A stretch of 64,000 nt of DNA, taken from positions 4,402,001-4,466,000 of the forward strand of contig NZ_CP135052.1 in assembly GCF_029193595.2 (NCBI RefSeq), read 5' to 3'. The notes below the pieces were generated by a model. It was not told where the DNA came from, did not search any database, and saw only the letters and a program-made list of their open reading frames with translations. The position numbers and the translations under genes are program-made. Position 1 is the stretch's first letter, and each line of letters opens with the position of its first letter. Source of the DNA: Providencia hangzhouensis. Its GTDB lineage: Bacteria; Pseudomonadota; Gammaproteobacteria; Enterobacterales; Enterobacteriaceae. Below are positions 1 to 64,000 of this stretch, piece after piece.

Positions 1-585
<585 letters not shown>

Positions 586-1530
586 TTATGTATAGTAATA
601 ACGCGTTAAATGGAAAAAAATAGGCGCAGCAAAACACAATGAGTCAATACGATCCAGCATCCCACCATGCCCTTCAATAATCGCCCCAAAATCTTTAATA
701 CCACTATCACGCTTAATTGCTGACATACATAACCCACCCACAAACCCCATAATGGTAATAGCGAATGACATCAGCCCCGCAACCCACCAGCTAAACGGGG
801 TTACCCAGTAAAGGCAAACACCAATGAGTACTGAAGATAATACTCCGCCAATAAAACCTTCAATTGTCTTATTTGGGCTCAACTTAGGCACAATAGGCCG
901 CTTACCCATTAACTTGCCAAAAACATACTGCAACACATCTGAAATTTGCGTCACAATAATCAAGAAAAGTAATAATTTTACGTTTTCGCCTTCATAGCCT
1001 TGAATATTCAACATCAATAACGCAGGGACGTGGCTTAAACAGAAAACAGCCACCAACATCCCCCACTGAATTTTTGCAGTGCGTTCAAGAAAATGAAAGG
1101 TATCTCCAGCTAAAGCAATACGGGTAGGCAAGAAAAGGAATACAAAAACAGGTACGAAAATTGAAAATAACCCATACCATTCAATACCTACCAACACATA
1201 TTGCAATGGAATAAAAACAAAGAAGCACCAAAATAATGCCTCGTGGTCACTTCGCCGTGTTGGAGTTAAAGTAATAAACTCTCTTAGTGCAAAGAACGAT
1301 ATCAGTGCGAATAAGATCACGACACCTATATTGCCAAGCACCACAGCAAGTACACAAATAATGCACATGACCCACCATGCGCGGATACGAGCATTCAAAT
1401 TATCAATAGTTGGGTTACTTTTTTCACCTGAATAACGATATGCAAGAATACCACCAATAACACTAGCAAATACTAGTATCCCAAACACACCTGACAACAA
1501 TAATACTAATTCCCTGTCCCCAATACTCAT
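586..1530 (-). CDS. Phosphatidate cytidylyltransferase family protein (YnbB/CdsA-like)
   Basis: An integral inner-membrane protein of 314 residues with about eight hydrophobic segments. The family makes CDP-diacylglycerol from CTP and phosphatidic acid. The C-terminal CdsA signature is visible at about residues 267-295: SAIKRDSGIKDFG followed by EGHGGMLDRID. Its start overlaps the end of the acyltransferase gene by four bases (ATGA), so the two are translationally coupled and form an operon. The pair resembles the E. coli ynb-type accessory copy rather than the essential cdsA, which normally sits with ispU and bamA. A specialised role in lipid remodelling is inferred; the substrate is unknown. 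Confidence 0.85.
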   Translation of the reverse strand: MSIGDRELVLLLSGVFGILVFASVIGGILAYRYSGEKSNPTIDNLNARIRAWWVMCIICVLAVVLGNIGVVILFALISFFALREFITLTPTRRSDHEALFWCFFVFIPLQYVLVGIEWYGLFSIFVPVFVFLFLPTRIALAGDTFHFLERTAKIQWGMLVAVFCLSHVPALLMLNIQGYEGENVKLLLFLIIVTQISDVLQYVFGKLMGKRPIVPKLSPNKTIEGFIGGVLSSVLIGVCLYWVTPFSWWVAGLMSFAITIMGFVGGLCMSAIKRDSGIKDFGAIIEGHGGMLDRIDSLCFAAPIFFHLTRYYYT

Positions 1531-2168
1531 GGCATTAGCTCCTCAAGTGCTTCTTTGGCTCGCTGCAAAAAGTCGATTTTATTTTCATTCTCCATAATAG
1601 GCTCCAGAGGCTTACCAACGATAGCTGAGCAAATCACAGGCACAACAAGCTTTGACCCCTTCGGTAATACACGATTTAAATTTTCCAAATAGACTGGAAC
1701 AACTTCAACGTCAGGGTATTTTTTCGCGAGATGGTAGAGCCCACTTTTAAATTGACTTAGCGTTTCCCCATCTCCACGCGTACCCTCAGGAAAAAATATT
1801 AATGAATGCTTTGACTCTAATACTGATTCTAAAGGAGCTAATGTATTATTTTGTGCGGGCTTATCGCCTTTTCTATCGACTAATACAGCGCGAAAAACCT
1901 TATTAACTAAATAACGCCGAAATGGTGTCTTAACCCAATAATCTTTAGCGGCAACAGGGTGAACAAAATGGCGCATTAACGGCGGCAACCCAGACCAAAT
2001 AACCAAACCATCAAGATGACTGGAATGATTGGCATAATAAATACGTGAAGCCATTGAAGGTTGGCACCCGACCCAACGAGTGCGAACGCCAGTTAATAAA
2101 CGGCAGGTTCCCGATAACAGCATGCCCATTCCCTTAGCTAAAAGAGAAATTCTCTGCACTTTTTCCAT
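1527..2168 (-). CDS. 1-acyl-glycerol-3-phosphate acyltransferase (PlsC) family protein
   Basis: A 213-residue acyltransferase of the PlsC fold. Block I, NHSSHLD (H-x4-D), is at about residues 47-53 and block III, FFPEGTRG, at about residues 125-132; these are the catalytic and phosphate-binding motifs of glycerolipid acyltransferases. The family adds an acyl chain to lysophosphatidic acid, giving phosphatidic acid, which is the substrate of the downstream CdsA-like enzyme. An AAGGA ribosome binding site precedes the ATG. It is shorter than housekeeping PlsC (about 245 residues), so it is likely a paralogue. Its real acceptor is not shown by the sequence. Confidence 0.85.
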   Translation of the reverse strand: MEKVQRISLLAKGMGMLLSGTCRLLTGVRTRWVGCQPSMASRIYYANHSSHLDGLVIWSGLPPLMRHFVHPVAAKDYWVKTPFRRYLVNKVFRAVLVDRKGDKPAQNNTLAPLESVLESKHSLIFFPEGTRGDGETLSQFKSGLYHLAKKYPDVEVVPVYLENLNRVLPKGSKLVVPVICSAIVGKPLEPIMENENKIDFLQRAKEALEELMP

Positions 2169-2340
2169 CTTTTTTCCTTGCTAACGTTTTATCAAACGAA
2201 AATTTGCAAAATTACGAAAAAACCTGAATATCGTTTAATTAACAAGATAGAGAGTCAATTACAGGAGTACAACGGGATAAGTTCTGATTTGTAATATAAG
2301 AAAAGTAATATTGAGATAAACAGCAGGGAATAAGTGATTG

Positions 2341-2370
2341 GTGTAGCAATATATCATCACATTACTACAC
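2341..2370. terminator. Imperfect hairpin downstream of loiP
   Basis: GTGTAG-x-AAT and ATT-x-CTACAC form a nine-pair stem with one mismatch and a 10-base loop. It lies 36 bases past the loiP stop codon. No U-tract follows, so termination is only a guess. Confidence 0.35.
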
Positions 2371-2405
2371 CAGAACGACATCCAACTAACATCAATAATT
2401 AAATA

Positions 2406-3158
2406 TTATTTTTTGTCAGCAGCAATACGGTCACGGATGTTTTGTGCGCGCTCGCTTGATGGTGGGTGAGAATCAAACATACTTGTTTCACTGCTACCCA
2501 TTTTCGCTAATTTTTCAAAACCAGTAACTAAACCTTCAGTTTTAACACCGCGTTTTTTCAGTAAATCGTAAGAAAAGTTATCTGCTTCACTTTCTTGGTG
2601 CTGAGAGAACTGTGAGTTAATCAGTTTTTCACCCAGTGCAGCAACTTGTGATGCGCTCAGTTGTTCTGCTACGCCACCCGCTGATGATGCAGCAGTACGT
2701 GCAGCAACCGTTGCATAAGCAACTTGCATAGCTTTACGTGTATGACCTAATGCAACGTGGCCCATTTCATGACCTAAAACACCTTCAACTTCATTGTCAT
2801 TCATCACATCCATCAGGCCGCTGTATACACGTACACAACCATTCGCCATCGCCCATGCATTTACATCGCTAGTCATATAAACTTTATAGTTTACTGGGGT
2901 ACCATCAACTTCGTTACCCAATGCTTTTGCGATTTTATCTAAACGTTTTGCATATTTGCTAGACGCTGGTGCGATTTTGTTTTGCGCATCCATTTCTTTA
3001 CATGATTCATCACTGAATTTTTTAACGTCTGCATCACTCAGTGTTGCCGCTTGGAATAATTGCATACCTGAGTTAGTCAACATCCCTTGGTCTAAATTTT
3101 TACAACCCGTTAAAATGACAGCAGAAACAGCAACTGCCACAAGCGCTTTCATCTTCAT
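2406..3158 (-). CDS. loiP: M48 family outer-membrane metalloprotease, lipoprotein
   Basis: A 250-residue zinc metalloprotease anchored as a lipoprotein: the signal sequence ends in the lipobox LTGC (cysteine about residue 19). The zinc motif HEMGH, followed by VALGH, lies at about residues 130-139, and the third ligand region ESEADNFSYD follows at about residue 190; together these define peptidase M48. The C-terminal FDSHPPSSERAQNI is typical of the LoiP/YggG and YcaL/BepA relatives. E. coli LoiP is a low-osmolarity-induced periplasmic protease of the outer membrane. It appears monocistronic. The symbol is by resemblance; YcaL is the main alternative. Confidence 0.82.
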   Translation of the reverse strand: MKMKALVAVAVSAVILTGCKNLDQGMLTNSGMQLFQAATLSDADVKKFSDESCKEMDAQNKIAPASSKYAKRLDKIAKALGNEVDGTPVNYKVYMTSDVNAWAMANGCVRVYSGLMDVMNDNEVEGVLGHEMGHVALGHTRKAMQVAYATVAARTAASSAGGVAEQLSASQVAALGEKLINSQFSQHQESEADNFSYDLLKKRGVKTEGLVTGFEKLAKMGSSETSMFDSHPPSSERAQNIRDRIAADKK

Positions 3159-3377
3159 AGAACATTTTCCTTTAGTATATAGGTATTATTTTTTAACAAC
3201 GCTAAAGACTATGAATTTTGCGAAAAATAACAATAGGAATAAAGCCATAATTATCTAATATATGAATTTGATAACGTTTTGACTAAAATTGCAAAATGGG
3301 CAGAATATTATTCCAATAATAAGTACTATATAAGCTTCATACAAATAGTACTTAAATTTAGAGTGAAAAAATTCTAA

Positions 3378-3959
3378 CTATTTAATAAATAACTCAATAA
3401 TGCAAAAATCATTTTCTGTATTTTGCTCAATAGTAAATTGTAGATTCTCTCGATTTTCTTTGATTAGTAGAGTCTCGAATGGTTTTAAATAAAGGCAATC
3501 TGAATTAATAGTCACCCCCAAATTAGGGGTAATATTAAAAATTAAGATCTCACTTGCTCCACTGACCCAAGAGTTAATAAGCGCAGTATTCACCCATTGT
3601 AAGCGGGCTTGATATTTTTCAGGATTATAGATGACATTAAAATCACGAATTGCACCTTGGATAAGCTCCGCATAAACCTCACTTTCCCCATTAAAAGCAA
3701 AAAACTCTTTTTGCTTTAACGTCACCGCAGGGTTCTTATCCACATGTAAAATAAATCCTTCCCCTTCCAATACTCCAATAATACGTTGTCGATTTTGGAA
3801 AAACGAAAATGCTCCCGCCGCTTTAACATCTGCAATAGACACTCGCCAATCAAAATCATCTAAACCTTCACCATGACTGCGTGCCAATTCAAGTGTCGAC
3901 CCTTGGCCATTTTTCCAAGGCATATTGCGATAATCTTGCGTCGTTAATATCTGAGTCAT
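3378..3959 (-). CDS. HutD/Ves family protein
   Basis: A 193-residue cytoplasmic protein of the HutD/Ves cupin-like family. The N-terminal block (residues 5-30, with NMPWKNGQGSTLELA) and DDFDWRVSIADV with GAFSFF at residues 34-53 are the family hallmarks. E. coli Ves is described as cold- and environment-stress induced; HutD members accompany histidine utilisation genes, but no hut gene is seen here. The reaction is unknown. It is separated by 82 bases from the antitoxin gene downstream of... the same strand's upstream neighbour, and the two need not be co-transcribed. Confidence 0.8.
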   Translation of the reverse strand: MTQILTTQDYRNMPWKNGQGSTLELARSHGEGLDDFDWRVSIADVKAAGAFSFFQNRQRIIGVLEGEGFILHVDKNPAVTLKQKEFFAFNGESEVYAELIQGAIRDFNVIYNPEKYQARLQWVNTALINSWVSGASEILIFNITPNLGVTINSDCLYLKPFETLLIKENRENLQFTIEQNTENDFCIIELFIK

Positions 3960-4041
3960 AAAGTGAACCCTACTTTGGTGGATACGTTATTTTTATAGTG
4001 AGCTTAGCTAATGGCTAGCCTAATCATAGATAAGCTATTTT

Positions 4042-4326
4042 TTAGATACTCTTAAACTGTAGCTTTAATCCGAGAGAATTAACGATTTTTATAATCGTCA
4101 TAAATGTTGGATTTCCCTGTCCTGATAGCGCCTTATATAAACCTTCACGACTCATTCCAACTTCTTTAGCTAATTGGCTCATATTTCTTGCCTTCGCAAT
4201 ATCACCAAGTGCAGCGAGAACTAGACTAGGGTCACCTTCTTCTAGAATTTCGTTTAGATACATTTGTATTTCTTCTTCACTGTTTAAATACTCAGCGATA
4301 TCAAATTCTTTTAATTTAGTATTCAT
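4042..4326 (-). CDS. HigA-like antitoxin of a RelE/HigB-type module
   Basis: A 94-residue antitoxin of the 'addiction module antidote' family. The N-terminal part FDIAEYLNSEEEIQMYLNEIL is the toxin-binding portion. A helix-turn-helix, MSQLAKEVGMSREGLYKALS, lies at about residues 49-68, and the ending FMTIIKIVNSLGLKLQF is typical. Its ATG overlaps the stop codon of the upstream toxin gene (ATGA), the usual toxin-first order of this subfamily. The frame is intact while the toxin is broken. The protein probably still binds the palindrome at 4672-4693. Confidence 0.88.
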   Translation of the reverse strand: MNTKLKEFDIAEYLNSEEEIQMYLNEILEEGDPSLVLAALGDIAKARNMSQLAKEVGMSREGLYKALSGQGNPTFMTIIKIVNSLGLKLQFKSI

Positions 4327-4624
4327 AGTTCCCCCTCAACTTCACCAAAAAGAAGTTTAGCTTTATGGATATCCTTCTGCTGCGTTGCCTTTGTCCCACC
4401 ACAAAGTAAAATTACAATAACATTGTTTTTCTGCTTTAGATAAACACGATACCCTTGTCCTTCATGTACCCTCAGTTCCGAAAAGCCATCACCAATGGGT
4501 TGAACATCACCATAATTTCCATTTTTAACCGCCTAATTCTCATTAGAATTTTAGTTTTAGCTCGAATATCTCTAAGATTTTTGATCCAACTATCAAAACA
4601 TTCCGTTGTTAGAACCGTGATCAT
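4323..4624 (-). pseudogene. Frameshifted RelE/HigB-type toxin
   Basis: From an ATG with an excellent AAGGAG site, the frame reads MITVLTTECFDSWIKNLRD and on to RIRRLK, then runs into a stop 45 codons after the start. In the next frame the expected continuation is complete: NGNYGDVQPIGDG, then SELRVHEGQGYRVY and ILLCGGTKATQQKDI, ending in a TGA that overlaps the antitoxin ATG. The two parts join at a run of five A (4522-4526 on the plus strand as T5); one more A would restore a protein of about 100 residues of the 'addiction module killer' family. A single-base deletion is the simplest reading. Sequencing error or -1 slippage are alternatives. Confidence 0.82.
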
Positions 4625-4651
4625 AAGACTGCTCCTTGTCTTTATGTTTTT

Positions 4652-4693
4652 ATCTTAGCAATCTTCGTTTAGTTGTCAACTATAGTTAACAAC
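4652..4693 (-). promoter_or_regulatory. Promoter and palindromic operator of the toxin-antitoxin module
   Basis: On the minus strand a perfect -35 box TTGACA (4674-4679) is followed after 16 bases by TAAGAT (4652-4657). The -35 is embedded in a 22-base palindrome, GTTGT-x-AACTATAGTT-x-ACAAC (4672-4693), with one mismatched pair. Antitoxins of this type repress their own operon by binding such sites. The whole control region looks intact although the toxin is not. Confidence 0.7.
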
Positions 4694-4719
4694 CATGAAT
4701 AAAGGACTAGTTTAGAAAC

Positions 4720-4745
4720 AAAAAAAAAGCCCCTAACAGGGGCTA
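4720..4745 (-). terminator. Rho-independent terminator of cpxP
   Basis: GCCCC and GGGGC form a stem with a five-base loop, followed on the minus strand by a run of eight or more T. It lies about 140 bases past the cpxP stop codon. Confidence 0.85.
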
Positions 4746-4880
4746 TAAAAGACAGGGATGGTGTCTATGGCAAGGAAAAACTTCACTTACTGCTACTTCA
4801 CTACTTACTATGGAACTCAATATATGAAACTAACTAACTTGCATTACTACAGGCATTACTACAGGTACTAACAACTAAAT

Positions 4881-5450
4881 TTACTGAAACTGCATCGCTT
4901 GAAATTCCGCCATTTTGTGTTGGTGAATATTTTCAAGCTCAGTTTTCTGCTCTGGCGTTAACAACTGGTACAATTCATGGTGAATTCGAGCCATTTCAAC
5001 ACGTTGTTCCAGTTCTTTTTGCATTCGCTTTTCAAGCTCTTCACGAACCGCTTTGTCATCAAAGCTATCCGCTATAATTAATTTGTGCAGCGCTTCACGT
5101 TCTTTAACTAAAGCAGTGTTATCAACATGATAATGGCGCTGTGTTGCCATTAAATCACGTAATTGCTGGCGCTGTTTTTCATTTAACGTGATACCATTAA
5201 ACATAAAGGTACTGGCACGTTCTTCACTGCTAAATAACTCATGATGTTGAAAGGGCACAACCGCATTGCCTGACGGCGTAGTTGGCTCAGACTGCATCTG
5301 TAACATCAAAGGTGTTGAACTTTCATTTGCAGCACTTTGTGGCTCTTCTGCAAAAGCAACCGCTGGCCCGAACACAAACGCAGAAGCTAAAACTAACATT
5401 GCGGTTTTATGTACTGTATTATGTACTTTGCTATGTGTTGTTCTCAGCAT
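4881..5450 (-). CDS. cpxP: Periplasmic Cpx-pathway repressor CpxP
   Basis: A periplasmic adaptor that dampens CpxA signalling and binds misfolded proteins. The chosen start gives a 189-residue precursor with signal peptide ending at AVAFA-EE; an AAGGTG site lies four bases before this ATG. The two LTxxQ-type motifs of the family are present: ITLNEKQRQQ at about residue 90 and LLTPEQKTEL near the C-terminus. It is transcribed away from cpxRA, and the intergenic region carries a CpxR box. The N-terminal region before the first LTxxQ motif is longer than in E. coli. Confidence 0.93.
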   Translation of the reverse strand: MLRTTHSKVHNTVHKTAMLVLASAFVFGPAVAFAEEPQSAANESSTPLMLQMQSEPTTPSGNAVVPFQHHELFSSEERASTFMFNGITLNEKQRQQLRDLMATQRHYHVDNTALVKEREALHKLIIADSFDDKAVREELEKRMQKELEQRVEMARIHHELYQLLTPEQKTELENIHQHKMAEFQAMQFQ

Positions 5451-5531
5451 TTGACACCTTGTCTCCGAACTGTGCTCGTGATTCAATGTGAACAAATATA
5501 CACCTGTGGCTGCAAACTAGCGTCAGAGCAT

Positions 5532-5546
5532 GTAAAAGAACGTAAA
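5532..5546. promoter_or_regulatory. CpxR binding box
   Basis: A perfect GTAAA-N5-GTAAA direct repeat (GTAAA at 5532-5536 and 5542-5546), the consensus CpxR site. It lies 54 bases before cpxR and 82 bases before cpxP, as expected for shared positive control of both. Confidence 0.88.
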
Positions 5547-5600
5547 GTCATGGAATCGTACAGATTGTTATCGTATTTTGGCAGTTGGAGGACTTAAAAA

Positions 5601-6299
5601 ATGCATAAAATCCTATTAGTTGATGACGACCGTGAACTCACGTCGCTATTAAAAGAACTGCTGGAAATGGAAGGTTTCAATGTTGTCATCGCCTATGATG
5701 GTGAACAGGCATTACAGCAAATTGACTCATCCATTGACCTGTTACTACTTGATGTCATGATGCCGAAAAAAAATGGTATTGAGACATTAAAAGAACTGCG
5801 CCAAATCCATCAGACCCCCGTAATCATGTTAACGGCTCGCGGTAGTGAGCTAGATAAAGTTCTGGGCCTAGAATTAGGTGCAGACGACTATCTACCTAAA
5901 CCGTTCAATGACCGTGAACTAGTCGCGCGTATTCGTGCTTTATTACGCCGTTCTAACTGGAGCGAGCAAACCCAAGGCGACAATAGCAATACCCCTGTTT
6001 TACAAGTTGATAAACTGCAACTTAACCCAGGCCGCCAAGAAGCCAGCTTTGATGATGAAATTTTGGACTTAACAGGTACCGAATTTACGTTGTTATATCT
6101 GCTCGCACAGCACCTAGGCCAAGTTGTTTCTCGTGAACACCTTAGCCAAGAAGTACTTGGGAAGCGCTTAACACCGTTTGACCGTGCTATTGATATGCAT
6201 ATTTCAAACTTACGCCGCAAACTTCCGGAACGCACTGATGGCCAGCCGTGGTTTAAAACCTTACGTGGCCGTGGATACTTAATGGTTTCTGCCACATGA
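5601..6299 (+). CDS. cpxR: Envelope-stress response regulator CpxR
   Basis: An OmpR-class response regulator of 232 residues. The receiver domain occupies residues 1-120 with acidic pocket DDD at 8-10, phospho-acceptor Asp51 in LLLLDVMMPK and the conserved Lys in LPKPF. The C-terminal winged-helix DNA-binding domain follows (about 130-232, ending FKTLRGRGYLM). It activates cpxP and envelope-folding genes. A GGAGG-like site lies upstream. The last four bases overlap cpxA. Confidence 0.97.
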   Translation: MHKILLVDDDRELTSLLKELLEMEGFNVVIAYDGEQALQQIDSSIDLLLLDVMMPKKNGIETLKELRQIHQTPVIMLTARGSELDKVLGLELGADDYLPKPFNDRELVARIRALLRRSNWSEQTQGDNSNTPVLQVDKLQLNPGRQEASFDDEILDLTGTEFTLLYLLAQHLGQVVSREHLSQEVLGKRLTPFDRAIDMHISNLRRKLPERTDGQPWFKTLRGRGYLMVSAT

Positions 6300-7666
6300 T
6301 CAACAGCTTAACCGCAAGGATCTTTGCGATCTTCTGGTTTACCCTCGCACTAGTATTAATGCTAGTGCTGATGGTGCCCAAGCTCGACTCTCGGCAAATC
6401 ACCGTCCTTATGGAAAGTGAACAACGCCAAGGGGAGATGCTTGAGCAGCATATTGAAGCCGAACTCGCACAAGCTCCGATGAATGACCTACTTTGGTGGC
6501 GGCGTATTTCTAACGCCATCAAAAAATGGGCACCTCCCGGCCAACGGTTGATTATCGTCACCAGTGAAGGCCGTGTGATTGGTGCTATGCCAAGTGAAAT
6601 GCAGGTGATACGTAACTTTATTGGCCAGTCCGATAACGCAGATCACCCGAAAAAGAAAAAATATGGACGAGCTGAAATCCTCGGGCCATTCTCCATTCGC
6701 GATGGGGAAGACCACTACCAGCTATATTTAGTTCGCCCAGCAAGCAGCCCGCAATCTGACTTTATTAACTTATTGTTTGATAGGCCTTTCTTATTACTGA
6801 TTGCCACAATGCTGATCAGTGCTCCGTTATTATTATGGCTATCTTGGAGTCTTGCCCGCCCTGCCCGTAAGTTAAAAATGGCGGCCGACGATGTGGCGAA
6901 AGGAAATTTACGGCCACACCCAGAGCTAGAAGCCGGCCCACAAGAGTTCTTGTCTGCTGGGAATAGCTTTAACCAGATGATCAGCGCCCTTGATGGTATG
7001 GTTAGCGCACAGCAACGCTTAATCTCTGATATTTCTCATGAATTACGAACTCCATTGACACGTTTACAGTTAGCAACAGCCTTATTGCGCCGTCGCCATG
7101 GGGAAAGTAAAGAATTAGAACGCATCGAAACCGAGACCCATCGCCTAGATAGCATGATTAACGATTTGCTGGTGTTATCTCGTAGCCAGCACAAAAACGA
7201 GATCTTGCGTGAAAATATCAAAGCCGATGAACTTTGGGGCGATATCTTAGATGACGCTAGCTTTGAAGCCGAACAAATGAACAAAACCCTCGAGGTCACT
7301 TCTAACCCCGGACCTTGGCCGCTATATTGCAACCCTTCTGCTGTCGGGAGTGCTTTTGAAAATATTGTGCGTAACGCACTACGCTATTCGCACACGCATA
7401 TTGCCGTTGATTTCAAAGAAGAAAATAACGGTATTTTAATCACTGTCGATGATGATGGCCCTGGTGTTAGCCCTGCTGACCGTGAGCACATTTTCCGTCC
7501 GTTCTACCGCACGGATGAAGCTCGGGACAGGGAGACGGGTGGGACTGGTTTAGGTCTTGCAATTGTTGAAACCGCGATAACACAACATAAAGGTTGGGTG
7601 AAGGCGGATGATAGCCCATTAGGTGGTTTAAGGTTACAAATCTGGCTACCTGAACACGGCCGGTAA
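6296..7666 (+). CDS. cpxA: Envelope-stress sensor histidine kinase CpxA
   Basis: An inner-membrane sensor kinase/phosphatase of 456 residues. Two membrane segments (about 7-28 and 160-185) flank the periplasmic sensor. A HAMP linker and a HisKA domain follow, with the phospho-accepting His248 in SDISHELRTPLTRL. The ATP-binding domain shows the N box (ENIVRNALRYS), G1 box (DDDGPGV) and G2 box (GGTGLGLAI). It phosphorylates CpxR and is inhibited by CpxP. Translation is coupled to cpxR by an ATGA overlap. It is the left boundary of the polysaccharide locus. Confidence 0.97.
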   Translation: MINSLTARIFAIFWFTLALVLMLVLMVPKLDSRQITVLMESEQRQGEMLEQHIEAELAQAPMNDLLWWRRISNAIKKWAPPGQRLIIVTSEGRVIGAMPSEMQVIRNFIGQSDNADHPKKKKYGRAEILGPFSIRDGEDHYQLYLVRPASSPQSDFINLLFDRPFLLLIATMLISAPLLLWLSWSLARPARKLKMAADDVAKGNLRPHPELEAGPQEFLSAGNSFNQMISALDGMVSAQQRLISDISHELRTPLTRLQLATALLRRRHGESKELERIETETHRLDSMINDLLVLSRSQHKNEILRENIKADELWGDILDDASFEAEQMNKTLEVTSNPGPWPLYCNPSAVGSAFENIVRNALRYSHTHIAVDFKEENNGILITVDDDGPGVSPADREHIFRPFYRTDEARDRETGGTGLGLAIVETAITQHKGWVKADDSPLGGLRLQIWLPEHGR

Positions 7667-8126
7667 ATTAATTTTATTCATACAAATAAACCCCCCTTAT
7701 TTTCATTCTCAATATGGGGGTTTATTTTTTCATTCAACTTATACCTATTAATAGGGAATAGTCCTATATTGCATCTAAAAACAACAACTCCCAAATACCT
7801 AACCAATATAAAACTCTATTTTGCTGTTTTTCACATGCAAAAAAAAGAATAATAGAAAAGAATTTTTGAAATTAGCAACGTACTAGCCTAGTAAAAAGCA
7901 TATCGCTTTACATCTTAAGATGTTACTAATTCCTATACCTAACATATTAATCTGATATTCTGTTATTACTTAGTTAAAGTGTGATAGCTGAATTAATAGA
8001 AAGCACAGAAGCCCAACTCAATGCAAATTAAGATACTTATAATGTGGCGGATAATAATCATATTTTAACTCTATTTATAGGTTTTCATTTATTAACCTGT
8101 TCAGTATTAGGCGAACTCAACTTCAA
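7667..8126. promoter_or_regulatory. Intergenic region upstream of wzi
   Basis: 460 AT-rich bases. After the cpxRA terminator there is no coding frame of note. It contains a perfect 14-base palindrome, ACATCTTAAGATGT (7910-7923), a candidate operator. The wzi promoter must lie here, but no single -35/-10 pair stands out. Confidence 0.5.
7685..7730 (+). terminator. Rho-independent terminator of cpxRA
   Basis: An 11-pair stem, AATAAACCCCC with GGGGGTTTATT, encloses a 20-base loop and runs into T6. It lies 19 bases after the cpxA stop. Confidence 0.85.
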
Positions 8127-9575
8127 ATGGATTTATCAATGAAAAATTTCAAGCTCACTAAGCTAGCAATACTTGCTGTGCTCGGTACCATCAGTGCACA
8201 AAGCGTTGCAGGGGGATTAGTTCTACCAGATAACAACTTACGCAGTGACCTTGCTTGGCTTTCTGAACGTAACGTTATTCAAATTAGCTTATCCACTTGG
8301 CCACTGTCCCAAGAAGAAATCACGCGTTCTTTAAATAATGCAAATATTACTAATAGCGAACAAGAAGCCATTATTCAGCGCATTAAAAAGAACCTTGACC
8401 GTAAGAAAAACAGTGTTCAACTAGAAACTCACCTTGCATCTAGCCACAACTCAATGCCACAAGGGTTTGCTCAAAGTGAATATAGTGATATTCGCTATAC
8501 CGTTTCAGGTAACTACAGCACTGACGATGTAGACTTAAACCTCACCGCGAATGGCGAACGTGCTTTACGTGTTGAAAATGGTTCTGATTACAACCTCAAT
8601 GGTTCATATGGTGGTGTAAAAATTTGGAACCAGTGGGTAACTTTTGGTGAGATCCCACAATGGTGGGGCCCCGGCCACGACGGCAGCTTAATTCGAACTG
8701 ATGCCGCACGCCCTATGACCGGTTTCTTAATTCAGCGTGCAGACCAAAGCCCATTTGAAACCCCATGGCTTTCTTGGATTGGTTCATGGCAATATCAGTT
8801 AACAGCTGCACAATTCAAACAGTATGATCCCAAAAATACTAAACTGATTGGCCTGCGCATGACCATGAACCCAACTGATTTCTTCGAACTCGGTGGTTCA
8901 CGCGTGGTCATGTGGGGAGGCGATGGCCGCCCTAATAACTGGGATTCTTTCTGGAATGCGATGGGCGGTAGAGATAATACCGGTGACTATCACGATGACC
9001 CAGGTAACCAACTGGCCGGTTTAGATTTCAAACTAAAACTTTACCCATTAATCGACTTACCTGTCAGCTTATATGGCCAAATGGTGGGTGAAGACGAGGC
9101 TAACCTCTTCCCATCGAAAAACGCCTTTATGGGTGGTATCGAAGGCTACCACACCTTATGGGGCCAGCCACTAAATTGGTATATTGAAGGCGCGAACACC
9201 CACACAGAGTGGAATAAAGATAACGTCATGTATCGCCACTTTATCTATACTGAGGGCTACTATCAGCAAGGTGCATCACTAGGCCACGCAATGGGCGGTG
9301 ACGGGCGCATGCTCACGACCAAAGTGGAATACACTCTCGATGATGACAACCGTGTCAGCACCCGCCTCATGTATGCGAAAGTGAATAAATCTAACTTTGA
9401 TGGCAACAAGTTATTCCCTAAATCAGAAACCATCAAAGGTGTTGATTTCGGTTGGTGGCATAACTTTGACTATGACATCAGCACTGACGCGAAGGTTTGG
9501 GTATCTAAAACTGATTACGAAACACGCAATGACTTAGGTGCAGCCGTTACAGTAAACGTGCCGTTTAAGTGGTAA
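8127..9575 (+). CDS. wzi: Capsule-associated outer-membrane protein Wzi
   Basis: A 482-residue outer-membrane beta-barrel lectin that holds capsular polysaccharide on the cell surface. A signal peptide ends near QSVAGG. The mature start GLVLPDNNLRSDLAWLSERNVIQ is the Wzi helical plug region, and FGEIPQWWGPGHDGSL and WWHNFDYDIS are family blocks; the protein ends in VTVNVPFKW with a C-terminal aromatic residue typical of barrels. A second in-frame ATG at 8139 gives a more usual signal peptide and may be the true start. It lies apart from wza-wzb-wzc, with its own terminator. Confidence 0.93.
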   Translation: MDLSMKNFKLTKLAILAVLGTISAQSVAGGLVLPDNNLRSDLAWLSERNVIQISLSTWPLSQEEITRSLNNANITNSEQEAIIQRIKKNLDRKKNSVQLETHLASSHNSMPQGFAQSEYSDIRYTVSGNYSTDDVDLNLTANGERALRVENGSDYNLNGSYGGVKIWNQWVTFGEIPQWWGPGHDGSLIRTDAARPMTGFLIQRADQSPFETPWLSWIGSWQYQLTAAQFKQYDPKNTKLIGLRMTMNPTDFFELGGSRVVMWGGDGRPNNWDSFWNAMGGRDNTGDYHDDPGNQLAGLDFKLKLYPLIDLPVSLYGQMVGEDEANLFPSKNAFMGGIEGYHTLWGQPLNWYIEGANTHTEWNKDNVMYRHFIYTEGYYQQGASLGHAMGGDGRMLTTKVEYTLDDDNRVSTRLMYAKVNKSNFDGNKLFPKSETIKGVDFGWWHNFDYDISTDAKVWVSKTDYETRNDLGAAVTVNVPFKW

Positions 9576-9603
9576 TTGGCACACATTGAGTATATTTAAT
9601 CGA

Positions 9604-9637
9604 AAACGGGTTATGTTTTGGCATAATCCGTTTTTTT
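9604..9637 (+). terminator. Rho-independent terminator of wzi
   Basis: ACGGGTTATG (9606-9615) pairs with CATAATCCGT (9622-9631), including one G-T pair, and is followed by T7. It separates wzi transcription from the downstream operon. Confidence 0.88.
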
Positions 9638-10223
9638 ATCCAAAAAAAATTGTCATCCTAGTCAAAAATATATTACACATATAATTTCTACCGATAGCCA
9701 AGTGAATTAATATAATCAATTAAGCATTTTATTAATCTATTACTACTCTAAATTAGGATAAATATGGAGATATAAGCATCTCGTTTTTATTAAACCCACA
9801 CTAAAAGCAATGATATACAAGGAATAACTTAACTTAAATATATAATCACATACAAGGCGTAAGAATAGGATTATAACCTGATAATTTAAAATAATTTATT
9901 GTATTGCTACTCCCCTTAGGACTATTCCCTAACACTATCACGGTGATAGTCAGTAACTAGCTTTAATGGTATTATTAAGCGCTTTTTACTTGACCAAATA
10001 AATGCTGAGGCATACCCTTTGGCAGTCAAAAAACAATAAGCTATGCTTATCAATTGAACAAGTTAGCAAAAAATGCAATGTTTTCAATTAATAAGTATGC
10101 ATTTACAAATTCAATGGTGCTCTGGGACCCGACAACCCAGTGCGGTAGCTATGGGTGTTATTAAATATTAATAATAGATTGAATAATCCATAGTTCAAAT
10201 TTAATTAAATTGGTCTCTGAATT
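9638..10223 (+). promoter_or_regulatory. Long untranslated leader region of the polysaccharide operon
   Basis: About 590 AT-rich bases with no credible coding frame. It holds a 17-base palindrome (ACTATCAC, one central base, GTGATAGT; 9934-9950) and a JUMPStart/ops element at 10116-10153. The promoter of the operon is expected between these, but no convincing -35/-10 pair can be chosen by eye. Confidence 0.6.
10116..10153 (+). promoter_or_regulatory. JUMPStart element with ops-like core (RfaH recruitment)
   Basis: The sequence contains GGTGCTCTGGGA, a CTGGG/CCCAG hairpin (10122-10126 with 10136-10140), then GTGCGGTAGC. This matches the JUMPStart layout (CTCTGG...CCAG followed by GCGGTAGC) found before long polysaccharide operons, where paused RNA polymerase recruits the anti-terminator RfaH. 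Compared with the E. coli ops sequence, the first base is T rather than G, and the T after GGTAGCN is replaced. It lies about 70 bases before the first gene. Confidence 0.82.
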
Positions 10224-11414
10224 ATGAATCAAATACTCCCTCTTATCGGTCGTTCTAATGCTTTATTTAGTCAAGACATTAAGGCTTATGAAAACGAACT
10301 TATTAAAATAGTTAGTCAATCACGTTTTTTAGTTCTAGGTGGGGCTGGTTCAATTGGTCAGGCAGTAACGAAAGAGATATTTAAACGTAACCCTAAAAAA
10401 CTTCATGTTGTTGATATTAGTGAAAACAACATGGTTGAATTAGTGAGAGATATCCGCAGCTCATTTGGTTATATCAATGGGGATTTCCAAACTTTTGCTT
10501 TAGATATTAGCTCCATCGAATATGATGCGTTTATTAAAGCTGATGGGCAGTATGACTATGTTTTAAATTTATCAGCACTAAAACATGTTCGCAGTGAGAA
10601 AGATCCATTTACCCTAATGCGTATGATTGATGTCAATATTTTTAATACCGATAAAACAATACAACAATCAATTAATTCAGGTGTTAAAAAATATTTTTGT
10701 GTATCTACTGATAAGGCCGCTAACCCAGTCAATATGATGGGAGCTTCAAAGCGTATTATGGAAATGTTCTTAATGCGTCGCAGCGAAGAAATAGAAATAT
10801 CAACAGCCCGCTTTGCGAATGTCGCCTTTTCTGACGGCTCTCTCCTTCATGGATTTGACCAAAGACTGAAGAAACGTCAGCCTATCGTTGCACCTAATGA
10901 TATCAAGCGCTACTTCGTGACACCTCAAGAATCGGGGGAATTATGTTTAATGTCATGTATTTTTGGTGAAAACAGGGACATTTTCTTCCCTAAACTTAGT
11001 GAAGTCCTTCACCTTATTACCTTTGCTGATATTGCAGTTAAATACCTAAAACAACGTGGCTATGAACCGTATTTATGTAAAGATGAGGACGAAGCTAGAG
11101 AACTCGCTAAAACACTACCAGCTCAAGGGAAATGGCCTTGCCTCTTCACATCAAGCGATACGACTGGTGAAAAAGATTTCGAAGAGTTTTTCACAGATAA
11201 AGAAATACTCGACATGGCACGTTTTGAAAATCTCGGCATCATTAAAAATAAAGCGAATTATCAGCCAGAACTATTATCGTTATTTGAAACTGAAATCGCA
11301 CAAATGAAATCGCAAAAAGCGTGGAATAAAGAACAAATTGTTGCGCTATTTTTTAAAATGATCCCCGATTTCGGCCACCAAGAAACCGGAAAATATCTCG
11401 ATAGTAAAATGTAA
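10224..11414 (+). CDS. legB: Nucleotide-sugar 4,6-dehydratase, LegB-like
   Basis: A 396-residue soluble extended short-chain dehydrogenase of the CapD family. The NAD-binding glycine motif GGAGSIG is at about residues 39-45; STDKA and MGASKR carry the catalytic Thr/Asp/Lys, with Met in place of the usual Tyr as in this dehydratase family. In legionaminic acid synthesis LegB converts GDP-GlcNAc to the 4-keto-6-deoxy sugar. The assignment rests on its position before a LegC-like aminotransferase and hydrolysing epimerase; a UDP-sugar substrate cannot be excluded. It is the first gene after the JUMPStart leader. Confidence 0.82.
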   Translation: MNQILPLIGRSNALFSQDIKAYENELIKIVSQSRFLVLGGAGSIGQAVTKEIFKRNPKKLHVVDISENNMVELVRDIRSSFGYINGDFQTFALDISSIEYDAFIKADGQYDYVLNLSALKHVRSEKDPFTLMRMIDVNIFNTDKTIQQSINSGVKKYFCVSTDKAANPVNMMGASKRIMEMFLMRRSEEIEISTARFANVAFSDGSLLHGFDQRLKKRQPIVAPNDIKRYFVTPQESGELCLMSCIFGENRDIFFPKLSEVLHLITFADIAVKYLKQRGYEPYLCKDEDEARELAKTLPAQGKWPCLFTSSDTTGEKDFEEFFTDKEILDMARFENLGIIKNKANYQPELLSLFETEIAQMKSQKAWNKEQIVALFFKMIPDFGHQETGKYLDSKM

Positions 11415-11423
11415 GGCCAGTCA

Positions 11424-12569
11424 ATGAAACCACAAGCACTGATAGAGTTTATTCGAGACACATACAAAACGAATGATTTCATTCCGCTACATGCCCCAAC
11501 ATTTACGGGTAATGAAAAAAATTATGTTGTAGAAACCATCGATAGTACTTTCGTCTCTAGTGTCGGAAAATTCGTCGACGAATTTGAACGAAAGATAGAA
11601 GCATTTACTGGTAGCACTCGTGCCGTTGCCACCGTTAATGGGACTGCGGCATTACATACCGCTCTTTATATGGCGGGCGTTCGAGCTAATGATTTAGTTA
11701 TTACACAAGCATTAACCTTTGTTGCTACTTGTAATGCGCTCTATCATATGGGGGCTCAACCTATTTTTGTTGATGTTTCCCCTATCAGTTTAAGTCTATG
11801 TCCTAAAGCGGTAGAACAATACCTCGAAGAACATGCAGAACTCGCTGAGAACGGCTGCTTTCATAAACAAACAAAGCAAGCAATTAAAGCCGTCGTCCCA
11901 ATGCATACATTTGGTCACCCCGCAGAATTAGACGAATTACTTTCCGTATGTCAAAAATGGCAGCTTGCTTTAGTTGAAGATGCAGCGGAAAGTTTAGGGT
12001 CTTTTTATAAAGGTAAGCACACTGGCACTATCGGTGAATTCTCTGCATTAAGCTTTAATGGTAATAAAATCATTACAACTGGCGGTGGCGGGATGGTTCT
12101 TTGCGCCACAGAAGAAGCTGGAAAACATACAAAACATGTCACAACAACAGCAAAAATTCCTCATCCATATGAATTTTTTCATGACGAGCCAGGATTTAAT
12201 TACCGTTTACCCAATTTAAATGCCGCGTTAGGCTGTGCCCAAATGGAACATTTACCCTTATTTTTAGAGCAAAAACGCAGACTCGCAAATCAATACCAAA
12301 ATTTCTTCGCTGGTAGCGATTATCAATTTGTTGTTGAGCCATCTTATGCGAAATCTAATTATTGGCTAAATGCCGTCATCTGTTCCGATGCAAAATCACG
12401 AGATGAGCTGTTGAAACAGACAAATGAAGCAGGTGTAATGACTCGCCCTATTTGGAAACTGATGCACCGTCTACCAATGTTCAAAGACGCTTTATGTGGA
12501 GACCTCTGTCAATCTGAGTTTATTGAAGCACATTTAATTAATTTGCCAAGTACACCCATTTTAGTTTAA
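11424..12569 (+). CDS. legC: Sugar aminotransferase, LegC-like
   Basis: A 381-residue PLP-dependent aminotransferase of the DegT/DnrJ/EryC1/StrS family. The Schiff-base lysine is at about residue 215 in SFNGNKIITTGGGG; VEDAAESLGS carries the PLP-binding Asp. The predicted step is amination of C4 of the LegB product, using glutamate. It follows legB after 9 bases and precedes the epimerase by 12, so it is part of the same operon. The family is certain; the sugar substrate is inferred from context. Confidence 0.87.
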   Translation: MKPQALIEFIRDTYKTNDFIPLHAPTFTGNEKNYVVETIDSTFVSSVGKFVDEFERKIEAFTGSTRAVATVNGTAALHTALYMAGVRANDLVITQALTFVATCNALYHMGAQPIFVDVSPISLSLCPKAVEQYLEEHAELAENGCFHKQTKQAIKAVVPMHTFGHPAELDELLSVCQKWQLALVEDAAESLGSFYKGKHTGTIGEFSALSFNGNKIITTGGGGMVLCATEEAGKHTKHVTTTAKIPHPYEFFHDEPGFNYRLPNLNAALGCAQMEHLPLFLEQKRRLANQYQNFFAGSDYQFVVEPSYAKSNYWLNAVICSDAKSRDELLKQTNEAGVMTRPIWKLMHRLPMFKDALCGDLCQSEFIEAHLINLPSTPILV

Positions 12570-12581
12570 GAAGAACTTTAA

Positions 12582-13748
12582 ATGAAAAATATAGCAGTAT
12601 TTACTGGTACTCGTGCTGAATATGGGCTCTTATTTTGGCTCTTAAAGGATATACAAGCCGATCCTGAATTAAATCTACAACTTATAGTTTCAGGAATGCA
12701 TTTATCTCCTGAATTTGGAGAAACATACCAACAAATAGAGCAAGATGGATTTAATATTACTGAGAAAATAGAAATATTATTGTCTTCTAACTCACCTGTT
12801 GGAACTGCAAAAAGCATGGGTCTTGGTATACTTGGTTTTAGTGATGCATTTTCTAGAATAACACCAGATGTTCTCGTTATACTTGGAGACCGGTTTGAAG
12901 CATTAGCGGCTGCACAAACAGCAATGATTTTGCGAATTCCTGTGATTCACCTACATGGTGGGGAGATCACAGAAGGTGCATATGATGATGCGATTCGCCA
13001 TGCTATTACCAAGCTTAGTTACTTACACGGAACTTCAACAGAAGAATACCGCCAACGGGTTATCCAGCTTGGCGAGAGCCCTGAGCGAGTAAAAAATATC
13101 GGTGCTATTGGTTTAGACCATCTTAAACGAGGTCAATTCTTAGAGCTTCATGAACTCAGTAAATCTTTAAATTTTAAATTAGAAAACCCCTATTTTTTAG
13201 TCACATACCATCCTGTAACATTAGCTAATGAGTCCCCTGAAAAAAGTTTTCAAGCAATTTTGGACGCACTAGATCAATACCCAGACTATCAAGTTATTTT
13301 AACCTATCCAAATGCTGATGATGGTGGCCGACGAATTATCCCTATGCTTGAAGCATACGCTACTGAAAATCCTGAACGCATTCTCTCTATACCATCCCTT
13401 GGGCAGCTCCGTTATCTAAGTGCGGTCAAGCATGCTGCTGCGGTTATTGGTAACTCCTCGAGTGGTATCATTGAAGTACCGTCATTTAATGTACCAACTG
13501 TCAACATAGGTGTTCGACAAAAAGGTCGTTTGGCTGCAGAAAGTGTTCTAAATTGCTCGGCTGACTCAAACTCCATATACGAAACAATTCAATTAGCACT
13601 TAGCAAATATAATGATCTTGATAATAAAAAGATCATCAATCCTTATGGTCAGGGTGATAGTAGCAGCCAAGTAATTGACATGATAAAAACATTGCATTTT
13701 GAACCTTGCAAAAGATTTTATGACTTACCTTTTGAACTGAAGCAATAG
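12582..13748 (+). CDS. legG: Hydrolysing NDP-sugar 2-epimerase, LegG/NeuC family
   Basis: A 388-residue GT-B-fold enzyme of the WecB/NeuC family. It inverts C2 and releases the nucleotide, giving the free manno-configured sugar for condensation. Visible family blocks are TGTRAEYGLL at residues 8-17, GDRFEALAAA at about 106, HLHGGEITEGAYDDAIRHA at about 125-143, and NSSSGIIEVPSF near residue 300. With LegB and LegC upstream, the substrate is predicted to be the GDP-linked 2,4-diacetamido-2,4,6-trideoxyglucose, not UDP-GlcNAc as for true NeuC. Confidence 0.88.
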   Translation: MKNIAVFTGTRAEYGLLFWLLKDIQADPELNLQLIVSGMHLSPEFGETYQQIEQDGFNITEKIEILLSSNSPVGTAKSMGLGILGFSDAFSRITPDVLVILGDRFEALAAAQTAMILRIPVIHLHGGEITEGAYDDAIRHAITKLSYLHGTSTEEYRQRVIQLGESPERVKNIGAIGLDHLKRGQFLELHELSKSLNFKLENPYFLVTYHPVTLANESPEKSFQAILDALDQYPDYQVILTYPNADDGGRRIIPMLEAYATENPERILSIPSLGQLRYLSAVKHAAAVIGNSSSGIIEVPSFNVPTVNIGVRQKGRLAAESVLNCSADSNSIYETIQLALSKYNDLDNKKIINPYGQGDSSSQVIDMIKTLHFEPCKRFYDLPFELKQ

Positions 13749-13758
13749 GGTACAACAT

Positions 13759-14832
13759 ATGACTATTATTATCGCAGAAGCGGGTGTTAATCATAATGGT
13801 AGTGAAAAACTAGCATTTGAGCTTGTTGATGCAGCTTTCAATGCTGGTGCAGACATCGTTAAATTTCAGACCTTTAAAGCTAAGAATTTAGTTACAGAAC
13901 ATGCCGAACAAGCTACATATCAAGTTAAAAATACACAAAAACAAGAATCGCAGCTTGCAATGCTAAGTCGGTTAGAACTGTCCTATGATGCTCATCACCA
14001 GCTCATTAAATATTGCAATAAATTAGGCATTGAATTTTTATCCACTGCATTTGATGATGAGAGTCTTGATTTTTTAGTGACTGATCTCGGCTTAAGTCGC
14101 TTAAAAATTCCTTCAGGAGAATTAACGAATGCACCATTAGTGCTCAAGCATGCACGCAGTGGTTGTGATTTAATCGTATCCACAGGAATGGCAACATTAG
14201 CTGAAATAGAGATGGCATTAGGTGTAATCGCTTTTGGTTACACCAAAGATAAAAGTGCGATGCCTTCAATATCCGCCTTCCAAGAGGCATATGCATCCAA
14301 AGCAGGACAAGAAGCATTAAAAACTAAAGTTACCTTATTGCACTGTACCACTGAATATCCAGCACCAATGGAAGAAATTAATCTATGTGCGATGGATACG
14401 TTAGGTCTTGCATTTGCTCTACCAATGGGATATTCAGATCACAGTGAAGGAATTACGATTCCAATTGCCGCTACTGCTCGCGGAGCCGTATTAATTGAAA
14501 AGCACTTTACTCTTGATAAAAATATGGAAGGTCCTGATCATAAAGCATCTCTAGAACCGCAAGAGTTAACCGAAATGGTGAGAGCAATACGGCAAGTCGA
14601 ACTGGCTTTAGGCTCTAGAATAAAAACACCGACTATATCTGAAATAAAGAATAAATCTGTTGCTCGCAAAAGTTTAGTTGCAGCTAAACCTATTAAAGCT
14701 GGTGAGACATTTAGTTCTGAAAACCTAACAATTAAACGACCTGGAAATGGAATATCACCATATAGATACTGGGAGCTCCTAGGAAATACCGCTCATAATG
14801 AATATAAGCCTGGAGATTTAATTCTTGAGTAA
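13759..14832 (+). CDS. legI: Nonulosonate synthase, LegI/NeuB family
   Basis: A 357-residue enzyme that condenses a six-carbon amino sugar with phosphoenolpyruvate to form a nine-carbon nonulosonic acid. The TIM-barrel part carries EAGVNHNGS at 6-14 and DIVKFQTFKA at about 34-43; the GYSDHSEG and IEKHFTLD blocks hold metal and substrate residues. A C-terminal SAF (antifreeze-like) domain occupies about 290-357. The family is clear; legionaminic rather than sialic acid is inferred from the dehydratase and aminotransferase upstream. Confidence 0.9.
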   Translation: MTIIIAEAGVNHNGSEKLAFELVDAAFNAGADIVKFQTFKAKNLVTEHAEQATYQVKNTQKQESQLAMLSRLELSYDAHHQLIKYCNKLGIEFLSTAFDDESLDFLVTDLGLSRLKIPSGELTNAPLVLKHARSGCDLIVSTGMATLAEIEMALGVIAFGYTKDKSAMPSISAFQEAYASKAGQEALKTKVTLLHCTTEYPAPMEEINLCAMDTLGLAFALPMGYSDHSEGITIPIAATARGAVLIEKHFTLDKNMEGPDHKASLEPQELTEMVRAIRQVELALGSRIKTPTISEIKNKSVARKSLVAAKPIKAGETFSSENLTIKRPGNGISPYRYWELLGNTAHNEYKPGDLILE

Positions 14833-15472
14833 TAAAAAGCCGGTGGTCATTATTGGCGGGGGTGGCCATGCAAGTGTATTAGCAGATATATTACGCTATC
14901 AAGATAGGAAAATCCTTTCCGTTATTTGCCCTGATGATATACGAGTAAGAGCTATTTTTAAAAACCTTCCACACTTAATACAAGATCATGAAATTAAAAA
15001 ATTTCATCCTGATGAGGTCTTATTAATTAATGGAATAGGTATACTTCCAAACTCAAATTTACGAACTAAAGTGAATTCATACTTTACATCATTGGGCTAT
15101 CAATTTGATAGCGTCATCGCTGATAGTGCTATTGTCTCCAATTATGCAACTCTTCATTCTGGTGTACAAATTTTACCGAGAGCAATAATTCAAGCTGGCA
15201 CTATCATTAAAGACAATACTATTATTAATACTGGAGCAATTGTTGAACATGATTGCATAATTGGGCGCAATAACCATATTGCCCCCGCTTCCACGATTTG
15301 TGGCGAAGTTACAACGTTTGATGATGTATTTATCGGTACTAATGCCACCATAATTCAAGGTATTAGCATCGCTCAAGGTTCAATCATTGGAGCTGGCGCA
15401 ATAGTTACACAGGATATTTTATTCTCAAGCATTTGTTACCCAAGCCCAATTACCGTCAAAACAAATAAATAG
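14825..15472 (+). CDS. NeuD/PglD-type sugar N- or O-acetyltransferase (LegH candidate)
   Basis: A 215-residue acetyl-CoA-dependent transferase. The N-terminal Rossmann part starts VVIIGGGGHASVLADIL, and residues about 95-205 form a left-handed beta-helix of hexapeptide repeats, with the likely catalytic His in VEHDCIIG. It probably starts at TTG and overlaps the synthase gene by eight bases. A LegH-type N-acetylation of the 4-amino sugar is needed in the pathway and no other acetyltransferase is present, so this is the best candidate. NeuD-like O-acetylation of the finished nonulosonate is the alternative. Confidence 0.83.
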   Translation: MSNKKPVVIIGGGGHASVLADILRYQDRKILSVICPDDIRVRAIFKNLPHLIQDHEIKKFHPDEVLLINGIGILPNSNLRTKVNSYFTSLGYQFDSVIADSAIVSNYATLHSGVQILPRAIIQAGTIIKDNTIINTGAIVEHDCIIGRNNHIAPASTICGEVTTFDDVFIGTNATIIQGISIAQGSIIGAGAIVTQDILFSSICYPSPITVKTNK

Positions 15473-15488
15473 GTTTAAAAGGGATTCT

Positions 15489-16556
15489 ATGAGTTATAAT
15501 TGGAAAAATGTTCTTATTAATACAGAAAATACTATTCGTGAAGCATTAGAAATTATAAATAATGAAGCTTTACGTGTTGCTCTTGTTATTAATGAGGAAC
15601 AACATTTAGCCGGTATTGTTACTGATGGGGATATCCGCAGAGGGTTACTAAATAATCTACAGCTAAGCGATCCGATATCCTCAATTATGAATCAATCACC
15701 TACTACTGCTAAGGTAGGAACTTCACGTCAAAAACTTGTTGAATTGATGGAATCAAAAAGTATTTTATCAATACCAATAATTGACGATGATAATAGAATA
15801 ATTGGATTAGAAACGCTGGGTAACTCCCTTAATCAAAAAACATACCAAAACCCTGTATTTATTATGGCTGGTGGATTCGGCACTCGTTTACGCCCACTAA
15901 CCGATAACTGCCCAAAGCCTATGTTAAAGATTGGGAATAAACCAATTCTTGAAACAGTTATTCGTAGCTTTATCTCTGCAGGGTTCGTTAATTTTTATAT
16001 ATCGACTCATTATATGCCAGAGCAGATCCAAGAACACTTTGGCAATGGTAATGAATTAGGTGTTAAAATCTCATATGTCCATGAAGAGTTACCTCTAGGT
16101 ACTGGAGGAGCACTTGGTTTACTCCCTAAAGACTTACCTAAAGACCTTCCTCTCATCATGATGAATGGTGACGTCCTTACTAATGTAGATTTTCAGCGTT
16201 TACTTGACTTCCATATTTTACATGATGCTGATGCTACTATGTGTGTACGTGAATATGACTATCAAATCCCATATGGTGTCATCAATGGTGAAGGAAATAA
16301 AATTACTAGTATGGTTGAAAAACCGATACAGCGTTTTTTTGTTAACGCTGGTATCTATGTAGTTTCTCCTCGAGTAATAAATTCCGTACCTAAAAACCAC
16401 CGTATAGATATGCCAACTTTACTTGAACAGCATATGAATGAACGAAATAATATTTTAATGTTTCCTATCTATGAGTACTGGTTAGATATTGGCAGAATGG
16501 ATGACTTTAATAGAGCGCAAATTGATATCAAAACCATAGGGCTCAACTATGAATAA
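15489..16556 (+). CDS. ptmE: CBS-domain sugar-1-phosphate guanylyltransferase, PtmE-like
   Basis: A 355-residue fusion. Residues 1-120 form a pair of CBS domains (VTDGDIRRGLL is a typical CBS end). Residues about 120-355 form a nucleotidyltransferase with MAGGFGTRLRPLT and KPMLKIGNKPILE at its start and the metal-binding Asp in MMNGDVLTN. In Campylobacter jejuni PtmE makes GDP-glucosamine from GlcN-1-phosphate for legionaminic acid. This fusion is the strongest sign that the locus uses the GDP-sugar legionaminate route. Its stop overlaps the next gene by eight bases. Confidence 0.86.
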   Translation: MSYNWKNVLINTENTIREALEIINNEALRVALVINEEQHLAGIVTDGDIRRGLLNNLQLSDPISSIMNQSPTTAKVGTSRQKLVELMESKSILSIPIIDDDNRIIGLETLGNSLNQKTYQNPVFIMAGGFGTRLRPLTDNCPKPMLKIGNKPILETVIRSFISAGFVNFYISTHYMPEQIQEHFGNGNELGVKISYVHEELPLGTGGALGLLPKDLPKDLPLIMMNGDVLTNVDFQRLLDFHILHDADATMCVREYDYQIPYGVINGEGNKITSMVEKPIQRFFVNAGIYVVSPRVINSVPKNHRIDMPTLLEQHMNERNNILMFPIYEYWLDIGRMDDFNRAQIDIKTIGLNYE

Positions 16557-17532
16557 TGTTGCTGTAATCGGTTTAGGTAATATTGCAAGTAGACATCGAC
16601 GTAATTTAAGAGTTTTATTTCCTGATGCAAAGATATATGCCGTGTCGGCTAGTGGCCGTGTACCGACTGAAAATATAAGTGATTGTGACAAGCTGTTTGC
16701 TTCCATTGATGAATTAATTCTAGAAAACGTTCAATTGGCCATTATAGCTTCACCGGCTCCTTTTCATACACATCATGCAATTCCATTTATTAAAGCCTAT
16801 ATTCCAGTATTAATTGAAAAACCTGTTACATCTACATTAGAAGAAGCAAAAGAACTTCAACAAATAGCTGAAAAATACTCTACTCCTATAGCAGTAGGGT
16901 ATTGCTTACGTTACTTATCATCAGCACAAGCTATGAAAGAATTAATAGAGGCGCAGCAAATCGGTACATTATCTTACGTAAACATTGAAATCGGGCAATA
17001 CCTACCAGATTGGCGACCAAATAAAGATTACCGTAATTGTGTGTCTGCAAATTCAAAACTTGGTGGCGGTGCATTGTTAGAACTTAGCCACGAAATTGAT
17101 TACGTCCAATGGCTATTAGGACCGTTGCACCTACAACATGCTATTTTGCAGTGCTCTGAACAATTAAGTTTAGAGGTTGAAGATAACGTAAATATTCTTG
17201 CAACAACTAGTAATAATACCATCGTTAATATTCATTTAGATTTTTTACAACGCAAAGCATATAGGTATTGTCGATTCGTTGGAACTAGCGGTTCATTAGA
17301 ATGGGACTTAATCAAAAATGAAATTATTTTCACAACGAAAAACCAAGTTACCACTTTATATAGTGATCCCGAATGGGATAAAAATAACATGTACTTAGAA
17401 ATGCTTCTAGATTTTATTGAAAAGATAAACGGGAAAAAAAATCAATCCATAACATTATCTGAATCAATAGAAACAATTGAGTTTATTGAAAACATAAAAA
17501 AAACTTATCCACCCATTATTACATCAAAGTGA
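16549..17532 (+). CDS. ptmF: Gfo/Idh/MocA family oxidoreductase, PtmF-like
   Basis: A 327-residue NAD(P)-dependent oxidoreductase. The Rossmann motif GLGNIASRHRRNL lies at residues 8-20; IEKPVTST, carrying the conserved EKP, is at about 90, and GGGALLELSHEIDYVQWL is the substrate-binding GGG-xxxDxxxH-like block. In C. jejuni the equivalent gene (ptmF) sits between ptmE and the CMP-nonulosonate synthetase, exactly as here. A role in supplying the amino-sugar precursor has been proposed, but the reaction is not settled to my knowledge. Confidence 0.82.
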   Translation: MNNVAVIGLGNIASRHRRNLRVLFPDAKIYAVSASGRVPTENISDCDKLFASIDELILENVQLAIIASPAPFHTHHAIPFIKAYIPVLIEKPVTSTLEEAKELQQIAEKYSTPIAVGYCLRYLSSAQAMKELIEAQQIGTLSYVNIEIGQYLPDWRPNKDYRNCVSANSKLGGGALLELSHEIDYVQWLLGPLHLQHAILQCSEQLSLEVEDNVNILATTSNNTIVNIHLDFLQRKAYRYCRFVGTSGSLEWDLIKNEIIFTTKNQVTTLYSDPEWDKNNMYLEMLLDFIEKINGKKNQSITLSESIETIEFIENIKKTYPPIITSK

Positions 17533-17556
17533 TGTTGAAATATAGGTTCACTTACA

Positions 17557-18246
17557 ATGAAAAATTTCGCCTTTATTTTTGCACGTGGTGGTTCCAAAGG
17601 GTTACCCCATAAAAATATTAAGTTATTAGCAGGTAAACCATTATTACAGTATTCAATTGATATCGCGAAAAATGCTCCATCTATTGATAAAGTTTTTGTA
17701 TCAACCGACGATGAAGATATTGCTAAAATTGCTAAATTAAATGGAGCAACTGTTATTCTTCGCCCCAAAGAGCTAGCAAGCGATACCAGTCCCGAATGGC
17801 TTTCATGGCGACATGCGATTGACTGGGTAGAAAAATATTATGGTCGATTTGATGGGTTTATCAGTTTGCCAGCAACAAGCCCATTACGCAGTATTCAGGA
17901 TGTTGAGGATGCCATAGCGAAAAGAGAGAGTGAACAAGCAGATATTTGTATTTCTGTCACCCCTTCGAGTCGCAGTCCCTATTTTAATATGGTAAAAAAA
18001 ACAGCAAATGGGTTTGTAGAGATCGTTAACCCACCTAATGCTGAAGTAGCCCGCCGACAAGATGCCCCTGCAGTGTTCGATATAACAACTGTTGTTTACG
18101 CAACAACCCCGCTATTTGTTCAAAATAATTATGGACTTTTTTCAGGGCAAGTAACCAGTATAGAAATACCGAAGGATCGTGCCGTTGATATAGACGATAT
18201 TTACGATTTTCGTTTAGCTGAAGCTATTATTATGGAGTGCAAATAA
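17557..18246 (+). CDS. legF: CMP-nonulosonate cytidylyltransferase, LegF/PtmB-like
   Basis: A 229-residue cytidylyltransferase that activates the nonulosonic acid with CTP, giving the CMP-sugar donor. The nucleotide-binding motif ARGGSKGLPHKNI is at residues 8-20, VSTDDEDIAKIA at about 48, and SLPATSPLRS at about 104 carries the CTP/substrate residues of the NeuA family. The terminal IPKDRAVDIDDIYDFRLAE is also typical. The product is predicted to be CMP-legionaminic acid or a stereoisomer. The stop codon overlaps the next start (TAATG). Confidence 0.9.
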   Translation: MKNFAFIFARGGSKGLPHKNIKLLAGKPLLQYSIDIAKNAPSIDKVFVSTDDEDIAKIAKLNGATVILRPKELASDTSPEWLSWRHAIDWVEKYYGRFDGFISLPATSPLRSIQDVEDAIAKRESEQADICISVTPSSRSPYFNMVKKTANGFVEIVNPPNAEVARRQDAPAVFDITTVVYATTPLFVQNNYGLFSGQVTSIEIPKDRAVDIDDIYDFRLAEAIIMECK

Positions 18247-19016
18247 TGGAAAATTTATTAAAAGATAAAAATATTTTAGTTATTGGCGCAGGTGGTTTAT
18301 TGGGCTCTACATTAGTAACTGAATTACTGAATCAAAAAGCAAGAGTTATTGCTGCAGATATAAATCTAGAAGTGATGAGTAATCGACTAAAGTCAATGAA
18401 CGTTAATACACAAAATCCGAATATTCGCCTTTTACAATGTAACATTGTAGATAAAGAATCAGTGAAAAACATGTTAGATAACACACTTGAAATAGATGGT
18501 GCCGTTAATACAACTTACCCTAGAAACAATAAATATGGCAGCCACTTTTTCGATGTATCCTTAGAAAGCTTTAACGAAAATCTATCATTACATTTAGGCA
18601 GTTCATTTTTATTTACGCAACAATGTGCAGCTTATTTTTTGAGAAATAAAAAACCCTTTTCGCTAGTCAACATATCATCAATATATGGCGTAATCGCGCC
18701 TAAATTTAAAATATATGAAAATACTAGTATGACTATGCCTGTTGAATATGCAGCGATTAAATCAGCCCTACTTCATTTAAATAAATACGTTGTTTCTTAT
18801 ATAAATGATAGTAAGTTCAGAATTAACTGCGTGAGTCCTGGTGGAATATTTGATTCTCAGCCAGAAGAATTTCTAAATGCTTATAAAGCCAATACTCATG
18901 GTGAAGGCATGCTTAATGTGAAAGAGATCATTGGTTCCATTATGTTTTTACTTTCAGAACAATCACAATATGTTACCGGTCAAAATATTATCGTTGATGA
19001 TGGCTTTTCACTTTAA
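18246..19016 (+). CDS. ptmA: Short-chain dehydrogenase/reductase, PtmA-like
   Basis: A classical SDR of 256 residues. The coenzyme motif is VIGAGGLLGSTLV near the N-terminus; the catalytic triad is Ser in NISSIYG and YxxxK in EYAAIKSA. The ATG used here gives a TAATG overlap and has GGAG eight bases upstream; a GTG nine bases earlier is in frame. PtmA follows the CMP-nonulosonate synthetase in the C. jejuni flagellin-glycosylation locus, as here. Its reaction is not settled; precursor supply or modification of the nonulosonate are options. Confidence 0.8.
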   Translation: MENLLKDKNILVIGAGGLLGSTLVTELLNQKARVIAADINLEVMSNRLKSMNVNTQNPNIRLLQCNIVDKESVKNMLDNTLEIDGAVNTTYPRNNKYGSHFFDVSLESFNENLSLHLGSSFLFTQQCAAYFLRNKKPFSLVNISSIYGVIAPKFKIYENTSMTMPVEYAAIKSALLHLNKYVVSYINDSKFRINCVSPGGIFDSQPEEFLNAYKANTHGEGMLNVKEIIGSIMFLLSEQSQYVTGQNIIVDDGFSL

Positions 19017-20241
19017 CCCTAATACCCTCTTAGCTATTGCTCTTAGAGGAAGCAGCTTACTTAGTAAGTTTGCCTTATTATTTATTTTATCCGCACAAGA
19101 TGACCCCAAAATATTAGTATCGTATACGGTTATGTTCTCCATTATTGTATACTCACTGTATATAATAAATTTTGATTTGTATACATACACTACTCGTATT
19201 TTATCTCATGCAGAGAAAGAAAATAGAGGCCCTATTGTATTACAACATATCAACTCTACACTAATATTGTGTGTAATAACAATACCTTTATTATATGCCT
19301 TTTTTTTATTTAATTACATTGATAAAAATGACCTTTTTTATTTCTATATTATTTTAATACTAGAATTTTCCTCTACTGAGATTTATCGTTACTTAGTTGC
19401 ATGTAAAGAACAGAACAAAGCTAATTTATATATATTCTTAAAATCTTCTTTATGGGTTTTTATATTCATTATAATCGTTTTAATAAAACGAGATGTAAAT
19501 ATTATTGAACTCTATGATACCTGGCTTTATGGGCAGTTAGTTGTTCTTATATTATCTTTTTTCTTTATAAAAAACACAGTAACGTTTAAAAAAACATATA
19601 AATATTCTATTAGCCAGCTTCTCACATCTATCAAAGTATCAATTCCAATATTAATAGGAACACTAGCAATAAGGGGGATATTTACATTTGATAGGATCTA
19701 TATCTCAAACGATGTTGATATTATTTTTTCATCTGCATATATGTTTTTTTCCACGTTATCAGGTGCTACTTTGACATTTGTAGATGCAATACTACTTATT
19801 GTAATAATTCCTAAGCTAGTTTCTTTAAGTAATAACACAAATCAACACTGCAAAGAATTTAGAGTTTTCATATTACGCTTAATATTTGTTTCAGGAATAA
19901 TATCCATTCTTGTAATGTTAATATCATTAATTATTTCATTCTTTCCCTCTTACGATAGATATAGCGAATATAGATATTTAATTTTATATTGTTCAACTTC
20001 AATGTTTATATTCATTCTTTCTCAGGGGTTTTCTATTTATTTTTACTCGCGTTCGAATGATGGTGTTAACATTAAAATAAATATATTATCATTTTTATTA
20101 TTTATAATATTAGCAAATATCTTCCCTAGTAAAAATATCCCTGCTTTAGTTTTCCTTACCATGCTTACTATTTTAGCATCAAAAGCATATGTTTATTATA
20201 TTTATAATCGGCATGAGAGTCTTCATGATAAACTACAATAA
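18997..20241 (+). CDS. wzx: Predicted polysaccharide flippase (Wzx-like)
   Basis: A very hydrophobic protein of about 414 residues with some 12 membrane segments and a MATE/PST-type pattern (LRGSSLLSKFALLF at the start). It would flip the undecaprenyl-linked repeat unit across the inner membrane. The tandem ATG at 18997/19000 gives a short overlap with the SDR gene; an in-frame ATG at 18931 would overlap by 86 bases and is less likely. The call rests on topology and on pairing with a Wzy-like gene. The DNA is much richer in A+T than the flanking wza-wzc genes. Confidence 0.72.
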   Translation: MMAFHFNPNTLLAIALRGSSLLSKFALLFILSAQDDPKILVSYTVMFSIIVYSLYIINFDLYTYTTRILSHAEKENRGPIVLQHINSTLILCVITIPLLYAFFLFNYIDKNDLFYFYIILILEFSSTEIYRYLVACKEQNKANLYIFLKSSLWVFIFIIIVLIKRDVNIIELYDTWLYGQLVVLILSFFFIKNTVTFKKTYKYSISQLLTSIKVSIPILIGTLAIRGIFTFDRIYISNDVDIIFSSAYMFFSTLSGATLTFVDAILLIVIIPKLVSLSNNTNQHCKEFRVFILRLIFVSGIISILVMLISLIISFFPSYDRYSEYRYLILYCSTSMFIFILSQGFSIYFYSRSNDGVNIKINILSFLLFIILANIFPSKNIPALVFLTMLTILASKAYVYYIYNRHESLHDKLQ

Positions 20242-21511
20242 TATTAAAGTTTTCTATTTCGCTCTAGCTATCTTCCTTTCTATCGAATCGTTATCAATAC
20301 TGATGCCTTTTAGCAGTATTTCAGAGTCTGGTTTTGCCTACTTTATCTACTATGCCATTTCATTTCTTTTCTTACTTTCATTAGCTCTATCTAGTATTAT
20401 CATTAGGAAAAAAATATATATTAGTAATCCATCTATCTTATACATATCAAAGATAGTTAATACGTTCTTAATACTTGGTACTCTAGGTGTTATAATGGTT
20501 ATCTATGATAGGATATATATACAGCAAGTAGACTATTCTCAAGGTATCGGATTAGCAAGAGAAATGTGGAGAGAGCAAGCTAAAGAGAGGGAAGGTGTAT
20601 CCAGTCTATACAATCTTCTTGGAAATATAATGTTTCCTCTCCTTTATTGGTCTTTTTCATTCTGTATTATATACTGGGAGGAAATTAATAATAGAAAGAA
20701 AATTATATTTTCAGTATTTTTAATTTTATTATTCTCAGCTATAACAGGAGGTAGAGAACCTGTTCTAGTTCTTATTGCAATATTCCTTTCATCATCATCA
20801 TTTCGCTCTATAATTAACAAGAAAACATTTAACAAGCGTGTTGTTAAATTTTCAATTTTTGCAATAACAGCCATTCTTATCTATTCAGTCTATATTGGGT
20901 ATATACGGTTTCAGGTTTATAATTTTACAATGCTACAATATGGAGAATCGTTAGCTAGCAGGCTGGGAGGAAGGCTTGATGATGTTAATATCATTAATAG
21001 TATCATTCCAGATACATTTTACCCAGTGGGAATATATATTACCCATGTAAAATGGGTTTTCATAAATACAATTGAATATTCTATTCTATATAATTTAGAT
21101 GGCATATCTTCTTTTAGACAAATAGTTAGTATGTTACACCAGTACATTCCATCCATCTTTGGCTCTTTAAATATAACAGCGCCAACGTATGCTCCAAATT
21201 GGATTCCTTTAACAGGATCAATCTGGTATGATTATAATATATATGGTATTTTTTTAATATTTTTGCTACCTTTTTCTACCTCTCTATTTTCTTTTTTTTG
21301 TTTTAAAATAAAAATATTAAATACTAGTTTATCATCAATAGTAGTATATGTATTTCTGAACTCAATTTTAATATTTGGCTGTTTTTCTTTTTTATTCGAA
21401 ACAGTTCAATTTATTTACCTTATATTTTCCATTCCCCTTTTGATAATTATAAAAATAGTGTCAAAATTTAAAATAAGCAGAGAAAAAAATGAAATCAATC
21501 GGATTTATTAA
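20225..21511 (+). CDS. wzy: Predicted repeat-unit polymerase (Wzy-like)
   Basis: A hydrophobic protein of about 428 residues with 10-12 membrane segments and one long hydrophilic loop between later helices (around VKWVFINT to APNWIPLTGS), the topology of O-antigen/capsule polymerases. The chosen ATG has GAGAG five bases upstream and overlaps wzx by 17 bases; an earlier in-frame ATG exists at 20189. An Arg-rich cytoplasmic or periplasmic segment, REMWREQAKEREG, precedes the middle helices. Wzy proteins are poorly conserved, so the call rests on topology and position. Confidence 0.75.
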   Translation: MINYNNIKVFYFALAIFLSIESLSILMPFSSISESGFAYFIYYAISFLFLLSLALSSIIIRKKIYISNPSILYISKIVNTFLILGTLGVIMVIYDRIYIQQVDYSQGIGLAREMWREQAKEREGVSSLYNLLGNIMFPLLYWSFSFCIIYWEEINNRKKIIFSVFLILLFSAITGGREPVLVLIAIFLSSSSFRSIINKKTFNKRVVKFSIFAITAILIYSVYIGYIRFQVYNFTMLQYGESLASRLGGRLDDVNIINSIIPDTFYPVGIYITHVKWVFINTIEYSILYNLDGISSFRQIVSMLHQYIPSIFGSLNITAPTYAPNWIPLTGSIWYDYNIYGIFLIFLLPFSTSLFSFFCFKIKILNTSLSSIVVYVFLNSILIFGCFSFLFETVQFIYLIFSIPLLIIIKIVSKFKISREKNEINRIY

Positions 21512-23063
21512 TGTTTATCCATATAGACCACATGCTCATCATGCATATTATATTAAAAAAAAATTATTAGAGCTATATGGAGAAATAAAAACGTATGCTC
21601 TTAACTGTAGTGGAAATACTACCACCTGTTATGTTAAAGAGTTAAAAGGCACCTCTAATAGTGAATGTAGAAAGTGTAAAATAGGTGGATTGCAGTCCTT
21701 CAATTTTGATGTAAATGAGAGCATTGATAAATATAATAAAATTTCAGATTTTAAAATTAATTACAGAGAACTAGTAAAGTCAAGTTCTTATACACTATCG
21801 AGGATAGAATCTCTTTCTGATATAAATTCAGAAGATGTTACTTATTTTCAAAACTTACTTATGCCAGGAGCCAAAAAATTTTTTCATGCGACAATAAATT
21901 GGTTAAAAGAAAACAACATTGAAATTCTTATATTGTTTAATGGCAGAATGGATTACACACGAGCAGCTTTAGAGGCAGCAAAAGAATTAGGAATACCATG
22001 CATAACACATGAAAGGCCGCTATTTGGACATGGTTTAATATTAAATCTCAATGAAAATTGTTCTTCACTCAAGAACATTCATGAAATCAATATTCAGTTT
22101 AAAAACAAAGCATTAACAAAAAAACAATCTCATTTAGCTGCAAAGTTACTAGCGGAACGATTCGTAGGAAAGAATAATTTAGAATGGAAAAAATATAACG
22201 AAAATCCTAATTCAGTCTCAGAGTGGCCTAACATTAACTCAAATATGAAAATACTGATATGTCCCAGTAGTAAAAATGAATTACTTGGACATCCTGATTG
22301 GAACACACCTTGGGGAAATAATACTGATGCTTTAGATATAATGCTTGATAATAATATTATACGTAGTGAAGATATTTTAGTAAGGTTCCATCCCTCATGG
22401 GCTGTATCATTTGGAAAAATTAATGCAAAAAAATGTTCTGAACATTATTTAAACTGGTGTAACAGAAGAAATATTAAGTATATACCAAGTGAAAGTAGTA
22501 TGAATACTAGAGATCTAATATCTATTAGTGATTTAGTGATCCTAAATGGAAGTAATACAATCTTAGAATCTGGAGCCATTGGTAAACCAACTTTATGTTT
22601 AGGTCCTTCACCATACACGCATTCAGGAGCCGCTATCGATATATTAAGTTTTAATGATTTAAAATCAATTAGTCTAGAAAAAATTTTATGTAGGGATAAA
22701 AAAGAGATTATTACTTCTACGCTTAGATATGTCTATTCTAGAGCCTATCGTGAACCACTATATGTAAATGAGGTAGTTTCAAAAACAGTGACTGAATGTG
22801 ATTTTTATAGCTCAGATACTCAAAACCCAATTGAAGATGTAATAAACGGTAAATTTATTGTAAATTGTAGTTCCTATGCAGAATCCTCCGATGAGGAAAT
22901 AAATATTGTCGATAGCTTAGCTAAAAACGATAACATCGTATTTTCAGAACTATCTAATTACCCTACTGATAGTATTACTGATTTTAATAAAATTAATTTA
23001 ACAAGAAAACATATATATCGCTTAGTTGATTGGGTCAGAAATATGCAAGCTAAAGGTGTCTAA
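21489..23063 (+). CDS. KpsS/LipB-like capsule glycosyltransferase, candidate nonulosonate transferase
   Basis: A 524-residue soluble protein with a GT-B look. The C-terminal half carries RFHPSW (about residue 298) and SDLVILNGSNTILESGAIGKPTLCLG (about 345-370), a layout shared with the capsule 'polysaccharide synthesis' proteins KpsS/KpsC and CMP-sugar-using transferases. Residues about 465-524 form an extra C-terminal tail. A Cys cluster, CYVKELKGTSNSECRKC, lies near residues 54-70. With only one other chain glycosyltransferase in the locus, this is the best candidate for adding the CMP-activated nonulosonate. The donor is inferred. It overlaps wzy by 23 bases. Confidence 0.62.
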   Translation: MKSIGFINVYPYRPHAHHAYYIKKKLLELYGEIKTYALNCSGNTTTCYVKELKGTSNSECRKCKIGGLQSFNFDVNESIDKYNKISDFKINYRELVKSSSYTLSRIESLSDINSEDVTYFQNLLMPGAKKFFHATINWLKENNIEILILFNGRMDYTRAALEAAKELGIPCITHERPLFGHGLILNLNENCSSLKNIHEINIQFKNKALTKKQSHLAAKLLAERFVGKNNLEWKKYNENPNSVSEWPNINSNMKILICPSSKNELLGHPDWNTPWGNNTDALDIMLDNNIIRSEDILVRFHPSWAVSFGKINAKKCSEHYLNWCNRRNIKYIPSESSMNTRDLISISDLVILNGSNTILESGAIGKPTLCLGPSPYTHSGAAIDILSFNDLKSISLEKILCRDKKEIITSTLRYVYSRAYREPLYVNEVVSKTVTECDFYSSDTQNPIEDVINGKFIVNCSSYAESSDEEINIVDSLAKNDNIVFSELSNYPTDSITDFNKINLTRKHIYRLVDWVRNMQAKGV

Positions 23064-23803
23064 TGCTCATTTCAATAGTTATGCCTTGTTATAATTCAGA
23101 AAAAACCATTACTCAATCTATAAACTCAGTTATTGAACAAACATATAAAAACTGGGAGTTAATCATTATAGATGACGGTTCTACAGACTCAACATTATCA
23201 ATAGCAAAGAAAATTGCAGCTAACGATAAACGAATCAAAGTACTTTCATTGCCTAAGAATACAGGAACTCCCGCTGAACCAAGGAATAATGGTTTAGAAT
23301 ATTCAAATGGAGACTATATTGCATTCTTAGATAGCGATGATTTATGGAGTAATAATAAATTAGAGTTACAGCTCTCTTTTATGATAAAAAATGACATTTC
23401 TCTCTCTTGTACTGCCTATACTATTAAAGATACCAAAGGAAAAATATTTAATTATTACCCACCGTTGTTCGCTAACTATAGTGACTTACTTTCAAATAAC
23501 TCTATCGGGTGTTTAACTGCCATGGTAAAAAAAGAGTTAATTTCAAAAACTAGATTTAAAAAAATAGGCCATGAGGATTATGCATTTTGGTTAGTATTAT
23601 TAAAGAAAACCGATGGTGTATATTGCCTTAATGAGCTCCTAGCAACCTATAACAAAATGGAAAACTCTGTATCCTCTAATAAAAAAAAACTATTTATATT
23701 TTTCTGGAATGTATATAGAAAAAGTGAAAAATTTAGCATCCCTCGTTCTTTTTACTTTTGTATTAAATATTTTATAAATGTTATTTGGTTTAAATACAAA
23801 TGA
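23063..23803 (+). CDS. Family 2 glycosyltransferase
   Basis: A 246-residue inverting GT-A enzyme. The N-terminal ISIVMPCYNSEKTI and IIIDDGSTDST are the nucleotide-binding blocks of GT2. The metal-binding motif is LDSDDLW at about residues 92-98, and the HEDYAFWL block near 170 carries the likely catalytic base. It would add one sugar of the repeat unit from a UDP- or dTDP-donor at the cytoplasmic face. The sugar cannot be read from the sequence. It shares one base with the upstream gene and overlaps the next by four. Confidence 0.86.
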   Translation: MLISIVMPCYNSEKTITQSINSVIEQTYKNWELIIIDDGSTDSTLSIAKKIAANDKRIKVLSLPKNTGTPAEPRNNGLEYSNGDYIAFLDSDDLWSNNKLELQLSFMIKNDISLSCTAYTIKDTKGKIFNYYPPLFANYSDLLSNNSIGCLTAMVKKELISKTRFKKIGHEDYAFWLVLLKKTDGVYCLNELLATYNKMENSVSSNKKKLFIFFWNVYRKSEKFSIPRSFYFCIKYFINVIWFKYK

Positions 23804-24729
23804 AAACTTTAATTAGCGGATCTACCGGATTTATTGGAAAGGCAGTTCTTCAAGAATTAAAAAATAACTATCGGGTAATAATCAGAAAACATTCACCTGA
23901 ATTAAATGACCATTTTACCATTCAGTCTTTCAATCAAAATACAGACTGGACTGGTGCATTTGATGATATCGATAGCATTATTCACCTCGCCGCGATTGCC
24001 CACCGTATGAAAGTCAAAACACCAAGTGCGGATGAGCAGAAAGAATTATGGAGTGTTAATGTCGAAGGAACGTTGCACTTTGCAAATGAAGCGGCTAAAG
24101 CGGGTGTCAAACGTTTCGTTTTTATAAGCTCTATTGGTGTGAATGGTAATCTCACTCATGAAAAACCTTTTTCTCCTCAAGATCCAGCAGCACCACATAA
24201 TGAATATGCTAGGTCTAAGTTAGTCGCAGAACAAGGGCTCATTGATATCTGCGCAAAAACAGGAATGGAACTAGTGATTATACGTCCTGTTTTGGTCTAT
24301 GGAGAAAATGCACCGGGCAATTTTGGTCTTCTTTTAAAGCTTATCAAGAAAGTACCTATGTTACCTTTTGGCTTAACAAACAATTCGCGAAGTTATATAT
24401 CCATAAAGAATTTGGCTCATTTTATTGCTGAATGTACTCGTCACCCTAATGCTGCTGGTAAAATATTTTTAGTGTCCGATGGGAAAAATCTTTCCACAAA
24501 AGAACTTACTACCATTATAGGAACAAGCCTAGGAAAGAATATCATTCAATTACCTGTTCCTACGCTTCTGATGAAAATCCTATTAAGTGCAGTTGGCAAG
24601 CAAGGTCTTTTTACCCAGCTTTATCAAAATTTAGAAGTCGACTCCTCAAATATGTTCGATGAACTAGGCTGGAAACCGCCTTATACTATTGAACAAACAA
24701 TGAGTTACTTAGGAAATGACAAAAAATGA
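23800..24729 (+). CDS. NAD-dependent epimerase/reductase (WbpV/WreQ-like)
   Basis: A 309-residue extended SDR. Cofactor motif SGSTGFIGKAVL at residues 6-17; catalytic SSIGVNG and YARSK (YxxxK) at about 108 and 135. It is followed directly by a phosphoglycosyltransferase and a WbpM-type dehydratase. That trio in other bacteria makes UDP-QuiNAc or UDP-FucNAc: WbpM forms the 4-keto-6-deoxy sugar, and this family of reductases reduces C4. The choice of product (gluco or galacto) is not visible. It overlaps the next gene by four bases. Confidence 0.78.
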   Translation: MKTLISGSTGFIGKAVLQELKNNYRVIIRKHSPELNDHFTIQSFNQNTDWTGAFDDIDSIIHLAAIAHRMKVKTPSADEQKELWSVNVEGTLHFANEAAKAGVKRFVFISSIGVNGNLTHEKPFSPQDPAAPHNEYARSKLVAEQGLIDICAKTGMELVIIRPVLVYGENAPGNFGLLLKLIKKVPMLPFGLTNNSRSYISIKNLAHFIAECTRHPNAAGKIFLVSDGKNLSTKELTTIIGTSLGKNIIQLPVPTLLMKILLSAVGKQGLFTQLYQNLEVDSSNMFDELGWKPPYTIEQTMSYLGNDKK

Positions 24730-25277
24730 TACGTATAATTGACTTCTTTGCTGCTTTAATCGGCCTAATTGTTCTTTCTCCAGTATTACTCATTACATCT
24801 ATTATTGGTTATTTTGAAACAGGCTCACCTATCTTTATCCAGACTCGAGTAGGCAAAAACAAAAAACCGTTCAGATTAATTAAGTTTAGAACAATGAAAG
24901 TAGGAACATCCTCCGTAGCCAGCCACTTGGTTGATACCCGTTCTATAACAAAGTACGGCACTATTCTGCGAAAAACCAAAATTGATGAACTTCCTCAATT
25001 AATTAATGTATTAAAAGGTGAAATGAGTTTAGTTGGTCCTCGTCCAAATTTATTTAATCAAGAAGAATTAATACAACAACGTTCAGCACTCAATATTTAT
25101 GATGTTCGCCCCGGTATTACAGGATTAGCTCAAATTAAAAATATTGATATGTCTACACCACAACTTCTCGCTACTACAGATAGAGAGATGATAGATAATT
25201 TGAACCTTAAAAACTATTTTAGATATATTATGATGACAGTCACCGGCAGTGGTTCCGGCGATGCTGCTGCCAAATGA
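24726..25277 (+). CDS. PglC-type phosphoglycosyltransferase that starts the repeat unit
   Basis: A 183-residue monotopic phosphoglycosyltransferase. One N-terminal re-entrant hydrophobic segment (about 4-28) is followed by the catalytic domain with FRLIKFRTM, the Asp-Glu dyad at about 87-88 in IDELPQLINVLKGEMSLVGPRP, and RPGITGLAQI. It transfers a sugar-1-phosphate from a UDP-sugar to undecaprenyl phosphate. It lacks the large N-terminal membrane domain of WbaP/WcaJ, so it is the minimal type. The neighbouring genes suggest QuiNAc or FucNAc as first sugar. Confidence 0.88.
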   Translation: MIRIIDFFAALIGLIVLSPVLLITSIIGYFETGSPIFIQTRVGKNKKPFRLIKFRTMKVGTSSVASHLVDTRSITKYGTILRKTKIDELPQLINVLKGEMSLVGPRPNLFNQEELIQQRSALNIYDVRPGITGLAQIKNIDMSTPQLLATTDREMIDNLNLKNYFRYIMMTVTGSGSGDAAAK

Positions 25278-25299
25278 ACAACAGAAAGAAGTAATCATT

Positions 25300-27204
25300 A
25301 TGGACAAACTTAATCGCATATGGTCATTACCCCGGGTGTATAAACGACTCATTGGCTTGGGAATCGATACACTCCTTATCATTGTTTCATTCTTCCTTGC
25401 CTTATGGGTAAGACTTGGTGAAGTTGTTATTCACCTATCCCCTAGTACTTGGCTCACATTACTTGGCACTATTATCATAACGTTATTAGCCTTTGTAAAA
25501 TTAGGGCTATATCGTGCGGTACTTCGTTACTTAACATTCCACGCTTTAACCGTTGCTATGGTTGGCGCATTAATTTCTGCATTTTCTATTACAACATTCT
25601 CCTATTACCTAGAAGCCAACATTCCACGTACCATTCCTTTTATCTATATGACCTTTCTCATTTTATTATGTGGTGGGGCAAGAATGCTAGTACGCTCAAT
25701 GATTGTACAAGCGAGCCGTAAAGGGTGTGAGCCTGTTCTAATTTATGGTGCAGGGAGCACAGGGCGCCAACTAGCTATCGCGTTACGAAATGCCGTGTCT
25801 TATCAAGTTAAAGGCTTTATTGATAACGACCCATCACTACATCACACCGTAATACAGGGTATCACTGTTTATTCATCCGATAAGATTGAGGAATTAGTTA
25901 ATAAATTAGGCATTGAAAAAATATTATTAGCCATGCCGCGATCTTCACGTTCTGAGCGTAAAGCTATTATTAATGGGTTGTTACATCTGTCTGTCGAAGT
26001 TCTAACAGTACCTGACTTTAACGATATTGTTGAAGGTCACGCTACAGTTGATGACTTAAAAGATGTTGCTATTGAAGATCTTTTAGGTCGTGATCCTGTT
26101 GCCCCTAATCCAGATTTAATCGGTGCCAATATCACCAATAAAAATGTCATGGTAACGGGAGCTGGAGGCTCTATCGGTTCAGAGCTATGTCGGCAGATTA
26201 TTCGCCAGAAACCATTAACATTAGTGTTACTTGAAATCTCAGAATTTAATTTATACGAGATTGATAAAGAGCTAAACAATATTGCTAATGCTGAGAGCCT
26301 GAAAGTTAAAATTGTGCCCCTATTAGGGAATGTCCAAGAGTTTGAACGTTTAAAAAATGCATTAGAAACTTTTCATGTTCAGACTGTTTATCATGCTGCA
26401 GCCTATAAGCACGTCCCTCTTGTTGAATATAATGTTGTTGAGGGGGTTCGTAACAATATATTTGGTACTTATAATGCGGCCAAAGCCGCAATTGAAGCTA
26501 AAGTAGAATCTTTCGTTCTAATATCTACCGATAAAGCGGTACGCCCAACGAATGTGATGGGAACATCAAAACGAGTAGCAGAGCTAGCCTTACAAGCACT
26601 CTCTAAACAAGAAAGTGAAAAGGAGCAAGGAACTCGGTTTTGCATGGTAAGATTTGGTAACGTACTTGGTTCATCAGGGTCAGTGATCCCTTTATTTAAG
26701 CAACAAATCGCCCGAGGCAAAGCAATTACAGTCACCCATCCAGATATTATCCGCTACTTTATGACTATCCCTGAAGCCGCTCAATTAGTCATACAGGCTG
26801 GTGCAATGGGAAAAGGTGGGGATGTCTTCGTATTGGATATGGGGGAACCAGTTAAGATCGTCGATTTAGCAAACAATCTGGTTCAACTTTCGGGACTTGA
26901 GTTAAAAACCGAGAAAAATCCGAATGGTGACATTGAAATCAAATTTACAGGTTTACGACCGGGAGAAAAGCTGTTTGAAGAACTTCTTATCGGTGATAAT
27001 GTCCATTCAACAGAACACCAACGGATCATGTCTGCCAATGAAGTTTTCATCCCCTTAGATGATTTCATTAAAGTATTAGATAAATTAAACATAGCATGTC
27101 AAAATTATGACCTTGAAGCGATACGTCAGATTCTACTTGAAACTCCAACAGAATTTAACCCAACAGATGGCATTGGTGATTTAGTGTGGAATGCACAGCA
27201 CTAG
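25300..27204 (+). CDS. wbpM: WbpM/FlaA1-type membrane nucleotide-sugar 4,6-dehydratase
   Basis: A 634-residue inner-membrane enzyme. Four N-terminal membrane helices occupy about 1-125, then a Rossmann region (GAGSTGRQLA), then the catalytic SDR domain with GAGGSIGSELCRQI at about 283-296, STDKA and NVMGTSKR (Met replacing Tyr). It converts UDP-GlcNAc to the UDP-4-keto-6-deoxy sugar. The chosen start lies 22 bases after the previous stop; an in-frame upstream ATG/GTG at 25249 would overlap that gene. It is the last sugar-synthesis gene before the export block. Confidence 0.92.
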   Translation: MDKLNRIWSLPRVYKRLIGLGIDTLLIIVSFFLALWVRLGEVVIHLSPSTWLTLLGTIIITLLAFVKLGLYRAVLRYLTFHALTVAMVGALISAFSITTFSYYLEANIPRTIPFIYMTFLILLCGGARMLVRSMIVQASRKGCEPVLIYGAGSTGRQLAIALRNAVSYQVKGFIDNDPSLHHTVIQGITVYSSDKIEELVNKLGIEKILLAMPRSSRSERKAIINGLLHLSVEVLTVPDFNDIVEGHATVDDLKDVAIEDLLGRDPVAPNPDLIGANITNKNVMVTGAGGSIGSELCRQIIRQKPLTLVLLEISEFNLYEIDKELNNIANAESLKVKIVPLLGNVQEFERLKNALETFHVQTVYHAAAYKHVPLVEYNVVEGVRNNIFGTYNAAKAAIEAKVESFVLISTDKAVRPTNVMGTSKRVAELALQALSKQESEKEQGTRFCMVRFGNVLGSSGSVIPLFKQQIARGKAITVTHPDIIRYFMTIPEAAQLVIQAGAMGKGGDVFVLDMGEPVKIVDLANNLVQLSGLELKTEKNPNGDIEIKFTGLRPGEKLFEELLIGDNVHSTEHQRIMSANEVFIPLDDFIKVLDKLNIACQNYDLEAIRQILLETPTEFNPTDGIGDLVWNAQH

Positions 27205-27264
27205 TCCCCAAACTATATTATTCATTATTAAAAATATTTAGCTAACTTTTAACAGGATACTCTA

Positions 27265-28419
27265 GTGATTAACAAGCGTCTTCCACTTACTCTATTAGCT
27301 GTGGGTATTTTACTTACAGGCTGCACCGTCACCCCCGGCGCCTATGTATCAACCTCGGGCAAAAATGTGGTTGATACGGGTGACCGTGATATTACTAAAT
27401 TAGTTGATATCTACCCAATTTCGCCAAAATTGTTGGATGATATGTACACTGCACCCACCATTGCCAAACCCAATGTACAGTTAGAGAAGCAACTGACTCA
27501 CTATGAATACCGTGTGGGTGCAGGTGATGTATTAACCATTACGGTTTGGGACCACCCAGAGCTCACTATCCCTGCGGGTTCATACCGTAGTGCGCAGGAC
27601 TCAGGTAACTGGGTTCATTCTGACGGCACTATCTACTACCCGTATATTGGTAAAGTCAAAGTGATCGGTAAAACCGTCACTGAAATCCGTACTCTGATCA
27701 GTAACCGCTTAGCCACCTATATCGAATCCCCACAAGTGGATGTGAGTATTGCCGCCTTCCGTTCGCAAAAAATGTATGTGTCGGGTGAAGTGGCGAAACC
27801 AGGTACCTTGCCAATTACCAACGTCCCACTGACTATCTTAGAAGCCTTTAATAATGCAGGCGGCTTAACCGAAAAAGCCGATTGGGATAATGTCGTGCTT
27901 ACCCGTAACGGCAAAGAAATCAAAGTGTCACTGCAAGATTTAGTTCAGTACGGCGATTTAACCCAAAATTACCTGATGCTACCAGGTGATGTGCTGTATG
28001 TGCCACGTAATGATAGCCAAAAAGTGTTTGTCATGGGTGAAGTGGGTCAACCAACGACCTTAACTATTGATCGCGCAGGTATGAGTATTACTGAAGCCCT
28101 AAGCAAAGCGAGCGGGATAGACCAAACAACGGCTAATGCAACAGGTGTATTTGTTATCCGCCCAATTAAAAACCAGCCCGCGGAAGACAAAGAGCTTGAT
28201 GCTCTGTTACCGAAAAAAATGGCCGCGGTTTATCAGCTAGACTTATCGGATGCCACCTCTCTCGTGATGGGAACTGAATTTAAACTGCAGCCCTATGACT
28301 TAGTCTATGTTACCGCAGCCCCTGTGGTACGTTGGAATCGTCTAATCACTCAGTTATTACCAACTATCGCTTCATATAATCAGTTAACCGAAGGTACCAA
28401 GCGTATTCACGACTGGTAA
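27265..28419 (+). CDS. wza: Outer-membrane polysaccharide export lipoprotein Wza
   Basis: A 384-residue octameric export channel. It starts at GTG; the lipoprotein signal ends at the lipobox LTGC (about residue 20). The polysaccharide-export domain follows with [19 protein letters not shown], then two SLBB-type domains with [21 protein letters not shown] and KVFVMGEV, and the C-terminal amphipathic helix ([14 protein letters not shown]) that spans the outer membrane. It is close to E. coli Wza of group 1 and colanic acid systems and works with Wzb and Wzc. Confidence 0.96.
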
Positions 28420-28424
28420 TCGAT

Positions 28425-28853
28425 ATGTTTAATAATATTCTCGTTGTTTGTATGGGAAATATCTGTCGCTCTCCTACGGGGGAGCGTTTATTACAGCACT
28501 ATTTTCCCGAAAAAAACGTTCATTCTGCGGGCATTATTGCTAAAAATGACATGCCCGCTTATGAGAGCGCCATCCGGATTGCCGAGCAACATCAGCTTTC
28601 CCTTGAAAACCATCAATCACGTCGGTTAACTAGCGAAATATGCCATAAAGCAGACTTAATCCTAGTGATGGAAAACGATCATATTGCTAAAATCCACCAA
28701 CAGTTTCCTGAAACACGCGGTAAAGTGATGTTATTTGGGCAATGGATTAATAAAACCGAAATCCCTGACCCTCATAAACGCAGCGATGAAATGTTTGAGC
28801 ACGTTTACCAGTTGATGGAAAAAGCCACGATTGCTTGGCAAGGCAAAATTTAA
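28425..28853 (+). CDS. wzb: Low-molecular-weight protein-tyrosine phosphatase Wzb
   Basis: A 142-residue cytoplasmic phosphatase that removes phosphate from the C-terminal tyrosines of Wzc and so drives the cycle needed for export and polymerisation. The P-loop CMGNICRS (CX5R) is near residues 9-16, and the general-acid Asp is in IPDPHKRSDE at about residue 115. It lies between wza and wzc with five bases to wza. Confidence 0.95.
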   Translation: MFNNILVVCMGNICRSPTGERLLQHYFPEKNVHSAGIIAKNDMPAYESAIRIAEQHQLSLENHQSRRLTSEICHKADLILVMENDHIAKIHQQFPETRGKVMLFGQWINKTEIPDPHKRSDEMFEHVYQLMEKATIAWQGKI

Positions 28854-28888
28854 TTTTATTTATTGGATGACTTAACATTTAACCTATT

Positions 28889-30967
28889 ATGAACACAACA
28901 AAAAATAGCTCCCCTGCCTCAGATGAAATCGATCTGCTCGCTCTGTTTAAAGTTTTGAAATCCAACACGATTAAAATTGGGTTTTTTACCGTATTTTTTG
29001 CTGCTGTTGCAGTGGCATATAGCCTATTGGCAACCCCTATTTACCAAGCCAATGCGACCTTACAGTATGACAAATTAGGTCAGGTTTCATTACTTGACCA
29101 AATGAGTGATGTCATGCCATTTGGTAACAGCAATAACCAAGTCGACTCTGAAATTGAAGTTATCAAGTCCCGCATGGTGTTAGGTAAAACCGTTGCAGAC
29201 CTGAACCTTGACACTCAAGCAGCTCCTGAAGGCTTTGTCAGTAAATTACTTGGTGAAGTGGCTCCCGTTCATGTTGACCTATTTCAGTTACCTGAAAGTT
29301 TAATTGGCCAGCCATTTACCCTAACTTATTTAGGGGATAACAATTATTCCCTCAATGTAGATGGCCAAGTCTTACAAGGTAAAGTCGGTGAAGTCCTCAA
29401 GCAAGGGGAAATTAACTTATTGATTTCTAGTTTCACGGCTGAAGCTGGCGAAGAGTTCTCATTAATCAAAAATGCCCGTTACTCCACCATTGAAGACTTA
29501 CGCAACACTCTAACCATCGCTGAAGTCGGTAAAGGTACTGGTATTATCAGCTTAGCCATTAAAGGTGCAAATAAAACTGAGAATGTTAAAATCCTCAACA
29601 GTGTTATCCAAAACTATGTTGACCAAAATACCGAACGTAAAAAAGAAGTCACTAACAATACGCTTGTATTTTTAGATGACTACTTACCTACGATTAAAAA
29701 GAAATTAGATAACTACGAAAACCAGTTAAATGCCTTTCGTAAAAAGAATGAATCCATTGACCTCTCTTTAGAAGCTAAAGCCGCTCTAGATACTGCATTA
29801 CAGGTCGAAGAAAAACTTAATGAGTTGACCTTTAAAGAAGTGGAAATTCAGCAGTTATATACCCGTAACCATCCCGCATATCAGTCCCTGTTAGATAAAC
29901 GCCAACAGTTGTTACGTGAAAAAGAAAAAATCAGTAAAAATATCCAAAAACTACCTAATACCCAACAAGAAATCGTCCGTTTAACTCGCGATGTCGAAGC
30001 GGAACAAGCCATTTATACTCAATTAGTGGCGAAACAGCAGGAACTCAGTGTGTTGAACTCCGGTATTACAGCGGATGTGCGTATTATTGACTCCGCTGAA
30101 TCCCAGCCAAAACCTGTAGCACCGAAAAAATCATTGATTGTTGCTCTCGCCACTATCCTTGGTTTTATTATCGGCTGTGCGTATGTGATTGCCCGCGAGT
30201 TCTTTAATAATAAAATTAAGAGCACGGAAGACATTGATGCATTGGGTGTCAACGTCTATGCCACTATCCCATTCTCTGCTCATGAGAAAAAACTCATTGA
30301 AGCTGGTAATAAGAGCCCACTAGCGATAGAAAACCCAGCAGATACTGCTGTCGAAGCTATCCGTTCATTACGTACCAGTGTGTACTTCTCGGTAATGAAC
30401 CAAGGTAACAACCTAGTTATGGTCACCAGTGCATCACCGGGTGTTGGGAAAAGTTTTGTTACCTCCAATATGGCGGTGGTACTGGCTAACGCAGGTAAAA
30501 AAGTATTATTAATCGATACCGACTTACGTAAAGGCCGTTTGCACAAAGCCTTTGGGTTAAACAATAAAGCAGGCTTATCTGACTACTTATCACAGCAAAG
30601 TTTAGAATCACCGACCATTCATGCTAACGTGATTGAAAATCTCGATGTAATTTGTCGTGGTAAAAATGTTACTCACTCTTCTGAGTTATTAATGGGTGAG
30701 CGCTTTAAGCAATTATTAGATAAAGTCAAAAACCAATACGATATTGTGGTGATCGATACCGCACCAATCTTAGCAATTACGGACTCTGCGATTATTGGTA
30801 AATATGTCGGTACTTCATTACTGATTGCTTTCTACGGTGTGAATACCGTGAAAGATGTTGATCTATCACTGAAACGCTTTAAGCAAAATGATATCGAAAT
30901 TACAGGTGTGATCCTCAATGGTATTGATGCAAGGTCTGACGACTATAACTACCATTACGAATATTAA
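28889..30967 (+). CDS. wzc: Bacterial tyrosine kinase and copolymerase Wzc
   Basis: A 692-residue inner-membrane protein. An N-terminal Wzz-type chain-length domain is flanked by two membrane helices (about 32-52 and 425-445) with a periplasmic coiled coil between. The BY-kinase domain has Walker A ASPGVGKSFVTSN at about 519, Walker A' VLLIDTDLRKG and Walker B IVVIDTAPI. The tail ends DDYNYHYEY, with tyrosines 686, 688, 690 and 692 as likely autophosphorylation sites, shorter than the E. coli cluster. No separate wzz gene is present in the locus. Confidence 0.95.
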   Translation: MNTTKNSSPASDEIDLLALFKVLKSNTIKIGFFTVFFAAVAVAYSLLATPIYQANATLQYDKLGQVSLLDQMSDVMPFGNSNNQVDSEIEVIKSRMVLGKTVADLNLDTQAAPEGFVSKLLGEVAPVHVDLFQLPESLIGQPFTLTYLGDNNYSLNVDGQVLQGKVGEVLKQGEINLLISSFTAEAGEEFSLIKNARYSTIEDLRNTLTIAEVGKGTGIISLAIKGANKTENVKILNSVIQNYVDQNTERKKEVTNNTLVFLDDYLPTIKKKLDNYENQLNAFRKKNESIDLSLEAKAALDTALQVEEKLNELTFKEVEIQQLYTRNHPAYQSLLDKRQQLLREKEKISKNIQKLPNTQQEIVRLTRDVEAEQAIYTQLVAKQQELSVLNSGITADVRIIDSAESQPKPVAPKKSLIVALATILGFIIGCAYVIAREFFNNKIKSTEDIDALGVNVYATIPFSAHEKKLIEAGNKSPLAIENPADTAVEAIRSLRTSVYFSVMNQGNNLVMVTSASPGVGKSFVTSNMAVVLANAGKKVLLIDTDLRKGRLHKAFGLNNKAGLSDYLSQQSLESPTIHANVIENLDVICRGKNVTHSSELLMGERFKQLLDKVKNQYDIVVIDTAPILAITDSAIIGKYVGTSLLIAFYGVNTVKDVDLSLKRFKQNDIEITGVILNGIDARSDDYNYHYEY

Positions 30968-30984
30968 GACTCAGGAATATTGAG

Positions 30985-32010
30985 ATGAAGAATCAACAAG
31001 TTCTCGTCACAGGTGGCCTTGGTTACATTGGTAGCCACACCTGTGTACAGATGATCCAGCAAGGGATGCAGCCGGTTATTTTAGATAACTTGCATAATGC
31101 CAACCTTGAAGTGCTTAACCGTATTGAAGCTATCACTGGAACAAAACCGACCTTTTACCAAGGTGATGTGCGTGATGGGCAAATTTTAGCGTCCATTTTT
31201 TCTAATCATCAAATTCATTCTGTCATCCACTTTGCTGGGTTGAAAGCTGTTGGTGAGTCGGTACAAAAACCAATTGAATACTATGATGTTAATGTCAATG
31301 GCACATTGGTATTAGTGGAAAGTATGAAAAAAGCGGGTGTTAAGAGCCTGATTTTTAGTTCATCGGCAACTGTATATGGCGAGCCTGAGCATATCCCATT
31401 AACGGAAGAAGCATTGGTAGGAAATACCAACAGCCCGTATGGCACCAGTAAATATATGGTTGAACGTATTTTGACTGACTTAAATATCGCAGATAACGAA
31501 TGGTCTATCTCATTGCTACGCTACTTTAACCCTGTTGGAGCTCATAATTCAGGTTTGATGGGTGAAGACCCGAATGGTATTCCAAACAACCTGACACCAT
31601 TTATCGCGCAAGTCGCTGTTGGTCGTCGCAAAGAGTTAGCAGTGTTTGGCGGTGACTACCCGACAAAAGATGGTACGGGTGTTCGCGACTATATTCACGT
31701 GATGGATTTAGCTGATGGCCACATTGCTGCGCTAAATAAAGTCAGCCAGCAAGCCGGATTGCATATCTACAACCTAGGCACGGGAACAGGAACAAGTGTT
31801 CTGGAAGTCGTTGCTGCATTTGAAAAAGCTGTTGGTAAACCCATTCCTTACACTATTTCAGCCCGTCGCCCTGGTGATATTGCTGAGTACTGGTCAACAC
31901 CTGCAAAAGCTAAACATGACTTAGGTTGGACGGCAAAATACTCCATTCAAGATATGGCTGATGACGTTTGGCGTTGGCAGTCCATGAACCCCAATGGTTA
32001 TAACAGCTAA
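30985..32010 (+). CDS. galE: UDP-glucose 4-epimerase
   Basis: A 341-residue extended SDR that interconverts UDP-glucose and UDP-galactose (or the N-acetyl forms). GGLGYIGSHT at residues 8-17 binds NAD; SSSATVYGEP and YGTSK carry the catalytic Ser and YxxxK. It starts 17 bases after wzc and is followed by a terminator, so it closes the operon. It may supply a galacto-configured precursor for the repeat unit, the core, or both. Confidence 0.93.
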   Translation: MKNQQVLVTGGLGYIGSHTCVQMIQQGMQPVILDNLHNANLEVLNRIEAITGTKPTFYQGDVRDGQILASIFSNHQIHSVIHFAGLKAVGESVQKPIEYYDVNVNGTLVLVESMKKAGVKSLIFSSSATVYGEPEHIPLTEEALVGNTNSPYGTSKYMVERILTDLNIADNEWSISLLRYFNPVGAHNSGLMGEDPNGIPNNLTPFIAQVAVGRRKELAVFGGDYPTKDGTGVRDYIHVMDLADGHIAALNKVSQQAGLHIYNLGTGTGTSVLEVVAAFEKAVGKPIPYTISARRPGDIAEYWSTPAKAKHDLGWTAKYSIQDMADDVWRWQSMNPNGYNS

Positions 32011-32031
32011 CCTCAACGAGTTATTTCAGAG

Positions 32032-32056
32032 ACGAGCCTTTATGGCTCGTTTTTTG
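32032..32056 (+). terminator. Rho-independent terminator of the polysaccharide operon
   Basis: ACGAGCC (32032-32038) pairs with GGCTCGT (32044-32050) around a five-base loop and runs into T-rich sequence. It lies 21 bases after galE. Confidence 0.9.
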
Positions 32057-32169
32057 TTTTCAGGAAACAAATAATTTTTACGGCTGCTATAAAAGTTCCA
32101 CATGAAAACAAACCCATTTGCGCGTAAACTCTTCCCATCATTTATTATCACAAATATCAGCTTAACGTT

Positions 32170-32673
32170 ATGCCACACATTGTTTTATTCGAACCAGAAA
32201 TACCGCCAAATACTGGCAATATCATTCGCCTTTGTGCCAATACTGGCTTTGATTTACATCTTATTCACCCTCTTGGCTTTACATGGGATGATAAACGCCT
32301 ACGCCGTGCAGGGTTGGACTATAGCGAGTTTGCCGATATCAAGCACCATCATGATTATTTTGCTTTTTTAAAAAGTGAAGGGCTAAACCCAGATAATAAC
32401 CAATCTGAAAGCGGTGCCCGTGTGTTTGCCTTAACCACTAAAGGTAAGCCAAGCCATAGTAATGTTAGCTATCAAGAAAATGATTATTTGATGTTTGGCC
32501 CTGAAACCCGGGGGTTACCGCCTTATGTGCTAGATAACATACCAATGGAGCAAAAAATTCGTATTCCGATGTTGGCAGATAGCCGCAGTATGAATTTATC
32601 CAACTCTGTGGCAGTCGTGGTGTTTGAGGCATGGAGGCAGTTGGGGTATGCAGGGGCGTTATTGAAAGATTAA
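32170..32673 (+). CDS. trmL: tRNA (cytidine/uridine-2'-O-)-methyltransferase TrmL
   Basis: A 167-residue SPOUT methyltransferase that 2'-O-methylates the wobble base of tRNA-Leu isoacceptors using S-adenosylmethionine. The start [26 protein letters not shown] and the knot region [11 protein letters not shown] with [18 protein letters not shown] are the family's defining blocks. It is slightly longer than the E. coli protein (157 residues). It is the right boundary of the polysaccharide locus. Confidence 0.95.
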
Positions 32674-32681
32674 TGCCATAT

Positions 32682-32731
32682 TCGAGCTGTATAGTATGGA
32701 CTCCGATTCTTTGAATCCTATTACAGCTCGA
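32682..32731. repeat. Long interrupted hairpin between trmL and the small antitoxin-like gene
   Basis: TCGAGCTGTA (32682-32691) and TACAGCTCGA (32722-32731) are perfect 10-base inverted repeats. The pairing can extend with TAG/CTA, and the interior contains a further GATTC/GAATC stem. There is no U-tract. It may terminate trmL, act as an operator, or be a mobile-repeat remnant. Confidence 0.6.
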
Positions 32732-32783
32732 TTTATGAAAATAGGCTTTTATTTTCTCATTAAATAATGAAGGAGGAGATTAG

Positions 32784-32984
32784 GTGAAAATTAGTCTTAA
32801 AAAGCAAATTAAAAATACGACTACTGAAACTATAAATAGTGATAGTAAACTGACAGAAACCGCCTACTTATTATATTCTCCAGCCAATGCTGAACACCTA
32901 AAAAATCTATTGCTCAGTTTAAAGCAGGTAACATATTCAAAAGAAAGATCTTTGAAAAATAGGCATAACGAGTTTCAGAAATAA
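32784..32984 (+). CDS. Truncated YefM/Phd-like antitoxin, toxin-binding tail only
   Basis: A 66-residue frame starting at GTG, five bases after a strong AGGAGGAG site. Residues 24-60 (TETAYLLYSPANAEHLKNLL, then SLKQVTYSKERSL) closely match the C-terminal toxin-neutralising part of YefM antitoxins (ETAYLLRSPANARRL in E. coli YefM). The first 22 residues do not resemble the Phd/YefM DNA-binding fold, so that half is missing or replaced. No YoeB/Txe toxin is adjacent: cysE ends nine bases further on the other strand. It could be an expressed orphan mini-antitoxin or a decaying remnant. Confidence 0.65.
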   Translation: MKISLKKQIKNTTTETINSDSKLTETAYLLYSPANAEHLKNLLLSLKQVTYSKERSLKNRHNEFQK

Positions 32985-32993
32985 TTAACTCTC

Positions 32994-33815
32994 TCAAATC
33001 CCATCCCCATTTTCAAAACCCCAAATAGTGCCATTAAAGTTTTGATCCATTTCTAAGGACGGTTTATCGCTAGTTGGTTTACCGACAATACGTGCTGGAA
33101 CCCCGGCTACCGTGGTGTGTGGTGGAACGGGGTGAAGTACAACAGAACCTGCGCCAATTTTTGCGCCACGGCCAATTTCAATATTGCCTAAGATTTTTGC
33201 CCCTGCACCAATCATCACCCCTTCTCTTACTTTAGGATGGCGGTCACCACAGGTTTTCCCAGTACCGCCTAGTGTGACGGATTGCAAAATTGAGACATCA
33301 TTTTCGACAATAGCCGTTTCCCCAATCACAATACCCGTTGCGTGGTCAAGCATGATACCACAACCAATACGGGCCGCTGGATGGATATCGACACCAAAGG
33401 AAACAGAGATTTGATTTTGCAAATAAACCGCCAGCGCTTGGCGGCCTTCTTTCCACAGCCAATTACCGATGCGATAGGCTTGCAAGGCGTGGAAACCTTT
33501 TAAATACAATAATGGCGTGGAGTATTTATCAACGGCAGGGTCACGTAAGCGAACCGCCGCTAAGTCCATTGCCGCAGAGAAAATCATACTTTCGTCATTG
33601 CGATAAGCGGCTTCCACAATTTCGCGCACTTCAAGAGCAGGCATAATAGGTGAGCTCAGTTTGTTAGCTAGCATATAACTGAGCGCACTGCCTAAATTGT
33701 CGTGCTTTAATAATGTCGCGTTAAAAAAACTGGCAAGAAGTGGTTCGCAGTCCGCAAGAGACTTCGCTTCATCTTTAATGAAACCCCAAATTCTATCCAG
33801 TTCTTCACGCGACAT
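32994..33815 (-). CDS. cysE: Serine O-acetyltransferase
   Basis: A cytoplasmic enzyme of 273 residues making O-acetylserine from serine and acetyl-CoA, the first step of cysteine synthesis. The N-terminal helical domain (about 1-140) is followed by a left-handed beta-helix with the active-site region DIHPAARIGCGIMLDHATGIVIGET and GGTGKTCGDRHPKV. The ATG used matches the E. coli start and follows GGTGAG; an in-frame GTG lies six bases upstream. It is the last gene of a leftward series running from the rhodanese gene through secB and gpsA. Confidence 0.97.
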   Translation of the reverse strand: MSREELDRIWGFIKDEAKSLADCEPLLASFFNATLLKHDNLGSALSYMLANKLSSPIMPALEVREIVEAAYRNDESMIFSAAMDLAAVRLRDPAVDKYSTPLLYLKGFHALQAYRIGNWLWKEGRQALAVYLQNQISVSFGVDIHPAARIGCGIMLDHATGIVIGETAIVENDVSILQSVTLGGTGKTCGDRHPKVREGVMIGAGAKILGNIEIGRGAKIGAGSVVLHPVPPHTTVAGVPARIVGKPTSDKPSLEMDQNFNGTIWGFENGDGI

Positions 33816-33838
33816 AATCACTCACCTATCTATTTTTA

Positions 33839-34867
33839 TTAATCATGCAGCTTTGGCATATCGGCAATTTCATCTTTCGTCGCACGCCCTAATAGGGCTT
33901 GCGCTGCCTCTAACACATTTTTATGGCGATAGAGGATTTGATAAATTTGCTCAGTAATTGGCATTTCAACACCTGCCCGCTCAGCCAGTGCGCGGACTTC
34001 TTTGGTATTACGATAGCCTTCAACCACTTGGCCAATCTCTTTTTCTGCATCTTCAACACTAACGCCATCGCCTAGCATCATGCCAAAACGGCGGTTACGG
34101 GATTGGTTATCGGTACAGGTTAACACAAGGTCACCTAAGCCTGCCATCCCCATAAAAGTTGCAGGGTCTGCTCCTAAAGCTGCACCTAAACGGCTCATTT
34201 CCGCTAAACCACGGGTAATCAATGCGGTACGTGCGTTCGCACCAAACCCCATACCATCGGAGATCCCTGCGCCAATTGCGATGACATTTTTTACGGCACC
34301 ACCCAGTTGCACTCCAACCATGTCAGGGTTCTTATAGACGCGAAAACTCTTGCCACAATGGAATAATTTTTGTAAATCATCACCAAATTGGCTATCGCTT
34401 GCCGCCACGGAAATTGCCGTTGGTAAACCTGCGGCTAATTCTTTCGCAAATGTCGGGCCAGAAAGTACTGCCAGCGGAATTTCATTGCCTAATACCTCAC
34501 GTGCCACTTCTTGCAACAAACGGCCAGTATCTCTTTCTAAGCCCTTAGTCGCCCAAATAATACGGGAGTCTGCGCGTAAGTAGGGCTGGATTTGTTTTAG
34601 TACATCACCAAAAACATGGCTCGGTACGACAATCAAGATATTGGGGCTCGCCTCAACGGCGCGTTTTAAGTCCGTTTCGAGAGATAAACTATCAGGGAAA
34701 GAAACGCCAGGCAAAAACGCCTGATTACTGCGGTCTTGTTCTAATTGATGAATGTGTTTTGGGTCATGGCCCCATAGCACAACCTGATGTGCATTACGTG
34801 CAAGCGTAATGGCTAAAGCGGTGCCGTACGAGCCGGCACCGATCACTGTCATTGAAGCAGTATTCAT
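33839..34867 (-). CDS. gpsA: Glycerol-3-phosphate dehydrogenase [NAD(P)+]
   Basis: A cytoplasmic dehydrogenase of 342 residues that reduces dihydroxyacetone phosphate to sn-glycerol-3-phosphate for phospholipid synthesis. [10 protein letters not shown] at residues 10-19 binds the cofactor; the conserved active-site Lys lies in [13 protein letters not shown], and [15 protein letters not shown] is a family block. The ATG overlaps the secB stop by one base, so it is coupled to secB as in E. coli. Confidence 0.97.
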
Positions 34868-35343
34868 TAAGCGTCCTGTTGAGCTTCTGAGTTCTGCGCT
34901 TGTTCACCTTGTTGCTGCTGTAAATAGTTCATGAACAGTGCATCAAAGTTAACTGGCGCTAAGTTCAATTGTGGGAATGTACCACGGCCCACTAAGCTAG
35001 TGATCGCTTCACGTGCATATGGGAACAGGATGTTCGGGCAGTATGCACCTAAGCAATGTGCCATTTGAGTACCTTCAATGCCTTCGATAGAGAAAACACC
35101 CGCCTGCTGCACTTCACACAAGAAAGCCGTTTCTTCACCTAAAGTTGCCGTAGTCGTGACACGTAAAACAACCTCATAAACACCTTCAGACAGCTGAGTT
35201 GAAGAAGTATCTAAATCTAATTTGATTTCTGGTTGCCACTCGTGTTGAAAGATGTGTGGTGCGTTAGGTGCTTCAAATGAAACGTCTTTTGCATAAATGC
35301 GTTGAATTTGAAAGACCATTTCTGAGTTGTTTTGTTCTGACAT
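34867..35343 (-). CDS. secB: Protein-export chaperone SecB
   Basis: A 158-residue tetrameric cytoplasmic chaperone that keeps preproteins unfolded and hands them to SecA. The sequence from [20 protein letters not shown] onward is close to E. coli SecB, including [20 protein letters not shown]. The ATG used has AAAGG about ten bases upstream; an in-frame upstream ATG would add eight residues absent from the family. In E. coli grxC lies just upstream; here that gap holds an ERIC-like repeat instead. Confidence 0.97.
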
Positions 35344-35376
35344 AGTGTATGTACCTTTAACTTCCATATGAATTTT

Positions 35377-35460
35377 CCCTGTTATTCTGAGCTACAGGGG
35401 TGTTCGCTGCATTACGCTACCCAAGTCACATACTGATGTATGCTCCTTGGATATCTTCAC
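35377..35460. repeat. ERIC-like intergenic repeat
   Basis: Read on the minus strand, the stretch contains GTGAA...CCAAGGAGCATACATCAGTATGTGACTTGGGTAGCG in pieces that match the ERIC core (GTGAATCCCCAGGAGCTTAC... and GTGACTGGGGTGAGCG). Its centre folds as CCAAG/CTTGG plus CATAC/GTATG (35421-35450). A CCCTGT/ACAGGG hairpin lies at 35377-35399. It sits in transcribed sequence between the rhodanese gene and secB. Confidence 0.65.
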
Positions 35461-35907
35461 TTACTTCTTACCACGAGCTAAAGGAAGGTTTTCACCTGCC
35501 CAGCCAGAGATCCCTTCTTTCAGGACAAAGACTTTTTCAAAACCGTGTTGTGCCAGCTGTTCAGCAGGTTTACCTGATTCCATACCACTTGCAGAAACGA
35601 TAATCACTGGTTTCTGTTTGTGTTTTTCTAATTCACCTAAATTATTCTCTTTAATTTCAGACGGTGTTAAGTTAATAGAATCAATAATGTGCCCTTTACG
35701 GAAATCGTCACGAGAACGTAAATCGACAACAACCGCCTCTTCTTTATTAATCAGTGTAATCGCTTGTGAACGAGCAATCACTTTCGTTTTAGAGAAAAGG
35801 CCTTTAAAGGTCATAACAACCACAGCCACTAATAGCGCTATCCAAACCAGACTCAATAACATGTTCCGGCTTACAAATTGCATGATTTCTTGGATCATGG
35901 GGGGCAA
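35461..35907 (-). CDS. yibN: Membrane-anchored rhodanese-like protein (YibN family)
   Basis: A 148-residue protein with one N-terminal membrane segment (about 12-33) and a cytoplasmic rhodanese domain (about 45-140; [15 protein letters not shown]). The position of the catalytic Cys in active rhodaneses is occupied by Ser ([10 protein letters not shown]), so sulfur transfer is unlikely; E. coli YibN also lacks the Cys. The C-terminal [15 protein letters not shown] is typical of YibN. Its stop abuts the ERIC-like repeat. Confidence 0.9.
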
Positions 35908-36331
35908 TCACTCCCGTTAGTTAAAAACAAATATCAAAGGGTTCTGAGTATACCTTTGTGTTGAGCTAATTACAGCCAATTCCCGCAAACTCGCTTGTTT
36001 TTTTTGCGCTAAGGCACGCAAAATTAACACTGTTCACTGAAAAACTGCGTTTCTGTTTCGAGGCGGTACGCAAATATTTTAACATAAACGTGCGAAACAG
36101 GTCTAAGTCGTGCTTCAAATAGGCAGTGAATAAGAAAAAAGTATTGAATACTGGCTATACAAAATAAATCAGTGATAATAAAACTGTATTATTTAACTTA
36201 ATATAGTTCTAGTTCAGGGCAAAAATCCGAATTTATAAATGTTTTCAATACTATTTGTTAGACAGTGCTGGAAACCATCACTTGCAGATGAAATAATCAG
36301 CTATTGCATTTAATTGAGGTGATTTATCACG
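35908..36331. other. Intergenic region between yibN and envC
   Basis: 424 AT-rich bases with divergent promoters expected. In E. coli gpmM (yibO) lies here beside envC; no trace of it is visible. An inverted repeat, CTGTTTCG (36053-36060) and CGAAACAG (36093-36100), is the only structure noted. Confidence 0.5.
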
Positions 36332-37621
36332 ATGGCCAATACACATTATCGAATGAAAATTTCATTTATTCGTCAGGCTATTAGCGCTCTCTTTGGGTTA
36401 GGGCTGCTTGTTCTCGCCCCAACACAAACTGTGTTTGCCAACCAGATCACTGAAAATAAAGGCCAGCTACATGATTTACTCAAAAGTATTGCTGAAAAAG
36501 AGAAAAGCGTAAAAGAACAACAAGCCAAGCGCTCAGCACTACTTGAGCAACTCAAACAACAAGAACAAAGTATTTCTGCGGCCGGTCGTAGCCTGCATGA
36601 GACTCAAAACCAGCTAAAACAATTAGATAAAGAAATTGTTTCCTTAAATAGCAATATCAAGCAGCTACAAACCAAAAAACAACAACAAGAGAAATTATTA
36701 GCTGACCAACTAGATGCGGCCTTTCGGTTAGGTAAACACCAAGGGTTAACCCTAATGTTCAAAGGTGAAGAAGGCCAACGAGAAGAACGTATTTTGGCCT
36801 ATTACAGCTATTTAAATCAGGCGCGTGAAAAAAATATTGTTGCTTTAGAAGAAACCACTAAAGAATTACAAGAACAAAAAGAACTCGAACAAAAAAAACA
36901 AGCCGAACAAAAAACAACGCTGGCACGCCAACAACAAGAAAAGCGTAAGCTGGATAACGCACGCGCTTCGCGGCAAAAAACCCTAAATGCCCTTGAAAGT
37001 ACATTAAAAGAAGACCAAAAAAATCTTGCTGTTCTAAAACAAAACGAAGCGAGATTACGCGATAAGATTGCCCGCGCTGAACGTGAAGCCAAAGCCCGAG
37101 CAGAGCGAGAAGCCAAAGAAGCGGCACGTATTCGCGTGCAAGTGGCTGAAAAAGAACGGCAAGCCAAACAGAAAGGCTCAACCTATAAACCATCTGAAAG
37201 TGAACGCTCACTGATGTCACGTACAGGTGGTTTAGGGCGCCCTGCTGGGCAAGCTATTTGGCCTGTTCGCGGCTCATTACTCCATAACTATGGGGATGTC
37301 ATTTCCAGCGAGTTACGTTGGAAAGGCATGGTTATCGCGGCTAATGAAGGAACCCAAGTCAAAGCTATCGCCGATGGGCGCGTGCTACTGGCTGACTGGT
37401 TACAAGGCTATGGGCTAGTTGTCGTCGTTGAACACGGTAAAGGCGATATGAGCCTCTATGGCTATAACCAGAGCGCCTTAGTGAATGTCGGCCAAGAGGT
37501 TAGAGCAGGGCAGCCGATCGCCTTAGTGGGTAGCAGTGGCGGCCAAGAGCGGCCAGCACTCTATTTTGAAATCCGCAGACAAGGTAAAACCGTAAACCCA
37601 CGTCCATGGTTAGGCCGATAA
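36332..37621 (+). CDS. envC: Murein hydrolase activator EnvC
   Basis: A 429-residue periplasmic division protein that activates the amidases AmiA and AmiB at the septum under FtsEX control. A signal peptide ends near TVFANQ. Residues about 40-275 form a long Gln/Lys/Glu-rich coiled coil. The C-terminal LytM domain (about 310-429) lacks the zinc ligands of active M23 peptidases: the HxH motif is replaced in MSLYGYNQ and ALYFEIR. That is the known degenerate form in EnvC. It is followed by the yibQ-type gene after 48 bases. Confidence 0.94.
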   Translation: MANTHYRMKISFIRQAISALFGLGLLVLAPTQTVFANQITENKGQLHDLLKSIAEKEKSVKEQQAKRSALLEQLKQQEQSISAAGRSLHETQNQLKQLDKEIVSLNSNIKQLQTKKQQQEKLLADQLDAAFRLGKHQGLTLMFKGEEGQREERILAYYSYLNQAREKNIVALEETTKELQEQKELEQKKQAEQKTTLARQQQEKRKLDNARASRQKTLNALESTLKEDQKNLAVLKQNEARLRDKIARAEREAKARAEREAKEAARIRVQVAEKERQAKQKGSTYKPSESERSLMSRTGGLGRPAGQAIWPVRGSLLHNYGDVISSELRWKGMVIAANEGTQVKAIADGRVLLADWLQGYGLVVVVEHGKGDMSLYGYNQSALVNVGQEVRAGQPIALVGSSGGQERPALYFEIRRQGKTVNPRPWLGR

Positions 37622-37669
37622 ATATAGCTAGGGCGATAAATTTTAAATTCAATTAATTAGGATAACGTT

Positions 37670-38734
37670 ATGCTGAAGCACTTACCCGTTCGACCACTCA
37701 TTGTTTTGTCATTATTAATGATGTGTCTACCGGTGAGTGCGGCAAAATTGGCGATTGTGATTGATGATTTTGGTTATCGCGTTAAAGAAGACAACCAAAT
37801 TCTAGCGTTATCCCCTGCGGTAACTATTGCAATTTTACCGAGCTCTCCCCATGGCCGTGAAGTCGCAGAAAAAGCCAATCAGCAAGGGCGCGATATTCTC
37901 ATCCATATGCCAATGAAACCATTGAGCAAACAACCGCTAGAGAAAGACACATTAGCTCCATCAATGAGTGCAGAGGAAATTGACCGTATTATTAAAAATG
38001 CGATAACCCGAGTTCCTTATGCAAAAGGCATGAATAACCATATGGGGAGTGAGATGACGTCAAGCTTACCCGGTATGCAGAACGTGATGCGCAGCCTGTC
38101 AAAGTCAAACTTGTTTTTCCTCGATAGCGTAACCATTGGGAATACCCAAGTAGGTAATGCCGCCAAAGAATACGGCGTTCCCACGTTACGTCGCCATATT
38201 TTTATTGATAACCACCAATCGGAAGAAGAAACGCGCACTCAATTGAATAAAGCCGTTGCCTATGCGCGCAAACACGGTAGTGCGGTAGCAATTGGCCATC
38301 CACACCCATCTACCGTACGCGCCTTACAAAAATACCTTGCCCAACTCCCTGCTGATGTTGAATTAGTTGCCGTTAGTGCTCTGCTGAGCCCTCAATCTTC
38401 AACTAAACAACCAACATCATTAAGAATGCTATCTGAAGAAGCGAAAAAGACACCGACACAACCTCAAACTAAGCAAGCAGTACAAGATGAAATAAAAACA
38501 CCACCAACCAAAGATGCTACTGTTGTGCAACCCGAAGCGGCTAGCCAACCAGAAAATGTGATTATTCCGCAAGAACTCGGTATATGTGAGTTTACATTAC
38601 CGCCTTCTAAGCCACAGGGGATTGATTTTATTATGTTTGTGGTTGAGAGTATTTATAACGATAAGGCTTTACAACCTTTGTTGGTACAGGGCGATAGAGC
38701 CCAAAAGCGCCCGCTTTTCAAGCAACAGCAGTAG
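37670..38734 (+). CDS. yibQ: Divergent polysaccharide deacetylase family protein (YibQ-like)
   Basis: A 354-residue exported protein. The signal peptide ends at PVSA-AK. The NodB-like barrel follows: IVIDDFGYR near residues 28-36 (catalytic/metal Asp pair), LIHMPMKP, MGSEMTSS with NNHMGS, and AIGHPHPST. Residues from about 240 onward are a low-complexity Thr/Gln/Lys tail with a further conserved-looking stretch (ELGICEFTLPPSKPQ). It is the usual partner of envC. Substrate is not known. Confidence 0.88.
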   Translation: MLKHLPVRPLIVLSLLMMCLPVSAAKLAIVIDDFGYRVKEDNQILALSPAVTIAILPSSPHGREVAEKANQQGRDILIHMPMKPLSKQPLEKDTLAPSMSAEEIDRIIKNAITRVPYAKGMNNHMGSEMTSSLPGMQNVMRSLSKSNLFFLDSVTIGNTQVGNAAKEYGVPTLRRHIFIDNHQSEEETRTQLNKAVAYARKHGSAVAIGHPHPSTVRALQKYLAQLPADVELVAVSALLSPQSSTKQPTSLRMLSEEAKKTPTQPQTKQAVQDEIKTPPTKDATVVQPEAASQPENVIIPQELGICEFTLPPSKPQGIDFIMFVVESIYNDKALQPLLVQGDRAQKRPLFKQQQ

Positions 38735-38742
38735 ATCATTTT

Positions 38743-38784
38743 CGGTTCCCCTTCTTGGTTCAAAAAAGCCAAAAAGGGGAATCG
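38743..38784. terminator. Hairpin between convergent yibQ and tdh
   Basis: CGGTTCCCCTTCTTGG and CCAAAAAGGGGAATCG form a stem of about 15 pairs with one mismatch and a 10-base loop. No U-tract follows on either strand, so it may be a two-way terminator or only a transcript-end stabiliser. Confidence 0.5.
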
Positions 38785-38795
38785 AGATAATTAAT

Positions 38796-39821
38796 TTAAT
38801 CCCAGTTTAAAATCACTTTACCAGATTGGCCTGAACGCATGATATCAAAGCCTTTTTGGAACTCATCAATCGAGAATTGATGGGTAATTATCGGTGATAA
38901 ATCCAAACCAGATTGAATGAGTGTCGCCATTTTATACCATGTTTCAAACATCTCACGGCCGTAAATTCCTTTAATAAACAGACCCTTGAATATTACCTTG
39001 CTCCAATCTGTTGCCATCGAAGCAGGGGGAATCCCTAATAGTGCAATTCTGCCACCGTGGTTCATGGTGTCTAACATGGTCTGAAAAGCTGCTGGTGAAC
39101 CAGAAACTTCCAGTGCAACATCAAAACCTTCTTTCATCCCCAACTCATTCATCACGTCTTTTAAATTTTCACGACTGACGTTCACTGCACGGGAAACACC
39201 CATTTTTTTCGCCAATTCAAGTCGATAGTCATTCACATCCGTGATAACAACATGGCGGGCCCCCACATGTCGGCACACTGCAGCCGCCATGATACCTATA
39301 GGGCCAGCACCTGAAACCAGCACATCTTCCCCCACTAAATCAAAGGAAAGAGCCGTATGAACTGCGTTGCCAAATGGGTCAAAAATAGCCGCTATTTCAT
39401 CAGGGATATTATCGGGAATTTTAAAAGCATTAAATGCAGGGATCACCAGATATTCAGCAAAACACCCTTCTCGGTTAACCCCCACCCCAATCGTATTGCG
39501 GCAAAGATGAGTACGGCCACCACGGCAGTTTCGGCAGTGGCCGCAAGTAATATGCCCTTCCCCTGACACTCGGTCACCAATTTTAAAGCCTTTGACTTCC
39601 TGTCCAATCGCAACAATTTCCCCTATATATTCATGACCGACAACCATTGGGACAGGAATGGTTTTCTGCGACCATTCATCCCAGTTATAGATATGTACAT
39701 CCGTACCGCAAATCGCAGTTTTACGAATTTTGATCATCACATCATTGTGCCCGAGTTCCGGTTTCGGAACATCTGTCATCCATATACCTGGTTCAGCTTT
39801 CAGTTTGGACAGTGCTTTCAT
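38796..39821 (-). CDS. tdh: L-threonine 3-dehydrogenase
   Basis: A 341-residue zinc-dependent medium-chain dehydrogenase that oxidises threonine to 2-amino-3-ketobutyrate. Catalytic zinc site: Cys in [14 protein letters not shown] and GHEYIGEIV; structural zinc: [15 protein letters not shown]. The NAD motif is [13 protein letters not shown] at about 170. Its product is unstable and is used directly by the enzyme of the upstream gene kbl, 10 bases away in the same operon. Confidence 0.97.
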
Positions 39822-39831
39822 AAAAGACCTT

Positions 39832-41028
39832 TTATTTGATTATTTTTAGTTTTCTACCAATGCGGGTGAATGCTTCAACAGCGTGTAAAATATCCTCCTC
39901 ACTATGTGCTGCAGACATCTGAGTACGAATACGTGCCTGGCCTTGCGGTACAACAGGGTAGAAAAAGCCCGTGACATAAATACCTTCATCGAGTAGCTCT
40001 TTCGCAAAAATTTGGGCGAGTTTGGCATCACCTAACATAACAGGGATGATGGCGTGGTCAGCGCCAGCAAGGGTAAAACCCGCTGTGGTCATTTTTTCTC
40101 TAAATAACACGGCATTACGCCATAATTTTTCACGTAATGAATGGCCTTCTTTCATCATATCAATCACTTTGATAGATGCGGCAACAATCGCAGGAGCGAG
40201 GGAATTCGAAAACAAATAAGGGCGAGAACGTTGACGCAGCCATTCAACTACCTCTTTTTTCGCTGCCGTATAACCACCAGATGCGCCGCCAAGGGCTTTA
40301 CCTAATGTCCCCGTGATAATATCGATACGCCCCATCACATCGCAGTACTCATGGCTACCACGACCATTTTCCCCAACAAAACCAACAGCATGTGAGTCAT
40401 CCACCATCACCAACGCTTGGTATTCATCCGCAAGGTCACAAATGGATTTTAAATCAGCGATAACGCCATCCATTGAGAACACGCCATCTGTGGCAATTAA
40501 AATATGGCGAGCTCCTGCTGTTTTGGCTTCCTCTAAGCGTACTTTTAATTCCACCATATTATTATTGCTGTAGCGGTAGCGTTTTGCCTTGCTTAGCCTG
40601 ACCCCATCAATAATGGATGCATGATTTAATGCATCTGAAATAATCGCATCTTCCGGCCCTAACAAGGTTTCAAATAGCCCACCATTTGCATCAAAACAGG
40701 ATGAATAAAGAATCGCATCTTCCATGCCCAGAAAATCTGCCAATTTGCGCTCTAAAACTTTGTGGCTGTCTTGCGTTCCACAAATAAAGCGTACAGACGC
40801 CATACCAAAACCATGGCTATCCATTCCCCGTTTAGCGGCTTCGATGAGCGCGGGATGGTTAGCAAGACCAAGGTAATTATTTGCACAGAAATTAATAACC
40901 CGCTGGCCACCTACAATTTCAATGTCAGCATCTTGTGAAGTCGTAATAATGCGTTCGTTTTTAAATAATCCATCGGCTTCAATTTGTACCAATTGTTCTT
41001 GAATCTGCTGATAAAATCTTTCTGACAT
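39832..41028 (-). CDS. kbl: 2-amino-3-ketobutyrate CoA ligase
   Basis: A 398-residue PLP enzyme of the alpha-oxoamine synthase family that cleaves 2-amino-3-ketobutyrate with CoA to glycine and acetyl-CoA. The PLP lysine is in [15 protein letters not shown] at about residue 244; [16 protein letters not shown] holds the cofactor Asp/His. It is the first gene of the kbl-tdh operon. A 13-pair inverted repeat lies immediately upstream of its ribosome binding site (41042-41078). Confidence 0.97.
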
Positions 41029-41041
41029 GATTTTTTCCTGT

Positions 41042-41078
41042 ATAGAGACTATTAATAGAGTTTAATAATAGTCTCTAT
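41042..41078. promoter_or_regulatory. 13-base perfect inverted repeat just before kbl
   Basis: ATAGAGACTATTA (41042-41054) and TAATAGTCTCTAT (41066-41078) are exact reverse complements around an 11-base spacer. The structure ends three bases from the AGGA site of kbl. It could be an operator or a leader hairpin affecting kbl translation. Confidence 0.6.
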
Positions 41079-41257
41079 GTGTGGCGATATTCACAGCATA
41101 AATAAGTCAAGTTTGTAGCCAAGATCACGATATTTACCTTGTTCTCATTTAAGTGTCAGCTCAATTCTCTTCTATCAATGCTACCGTCTGCGCCAAGAGA
41201 TGTTATTATAGTCACCAATTACGATTCTATTTTCTTAACCCATTTGAGGTATACCCA

Positions 41258-42196
41258 ATGATCATAGTCACTGGTGGAGCTGGTTTTATTGGCAGCAATA
41301 TTATTAAAGCCCTAAACGCAATCGGCCGTACAGATATCTTAGTCGTTGATAATCTGAAAGACGGCACTAAATTCGCTAACCTTGTTGACCTTGATATTGC
41401 GGATTATGCAGATAAAGAAGATTTTATTGGCAGCATCATTGCGGGTGATGATTTCGGTGATGTCGATGCGGTATTCCATGAAGGCGCTTGCTCGTCAACC
41501 ACTGAATGGGATGGTAAATATATGATGGACAATAACTACCAGTACTCGAAAGAGCTACTGCACTATTGTCTAGACCGTGAAATCCCGTTCTTATACGCTT
41601 CTTCCGCAGCAACCTATGGCGGCCGCAGTGATAACTTTATTGAAGAACGCCAATTCGAAAAACCATTGAATGTCTATGGTTACTCAAAATTCCAATTTGA
41701 CCAATATGTGCGTGAAATTCTGCCAGAAGCGGACTCACAAGTCTGTGGTTTCCGCTATTTCAATGTCTATGGGCCAAATGAAGACCATAAAGGCGGCATG
41801 GCAAGCGTTGCTTATCACTTAAATAAACAAATTAATGAAGGGCAAAACCCAAAACTGTTCGAAGGTAGCGATACTTTCCGCCGTGACTTTATTTATGTGG
41901 GTGATGTGGCTGCAGTCAATTTATGGTTCTGGGAAAATAATGTTTCAGGTATTTTTAACTGTGGTACAGGACGTGCAGAATCTTTCCAAGCTGTTGCTGA
42001 TGCTGTCACTGAATTCCACAAAGATAAAAATGTGGCCATCGAATACATTGAGTTCCCTGAAAAATTAAAAGGTCGTTACCAAAGCTTCACCCAAGCTGAC
42101 CTCACTAAGCTACGTGCCGCTGGCTATACTGCACCATTTAAAACGGTTGCAGAAGGTGTCACCGAATATATGCACTTGCTCAATAAAGACGCGTAA
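41258..42196 (+). CDS. hldD: ADP-L-glycero-D-manno-heptose 6-epimerase
   Basis: A 312-residue SDR that makes the ADP-heptose donor of the LPS inner core. [15 protein letters not shown] is the E. coli-like start and NADP site; catalytic SSAATYGG and YGYSKFQFD (YxxxK) follow. An in-frame ATG further upstream would add 35 residues not found in the family. It begins the hldD-waaF-waaC operon, whose products supply and add the inner-core heptoses. Confidence 0.97.
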
Positions 42197-42219
42197 CGCT
42201 TATTTCTGAAAAATCATTT

Positions 42220-43266
42220 ATGAAAATATTGGTGATCGGCCCTTCATGGGTAGGGGATATGATGATGTCACAAAGCCTTTATCGCACGATCAAGGCTTTA
42301 CATCCCCATGCACAGATTGACGTGATGGCGCCACAATGGTGCCGTCCTTTACTCGCCAAAATGCCTGAAGTTAGCGAAGCCATTCCTATGCCTCTTGGGC
42401 ATGGTGCACTGGAAATTGGTGAACGTCGTCGATTAGGCCAAAGTTTGCAGGCAAATGGCTATGACCAAGCGATTGTGTTACCCAATTCCTTAAAGTCTGC
42501 ACTTGTGCCTTTCTTCGCAAAAATCCCCAAAAGAACGGGATGGCGTGGTGAAATGCGCTATGGTCTACTCAATGATATTCGCCCACTCAATAAAGACGCT
42601 TTTCCTTTAATGGTGCAGCGGTATGTTGCGCTTGCTTATGATAAGCAAACTATTCGATCAGCTGCTGATATTCCGACACCTATTTTACCGCCTAAACTGG
42701 TGACTATACCGCAAGAAGTCACTGAAACTCTGCAAACCTTTGGGGTTGAAGGTTCTCGCCCTGTTATTGGTTTTTGCCCAGGCGCAGAATTTGGGCCCGC
42801 CAAACGTTGGCCCCACTACCACTACGCTTCTCTTGCTCAAACACTCATTAGCCAAAAAGGCTATCAAGTGTTGCTATTTGGTTCACAAAAAGACCACGAA
42901 GCGGGTGAAGCCATTCGTTTAGAGCTGACCGATGATGCTAAATTGCATTGCCATAATTTTTCAGGAAAAACATCTTTAGAACAAGCCGTTAATCTAATCG
43001 ATGCCTGTACTGCAGTTGTCAGTAATGACTCGGGTTTGATGCATGTCGCGGCAGCGCTAGGTAAACCTCTTGTCGCCTTATATGGCCCAAGTAGCCCTGA
43101 CTTTACACCGCCATTATCAGATAAAGCAGAAGTGATCCGCCTAATTACGGGGTACCACAAAGTGCGTAAAGGTGACGGTGAAAGTGGTTATCACCAAAGT
43201 TTGATTGATATCCAACCCCAATTAGTTATCGATGCGTTAGCTCGGTTAAATATAGGTATTGAATGA
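42220..43266 (+). CDS. waaF: LPS heptosyltransferase II
   Basis: A 348-residue GT9 enzyme that adds the second heptose to the inner core. MKILVIGPSWVGDMMMSQSLYR is the family N-terminus; PGAEFGPAKRWP and NDSGLMHVAAALGKPLVALYG form the donor-binding region. It follows hldD after 23 bases and shares one base with waaC. Confidence 0.96.
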   Translation: MKILVIGPSWVGDMMMSQSLYRTIKALHPHAQIDVMAPQWCRPLLAKMPEVSEAIPMPLGHGALEIGERRRLGQSLQANGYDQAIVLPNSLKSALVPFFAKIPKRTGWRGEMRYGLLNDIRPLNKDAFPLMVQRYVALAYDKQTIRSAADIPTPILPPKLVTIPQEVTETLQTFGVEGSRPVIGFCPGAEFGPAKRWPHYHYASLAQTLISQKGYQVLLFGSQKDHEAGEAIRLELTDDAKLHCHNFSGKTSLEQAVNLIDACTAVVSNDSGLMHVAAALGKPLVALYGPSSPDFTPPLSDKAEVIRLITGYHKVRKGDGESGYHQSLIDIQPQLVIDALARLNIGIE

Positions 43267-44228
43267 TGAGAGTATTATTAGTCAAAACATCTTCAATGGG
43301 AGATATTTTACACTCATTACCTGCGCTGACCGATGCACAACAAGCCATACCCGATATCCAGTTCGATTGGGTCGTTGAAGAAGGCTTTGCACAAATTCCA
43401 ACATGGCATAGTGCCGTTAACCGAGTGATCCCTGTGGCTATTCGTCGCTGGCGTAAAAATTGGTTTTCTGCACCGATCAGAGCCGAACGTGCAGAATTTC
43501 GCAAGAAATTACAAGCAACACATTATGACGCAATCATTGATGCGCAAGGGTTATTGAAGAGTGCCTTTCTTGTCACCCGCTTAGCTCATGGCGATAAACA
43601 TGGCTATGACCGCCATAGTATTCGCGAACCATTAGCCAGCTTCTTTTATGACCATCGTTATGCAATCAGCAAGCAACAACATGCCGTTGAACGTATTCGC
43701 CAGTTATTTGCCAAGAGTCTTGGTTACGCCTGCCCAACACAGCAAGGGGATTACGCAATTGCTCGCCACTTTTTGCAGTCAACAGAAGAGCATCAAAGCC
43801 CTTATGTCATTTTCCTGCACTCAACCACCCGTGATGATAAGCACTGGCCTGAAAAAAATTGGCGAGAACTCATCGGGCTAATGGCTGGGAGTGGTATCAA
43901 AATCAAATTACCGTGGGGAGCACCTCATGAGCAACAGCGCGCAGAGCGATTAGCAAAAGACTTTGATTTTGTAGAGGTTTTACCTAAACTTACTTTAGCC
44001 GAAGTTGCACAGCAAATTGCTAATGCTAAAGCCGTGGTTTCTGTCGATACTGGGCTTAGCCATTTAACAGCCGCGCTTGATAAACCCAATTTTACCCTGT
44101 TTGGCCCCACTGATCCCGGCTTGATTGGAGGATATGGGCAAGGGCAGCGTGAATTGATATCACAAAATAAAATAATGGCCGATATCAATCCAAAAGAAGT
44201 TTATTCACGACTAATCAGTTTATTTTGA
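43266..44228 (+). CDS. waaC: LPS heptosyltransferase I
   Basis: A 320-residue GT9 enzyme that adds the first heptose to Kdo2-lipid A. MRVLLVKTSSMGDILHSLPALTDAQ matches E. coli WaaC at the start; an adjacent in-frame ATG three bases upstream is also possible. VDTGLSHLTAALDKPNFTLFG is the donor-binding block. Its 3' end overlaps by nine bases the 3' end of the convergent GT52 gene. Confidence 0.96.
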   Translation: MRVLLVKTSSMGDILHSLPALTDAQQAIPDIQFDWVVEEGFAQIPTWHSAVNRVIPVAIRRWRKNWFSAPIRAERAEFRKKLQATHYDAIIDAQGLLKSAFLVTRLAHGDKHGYDRHSIREPLASFFYDHRYAISKQQHAVERIRQLFAKSLGYACPTQQGDYAIARHFLQSTEEHQSPYVIFLHSTTRDDKHWPEKNWRELIGLMAGSGIKIKLPWGAPHEQQRAERLAKDFDFVEVLPKLTLAEVAQQIANAKAVVSVDTGLSHLTAALDKPNFTLFGPTDPGLIGGYGQGQRELISQNKIMADINPKEVYSRLISLF

Positions 44229-45167
44229 AATATCTACTGTTATAAAATTCACGGCATGTTGAGCAAGCGCCGACTCAAGCCGCTCAAAACCGTTATCCAT
44301 ACTAGCGAAGCGGAAAGTATAGTTTTTTACCGCATCACTTGAACTTAAAATAAACTGAGTAGTACTAAAAAAACCATAAATTTCAACGAAAGCTCCCTGT
44401 TCAATCAGATCTATTATGATATCTTCCGCTGATTGACGTGAATTTATATATTCAATATCTGAAAAGTAATTAGTTAAATCTCTAGGATGAGGGATATAAT
44501 ATTGTATCTCTCTATTTATTATGAAGTTATCTAACTGAGACAATAGTGCGGGGACGTCATTGCTAATCTCATCATAAACTGTACCTAAAAGAATAGATAC
44601 CTTATTGCGTTGTTCTACCTTTTGAGGACAATTAATAAAGGGAATATACTCCGTATTATCTCTTTGCTGTTTAAAAATTGTATAGTGCAACTCAGTATTT
44701 TTAATTAAATCATATTCATGAAGATGCCTACCCTGAAAATAATGCGTCAATTTTTTATATAATGAAGGTTTTACCACTCGTCTTTCGTTAAGCAAGTTAA
44801 AAGCGCCATCATCAAATGTACGAATTCTTTGGTAAACTATTTTAGAAAGGATATGATGTACTAGCGTAACGTCAACATTTGCTAGGTAGACACAATCATA
44901 ATTTTTAGTCGGAAGAATTTTTACAACATCTTTAGCATACAAGTCCCTTTTAAATGTTTTAAAAGGCCTTTGTGGATTAAATTTATTCAAATCGTATAAA
45001 CAAACAACACACTTATTGTTGATATACTTCTCTAAAAAAAACTGATTTTTTGTATTATTCAAATCACCTAAAAATAAGACAGCTGAATCTTTATTTTCTT
45101 TTTTTTCTAATAGCTTGCCTACTATTCTTAGCTGTAAAATAGTCATACAAATGAATAACTGCATCAT
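44220..45167 (-). CDS. GT52 family glycosyltransferase (Lst sialyltransferase-like)
   Basis: A 315-residue protein that aligns by eye along its length with Neisseria LPS alpha-2,3-sialyltransferase Lst. Matching blocks are the N-terminal hydrophobic CMTILQLRIV, IRTFDDGAFNLL, ELHYTIFK, VSILLGTVYDE, IQYYIPHPRD and IYGFFSTTQFIL. The His of PHPR, the proposed catalytic acid in Lst, is kept; the proposed base Asp after LLG appears shifted by one residue. GT52 members use CMP-sialic acid or other donors. It is downstream of waaA and the GT39 gene on the same strand, so a core-modifying role is likely. The donor is unknown. Confidence 0.75.
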   Translation of the reverse strand: MMQLFICMTILQLRIVGKLLEKKENKDSAVLFLGDLNNTKNQFFLEKYINNKCVVCLYDLNKFNPQRPFKTFKRDLYAKDVVKILPTKNYDCVYLANVDVTLVHHILSKIVYQRIRTFDDGAFNLLNERRVVKPSLYKKLTHYFQGRHLHEYDLIKNTELHYTIFKQQRDNTEYIPFINCPQKVEQRNKVSILLGTVYDEISNDVPALLSQLDNFIINREIQYYIPHPRDLTNYFSDIEYINSRQSAEDIIIDLIEQGAFVEIYGFFSTTQFILSSSDAVKNYTFRFASMDNGFERLESALAQHAVNFITVDISK

Positions 45168-45333
45168 TTTTCCCTACCTATTATTTTGCGACATTTTAAC
45201 ATAGAACCCTTGATGCGAGTAGAGAGAGCTATACATTCTAATACCTTTCAGCTAATACTATAGAAAATAAAACAAAATTAAAGCATTTAAGATAAAAGTA
45301 GATACATACAAAAATATATACCTACTTTTTCAA

Positions 45334-46791
45334 TTACTGAGGCGCAATAAACCCAAAGCACATGGTTTCAGGTTCTGCATCTGGCTCAGAACGATAAATC
45401 ACATCTTCTTTTTCTATCGTAAACTGTGGCCAGAACTTACGAACCTTAGCAAAGTTTTCATGGGCGCAATCATCGTATTTTTTACCCAGTAATAAAGCAC
45501 CATGTTGACGAATTTCAGCTTCCGTAATCTCACGGTTATACACATTCGGTGGCATATGCTTTTCCATAGACCAAGGCTGAATGACGTGTGGCCTGTCCTT
45601 GCCATAAATAATAAACCATTGGTACTGATTATCTTCGCCACCGACATATTTTACAGGTGTGTTATAACGTTCATACCAACGCTGTTCCCCATCTGCAATT
45701 AAGGTTTTAACACCAATAAATTTTTGCCCCGCTCCACGAATATTCGCAGCCTGAACGGTAATATAACCAACTACCACTAAAACACCAAAAATTGCAAAAC
45801 CCACTAATGACTTCTTAAACGGTTTTCTTGGCATTTCTATTATTGAGCCAACAAATAGCGGTGCGCTGATAGCCATAAATGGCTGCAGCCATTCAGTTAT
45901 TCGACCACCATCGTGGAAAGAGAACCAGCCATATATCACCACTAATGGAAATAAAATAATGAAGTTAGCCATGCGGTTAGGCAACGCTTTAGGCCACCCT
46001 AGCTTTCCACCACAGCTATAAACGACAATCGCCGCAATCACTAATGGGTAAAACACGCTTAGTGCCGCTTGTGTGGTGTGAAGATTAAACCCAGGGTCGA
46101 TTTGTGAATCCACCCATTTGAAAGCCGAAAAGTCCGTTGCCATCAACCAAAAGAAATTTGGCAATACCAAAGCAAACCACAATGCAATCGCAAGGTAAAA
46201 AACAGGATGACGGTAACTTTGGCGAACCTGTTTCACAAATATAGTTAACAAGAAAACAGACCCAACTAGCGCCAATGTTGAGTATTTCCCCATTGTTGCA
46301 AGGCCTGCAAATAAGGCAAATGGTAACCACCATACTGGGTTATCATCAACCGCACGTAAAAAGAAATAAATAACCCAAGGCCATAATGTCACTAGAATAT
46401 AGTTATCATTATAAGGAATGATATCGAAATTAATGACACCTGATAAATTCAACATTAGCATTGCAAACCAAGCGAAATCGCGACGCCCAGTTAAACGGAA
46501 GGCTAGTTTCCATACCCCAAGTAAGCCAAATGCAATACCCACAAAATGACTAAAATACCAATAAAAACTATAGGGGATATCGAGGTAAATTGCAGGCCAC
46601 ATCATTACACCAACAAACCATGGGTTTTTAGGTGATCCCCACTCCCCATTCATTCCCCAATTCACTGCTTCTACTGTGTCATAAGGTACGGTAGGGTCGA
46701 AATAAAAACTCGCTAAGATCCAAACTATGGCATAGCTTATGACCCATACATAAACATATTTATTTGAAATTGATTGATTAATGGCTGGCAT
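45334..46791 (-). CDS. Membrane glycosyltransferase of the GT39/ArnT-like (GT-C) family
   Basis: A 485-residue inner-membrane protein with about ten membrane helices and a C-terminal soluble domain (about 345-485). The first periplasmic loop carries acidic residues (YDTVEAVNWG) in the position of the catalytic Asp/Glu of PMT/ArnT enzymes, and TMGKYSTLALV is a family-like block. Such enzymes use undecaprenyl-phosphate sugars on the periplasmic side. A core decoration, for example uronic acid or aminoarabinose-like sugar, is inferred from its place between waaA and the GT52 gene. The specific sugar is unknown. Confidence 0.78.
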   Translation of the reverse strand: MPAINQSISNKYVYVWVISYAIVWILASFYFDPTVPYDTVEAVNWGMNGEWGSPKNPWFVGVMMWPAIYLDIPYSFYWYFSHFVGIAFGLLGVWKLAFRLTGRRDFAWFAMLMLNLSGVINFDIIPYNDNYILVTLWPWVIYFFLRAVDDNPVWWLPFALFAGLATMGKYSTLALVGSVFLLTIFVKQVRQSYRHPVFYLAIALWFALVLPNFFWLMATDFSAFKWVDSQIDPGFNLHTTQAALSVFYPLVIAAIVVYSCGGKLGWPKALPNRMANFIILFPLVVIYGWFSFHDGGRITEWLQPFMAISAPLFVGSIIEMPRKPFKKSLVGFAIFGVLVVVGYITVQAANIRGAGQKFIGVKTLIADGEQRWYERYNTPVKYVGGEDNQYQWFIIYGKDRPHVIQPWSMEKHMPPNVYNREITEAEIRQHGALLLGKKYDDCAHENFAKVRKFWPQFTIEKEDVIYRSEPDAEPETMCFGFIAPQ

Positions 46792-46990
46792 ATAGTCTTA
46801 GAAAGATAAGCAAAAGTTCCAACATTCCATTTGGATACTACTCTAATAGTAATAAACCAAATCGAATGACTCTATAATAAACGAGGCAGTGTACTATAGT
46901 TTAAATGCAATACTAGGATGTGCCAGAAAATATTCACAATCTATTGTTGTAATGTTCAAGTTAATATTCAAAAAAAGACATTACTTGGCA

Positions 46991-48271
46991 TTATTGCTCT
47001 CGCGGAGGCAAATAGGGTTGCAATAGTTTTAATAATCTTTGAAGGGCACCTTGGTTCTCATGAAGAACTTCGGCGGCATGACGTCCATAATATAACCGGT
47101 AATCTTCATCAGAAAGCAAACTCGTCACGGCTTGAGCCATAGATTCACTGTCTGTCACCGTAATTAAGCCATCTGCTTGAGTCAGTTTTCCGCAAATATC
47201 TTTAAAATTAAATGTGTGAGGCCCCATTAACACAGGTAGCGCATGGGCTGCGGCTTCGAGTGGGTTATGCCCCCCAGTTTCGACCAAACTTCCCCCAACA
47301 AAGGCAATATCCGCAATTCCATATAGCAACATCAATTCGCCCATGGTATCGCCAATCACCACTTGGACATCTGCAGTAGGGATCGTATTGGCACTACGAC
47401 GAATAAACGTTAAACCGGCTTTTTGAGTTAATTCTTCCGCTTTTGCAAAGCGTTCAGGGTGACGCGGTACTAAAATTAATAATAGATCAGGAAATCGTTT
47501 TAATAACTGTTGATGTGTTTCTAAAACAATGGCTTCTTCACCCTCATGAGTGCTAGTCGCTATCCAAACTGGGCGATGTGCTGCCCATTGGCGGCGTAAA
47601 GTTATTGCCCTGACAGCTAATTCAGGCGTTACAGAGATATCAAACTTCAGGCTCCCTGTTACACTCAATTGCATCCGCCGCAACCCTAATTGAACGAAAC
47701 GTTCACCATCTTCCTGATGTTGTGCTGCGACCATAGTGACATTACGTAGCATACGTTTCACAAAGCTACCGAGCTTTTGATACCCAGCAGCAGAGCGCTC
47801 AGAAAGTCTCGCATTTGCAATAACCAATGGAATTTTACGTTTATACAATTGGTTAATCATGTTTGGCCATAATTCAGTTTCCATAATGATCACAAGTTTT
47901 GGGTCGACTTGTTTCAGGAAACGACGCATAGAACCAGGGAGGTCATAAGGTAAATAGACGTGGTCAACATCGTCGCCAAATGCAGAAAGAACACGCTCTG
48001 AGCCAGTTGGCGTCATTGTTGTTACTGTAATTGGCAGAGACGGATAGTGATGGCGAAGTGCACGGACTAGTGGAACGGCTGCAAGAGTTTCCCCGACAGA
48101 AACTGAATGTAATAAAATGCCTTGAGGTTTTACTTTTCCTGCACAAAAGCCGTAACGTTCGCCCCAACGTTTACGATACGCAGGCGCTTTACGGCTGCGC
48201 AGCAATAGGCGAACCCATATAAATGGCTGGATAAGATAAAGAAGTACCTGATATAAACGCAGCAATAACAT
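46991..48271 (-). CDS. waaA: Kdo transferase
   Basis: A 426-residue GT30 enzyme that adds two Kdo residues to lipid IVA. One N-terminal membrane helix is followed by RKAPAYRKRWGERYGF and HSVSVGETLAAVPLVRALR; PVWIATSTHEGEE and the FVGGSLVETGGHNPLEAAA donor site are nearly as in E. coli. An in-frame ATG seven codons upstream exists; the start used matches E. coli. Unlike E. coli, it is transcribed away from coaD and heads a group with the GT39 and GT52 genes. Confidence 0.96.
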   Translation of the reverse strand: MLLLRLYQVLLYLIQPFIWVRLLLRSRKAPAYRKRWGERYGFCAGKVKPQGILLHSVSVGETLAAVPLVRALRHHYPSLPITVTTMTPTGSERVLSAFGDDVDHVYLPYDLPGSMRRFLKQVDPKLVIIMETELWPNMINQLYKRKIPLVIANARLSERSAAGYQKLGSFVKRMLRNVTMVAAQHQEDGERFVQLGLRRMQLSVTGSLKFDISVTPELAVRAITLRRQWAAHRPVWIATSTHEGEEAIVLETHQQLLKRFPDLLLILVPRHPERFAKAEELTQKAGLTFIRRSANTIPTADVQVVIGDTMGELMLLYGIADIAFVGGSLVETGGHNPLEAAAHALPVLMGPHTFNFKDICGKLTQADGLITVTDSESMAQAVTSLLSDEDYRLYYGRHAAEVLHENQGALQRLLKLLQPYLPPREQ

Positions 48272-48393
48272 TCGATCTGATTCACTTACCAAAATTGGCG
48301 CTATCTTACCATAAAGCTCAGATAAAAGTGTGCAGAATATGCACCTAAAAATAGCAGTAAAATCTTATCTACAGTTGCAACCATGCTAGATAG

Positions 48394-48948
<555 letters not shown>

Positions 48949-48957
48949 TAAAACGCA

Positions 48958-49767
48958 CTATTTTTGACACTGCGGACAAAAGAAAGTACTGCGTTGCCCC
49001 TGTTTAATGCTTTCTATTGGCGTACCACACATTGAGCAGGGTTCCCCCTTTTTCCCATAAACAAACAATTCTTGGGCAAAGTAACCCGGCTTACCATCCG
49101 ACTGTAAAAAATCTTTTAGTGTCGTGCCGCCTTGCTCAATGGAGCGTTGTAACACCTTTTTGATCTGTTGCACGAGTTCAGTAATTTCAGCCAATGTTAA
49201 TGTATTAGTGATTTTTTCAGGTGATATTTTCGTCGCAAATAATGCTTCATTGGCATAAATATTACCCACACCAACAACCACTTTGTTATCCATTAACCAC
49301 GGCTTAACGGCCACTTTTTTCTTTTGCGCTAATTCATAAAGATATTGGGGATTAAAGGCATCTGATAATGGCTCAGGTCCTAAGTGTGCAAGTACCGAAC
49401 TGTTTTCTAAATCATCACACCAGAGCCATGCGCCAAAACGACGAGGGTCCGTATAGCGCAGCACTTTGCCATCTCGCATAACTAAATCTACATGGTCATG
49501 TTTTTCTTCAGGTAATTCTTCGGTCAAAATACGCACACTACCAGACATTCCCAAATGAACAATAATCCAACCTGTTTGCAATTCAATCAGTAGATATTTG
49601 GCCCGACGTTGGACACTCAGAACCGCTTCATCTGATAAGCTTTTAATTTGTTCACTGACCGGCCAACGTAATCGACTGTTGCGTACAACTGCGTAAGAGA
49701 TTGTATTTCCGACTAAATGTGGTTCTATTCCACGGCGGCTGGTTTCAACTTCTGGTAGTTCTGGCAT
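48958..49767 (-). CDS. mutM: Formamidopyrimidine-DNA glycosylase
   Basis: A 269-residue base-excision repair enzyme that removes 8-oxoguanine. The catalytic Pro2-Glu3 requires the start [13 protein letters not shown], so the ATG four codons upstream is not used. The middle carries the helix-two-turn-helix region ([14 protein letters not shown]), and the C-terminal zinc finger is CSMCGTPI...FFCPQCQK with four cysteines. It is the last gene downstream of the waaQ-to-waaK series. Confidence 0.97.
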
Positions 49768-49788
49768 ATATAAACTCACATTTTTTGC

Positions 49789-50934
49789 TTAGGGATACCA
49801 TTTTGCAATCACCCTCATGAGCTCATCTTTAACAATTTCCCAAGTGAAATTATCATAAGCATGTTTTTTGGCATGATAGGCTATTTTTTGACTATCTGGG
49901 TGCTCTAATGCACTAGTAATATCCTCAGCCATACTTAAAGGCGAAAGCGGCTCCCTGAAAATAAACCCAGTTTCATTATGGGAAATAAATTCCACCATTG
50001 CCCCTCGCTGGCTTGCTATCACAGGACGACCAGAAGCCATTGCTTCAAGTGCAACCATACAAAATGATTCTGGCTCAATAGAAGGAACGACAATAACATC
50101 CCCGAGAGCATAATAGTGTCTAATTTTTTCAGGATGAACCTCACCTAAACAAATACACTGCTCACCCAAAATTTTTGCAAAATTTTTTACTTCGTTTTGA
50201 TATTGCGCCAACTCACCTTTTGCTGTCGTATTTAGGTCTCCCACAATGACAAGTTTATAGTTAGGATCCGCTTTAAATAAAACTTGACATGCTCGCATTA
50301 ATTCAAGCAGCCCTTTGCCTTTAGCAGTTCGTCCAACAAATAAAACAATTTTATCTTCCGCTGTTAACCCAAAATCCTCACGTTTGACCTCTGGAGGCTG
50401 AGCATAAATTTCACCATCAAACCCATTACGGACCACCTCAATATGCGCATTTGGTAAACGTTCTCTATACCAATTTTTCATAAAATGGCTTGGCACAATG
50501 ATTTTTATGTCTTCAGGGACATCTTTAGGCTCGTACAAATTATGCATGTGTAACACAACATTATTATGTCCTTCTTTCTTAATTATTTTTTTGAAGGATT
50601 TAATATGATTGTGAACAAAAATAACACTTTCATTCGGGTTTGGCGAAAATTGGTGTTTAATTTTGACAATTCTATCGGCATAAGAATATGGATCTAACCT
50701 TGTCCATTTCTTAAATAGTCTTGTATACACTTTTCCAAACTTAATACGCTCAATTTCACAATACTTATTAACAACAGAATGAGCGCTATACCCATCATTT
50801 CGTATACAAACGATTCGGTTTTCAATGTCTAATCGTTTGGCGATGTTGTACATCCACGATTCAATTGCTGCCGCACTTTTAGGCGGTATAGAAAATATAG
50901 GGGAAACTGTTAAGATAATTTTATTAATCATCAT
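49789..50934 (-). CDS. waaK: GT4 LPS-core glycosyltransferase, WaaK-like
   Basis: A 381-residue GT-B retaining enzyme. It resembles WaaK (RfaK), the UDP-GlcNAc:LPS outer-core alpha-1,2-transferase, along its length: MINKIILTVSPIFSIPPKSAAAIE, YTRLFKKWTRLDPY, VVLHMHN, VGRTAKGKGLLELM and VPSIEPESFCMVALEAMASGRPVIA, the last holding the EX7E motif. The start used is a tandem ATG one base after the stop of the GT8 gene. It is the last gene of the core operon. The acceptor in this core may differ from Salmonella. Confidence 0.85.
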   Translation of the reverse strand: MMINKIILTVSPIFSIPPKSAAAIESWMYNIAKRLDIENRIVCIRNDGYSAHSVVNKYCEIERIKFGKVYTRLFKKWTRLDPYSYADRIVKIKHQFSPNPNESVIFVHNHIKSFKKIIKKEGHNNVVLHMHNLYEPKDVPEDIKIIVPSHFMKNWYRERLPNAHIEVVRNGFDGEIYAQPPEVKREDFGLTAEDKIVLFVGRTAKGKGLLELMRACQVLFKADPNYKLVIVGDLNTTAKGELAQYQNEVKNFAKILGEQCICLGEVHPEKIRHYYALGDVIVVPSIEPESFCMVALEAMASGRPVIASQRGAMVEFISHNETGFIFREPLSPLSMAEDITSALEHPDSQKIAYHAKKHAYDNFTWEIVKDELMRVIAKWYP

Positions 50935-50935
50935 A

Positions 50936-51952
50936 TTATTTTCTTTTTTTTGCGTATTTTTCAAACAAATAGCAAATGCCCGACAAAATACCTGATAAAT
51001 AAGCACCTCGCTTTAATAGGTGCTTATATTCTTTTTTCCTTTCAACAAATTTAGTGGCATGTTTTAAATCATCCTTTGTCCAAGGTGATTGTGCTAATGC
51101 TTTATAAAAAGGCTGAGAAGAAGGATAGTTCGCCCACTTATGCCAAGGCTTACTCACACCCGTGTAATGAATTAAAACTGTTTCGGGTGTAATAATAGTT
51201 TGATATTTTTGATGGGTTCGGTCATACAGTTCATTTTTTAGTGTATAAACCGTATTAAACTTCTGATTAAGTAGTATCAGGTCATTTCTTAAAATAAGGT
51301 TTAATACATCTTGGTCTGGGTATTTAAACCGTTGTTTCGCATTTTCTGCAGATAACAATTCGAAACATTGCTGAGTAATTCGTTTTTCGTGCCATTCTTT
51401 TAAGTTCACAAACATTACACCCGAGTTAAAATAGGTCTCAGTTAACTTTGGAATGTGAAGCCGTGTTTCACTTTTTGTCCTTACGCCAATGTTATCGGCA
51501 ATAACACCACATACTTTATCTTTAATTAAATCAGCCGCCAAATTCAATTGGCCATTACAGATAACATCCGCATCCAAATATAAAGCAAAATCATAATCTT
51601 TCGAGAGATAATCTAAAGCAACTAACCGAAAATACATTGCTGAGGACCAAATATCAGAAACTGGTAATGTTTTTAGTAATTGATTATCCAATTCATAAAT
51701 ATGAAATTCAGCTGGAAACTGATGAGAAATAACCTTCAGCTTATCTAAAAAGCTAGGGCGGGCTTTATCTAAAAAATAATGAAATCTGAAGAACGTATTT
51801 GGGTTATTAATAAGTAAAGAGACCGCTGAAACACCCGCACCAAACTGATAGTTTTCATCCGAACCATAAATAACATCAAGACATGGTAAAGAGGTATTAC
51901 TAGCATTAGCCCCCTCATTTAGCAGATATTTATTTGTTATCAAGTTATTCAT
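50936..51952 (-). CDS. GT8 LPS-core glycosyltransferase (WaaJ/WaaO-like)
   Basis: A 338-residue retaining GT-A enzyme. YGSDENYQFGAGVSAVSLL at about 29-47 and the metal-binding LYLDADV (DxD) at about 127 are GT8 motifs; FNSGVMFVNL and DQDVLN follow, and HYTGVSKPWHKWANYP is the C-terminal acceptor/UDP block. It would add a hexose of the outer core. Its start overlaps the waaL stop by eight bases. A second GT8 gene lies upstream of waaL; which bond each makes cannot be told. Confidence 0.88.
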   Translation of the reverse strand: MNNLITNKYLLNEGANASNTSLPCLDVIYGSDENYQFGAGVSAVSLLINNPNTFFRFHYFLDKARPSFLDKLKVISHQFPAEFHIYELDNQLLKTLPVSDIWSSAMYFRLVALDYLSKDYDFALYLDADVICNGQLNLAADLIKDKVCGVIADNIGVRTKSETRLHIPKLTETYFNSGVMFVNLKEWHEKRITQQCFELLSAENAKQRFKYPDQDVLNLILRNDLILLNQKFNTVYTLKNELYDRTHQKYQTIITPETVLIHYTGVSKPWHKWANYPSSQPFYKALAQSPWTKDDLKHATKFVERKKEYKHLLKRGAYLSGILSGICYLFEKYAKKRK

Positions 51953-53183
51953 GGCACACTCTCTTCTGCTTGGTTGAACTATGCCCCATCATAGCGATTA
52001 AAAAACCCAAAAGAACACCTAAGGGTTTAAGGTCGACTTGTTCAAACATTCCACGAACCAGATAAAAGCCAATAAGACTTAACAACAATGCAATGAAGGA
52101 AAAGTAAATTTCCGGTTCATCAGACCTATTTTTAATCCCTTGCATTGAGGAATAGCACATTGACAAAAATACCGCACTAAATATCGCTAACCCTGCAATA
52201 CCCGCACCAAACCAAATATAAAGCCAAATATTATGGGGACCGATAGAGTATCTAGCGACCCATTCAGGATAATGTTTAACTACACTGTTGTATTTCTCAT
52301 GATAAATTTCATCACCAACCCCATAGCCAATAATTGGGTTTTCTAGTATAAGCTCAAAAGCGGTTCCTTGGGTTCCATTAGTATAACGGTGAGAGCTATC
52401 TGTCTGCTCCAGCTTATAAAATAGTTTTTTACTTGTTTCTGGATAAATTAGTTTAATTGAAATAAGTGAAACTAATGAAAGGCATAATACAACCCCAATT
52501 AGCTTCCAGGGTCGTTTAAAACATAAAAATAATAACCCAGCGGCTGCAACTGTAACCCATGCCCCCCGAGCTAGCGTTCCAAGCAAAACAAACAGAAATA
52601 CAATACTTAAAATATAGAAATAAATAATTTTAGATTTAGGCAATAAATACCAAAGAATAGGAAGTATTGGAAAGAAAAAAACTAACGCATCCGAAACATG
52701 CCTAAAATCATAGGTAGTAAACGGCAAGATATCCTGCTGATAAGCTATATAGTAGCGGTATAACTCAACAAGTAAAACTAAGGCTAACGATGCAGTAAAA
52801 CTCGTTAATAATAGTTTTGAAATATCTTTTAGGCTTTCTCTATATAAAATAATCGGCAATAAAAGAGATAAACTTAGTATTCCATAATTTAATAAATTAT
52901 TGTTGAGGGTCTTAATCGATACACTTGGTATGTCCGAATAAGTTACTGATATATAAAGAAAGACAGAAAAAGCACCAACCAAATATAATAGCTTATTATT
53001 TAATTTTTCCAACACTTTTTTTGTATCTAAGGATAGATAAACCAAAGATGTCGCTATCATCAAATAGAACAGAATATGCTTATATCTCGTTACATTTTCT
53101 ACAAAAAAAAGAACAACAAAAATTAGTACCAAAGTCTTGTTATACTTTGAGAGAATACTTTCATTTCTTTCTAAAAAAGACAT
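51945..53183 (-). CDS. waaL: O-antigen ligase
   Basis: A 412-residue inner-membrane protein with about 11 helices, of the Wzy_C/O-antigen ligase superfamily. The large periplasmic loop after helix 9 (about 265-330, including NPIIGYGVGDE and ARYSIGPHNIWLYIWFGAG) carries the His expected of ligases; RGAWVTVAAAGLLFL is the conserved Arg-containing helix. It joins undecaprenyl-linked O-polysaccharide to the core. Identity rests on topology and position inside the core operon. Confidence 0.85.
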   Translation of the reverse strand: MSFLERNESILSKYNKTLVLIFVVLFFVENVTRYKHILFYLMIATSLVYLSLDTKKVLEKLNNKLLYLVGAFSVFLYISVTYSDIPSVSIKTLNNNLLNYGILSLSLLLPIILYRESLKDISKLLLTSFTASLALVLLVELYRYYIAYQQDILPFTTYDFRHVSDALVFFFPILPILWYLLPKSKIIYFYILSIVFLFVLLGTLARGAWVTVAAAGLLFLCFKRPWKLIGVVLCLSLVSLISIKLIYPETSKKLFYKLEQTDSSHRYTNGTQGTAFELILENPIIGYGVGDEIYHEKYNSVVKHYPEWVARYSIGPHNIWLYIWFGAGIAGLAIFSAVFLSMCYSSMQGIKNRSDEPEIYFSFIALLLSLIGFYLVRGMFEQVDLKPLGVLLGFLIAMMGHSSTKQKRVCHE

Positions 53184-53201
53184 AACTTACCCAATTATTA
53201 T

Positions 53202-54212
53202 TTAACTTAGTTTAACCCAGAAATACTGGAGATTATTTTTTATCCCAGAGAAAACCTTTCCTTGGTTAAACATATGCTTCGCACAATAACGCAAATGATT
53301 ACTGCTTTTAGCCTTCAGTAATGGAATATCTTTCCAAGGCGATACGTCCTTTGCACTAATAAAGGGTTGAGCTGTTGGATAATTCGCCCACTCATGCCAA
53401 GGCTTAGTTGGGCCAATATAATGAATCAATACCGTTTCAGGCGTGATTGGGTTTTCTTTTTTGCCTTTTTGCAGCTCATAATTGATGCTGTATTGAGTGT
53501 TATATTTGCCATCAAGGTAAATGACTTTCCCTGTTAATAGCATATTTAAAATGTCTTGGTCTAAATAGGATAATTTTGCTTTCACAGCATCTTGGGAAAG
53601 TAAATCCATTGCTTTAGTTGAGATATCAAATTTTGACCAATTCACTAAATTTAAAACTAAAAACCCTGCATTAAAATACCCCGAAGCAATACTTGGGACT
53701 CCTAGAGCATCAGCTCTTTTTTGCCACCAATTGCGATCCCTTTCAGGCACAACAGCAGCGATTTCATCATCTTTAAATTGAATATTTAGCAATGGCTGCA
53801 GCGTTCCTTGGCACATAATATCTGCATCCATATAGATCATTCTATTTAACTGGTTTGAAAAGTAGTCCGCAATAATAAACCTAAAATAAGTTGCATATGA
53901 CCAATTTTTGGTACTTGGAAGCGATTTAAGCTGTTCACAGTCAACTAAATAAACTTTAATACTCGTCTTATATTGCTCAGCGAGCTGTTTAAATAATTTA
54001 TTTTGCTCATCATCAAAATAGTCAGTAAATACATGAAATGAAAAAGAGATATCAGGATTGGTTTTCAATAAAGAAGCAATCGAGATCCCACAACCATATA
54101 GAAAATTACGGTCAATCCCATAGGAAATATGTAAGCTATCATTATTAACAATCGCATCAGATGACGATAAATCAATTTGTTGTGTAACCGCATTTTCTTT
54201 ATTGAAGAACAT
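53202..54212 (-). CDS. GT8 LPS-core glycosyltransferase (WaaI/WaaO-like)
   Basis: A 336-residue retaining GT-A enzyme. ISYGIDRNFLYGCGISIASLL at about 29-49, IYMDADIMCQG with DxD at about 125, FNAGFLVLNL, DQDILNMLL and HYIGPTKPWHEWANYP are the family blocks. It is clearly paralogous to the GT8 gene downstream of waaL. By analogy with E. coli and Salmonella cores it would add the first hexose after the WaaG-dependent glucose. It is preceded by an AGAGAG ribosome binding site. Confidence 0.88.
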   Translation of the reverse strand: MFFNKENAVTQQIDLSSSDAIVNNDSLHISYGIDRNFLYGCGISIASLLKTNPDISFSFHVFTDYFDDEQNKLFKQLAEQYKTSIKVYLVDCEQLKSLPSTKNWSYATYFRFIIADYFSNQLNRMIYMDADIMCQGTLQPLLNIQFKDDEIAAVVPERDRNWWQKRADALGVPSIASGYFNAGFLVLNLVNWSKFDISTKAMDLLSQDAVKAKLSYLDQDILNMLLTGKVIYLDGKYNTQYSINYELQKGKKENPITPETVLIHYIGPTKPWHEWANYPTAQPFISAKDVSPWKDIPLLKAKSSNHLRYCAKHMFNQGKVFSGIKNNLQYFWVKLS

Positions 54213-54236
54213 TTATATCTCTCTTCTTTCTTTGAC

Positions 54237-55034
54237 TTACAATGACTTTCTAATTGTACGTTCTTTAATTTGTGCAGCTTTGCTTTCCGCTTTAGCGATC
54301 AATGACGCTTCCTGTTGCAAAATATCTCGTAGCGATAAGCCAAAGTAGACTTTCATAAAACGAAGAACATCACGCTGAGTGAGCCCAATATTTAATGATG
54401 AATAATATAAACCAATTAAGTCTTTATTTCGCCAACGAATTGGAACAGAATTTCTGAGTTGTGCTCTGTGCAAATCAATAACCGATATTTTTAGCTGCTC
54501 TTCATTTCCCGTAAATGGCAAATGCAGTAAAAAATGGCAAATATAACAATCACGATGGTTAATACCCGTTGCGTGCATTTTACGCACCATTTTCGCGACC
54601 CGACGAATAATCATTTGCTTGGTACTGAAAGTTGGCGGGTTATCTAACCAATTTGCACAATAATCTTCCAAACTCACCGTCGGGGTCAAATCTTCAGTAA
54701 TAATAAAGGAGTGGCGACGAAGAGGATTAACCCCTTTTTGCCCGAACGCCCGGCCATTCATAGTATCCACTCCAACTTGGGTAAGTTGATGAATAGCATT
54801 CCACTCTCTATCAGCCCCTAATACCGGCAACCGAAAAGATAATAAGTTTTTAAGGACTTCTTTCAGTGTAGTCCCATAATGAATTTTTATAAAATAGCTA
54901 CGCCCTTCAAGTTCAAAACGCAGCGTTTTACGTGTCTCTAACGCACGAAAAACTTCACCTTGTAACTTATCAGCTTCGATAAAGGGATCTTTATTTTTCC
55001 ATAATTCACTAAAAGGGGTTTTTAACTCAATCAT
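54237..55034 (-). CDS. waaP: LPS core heptose(I) kinase
   Basis: A 265-residue kinase that phosphorylates heptose I of the inner core, needed for outer-membrane stability. It is close to E. coli WaaP throughout: [18 protein letters not shown], the catalytic [18 protein letters not shown] (HRD) at about 158-175, and the metal-binding [12 protein letters not shown]. The end, [13 protein letters not shown], is also conserved. Start overlaps waaG's stop by four bases. Confidence 0.96.
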
Positions 55035-56152
55035 TTGCTTCCCCCTAAAATAATATCTGCGGCTTTTTCTGGTAAACTATACAAATCTTCTGTATCCGCA
55101 AAATAGCGCGCATTACTTACCCATTGTGCTAATTGAGCCGGACTTTTTAAACTATTTTCTAAAGCCACGTTTAAAACGGTTTGCTCAAAAGGTTCGTTTA
55201 CCACAATACCGCATTGAGCTTGGCTAATAAATGAAGCATATCCACATACTTCTGTGACAATAATCGGTAAACCTGCAGTAATCGCTTCTAATAACACGAT
55301 ACCTGCGGCTTCTTGATAAGCTGGATGCATTAATATATCGGCTGCTGCCATTAATTCTGCAATATCATTACGTCCACTAAAGAAAGAGACTTGTGAGCCG
55401 ATTCCTAGCGTTTTCGCTAACTGCTGGTATTTCACCGGTTTATCTTGGCCAACTACCATCAATAACGTGTTTTTCTTAATGTCTTCGGGCAACGCCGCAA
55501 TGGCTTTTATGGTCCGGTCAACACCTTTACGTTTGAAGTCAGAGCCTACCTGCAATACTAAAAATGCAGATTCAGGTATTTGATTTTTTTCACGATAAAC
55601 TCTTTTGGCGTCAGCAATTTGTTTATCATATTTTCTATCTTGGGCAATACCGGGAGGTAGCATATGAAAACGCTCATTTTCAGTTCCATAATGCTTTTTA
55701 AAATGACTAATTTGATGTGGCGTTAACATTAATAGCTGTGTCGGTTTCCCCACTGCAAAAACCGCTTTTTCAAATGCGGCATAGTGTTTATAGCGAGGTG
55801 TCAGCTTATACAAAAACCCTTTTTCTTCAGCGACTTTTTGTGCATAACAGACATCAGCTGCATAATAAACATCCAACCCTGGCATTTTATTGAAACCAAT
55901 TATCCGCTCAGCAGGATGCTGCTTTAAATGAGCTAACACCCAGTCGCAATATTGTGCATTTCGCCCATGATTCGTCTTTGAAGTTACCGGCACGATAATA
56001 ATTTCAAAACCACTAGGCTTATCACCTTCCCATGATTGGGTATAAACACGGACGTGATGACCACGTGACTGGCATTCAGTTGCAATACGTAGGAAATCCC
56101 GCTGTAACCCACCAAACGGAAAGTATTTATATAAGCAAAATGCCAGATTCAT
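55031..56152 (-). CDS. waaG: LPS core glucosyltransferase I
   Basis: A 373-residue GT4 enzyme that adds the first outer-core glucose to heptose [24 protein letters not shown] is the E. coli-like N-terminus; [14 protein letters not shown] and [22 protein letters not shown] hold the UDP-sugar site with the EX7E motif. One base separates it from waaQ. Confidence 0.96.
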
Positions 56153-56153
56153 G

Positions 56154-57218
56154 TTAATACCTTGTCATCATAGAGCGAATATTCATCGGCAACATTTTCT
56201 CTGTTGCTTTAATTACATCAGAAGCTGGAATAATGGATAAATACTTTTTATCACGATCTAGCTCTTCTCTCGGTGGCATAGTTTCATAATCACCCGCCCA
56301 AAACTGAACGACATTATCGCTCCAAGGCCGCCAAAAAATATGATTTGTCGCACCGAAAAGGCACACTATTGGCGTTTTAACTGCAGCAGCAATGTGCATT
56401 GGTGCCGAATCAACACCAATAAATAAAGCGGCATGAGCAATCAATGCGCCTAGCTCAGGAAATGAAGTTTTCCCTGCAAGCTCAGTAACGGGCTTTGTTC
56501 GGCAGCCATTTGCAATATCACTGATACATTCCAAATCTTCTTTACTCGGCCCCGAAGTTAAAACCACTTGATAACCCCGAGACTGCAATGCATCAATGAC
56601 GGCTGAGAATTTTTCATTATCCCAACACTTAAAGGCTTGGCGTGCTGTTGGTTGGATGACGACATAGCTACTATGGACACCAAGGCTTAATAACCTTTCA
56701 TCAATATTTTTCCAATCCTGCTCTGAATAAGACATCGTTAGATGTGTTTTTAGTTCTTTTATTTCTAACGGCTTGAGCACTGATAGGTTATTTAGAACAA
56801 CATGTTCGCCTTCAGGTTCTGTCAAATGCGTAAAACTATTACACCAATATTTAGAGTCTCGGTGGGCAAACTGATGGGAAATTTTTGTACTAGCAGGAAT
56901 TGCTCGAACCAATACACTCACCATCCATTGGTCTGCTAGATTAACAACTAAATCATATTTATTTTTACGCAGCTTTAGCAGTAATTTAATAAAATTACAT
57001 GCTTTACTCAGCCCACCACTTTTTTTCCCTGCCATGCCGTACAAAGCGTTAATTTCAGCATTTTCAGAGAGGATAGGGATAGTATCCTGATAAAGCAAAA
57101 CATCAATTTCAGCATCAGGATATTGGTGTTTTAATGAGCTGATAACCGGTGTTGTCAGCAGCATGTCCCCATGAAACCTCATCTTGATCACAAGAATTTT
57201 TTTAAACTGTTTTTTCAC
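56154..57218 (-). CDS. waaQ: LPS heptosyltransferase III
   Basis: A 354-residue GT9 enzyme that adds the branch heptose III to heptose II. VIKMRFHGDMLLTTPVISSL is the family N-terminus; GVDSAPMHIAAAVKTPIVCLFGAT is the donor-binding block. It is the first gene of the leftward core operon waaQ-waaG-waaP-GT8-waaL-GT8-waaK. No JUMPStart/ops element is visible in the about 150 bases upstream, unlike in E. coli. Confidence 0.95.
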   Translation of the reverse strand: MKKQFKKILVIKMRFHGDMLLTTPVISSLKHQYPDAEIDVLLYQDTIPILSENAEINALYGMAGKKSGGLSKACNFIKLLLKLRKNKYDLVVNLADQWMVSVLVRAIPASTKISHQFAHRDSKYWCNSFTHLTEPEGEHVVLNNLSVLKPLEIKELKTHLTMSYSEQDWKNIDERLLSLGVHSSYVVIQPTARQAFKCWDNEKFSAVIDALQSRGYQVVLTSGPSKEDLECISDIANGCRTKPVTELAGKTSFPELGALIAHAALFIGVDSAPMHIAAAVKTPIVCLFGATNHIFWRPWSDNVVQFWAGDYETMPPREELDRDKKYLSIIPASDVIKATEKMLPMNIRSMMTRY

Positions 57219-57370
57219 CAGGCACTCTTAATCAAGTCTATATGTAAAAGACAATAGTCATTCGACAACAAATATCATTATTAATTCAATGAATACTCTC
57301 TATGTTACTACTTTCATTATAATGGTCATAGCTTCGAATGCGCATATCATCGATAACCCAAATTTTAGGT

Positions 57371-57400
57371 AAAAAAAAACTCAGCCGAAGCTGAGTTTTT
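57371..57400 (-). terminator. Rho-independent terminator of rpmB-rpmG
   Basis: On the minus strand ACTCAGC and GCTGAGT close a TTCG tetraloop and run into T9. It separates the ribosomal-protein operon from waaQ. Confidence 0.93.
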
Positions 57401-57416
57401 AACGCAGAAAGCAAAA

Positions 57417-57587
<171 letters not shown>

Positions 57588-57595
57588 TTAGCTCC

Positions 57596-57853
<258 letters not shown>

Positions 57854-58106
57854 TCAGCTCGAGCTTTTTTGTTCTGGGTATGGCCGCCTCGTCAGGCTTA
57901 GGAGCCCATCTCAGCAAACTTTCATTGACTGAAAAAACCGTTAATACCTGAATAAAGATTTACTTTACTAAGACGTAAAAATTTACTGAGATAGGCCCTT
58001 CTCGCCAAACCCAAGATCCTTAAAGGTGGCGTAGTATACGCTTTCAATCGTTTTCACTCAAGCCCAACACAAAGAAAGTTGTCATTTTTTAGGCAAAAAA
58101 ATAATT

Positions 58107-58775
58107 TTATAACCACCCTCGTTCTACAAATGAGACACATTGCTTATGCCCGACGACAAAATGGTCAAGTAGTTTAATCCCCATAATAGCGCAAGCTCGC
58201 TGGATTCGCTCTGTCACTTGCCTATCCGCAGTGCTGGGTTCTGGGTTACCCGATGGATGATTATGGGCTAATATAATGCCGTTCGCATTCATTTTTATGG
58301 CAAAGCGAATAATTTCTCTAGGGTGGACTTCAACTTTGTTCAAAGTACCTTTAAACAACTCTTCATGGCAAATAATTTGATTTTTATTATTTAAAAATAT
58401 CACGACAAAAACTTCACGCTCTTGCCCTGCAAATAAATCCAACAACTTTGCTTTCAACTGTTCAGGCCCAGTCATCACATCTTCATATAAAAATTGTTCA
58501 GAGAAAAAGCGTCGAGCTAGTTCACTGACGGCCTGTAGTTGGGTAAATTTACAACTCCCCATTCCTTTACAGTGTTTTAGTTTTTCGTAGTCTGCTTGTA
58601 GAAGCAAATACACTGAACCAAACTCCTGTATTAAACGCTTCGCAAGCTGCAAAACAGGTTCACCTTGGCTCCCTGTACGCAAAAAAATAGCGAGTAGCTC
58701 AGCATCAGATAACGCAGCCGCCCCGTATGCGAGTAGCTTTTCTCTTGGTGGTAAATCTAGATGTTCACTCATCAT
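58107..58775 (-). CDS. radC: RadC family JAB/MPN-domain protein
   Basis: A 222-residue protein. An N-terminal helix-hairpin-helix region (about 5-75) precedes a JAB1/MPN metalloprotease-like domain with the JAMM motif AHNHPSGNPEPSTAD near residue 170 and EVHPREIIRFAIK before it. Despite the name, a direct role in DNA repair is not established. The start used has tandem ATG codons and an AGGGA site; an in-frame start 17 codons upstream is possible. It is divergent from coaBC. Confidence 0.92.
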   Translation of the reverse strand: MMSEHLDLPPREKLLAYGAAALSDAELLAIFLRTGSQGEPVLQLAKRLIQEFGSVYLLLQADYEKLKHCKGMGSCKFTQLQAVSELARRFFSEQFLYEDVMTGPEQLKAKLLDLFAGQEREVFVVIFLNNKNQIICHEELFKGTLNKVEVHPREIIRFAIKMNANGIILAHNHPSGNPEPSTADRQVTERIQRACAIMGIKLLDHFVVGHKQCVSFVERGWL

Positions 58776-58847
58776 ATTCTTTGTCCCTAAATCCCTTGCA
58801 TCCTTTTTATCTAGCCTAAAAAACATTCACAACCCCTCACATATGGG

Positions 58848-58867
58848 TTTGCGTAGCGCTTCGCAAA
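58848..58867. promoter_or_regulatory. 20-base near-perfect palindrome between radC and coaBC
   Basis: TTTGCG-T-AGCGCT-T-CGCAAA is symmetric except for one T/T pair. It lies in the divergent promoter region and could be an operator or the base of a hairpin. Confidence 0.4.
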
Positions 58868-58955
58868 AATAGTACTGTGACGAAAAATCGAGCGCGCCAC
58901 CTCTAGCTTCTCTGTGGTAATATGCCTCCCATGTTGACCGAATTGGATAAAAATA

Positions 58956-60167
58956 ATGAATCAACTATCACTATTAGGTAAGCAGATAGTTATTGGTATT
59001 AGTGGGGGCATTGCCGCTTATAAAATCCCTGAACTTACCCGCCGTTTGCGCGATAAAGGTGCGATTGTGCGTGTTGTGATGACTCAAGGTGCAAAAGCCT
59101 TTATTACACCTTTAACCTTGCAAGCCGTTTCAGGGCATCCTGTTTCCGATGACTTACTTGACCCAGCCGCTGAGGCTGCTATGGGACATATTGAACTCGC
59201 TAAGTGGGCAGATATCATTATTCTAGCGCCTGCTACTGCGGATTTAATTGCTCGCCTCAGTGCAGGAATGGCAAATGATTTACTCACAACAGTTTGTCTT
59301 GCTTCCGCTGCACCGATTGCACTTGTGCCAGCAATGAACCAACAAATGTACAAAGCAAAAGCAACACAAGAAAATTTAATCAAATTGCAACAACGCCAAT
59401 GTATGATTTGGGGGCCAGACGCAGGTAGCCAAGCTTGTGGTGATATTGGTCCTGGTCGCATGATTGACCCACTAGAAATTGTTCGTCTAACCAGTGAGTT
59501 TTTTACCCCTAAACTCGACTTACAAGGCATCAAATTAATGATCACTGCTGGCCCAACACGGGAAGCACTCGACCCCGTTCGTTTCATCAGCAACCATAGT
59601 TCGGGGAAAATGGGTTTTGCCATTGCTAAGGCAGCCAGTCAACGTGGTGCTGACGTCACTTTGATTGCGGGCCCTGTAAATATTGAAACACCTGAAGGGG
59701 TTAAGCGGATTGATGTCACGAGCGGCCTAGAAATGTATGAGCAAGTTCATCAAACCATTACAGAGCAAAATATTTTTATTGGTTGCGCCGCAGTTGCAGA
59801 TTACCGAGCAAAAAACATTGCTGAAAATAAAATAAAAAAACAAGGTGATGAAGTTTCGATTACACTTATCAAAAATCCAGATATCGTGGCTAGTGTCGGC
59901 AACCTAAAACACAATAGGCCATATGTTGTTGGGTTTGCAGCTGAAACCCAAAATGTGGAAGAATACGCACGCCAAAAACGACAGCAAAAACAACTCGATC
60001 TCATTTGTGCCAATGACGTCTCACTAGCAGACAACGGATTTAATAGCGATAACAACGCGTTACATATTTTTGATGCTAACAGTGATACACGTTTGCCTCA
60101 CTGCAATAAAAACGAATTAAGCCACTATTTACTTGACGAGATACTTCAACGTTATGAAAAAAATTGA
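58956..60167 (+). CDS. coaBC: Phosphopantothenoylcysteine decarboxylase / phosphopantothenate-cysteine ligase
   Basis: A 403-residue bifunctional flavoprotein of CoA synthesis. The N-terminal decarboxylase (about 1-190) has [10 protein letters not shown], the active-site His in [11 protein letters not shown], and [12 protein letters not shown] with the catalytic Cys. The C-terminal ligase (about 190-403) has [25 protein letters not shown] and the catalytic Lys in ENKIKKQ. Its stop overlaps the start of dut by 14 bases, as in E. coli. Confidence 0.97.
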
Positions 60168-60609
60168 CCTAAAAATCCTTGATAGCCGTATCGGTAATGA
60201 ATTTCCTCTACCAGCCTACGCCACTACAGGTTCTGCTGGTTTAGATTTACGTGCATGCCTTGATGCACCTATCGATCTGGCGCCAGGTCAAACAGAACTT
60301 ATTCCAACGGGTTTAGCCATTCACATTGCTGATGAAAGCCTTGCTGCTGTCATCTTACCTCGTTCAGGTTTAGGACATAAACATGGCGTCGTACTTGGTA
60401 ACCTAGTTGGGCTCATTGACTCTGATTATCAAGGGCAACTTATGGTGTCTGTCTGGAACCGTAGTGATAAAACTTTTACTATTGAACCCGGTGAACGTAT
60501 GGCTCAAATGGTATTTGTCCCGGTTGTTCAGGCGGAATTTAATATTGTTGATGATTTTGACGCAACAGAGCGTGGGGCTGGCGGTTTCGGCCATTCCGGC
60601 CGTCAATAA
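60154..60609 (+). CDS. dut: dUTP diphosphatase
   Basis: A 151-residue trimeric enzyme that hydrolyses dUTP to dUMP, keeping uracil out of DNA. The five motifs are visible, among them [28 protein letters not shown] and the C-terminal [11 protein letters not shown]. The ATG used matches E. coli; an in-frame start seven codons upstream would lie deeper in coaBC. Confidence 0.97.
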
Positions 60610-60636
60610 ATAGAATATCCTGATAACAAATATGCT

Positions 60637-60667
60637 AGATAGAACCTGAATTAGGTTCTATCTTTAT
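60637..60667 (+). terminator. Hairpin terminator after dut
   Basis: AGATAGAACC (60637-60646) and GGTTCTATCT (60654-60663) form a perfect 10-pair stem with a seven-base loop. Only a short T stretch follows. Confidence 0.6.
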
Positions 60668-60826
60668 GAATAAAAACAATCAGCCGCATATTTTCTTTCA
60701 GGAAACTTGCTCAACATTACTTATATTTTAAACATTTTTTAAATCCATTTTGCTTTGTAAGTCTCTTTACTAAGAGCAAAATTTTGGATAGTTTGTTTTG
60801 CTGTTTTAGCAGGGGTCTTATTAGAC

Positions 60827-61426
60827 ATGGCAGAAAAAGCGACAACACAAAAACGTAACAGACGTGATGAGATTTTACAGGCTCTTGCGTTAATGTTAGA
60901 AAGTAGTGATGGTAGCCAACGCATTACAACAGCAAAACTTGCTGCTACGGTTGGTGTATCAGAGGCTGCGCTGTATCGTCATTTTCCGAGTAAAATGAAA
61001 ATGTTCGATAGCCTCATTGGGTTTATTGAAGACTCATTGGTTTCGCGCATTAATCTGATTTTAAGTGATGAAAAAGATACGATAATTAGAATTAAACTAA
61101 TACTAGCGCTAATACTTGGTTTTTCAGAGAAAAACCCTGGGCTAACGCGTATAATGACGGGCCACGCTCTGATGTTTGAGCAAGATAGGCTTCAAGATCG
61201 TATTAATCAATTATTTGAACGTATAGAATCGCAATTGCGACAGGTGTTAAAAGAGAAAAAAATACGTGATGGTCATGGGTTTATTCATGATGAGTCACTG
61301 CTTGCTTCTCAGTTATTAGCCTTTTGTGAAGGGATGCTCTCACGTTTTGTACGTTCTGAGTTTCGTTATCGGCCAACCGTCGAGTTTGAATCGCGCTGGC
61401 CTTTAATTCTAGCTCAGTTACAATAA
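60827..61426 (+). CDS. slmA: Nucleoid occlusion factor SlmA
   Basis: A 199-residue TetR-family DNA-binding protein that blocks FtsZ assembly over the nucleoid. The N-terminal helix-turn-helix (about 12-60) reads [20 protein letters not shown], then [23 protein letters not shown]. The rest is the helical FtsZ-binding and dimer domain. It lies between dut and pyrE as in E. coli. Confidence 0.96.
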
Positions 61427-61449
61427 CCGATTGTTTATACTACTCACCC

Positions 61450-61477
61450 CGCCCATCATTGGGCGAGGGCTTTTTTT
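61450..61477 (+). terminator. Rho-independent terminator of slmA
   Basis: CGCCCA and TGGGCG close a four-base loop; the stem is followed by AGGGC and T7. It overlaps the end of convergent pyrE. Confidence 0.75.
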
Positions 61478-62120
61478 ACTCGATTCCGTATTGTTCGCGG
61501 TAAGCCTTCATAGCCGCTAAATGTTCCTGCATACCTTCCTGTTCAGAGAGGTAAGTGATTAAATCGCTCATGGTAATAATTGAGTAAACTTTACAGCCAT
61601 AATCACGCTCAACCTCTTGCACTGCTGAAATGTCACCTTTGCCTTTTTCTTGGCGATCAAGGCATAGCAAAACACCATTCAACGTCGCTTGTTGTTGTTT
61701 AATAATTTCCATTGACTCACGAATTGCCGTTCCTGCAGTAATGACATCATCAACTACCACAACACGCCCTTTCAAAGGACTCCCAACTAACACGCCACCT
61801 TCCCCATGGTCTTTAGCTTCTTTGCGATTGAAGCAATATGGCATATCGATGTCATGGTGTTCAGAAAGTGCTACCGCCGTCGTCGTTGCGATAGGGATCC
61901 CTTTATACGCAGGGCCAAAGATGACATCACACTCAATTGCACTATCTTGTAATGCTTGTGCATAAAAACGACCGACAAGTGCCAGATCACGCCCTGTATT
62001 AAATAACCCCGCATTGAAAAAATAAGGGCTTTTACGACCTGATTTCAGCGTAAACTCACCAAATTTAAGTACCTGTTTTTTCATGGCAAGTTCAATAAAA
62101 TCGCGCTGATAGGCTTTCAT
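61476..62120 (-). CDS. pyrE: Orotate phosphoribosyltransferase
   Basis: A 214-residue dimeric enzyme that makes orotidine 5'-phosphate from orotate and PRPP in pyrimidine synthesis. [16 protein letters not shown] and the PRPP loop [16 protein letters not shown] are the signature blocks; FGPAYKGIP and [10 protein letters not shown] form the flexible active-site loop. It is second in the rph-pyrE operon, behind an attenuator hairpin at 62193-62217, so it is probably controlled by UTP level as in E. coli. Confidence 0.97.
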
Positions 62121-62192
62121 TGGTCATTCTCCTCGTTGATGATTATTTATCTATATTCAAAGCTGCTAATTGGTTGATGAACCAGCAGACAT

Positions 62193-62217
62193 AAAAAAGG
62201 CGACTATTTAGCCGCCT
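62193..62217 (-). promoter_or_regulatory. pyrE attenuator (intrinsic terminator between rph and pyrE)
   Basis: On the minus strand AGGCGGCTA pairs with TAGTCGCCT around a two-base loop, followed by T6. The stem starts 14 bases after the rph stop, close enough for a ribosome finishing rph to prevent folding. This is the known arrangement of pyrE attenuation in enteric bacteria. Confidence 0.85.
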
Positions 62218-62231
62218 AATTAATGATTAAC

Positions 62232-62945
62232 TTACTTCAGCGCTTCTCGCTGAGCTTCAAAAATGGTATTTAAACCTGTTTTAGCTAATGCCAATAGAGC
62301 AAGTAGCTCTTCATGACTAAATGGTTCGCCTTCTGCGGTGCCCTGCACTTCAATCATTCGGCCATCATCCATCATCACAACATTCATATCTGTTTCAGCG
62401 GCAGAATCTTCAACATATTCAAGGTCACATAGGGCTTCTTGATTTACAATTCCGACGGAAACGGCTGCAACCATTGATTTGAGTGGGCTTTTTGCAATTT
62501 TACCTTGCTCAACCATGTTATTCAGTGCATCAACTAGAGCCACACAGGCACCAGAAATCGCCGCTGTACGTGTACCGCCATCCGCTTGGATAACATCACA
62601 GTCTAAAGTAATGGTGTACTCGCCTAACTTTTTAAGGTCAACAGCAGCACGTAAAGAACGTGCAATTAACCGTTGGATTTCCATCGTACGACCCGTTTGT
62701 TTTCCTCGTGCAGCTTCACGTTGATTACGTGAATTTGTTGCGCGCGGTAACATACCATACTCCGCTGTAACCCAACCTTGCCCCTGCCCTTTTAAAAAAC
62801 GAGGAACACCTTCTTCAACAGTTGCATTACATAACACCTTCGTGTCGCCAAACTCAATAAGAACAGAGCCTTCTGCATGCTTAGTATAGTTGCGCGTGAT
62901 GGTAATCGGGCGCATTTGGTCTGCTTGTCTATCTGCTGGGCGCAT
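62232..62945 (-). CDS. rph: Ribonuclease PH
   Basis: A 237-residue phosphate-dependent 3'-exoribonuclease that trims tRNA precursors and structured [21 protein letters not shown] and [19 protein letters not shown] bind RNA and phosphate; [20 protein letters not shown] holds catalytic acidic residues. The frame is complete, without the truncation known in E. coli K-12, so translation should proceed to the pyrE attenuator. Confidence 0.97.
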
Positions 62946-63068
62946 GGTGTTATCTCCATTATCAACTCAAATTGGGACGCATTATACGTTGTTCAAGCGA
63001 TAATGCCTATCCTGTCATCCTGCATAGCGTTATAATCTCCTAAATCTTTACGATAATGGGAACGAATT

Positions 63069-63932
63069 ATGATCCGTAGTATGACCGCTTTTGCCCGTCG
63101 GGACATCAAGGGTGAATGGGGGAATGCGGCCTGGGAGCTGCGTTCCGTGAACCAACGTTATTTAGAAACGTATATTCGCTTACCTGAGCAATTCAGAAGC
63201 CTTGAGCCCGTCATTCGCGAGCGCCTGCGTTCTCGCTTAACACGTGGAAAGGTAGAATGTAGTCTACGCTTTGAGTTAGATGGCGCAAATCGTGGCGAGT
63301 TAATCCTAAATGAGCAATTAGCCCGCCAATTAATCAGTGCTGCGAATTGGGTTAAAAATTACAGCCATGAAGGTGAAATCAACCCATTAGAAATTTTGCG
63401 TTGGCCTGGAGTGATGTCAGCTGGCGAGCAAGATTTAGACATAATTAGCGAACAACTAATGGCAGGGTTAGATGAAGCGATTGATGCCTTTATCCAAAGC
63501 CGTGAAGCTGAAGGGGCATCCTTACATACACTTATTGAGCAGCGACTTGACGGTGTGCTAGCAGAGGTCGCCAAAGTACGTCAACACATGCCAGAAATTC
63601 TACAATGGCAACGTGAACGCTTACAAAACAAGTTAGAAGAAGCTGACATTCAAGTGGATAACAACCGCTTGGAACAGGAACTTATTCTATTGGCTCAACG
63701 TGTTGATGTTGCAGAAGAATTGGATAGATTAGAAGCACACGTTAAAGAAACACGTAATATCTTGAAGAAAAAAGAGGCAACTGGCCGCCGTCTTGACTTT
63801 ATGATGCAAGAATTCAACCGTGAAGCGAATACGTTAGCGTCAAAATCAATTAATAGCGAAGTCACAACTTCAGCAGTTGAGCTCAAAGTATTAATCGAAC
63901 AAATGAGAGAACAAATTCAGAACATCGAATAA
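63069..63932 (+). CDS. yicC: YicC family endoribonuclease
   Basis: A 287-residue cytoplasmic protein. The N-terminal block IRSMTAFARRDIKGEWGNAAWELRSVNQRYLE and the C-terminal block RRLDFMMQEFNREANTLASKS define the YicC family. E. coli YicC has been reported to act as an endoribonuclease on small RNA. It is divergent from rph by 123 bases, as in E. coli. Confidence 0.95.
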   Translation: MIRSMTAFARRDIKGEWGNAAWELRSVNQRYLETYIRLPEQFRSLEPVIRERLRSRLTRGKVECSLRFELDGANRGELILNEQLARQLISAANWVKNYSHEGEINPLEILRWPGVMSAGEQDLDIISEQLMAGLDEAIDAFIQSREAEGASLHTLIEQRLDGVLAEVAKVRQHMPEILQWQRERLQNKLEEADIQVDNNRLEQELILLAQRVDVAEELDRLEAHVKETRNILKKKEATGRRLDFMMQEFNREANTLASKSINSEVTTSAVELKVLIEQMREQIQNIE

Positions 63933-63956
63933 TCACTCTGTTACGATTTTAATCCA

Positions 63957-64000
63957 TAAAAAAGCCAACCGATGTGAAGTGAGCTTATTTATCGTTTGGC
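63957..64000 (+). terminator. Probable terminator of yicC, cut by window edge
   Basis: GCCAACCGAT and ATCGTTTGGC at the last bases of the window form an inverted repeat with one mismatch. The U-tract, if any, lies beyond the window. Confidence 0.4.

What the first reader, a model, noticed from the sequence alone, without database searches (positions are those of the whole stretch)
10224..19016. Complete GDP-route legionaminic acid gene set in an O-antigen/capsule locus
Seen: nine consecutive genes encoding CapD-type dehydratase, PLP aminotransferase, hydrolysing 2-epimerase, NeuB-family synthase, NeuD/PglD acetyltransferase, CBS-nucleotidyltransferase fusion, Gfo/Idh oxidoreductase, CMP-sugar synthetase and SDR. 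Known: C. jejuni makes CMP-legionaminic acid with LegB, LegC, LegG, LegI, LegF and PtmE, and its ptm locus has the same PtmE-PtmF-PtmB-PtmA order. Inference: this strain makes a bacillosamine-derived nonulosonic acid that mimics sialic acid on its surface. The C8 configuration (legionaminic or 8-epi) and the roles of PtmF and PtmA are open.
Basis: partly seen in the sequence, partly recalled or inferred. Interest (0 to 1): 0.75.

Follow-up and report, generated by a model that had tools for sequence, protein, structure and literature searches.

The report
Sugar-acid operon with C8-epimer cassette
A surface-sugar gene cluster in a Providencia-like bacterium carries legionaminic-acid genes plus a three-gene tail that most likely flips one carbon, so the cell probably displays 8-epi-legionaminic acid rather than legionaminic acid, and the tail looks like an exchangeable switch.

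Summary
The nine genes are real, in the stated order and place, inside an O-antigen/capsule locus (wzi ... wza-wzb-wzc-galE-trmL) of a genome whose nearest named relatives are Providencia. (1) Gene 1 is not LegB (TIGR04180) but a 3PVZ-type dehydratase. (2) The product is most likely 8-epi-legionaminic acid: E. coli O61 (published 8eLeg) has the same nine genes in the same order; O161 (published Leg) lacks the Gfo/Idh and SDR genes, though its NeuB and NeuC differ too. In 65 related loci the tail is either Gfo/Idh, CMP synthetase, SDR (25) or one CMP synthetase of another clade (37); 3 are partial. Tail type is scattered on trees of all six base genes (15-22 changes, near random) but is one split on the CMP-synthetase tree (100/97). 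No single column of the six base proteins separates the kinds; 54 columns of the synthetase do, among them those aligned to S82 and Q104 of N. meningitidis NeuA. In 65 further loci the synthetase signature went with Gfo/Idh in 26 of 26 and SDR in 25 of 26. I infer C8 inversion on the free nonulosonate, before a dedicated synthetase. GDP use is untested. Known kind of locus; testable switch inference.

The parts
10224..11414 (+). CapD/Polysacc_synt_2 nucleotide-GlcNAc 4,6-dehydratase of the 3PVZ type (not LegB)
   Evidence: 3pvz chain over the full length, 779 bits; PF02719; no TIGR04180 LegB match over cut-off in the genome
11424..12569 (+). LegC-family PLP aminotransferase
   Evidence: TIGR04181 539.3 bits over cut-off 420
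12582..13748 (+). hydrolysing 2-epimerase (NeuC/LegG type)
   Evidence: TIGR03568 over cut-off; best solved relatives 5zlr/5xvs, named GDP/UDP-N,N'-diacetylbacillosamine 2-epimerase
13759..14832 (+). NeuB-family nonulosonate synthase (Leg branch)
   Evidence: TIGR03569 499.9 over cut-off; PseI model below its cut-off
14825..15472 (+). NeuD/PglD-type acetyltransferase (LegH role)
   Evidence: TIGR03570 over cut-off
15489..16556 (+). CBS-nucleotidyltransferase fusion (PtmE type)
   Evidence: PF00571 + PF00483; full-length homologue in 68 of 71 loci with a full NeuB
16549..17532 (+). Gfo/Idh/MocA oxidoreductase (PtmF/ElaA-like), first gene of the proposed C8-epimer tail
   Evidence: PF01408; EKP at 90-92, H181, D184 conserved in all or all but one of 25 rows; in 25 of 25 trio loci and 0 of 37 'none' loci (that is how the classes are defined)
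17557..18246 (+). CMP-nonulosonate synthetase of the trio clade (E80, P105)
   Evidence: PF02348; clade split 100/97; signature
18237..19016 (+). short-chain dehydrogenase (PtmA-like, PRK09186), third gene of the tail
   Evidence: NF006619 368.7 over cut-off 255; NF050062 PtmA 209.8 under cut-off 350; S147, S148, Y171, K175 conserved in all or all but one of 26 rows
18931..20241 (+). candidate Wzx flippase (ORF as listed; true start probably inside)
   Evidence: only a chance-level PF01943 match, E 7.3; hydrophobic sequence and position; inference
20189..21511 (+). candidate Wzy polymerase
   Evidence: no family match; hydrophobic sequence and position; inference
21489..23063 (+). GT-B-like protein, KpsC-like; candidate 8eLeg transferase
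   Evidence: two of 45 relatives carry PF05159, one confirmed over cut-off; KpsC chains are the weak best profile hits, E 0.12; model pLDDT 90.8, KpsC target TM-score 0.45-0.53 among 2-epimerase hits
23063..23803 (+). GT2 glycosyltransferase
   Evidence: PF00535
23800..25277 (+). NAD-dependent epimerase/reductase and initiating sugar-phosphate transferase
   Evidence: PF01370 and PF02397
25249..27204 (+). WbpM-like long 4,6-dehydratase
   Evidence: PF02719 429 bits plus PF13727
27265..32010 (+). wza, wzb, wzc, galE
   Evidence: PF02563 and PF18412; NF007520, NF008568 and galE models
8127..9575 (+). wzi capsule assembly protein
   Evidence: PF14052 267 bits

Best explanation
The operon makes CMP-activated 5,7-diacyl-8-epi-legionaminic acid for an O-antigen/capsule. 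Genes 1-6 (dehydratase, LegC, NeuC, NeuB, NeuD, PtmE) build legionaminic acid from a nucleotide-linked GlcNAc, probably GDP-linked. Genes 7-9 are a tail: the Gfo/Idh enzyme and the SDR together invert C8, most likely one oxidising the C8 hydroxyl to a ketone and the other reducing it from the other face. The inversion most likely acts on the free nonulosonate, and the CMP synthetase between them is dedicated to the 8-epimer. A locus that carries one NeuA-like synthetase in place of the tail makes legionaminic acid instead. Shown: gene content, the exchange pattern, the residue signature. Taken from print: the sugars of O61, O161, K49 and V. fischeri. Inferred: the product here, the order of steps, which enzyme oxidises, the use of GDP.
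For: Chemistry labels: E. coli O61 (8eLeg in print) has all nine genes in this order (L010). E. coli O161 (Leg5NAc7N(D-Ala) in print) has a dehydratase and LegC of the same families but no Gfo/Idh and no SDR (L013). A. baumannii, the cleaner contrast because the base is the same: lgaABCDEFG is listed for Leg, lgaABCDEF/elaABC for 8eLeg, ElaA an oxidoreductase, LgaG the CMP synthetase. V. fischeri has named counterparts of genes 4-9 and an O-antigen with 8-epi-Leg. Exchange: 65 loci, 25 trio, 37 none, 3 partial; trees of all six base genes need 15-22 changes, shuffled means 15-20; the CMP-synthetase tree needs one; independent pairs on well-supported branches agree in 6 of 6, 12 of 12, 10 of 10, 12 of 12, 7 of 7 and 6 of 6 (genes 1-6). 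Step: no column of the six upstream proteins separates trio from none beyond a label shuffle, 54 columns of the CMP synthetase do. Pocket: E80/P105 in 20 of 20 gammaproteobacterial trio rows, Q105 in 37 of 37 none rows; 65 further loci agree. Precedent: EpaA (CTP-transferase + reductase) and EpaB (SDR) convert Pse to 8ePse. Natural near-twin: E. coli NT1F31 matches the window at 85.4% over 10220-16528 and then has another tail.
Against: No chemistry of this strain. O161 differs from O61 in more than the tail: its NeuB and NeuC are 51% identical to the window's and it has no NeuD-type gene. Campylobacter has the PtmE-PtmF-PtmB-PtmA order and is reported to make Leg (recalled; Schoenhofen 2009 is only cited in PMC4481668); the Campylobacterota- and Bacteroidota-type loci in my set carry a divergent tail (Gfo/Idh 27-31%, SDR 34-45%) and other pocket residues. 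P. shigelloides has the whole trio but is published as a Leg derivative from mass spectrometry and genes; in what I read, C8 was not determined. V. vulnificus holds proteins 60-61% identical to gene 7, while a Leg derivative is reported from that species; strains not matched. The SDR is missing beside the synthetase in L027 and L106. Co-segregation of the synthetase could be linkage, since it lies between the two genes. Earlier authors proposed CMP-Leg as the substrate and credit lgaABCDEF with making it. A ptmA insertion in P. shigelloides abolished flagella, which fits an optional epimerisation only if the transferase needs the epimer. A scan of single columns cannot see combined changes.
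Confidence: 0.76

Rival explanations
1. The product is ordinary legionaminic acid and the PtmF/PtmA-like enzymes help make the amino-sugar precursor, as the P. shigelloides authors assume after Campylobacter.
Against: 37 of 65 loci with PtmE and a CMP synthetase have neither gene, among them E. coli O161 with published Leg, so the pair is not needed for Leg. O61 with the pair has 8eLeg. The SDR is below NCBI's PtmA cut-off.
Confidence: 0.11
2. The C8 configuration is set by gene 1, a CapD-type dehydratase that inverts C5 of the hexose (C8 of the nonulosonate).
For: After 3pvz the next solved relatives are a 4,6-dehydratase/5-epimerase (4j2o) and CapE.
Against: O161 (Leg) and O61 (8eLeg) carry dehydratases 81% and 83% identical to the window's; no dehydratase column separates trio from none loci beyond the shuffle.
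Confidence: 0.03
3. The tail makes another change (a C4 or C7 epimer, as in acinetaminic acid, or both), not a simple C8 inversion.
For: A. baumannii aci genes give C7/C8 isomers on the same lga base.
Against: The trio loci for which I found a C8 configuration in print (O61; K49, by gene name only; V. fischeri) are 8-epi-Leg; the window's synthetase has the same nine-residue string as O61.
Confidence: 0.08
4. On the route, whichever epimer results: the precursor is UDP-linked (as in Legionella, recalled), and the PtmE-type enzyme does something else.
For: Relatives of gene 1 are annotated as UDP-GlcNAc enzymes; the solved NeuC relative is named GDP/UDP and has a UDP complex.
Against: A PtmE-type gene is full-length in 68 of 71 loci with a full NeuB; its best solved relative is a mannose-1-phosphate guanyltransferase.
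Confidence: 0.2

Closest known systems
E. coli O61 O-antigen cluster (elg genes; L010 here)
   Same: All nine genes, same order; 83/71/74/76/48/67/52/71/64% identity from gene 1 to 9; published sugar 8eLeg5Ac7Ac
   Different: Lies between galF and gnd; an acyltransferase follows the SDR; other wzx, wzy and transferases
A. baumannii lgaABCDEF/elaABC (K49, LAC-4)
   Same: Leg base plus an oxidoreductase-containing three-gene addition; an A. baumannii Gfo/Idh protein is 61% identical to gene 7
   Different: Sequences under the names ElaA-C were not obtained, so the one-to-one match is inferred
V. fischeri VF_0143-0146 region, and P. shigelloides flagellar Leg genes
   Same: V. fischeri NeuB, NeuD, PtmE, PtmF, NeuA and PtmA counterparts, and the ten P. 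shigelloides genes, are listed in PMC4481668 Table 5; V. fischeri has 8-epi-Leg
   Different: Place of V. fischeri NeuA and PtmA not seen; P. shigelloides is published as Leg; by the rule here it would be 8eLeg (inference)
C. jejuni/coli ptm-leg genes
   Different: LegB is of another family; PtmA equivalog cut-off not met; published sugar is Leg (recalled)
EpaA-EpaB of Acinetobacter prophages
   Same: A CTP-transferase coupled to a reductase, plus an SDR, invert C8 of a nonulosonic acid
   Different: Acts on pseudaminic acid; the reductase is an aldo-keto reductase fused to the CTP-transferase, not Gfo/Idh

Membership tests
C. jejuni-type GDP legionaminic acid set | LegB 4,6-dehydratase (TIGR04180 over cut-off) | tested here: not met
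   0 matches over 475 bits in the genome; best 122.7
C. jejuni-type GDP legionaminic acid set | LegC aminotransferase | tested here: met
   TIGR04181 539.3 over 420
C. jejuni-type GDP legionaminic acid set | GTP-specific PtmE guanylyltransferase | not testable with these tools
   family and co-occurrence only
C. jejuni-type GDP legionaminic acid set | PtmA (NF050062 over cut-off) | tested here: not met
   209.8 bits, cut-off 350
8-epi-Leg loci (lgaABCDEF/elaABC, O61 type) | six base genes, then Gfo/Idh, CMP synthetase, SDR | tested here: met
   same nine genes and order as L010
8-epi-Leg loci (lgaABCDEF/elaABC, O61 type) | CMP synthetase of the trio clade with E80/P105 (a feature found here, not in print) | tested here: met
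8-epi-Leg loci (lgaABCDEF/elaABC, O61 type) | sequence match to A. baumannii ElaA, ElaB, ElaC | tested here: inconclusive
   one A. baumannii Gfo/Idh 61%, not named ElaA there; ElaB and ElaC not compared
8-epi-Leg loci (lgaABCDEF/elaABC, O61 type) | 8-epi-Leg in the polysaccharide | not testable with these tools
   needs NMR
Pseudaminic acid pathway | PseB, PseC, PseI, PseF over cut-off | tested here: not met
   73.5/407.75, 211.9/423.5, 254.9/340.25, 128.8/205.7 bits
Neuraminic acid pathway | no dehydratase or aminotransferase before NeuC | tested here: not met
   both genes present and adjacent

The most novel reading that the evidence does not exclude
Bacterial legionaminic-acid loci carry a two-position stereochemical switch: the six-gene base keeps its task, and repeated exchange of its 3' end between one NeuA-like synthetase and a Gfo/Idh - dedicated CMP synthetase - SDR cassette sets C8. 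The inversion happens on the free nonulosonate between NeuB and CMP activation, contrary to the published proposal that CMP-Leg is converted, and E80/P105 of the synthetase reads out the epimer from sequence alone.
Probability: 0.55. Interest if true: 0.62.

Novelty: new member of a known kind. Interest (0 to 1): 0.5.

Why it matters
If right, some 'legionaminic acid' labels made from gene content or mass would need revision, and the sialic-acid-mimic reading would weaken for such strains.

Tried and rejected
First idea, that the CapD-type dehydratase fixes C8 by inverting C5: rejected, because O161 (Leg) and O61 (8eLeg) carry close relatives of it and no column separates the classes. The core of the ops/JUMPstart element (recalled motif, no mismatch allowed) is absent from the window; promoter-like sites at 9500-10300 are no more than shuffles give, 4 against a mean of 5.0. 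Wzx, Wzy and the KpsC-like protein have no counterpart over half their length in the 84 loci, so they do not help with the sugar. L011 is probably E. coli O108 (recalled); its flippase is not labelled, so I do not use it as a chemistry label. PMC9491580 was opened for the Providencia O-antigen site and gave nothing on it. The independent-pairs run stopped with an error at the PtmE tree, because L013 had been filtered out of that file (its translated stretch ran into the stop codon); the test was run for genes 3, 5 and 6. Rows dropped: of 84 loci (the best 80 of 505 relatives, plus 4 of the 23 E. coli genomes with a match), 65 had full PtmE and CMP synthetase and were used, 19 were not; 3 partial ones (L027, L031, L091) were left out of the two-state tests; the column scan left out 16 rows (13 outside the main gammaproteobacterial set, and the 3 partial).
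Full report
What is there. Nine ORFs on the + strand at 10224-19016 encode, in order, a Polysacc_synt_2 dehydratase, a LegC-family aminotransferase, a hydrolysing 2-epimerase, a NeuB-family synthase, a NeuD-type acetyltransferase, a CBS-nucleotidyltransferase fusion, a Gfo/Idh oxidoreductase, a CMP-sugar synthetase and a short-chain dehydrogenase. Upstream lie a response regulator, a CpxA-like kinase and wzi; downstream come two hydrophobic proteins (candidate Wzx and Wzy), a 524-residue protein, a GT2, an epimerase/reductase, an initiating sugar transferase, a WbpM-like dehydratase, wza, wzb, wzc, galE and trmL. The window is 4402001-4466000 of contig 1 of a 4.6-Mb genome. Among the 120 relatives of gene 7 listed, the nearest that bear a name are from Providencia (84, 71, 68 and 65%), so the genus is probably Providencia (inference).

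Which pathway. Model scores place it in the legionaminic branch: LegC, NeuC and NeuB models pass their cut-offs and PseB, PseC, PseI and PseF do not. It is not the C. jejuni set: no match in the genome reaches the LegB (TIGR04180) cut-off, and gene 1 is instead a full-length match, 779 bits, to the chain of 3pvz, which I recall as a Vibrio fischeri structure. The SDR passes PRK09186 (368.7 over 255) and misses NCBI's PtmA equivalog (209.8 against 350).

Chemistry labels. I looked for loci whose sugar is in print. E. coli O61 contains 8eLeg5Ac7Ac (passages of PMC3628348); the locus whose flippase RefSeq labels O61 (L010) has all nine genes in the same order. E. coli O161 contains Legp5NAc7N(D-alanyl) (table passage of PMC10609480); the locus labelled O161 (L013) has a dehydratase and aminotransferase of the same families, NeuB, NeuC, PtmE and a CMP synthetase, but no Gfo/Idh and no SDR. 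O161 is not a clean twin: its NeuB and NeuC are 51% identical to the window's and it has a FemA/B-type gene in place of NeuD. The cleaner contrast is A. baumannii, where lgaABCDEFG is listed for Leg and lgaABCDEF/elaABC for 8eLeg, with ElaA an oxidoreductase (passages of PMC9676051); LgaG is the CMP synthetase (passages of PMC12053666), so by these lists the 8eLeg module lacks the Leg synthetase, although PMC5595891 credits lgaABCDEF alone with CMP-Leg (passage). The LAC-4 capsule with 8-epi-Leg has six ORFs, two of them oxidoreductases, beside leg1-6 (passages of PMC4345345). V. fischeri has counterparts of genes 4-9 (Table 5 passage of PMC4481668; the place of its NeuA and PtmA was not seen) and an O-antigen with 8-epi-Leg (passage of PMC7940393). 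Labels that do not fit or are unclear: P. shigelloides has the whole trio and is published as a Leg derivative from mass spectrometry and genes (abstract and passages), and PMC4875605 likens its genes to O161 (passage); C8 was not determined in what I read. Campylobacter is reported with Leg (recalled). V. vulnificus has proteins 60-61% identical to gene 7, and a Leg derivative is reported from V. vulnificus (section 4 of PMC7371886); I could not match strains. I read section 4 of PMC7371886 whole, and abstracts or passages of the others.

The exchange pattern. With four E. coli loci, opened out of 23 E. coli genomes of 5426 with a match, this gives 84, of which 65 have a full PtmE and a full CMP synthetase. 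Of the 65, 25 have both Gfo/Idh and SDR within 3.5 kb of the synthetase (trio), 37 have neither (none), 2 have Gfo/Idh only and 1 SDR only. On trees of genes 1-6 the trio/none label needs 18, 22, 17, 18, 15 and 17 changes; shuffled labels give means of 20, 20, 19, 20, 15 and 20. On the tree of the CMP synthetase the trio rows plus L027 are one side of one branch, support 100/97. Pairs of loci that differ in tail, on paths sharing no branch and counted on well-supported branches only, agree with the synthetase clade in 6 of 6, 12 of 12, 10 of 10, 12 of 12, 7 of 7 and 6 of 6 cases for genes 1-6. So the base and the tail have been exchanged many times, and the synthetase goes with the tail. A natural near-twin is E. 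coli NT1F31: 85.4% DNA identity to window 10220-16528, ending near the end of PtmE, then a synthetase of the other clade and no Gfo/Idh or SDR. In the window's genus 3 of 24 genomes, its own included, have the dehydratase at E 1e-60 or better; the two others keep wzi and genes 1-2 at 92-98% and then carry other synthases and epimerases and a 'none' tail.

Where the step lies. If C8 were inverted on a hexose precursor, NeuC and NeuB would see another substrate in trio loci. With 19-20 trio and 21-30 none rows per protein, no column of the six upstream proteins separates the classes beyond what shuffled labels give (best 0.78-0.82; shuffled 95% points 0.81-0.85), while 54 columns of the synthetase do at 0.95 or more. 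If the inversion came after CMP transfer, the synthetase would see legionaminic acid in both and would not need to differ. I therefore infer inversion of the free nonulosonate between NeuB and the synthetase. Linkage is the main alternative cause, because the synthetase gene lies between the other two, and a scan of single columns cannot see combined changes. PMC5595891 proposed CMP-Leg as the substrate (passage).

The synthetase pocket. All 20 gammaproteobacterial trio rows have E80 and P105; all 37 none rows have Q105, and 36 of 37 have S, T or A at 80. In the alignment printed by the PDB search these columns match S82 and Q104 of the N. meningitidis enzyme (1eyr), which I recall as sialic-acid contacts. 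The six Campylobacterota- or Bacteroidota-type trio rows have K80/D105 instead, so they may serve another substrate. In 63 further loci carry the EP signature, of which 24 have Gfo/Idh and 23 an SDR; 32 carry Q105 and none has either gene; 7 have other residues, one with a weak 23% Gfo/Idh match. Two more loci that were chosen by gene 7 (L103, L104) both carry the EP signature and an SDR, which makes 26 of 26 and 25 of 26. Signature and neighbours hold at 48-67% synthetase identity (L164, L104, L103); in L164 the SDR match is only 27%.

How it would work. Both flanking enzymes keep likely catalytic residues: EKP at 90-92, H181 and D184 in Gfo/Idh; S147, S148, Y171 and K175 in the SDR (conserved in all or all but one row; roles recalled). 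One would oxidise C8-OH and the other reduce the ketone from the other face; which is which is open. EpaA-EpaB, shown by NMR to turn Pse into 8ePse, pair a CTP-transferase-reductase fusion with an SDR, which is the same design with other parts. L027 and L106 have the Gfo/Idh and the EP synthetase without an SDR next to them, so the SDR may be elsewhere or dispensable.

Assembly. Two of 45 relatives of the 524-residue protein carry PF05159; its profile's weak best hits are KpsC chains (E 0.12), and its model (pLDDT 90.8) matches KpsC with target TM-scores of 0.45-0.53, while UDP-GlcNAc 2-epimerases take many of the top ranks. KpsC uses a CMP-activated ulosonic acid (recalled), so this is a fair candidate for the 8eLeg transferase (inference).

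Verdict. The locus is a member of a known kind, the 8-epi-Leg loci. The added value is a testable account of how the epimer is chosen. GDP use rests on co-occurrence of the PtmE-type gene (68 of 71 loci with a full NeuB) and is not shown. I do not claim that nobody has described the exchange pattern; my ten searches were of open papers only, and I opened 14 of the papers listed. On checking, confidence was lowered from 0.78 to 0.76 because O161 differs in NeuB, NeuC and NeuD as well, and P. shigelloides and V. vulnificus are now counted as unclear labels.

Noticed in passing
window 44220-45167 (-): A GT52-family gene (PF07922; a family that holds sialyltransferases, recalled) stands at the edge of the LPS core genes; it might place the same CMP-activated sugar on the core, as V. 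fischeri core is said to carry 8-epi-Leg (recalled).
   Followed up: no
L012 (E. coli NT1F31, 781030-806069): An E. coli chromosome holds a locus like the window's, with IS elements, a broken wzc plus galE at 77% and a 75-base trmL remnant matching the window, apparently moved in from that group.
   Followed up: partly
L031 18592-21186: A relative of the SDR lies beyond a CMP synthetase of the other clade, after a PLP enzyme and a nitrilase-like protein (names by eye); an unexplained nonulosonate variant.
   Followed up: partly
L027 19574-20608 and L106: Gfo/Idh plus EP-signature synthetase without an adjacent SDR; a dTDP-glucose dehydratase-like gene (by eye) follows in L027.
   Followed up: partly
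L100, L101 (same genus): Same wzi-flanked site and 92-98% identical genes 1-2, but different synthase, epimerase and tail; L101 resembles the O161 order.
   Followed up: partly
window 18001-24000: G+C falls to 28-30% over the candidate wzx, wzy and transferase genes, against 36-38% over 10001-16000.
   Followed up: no
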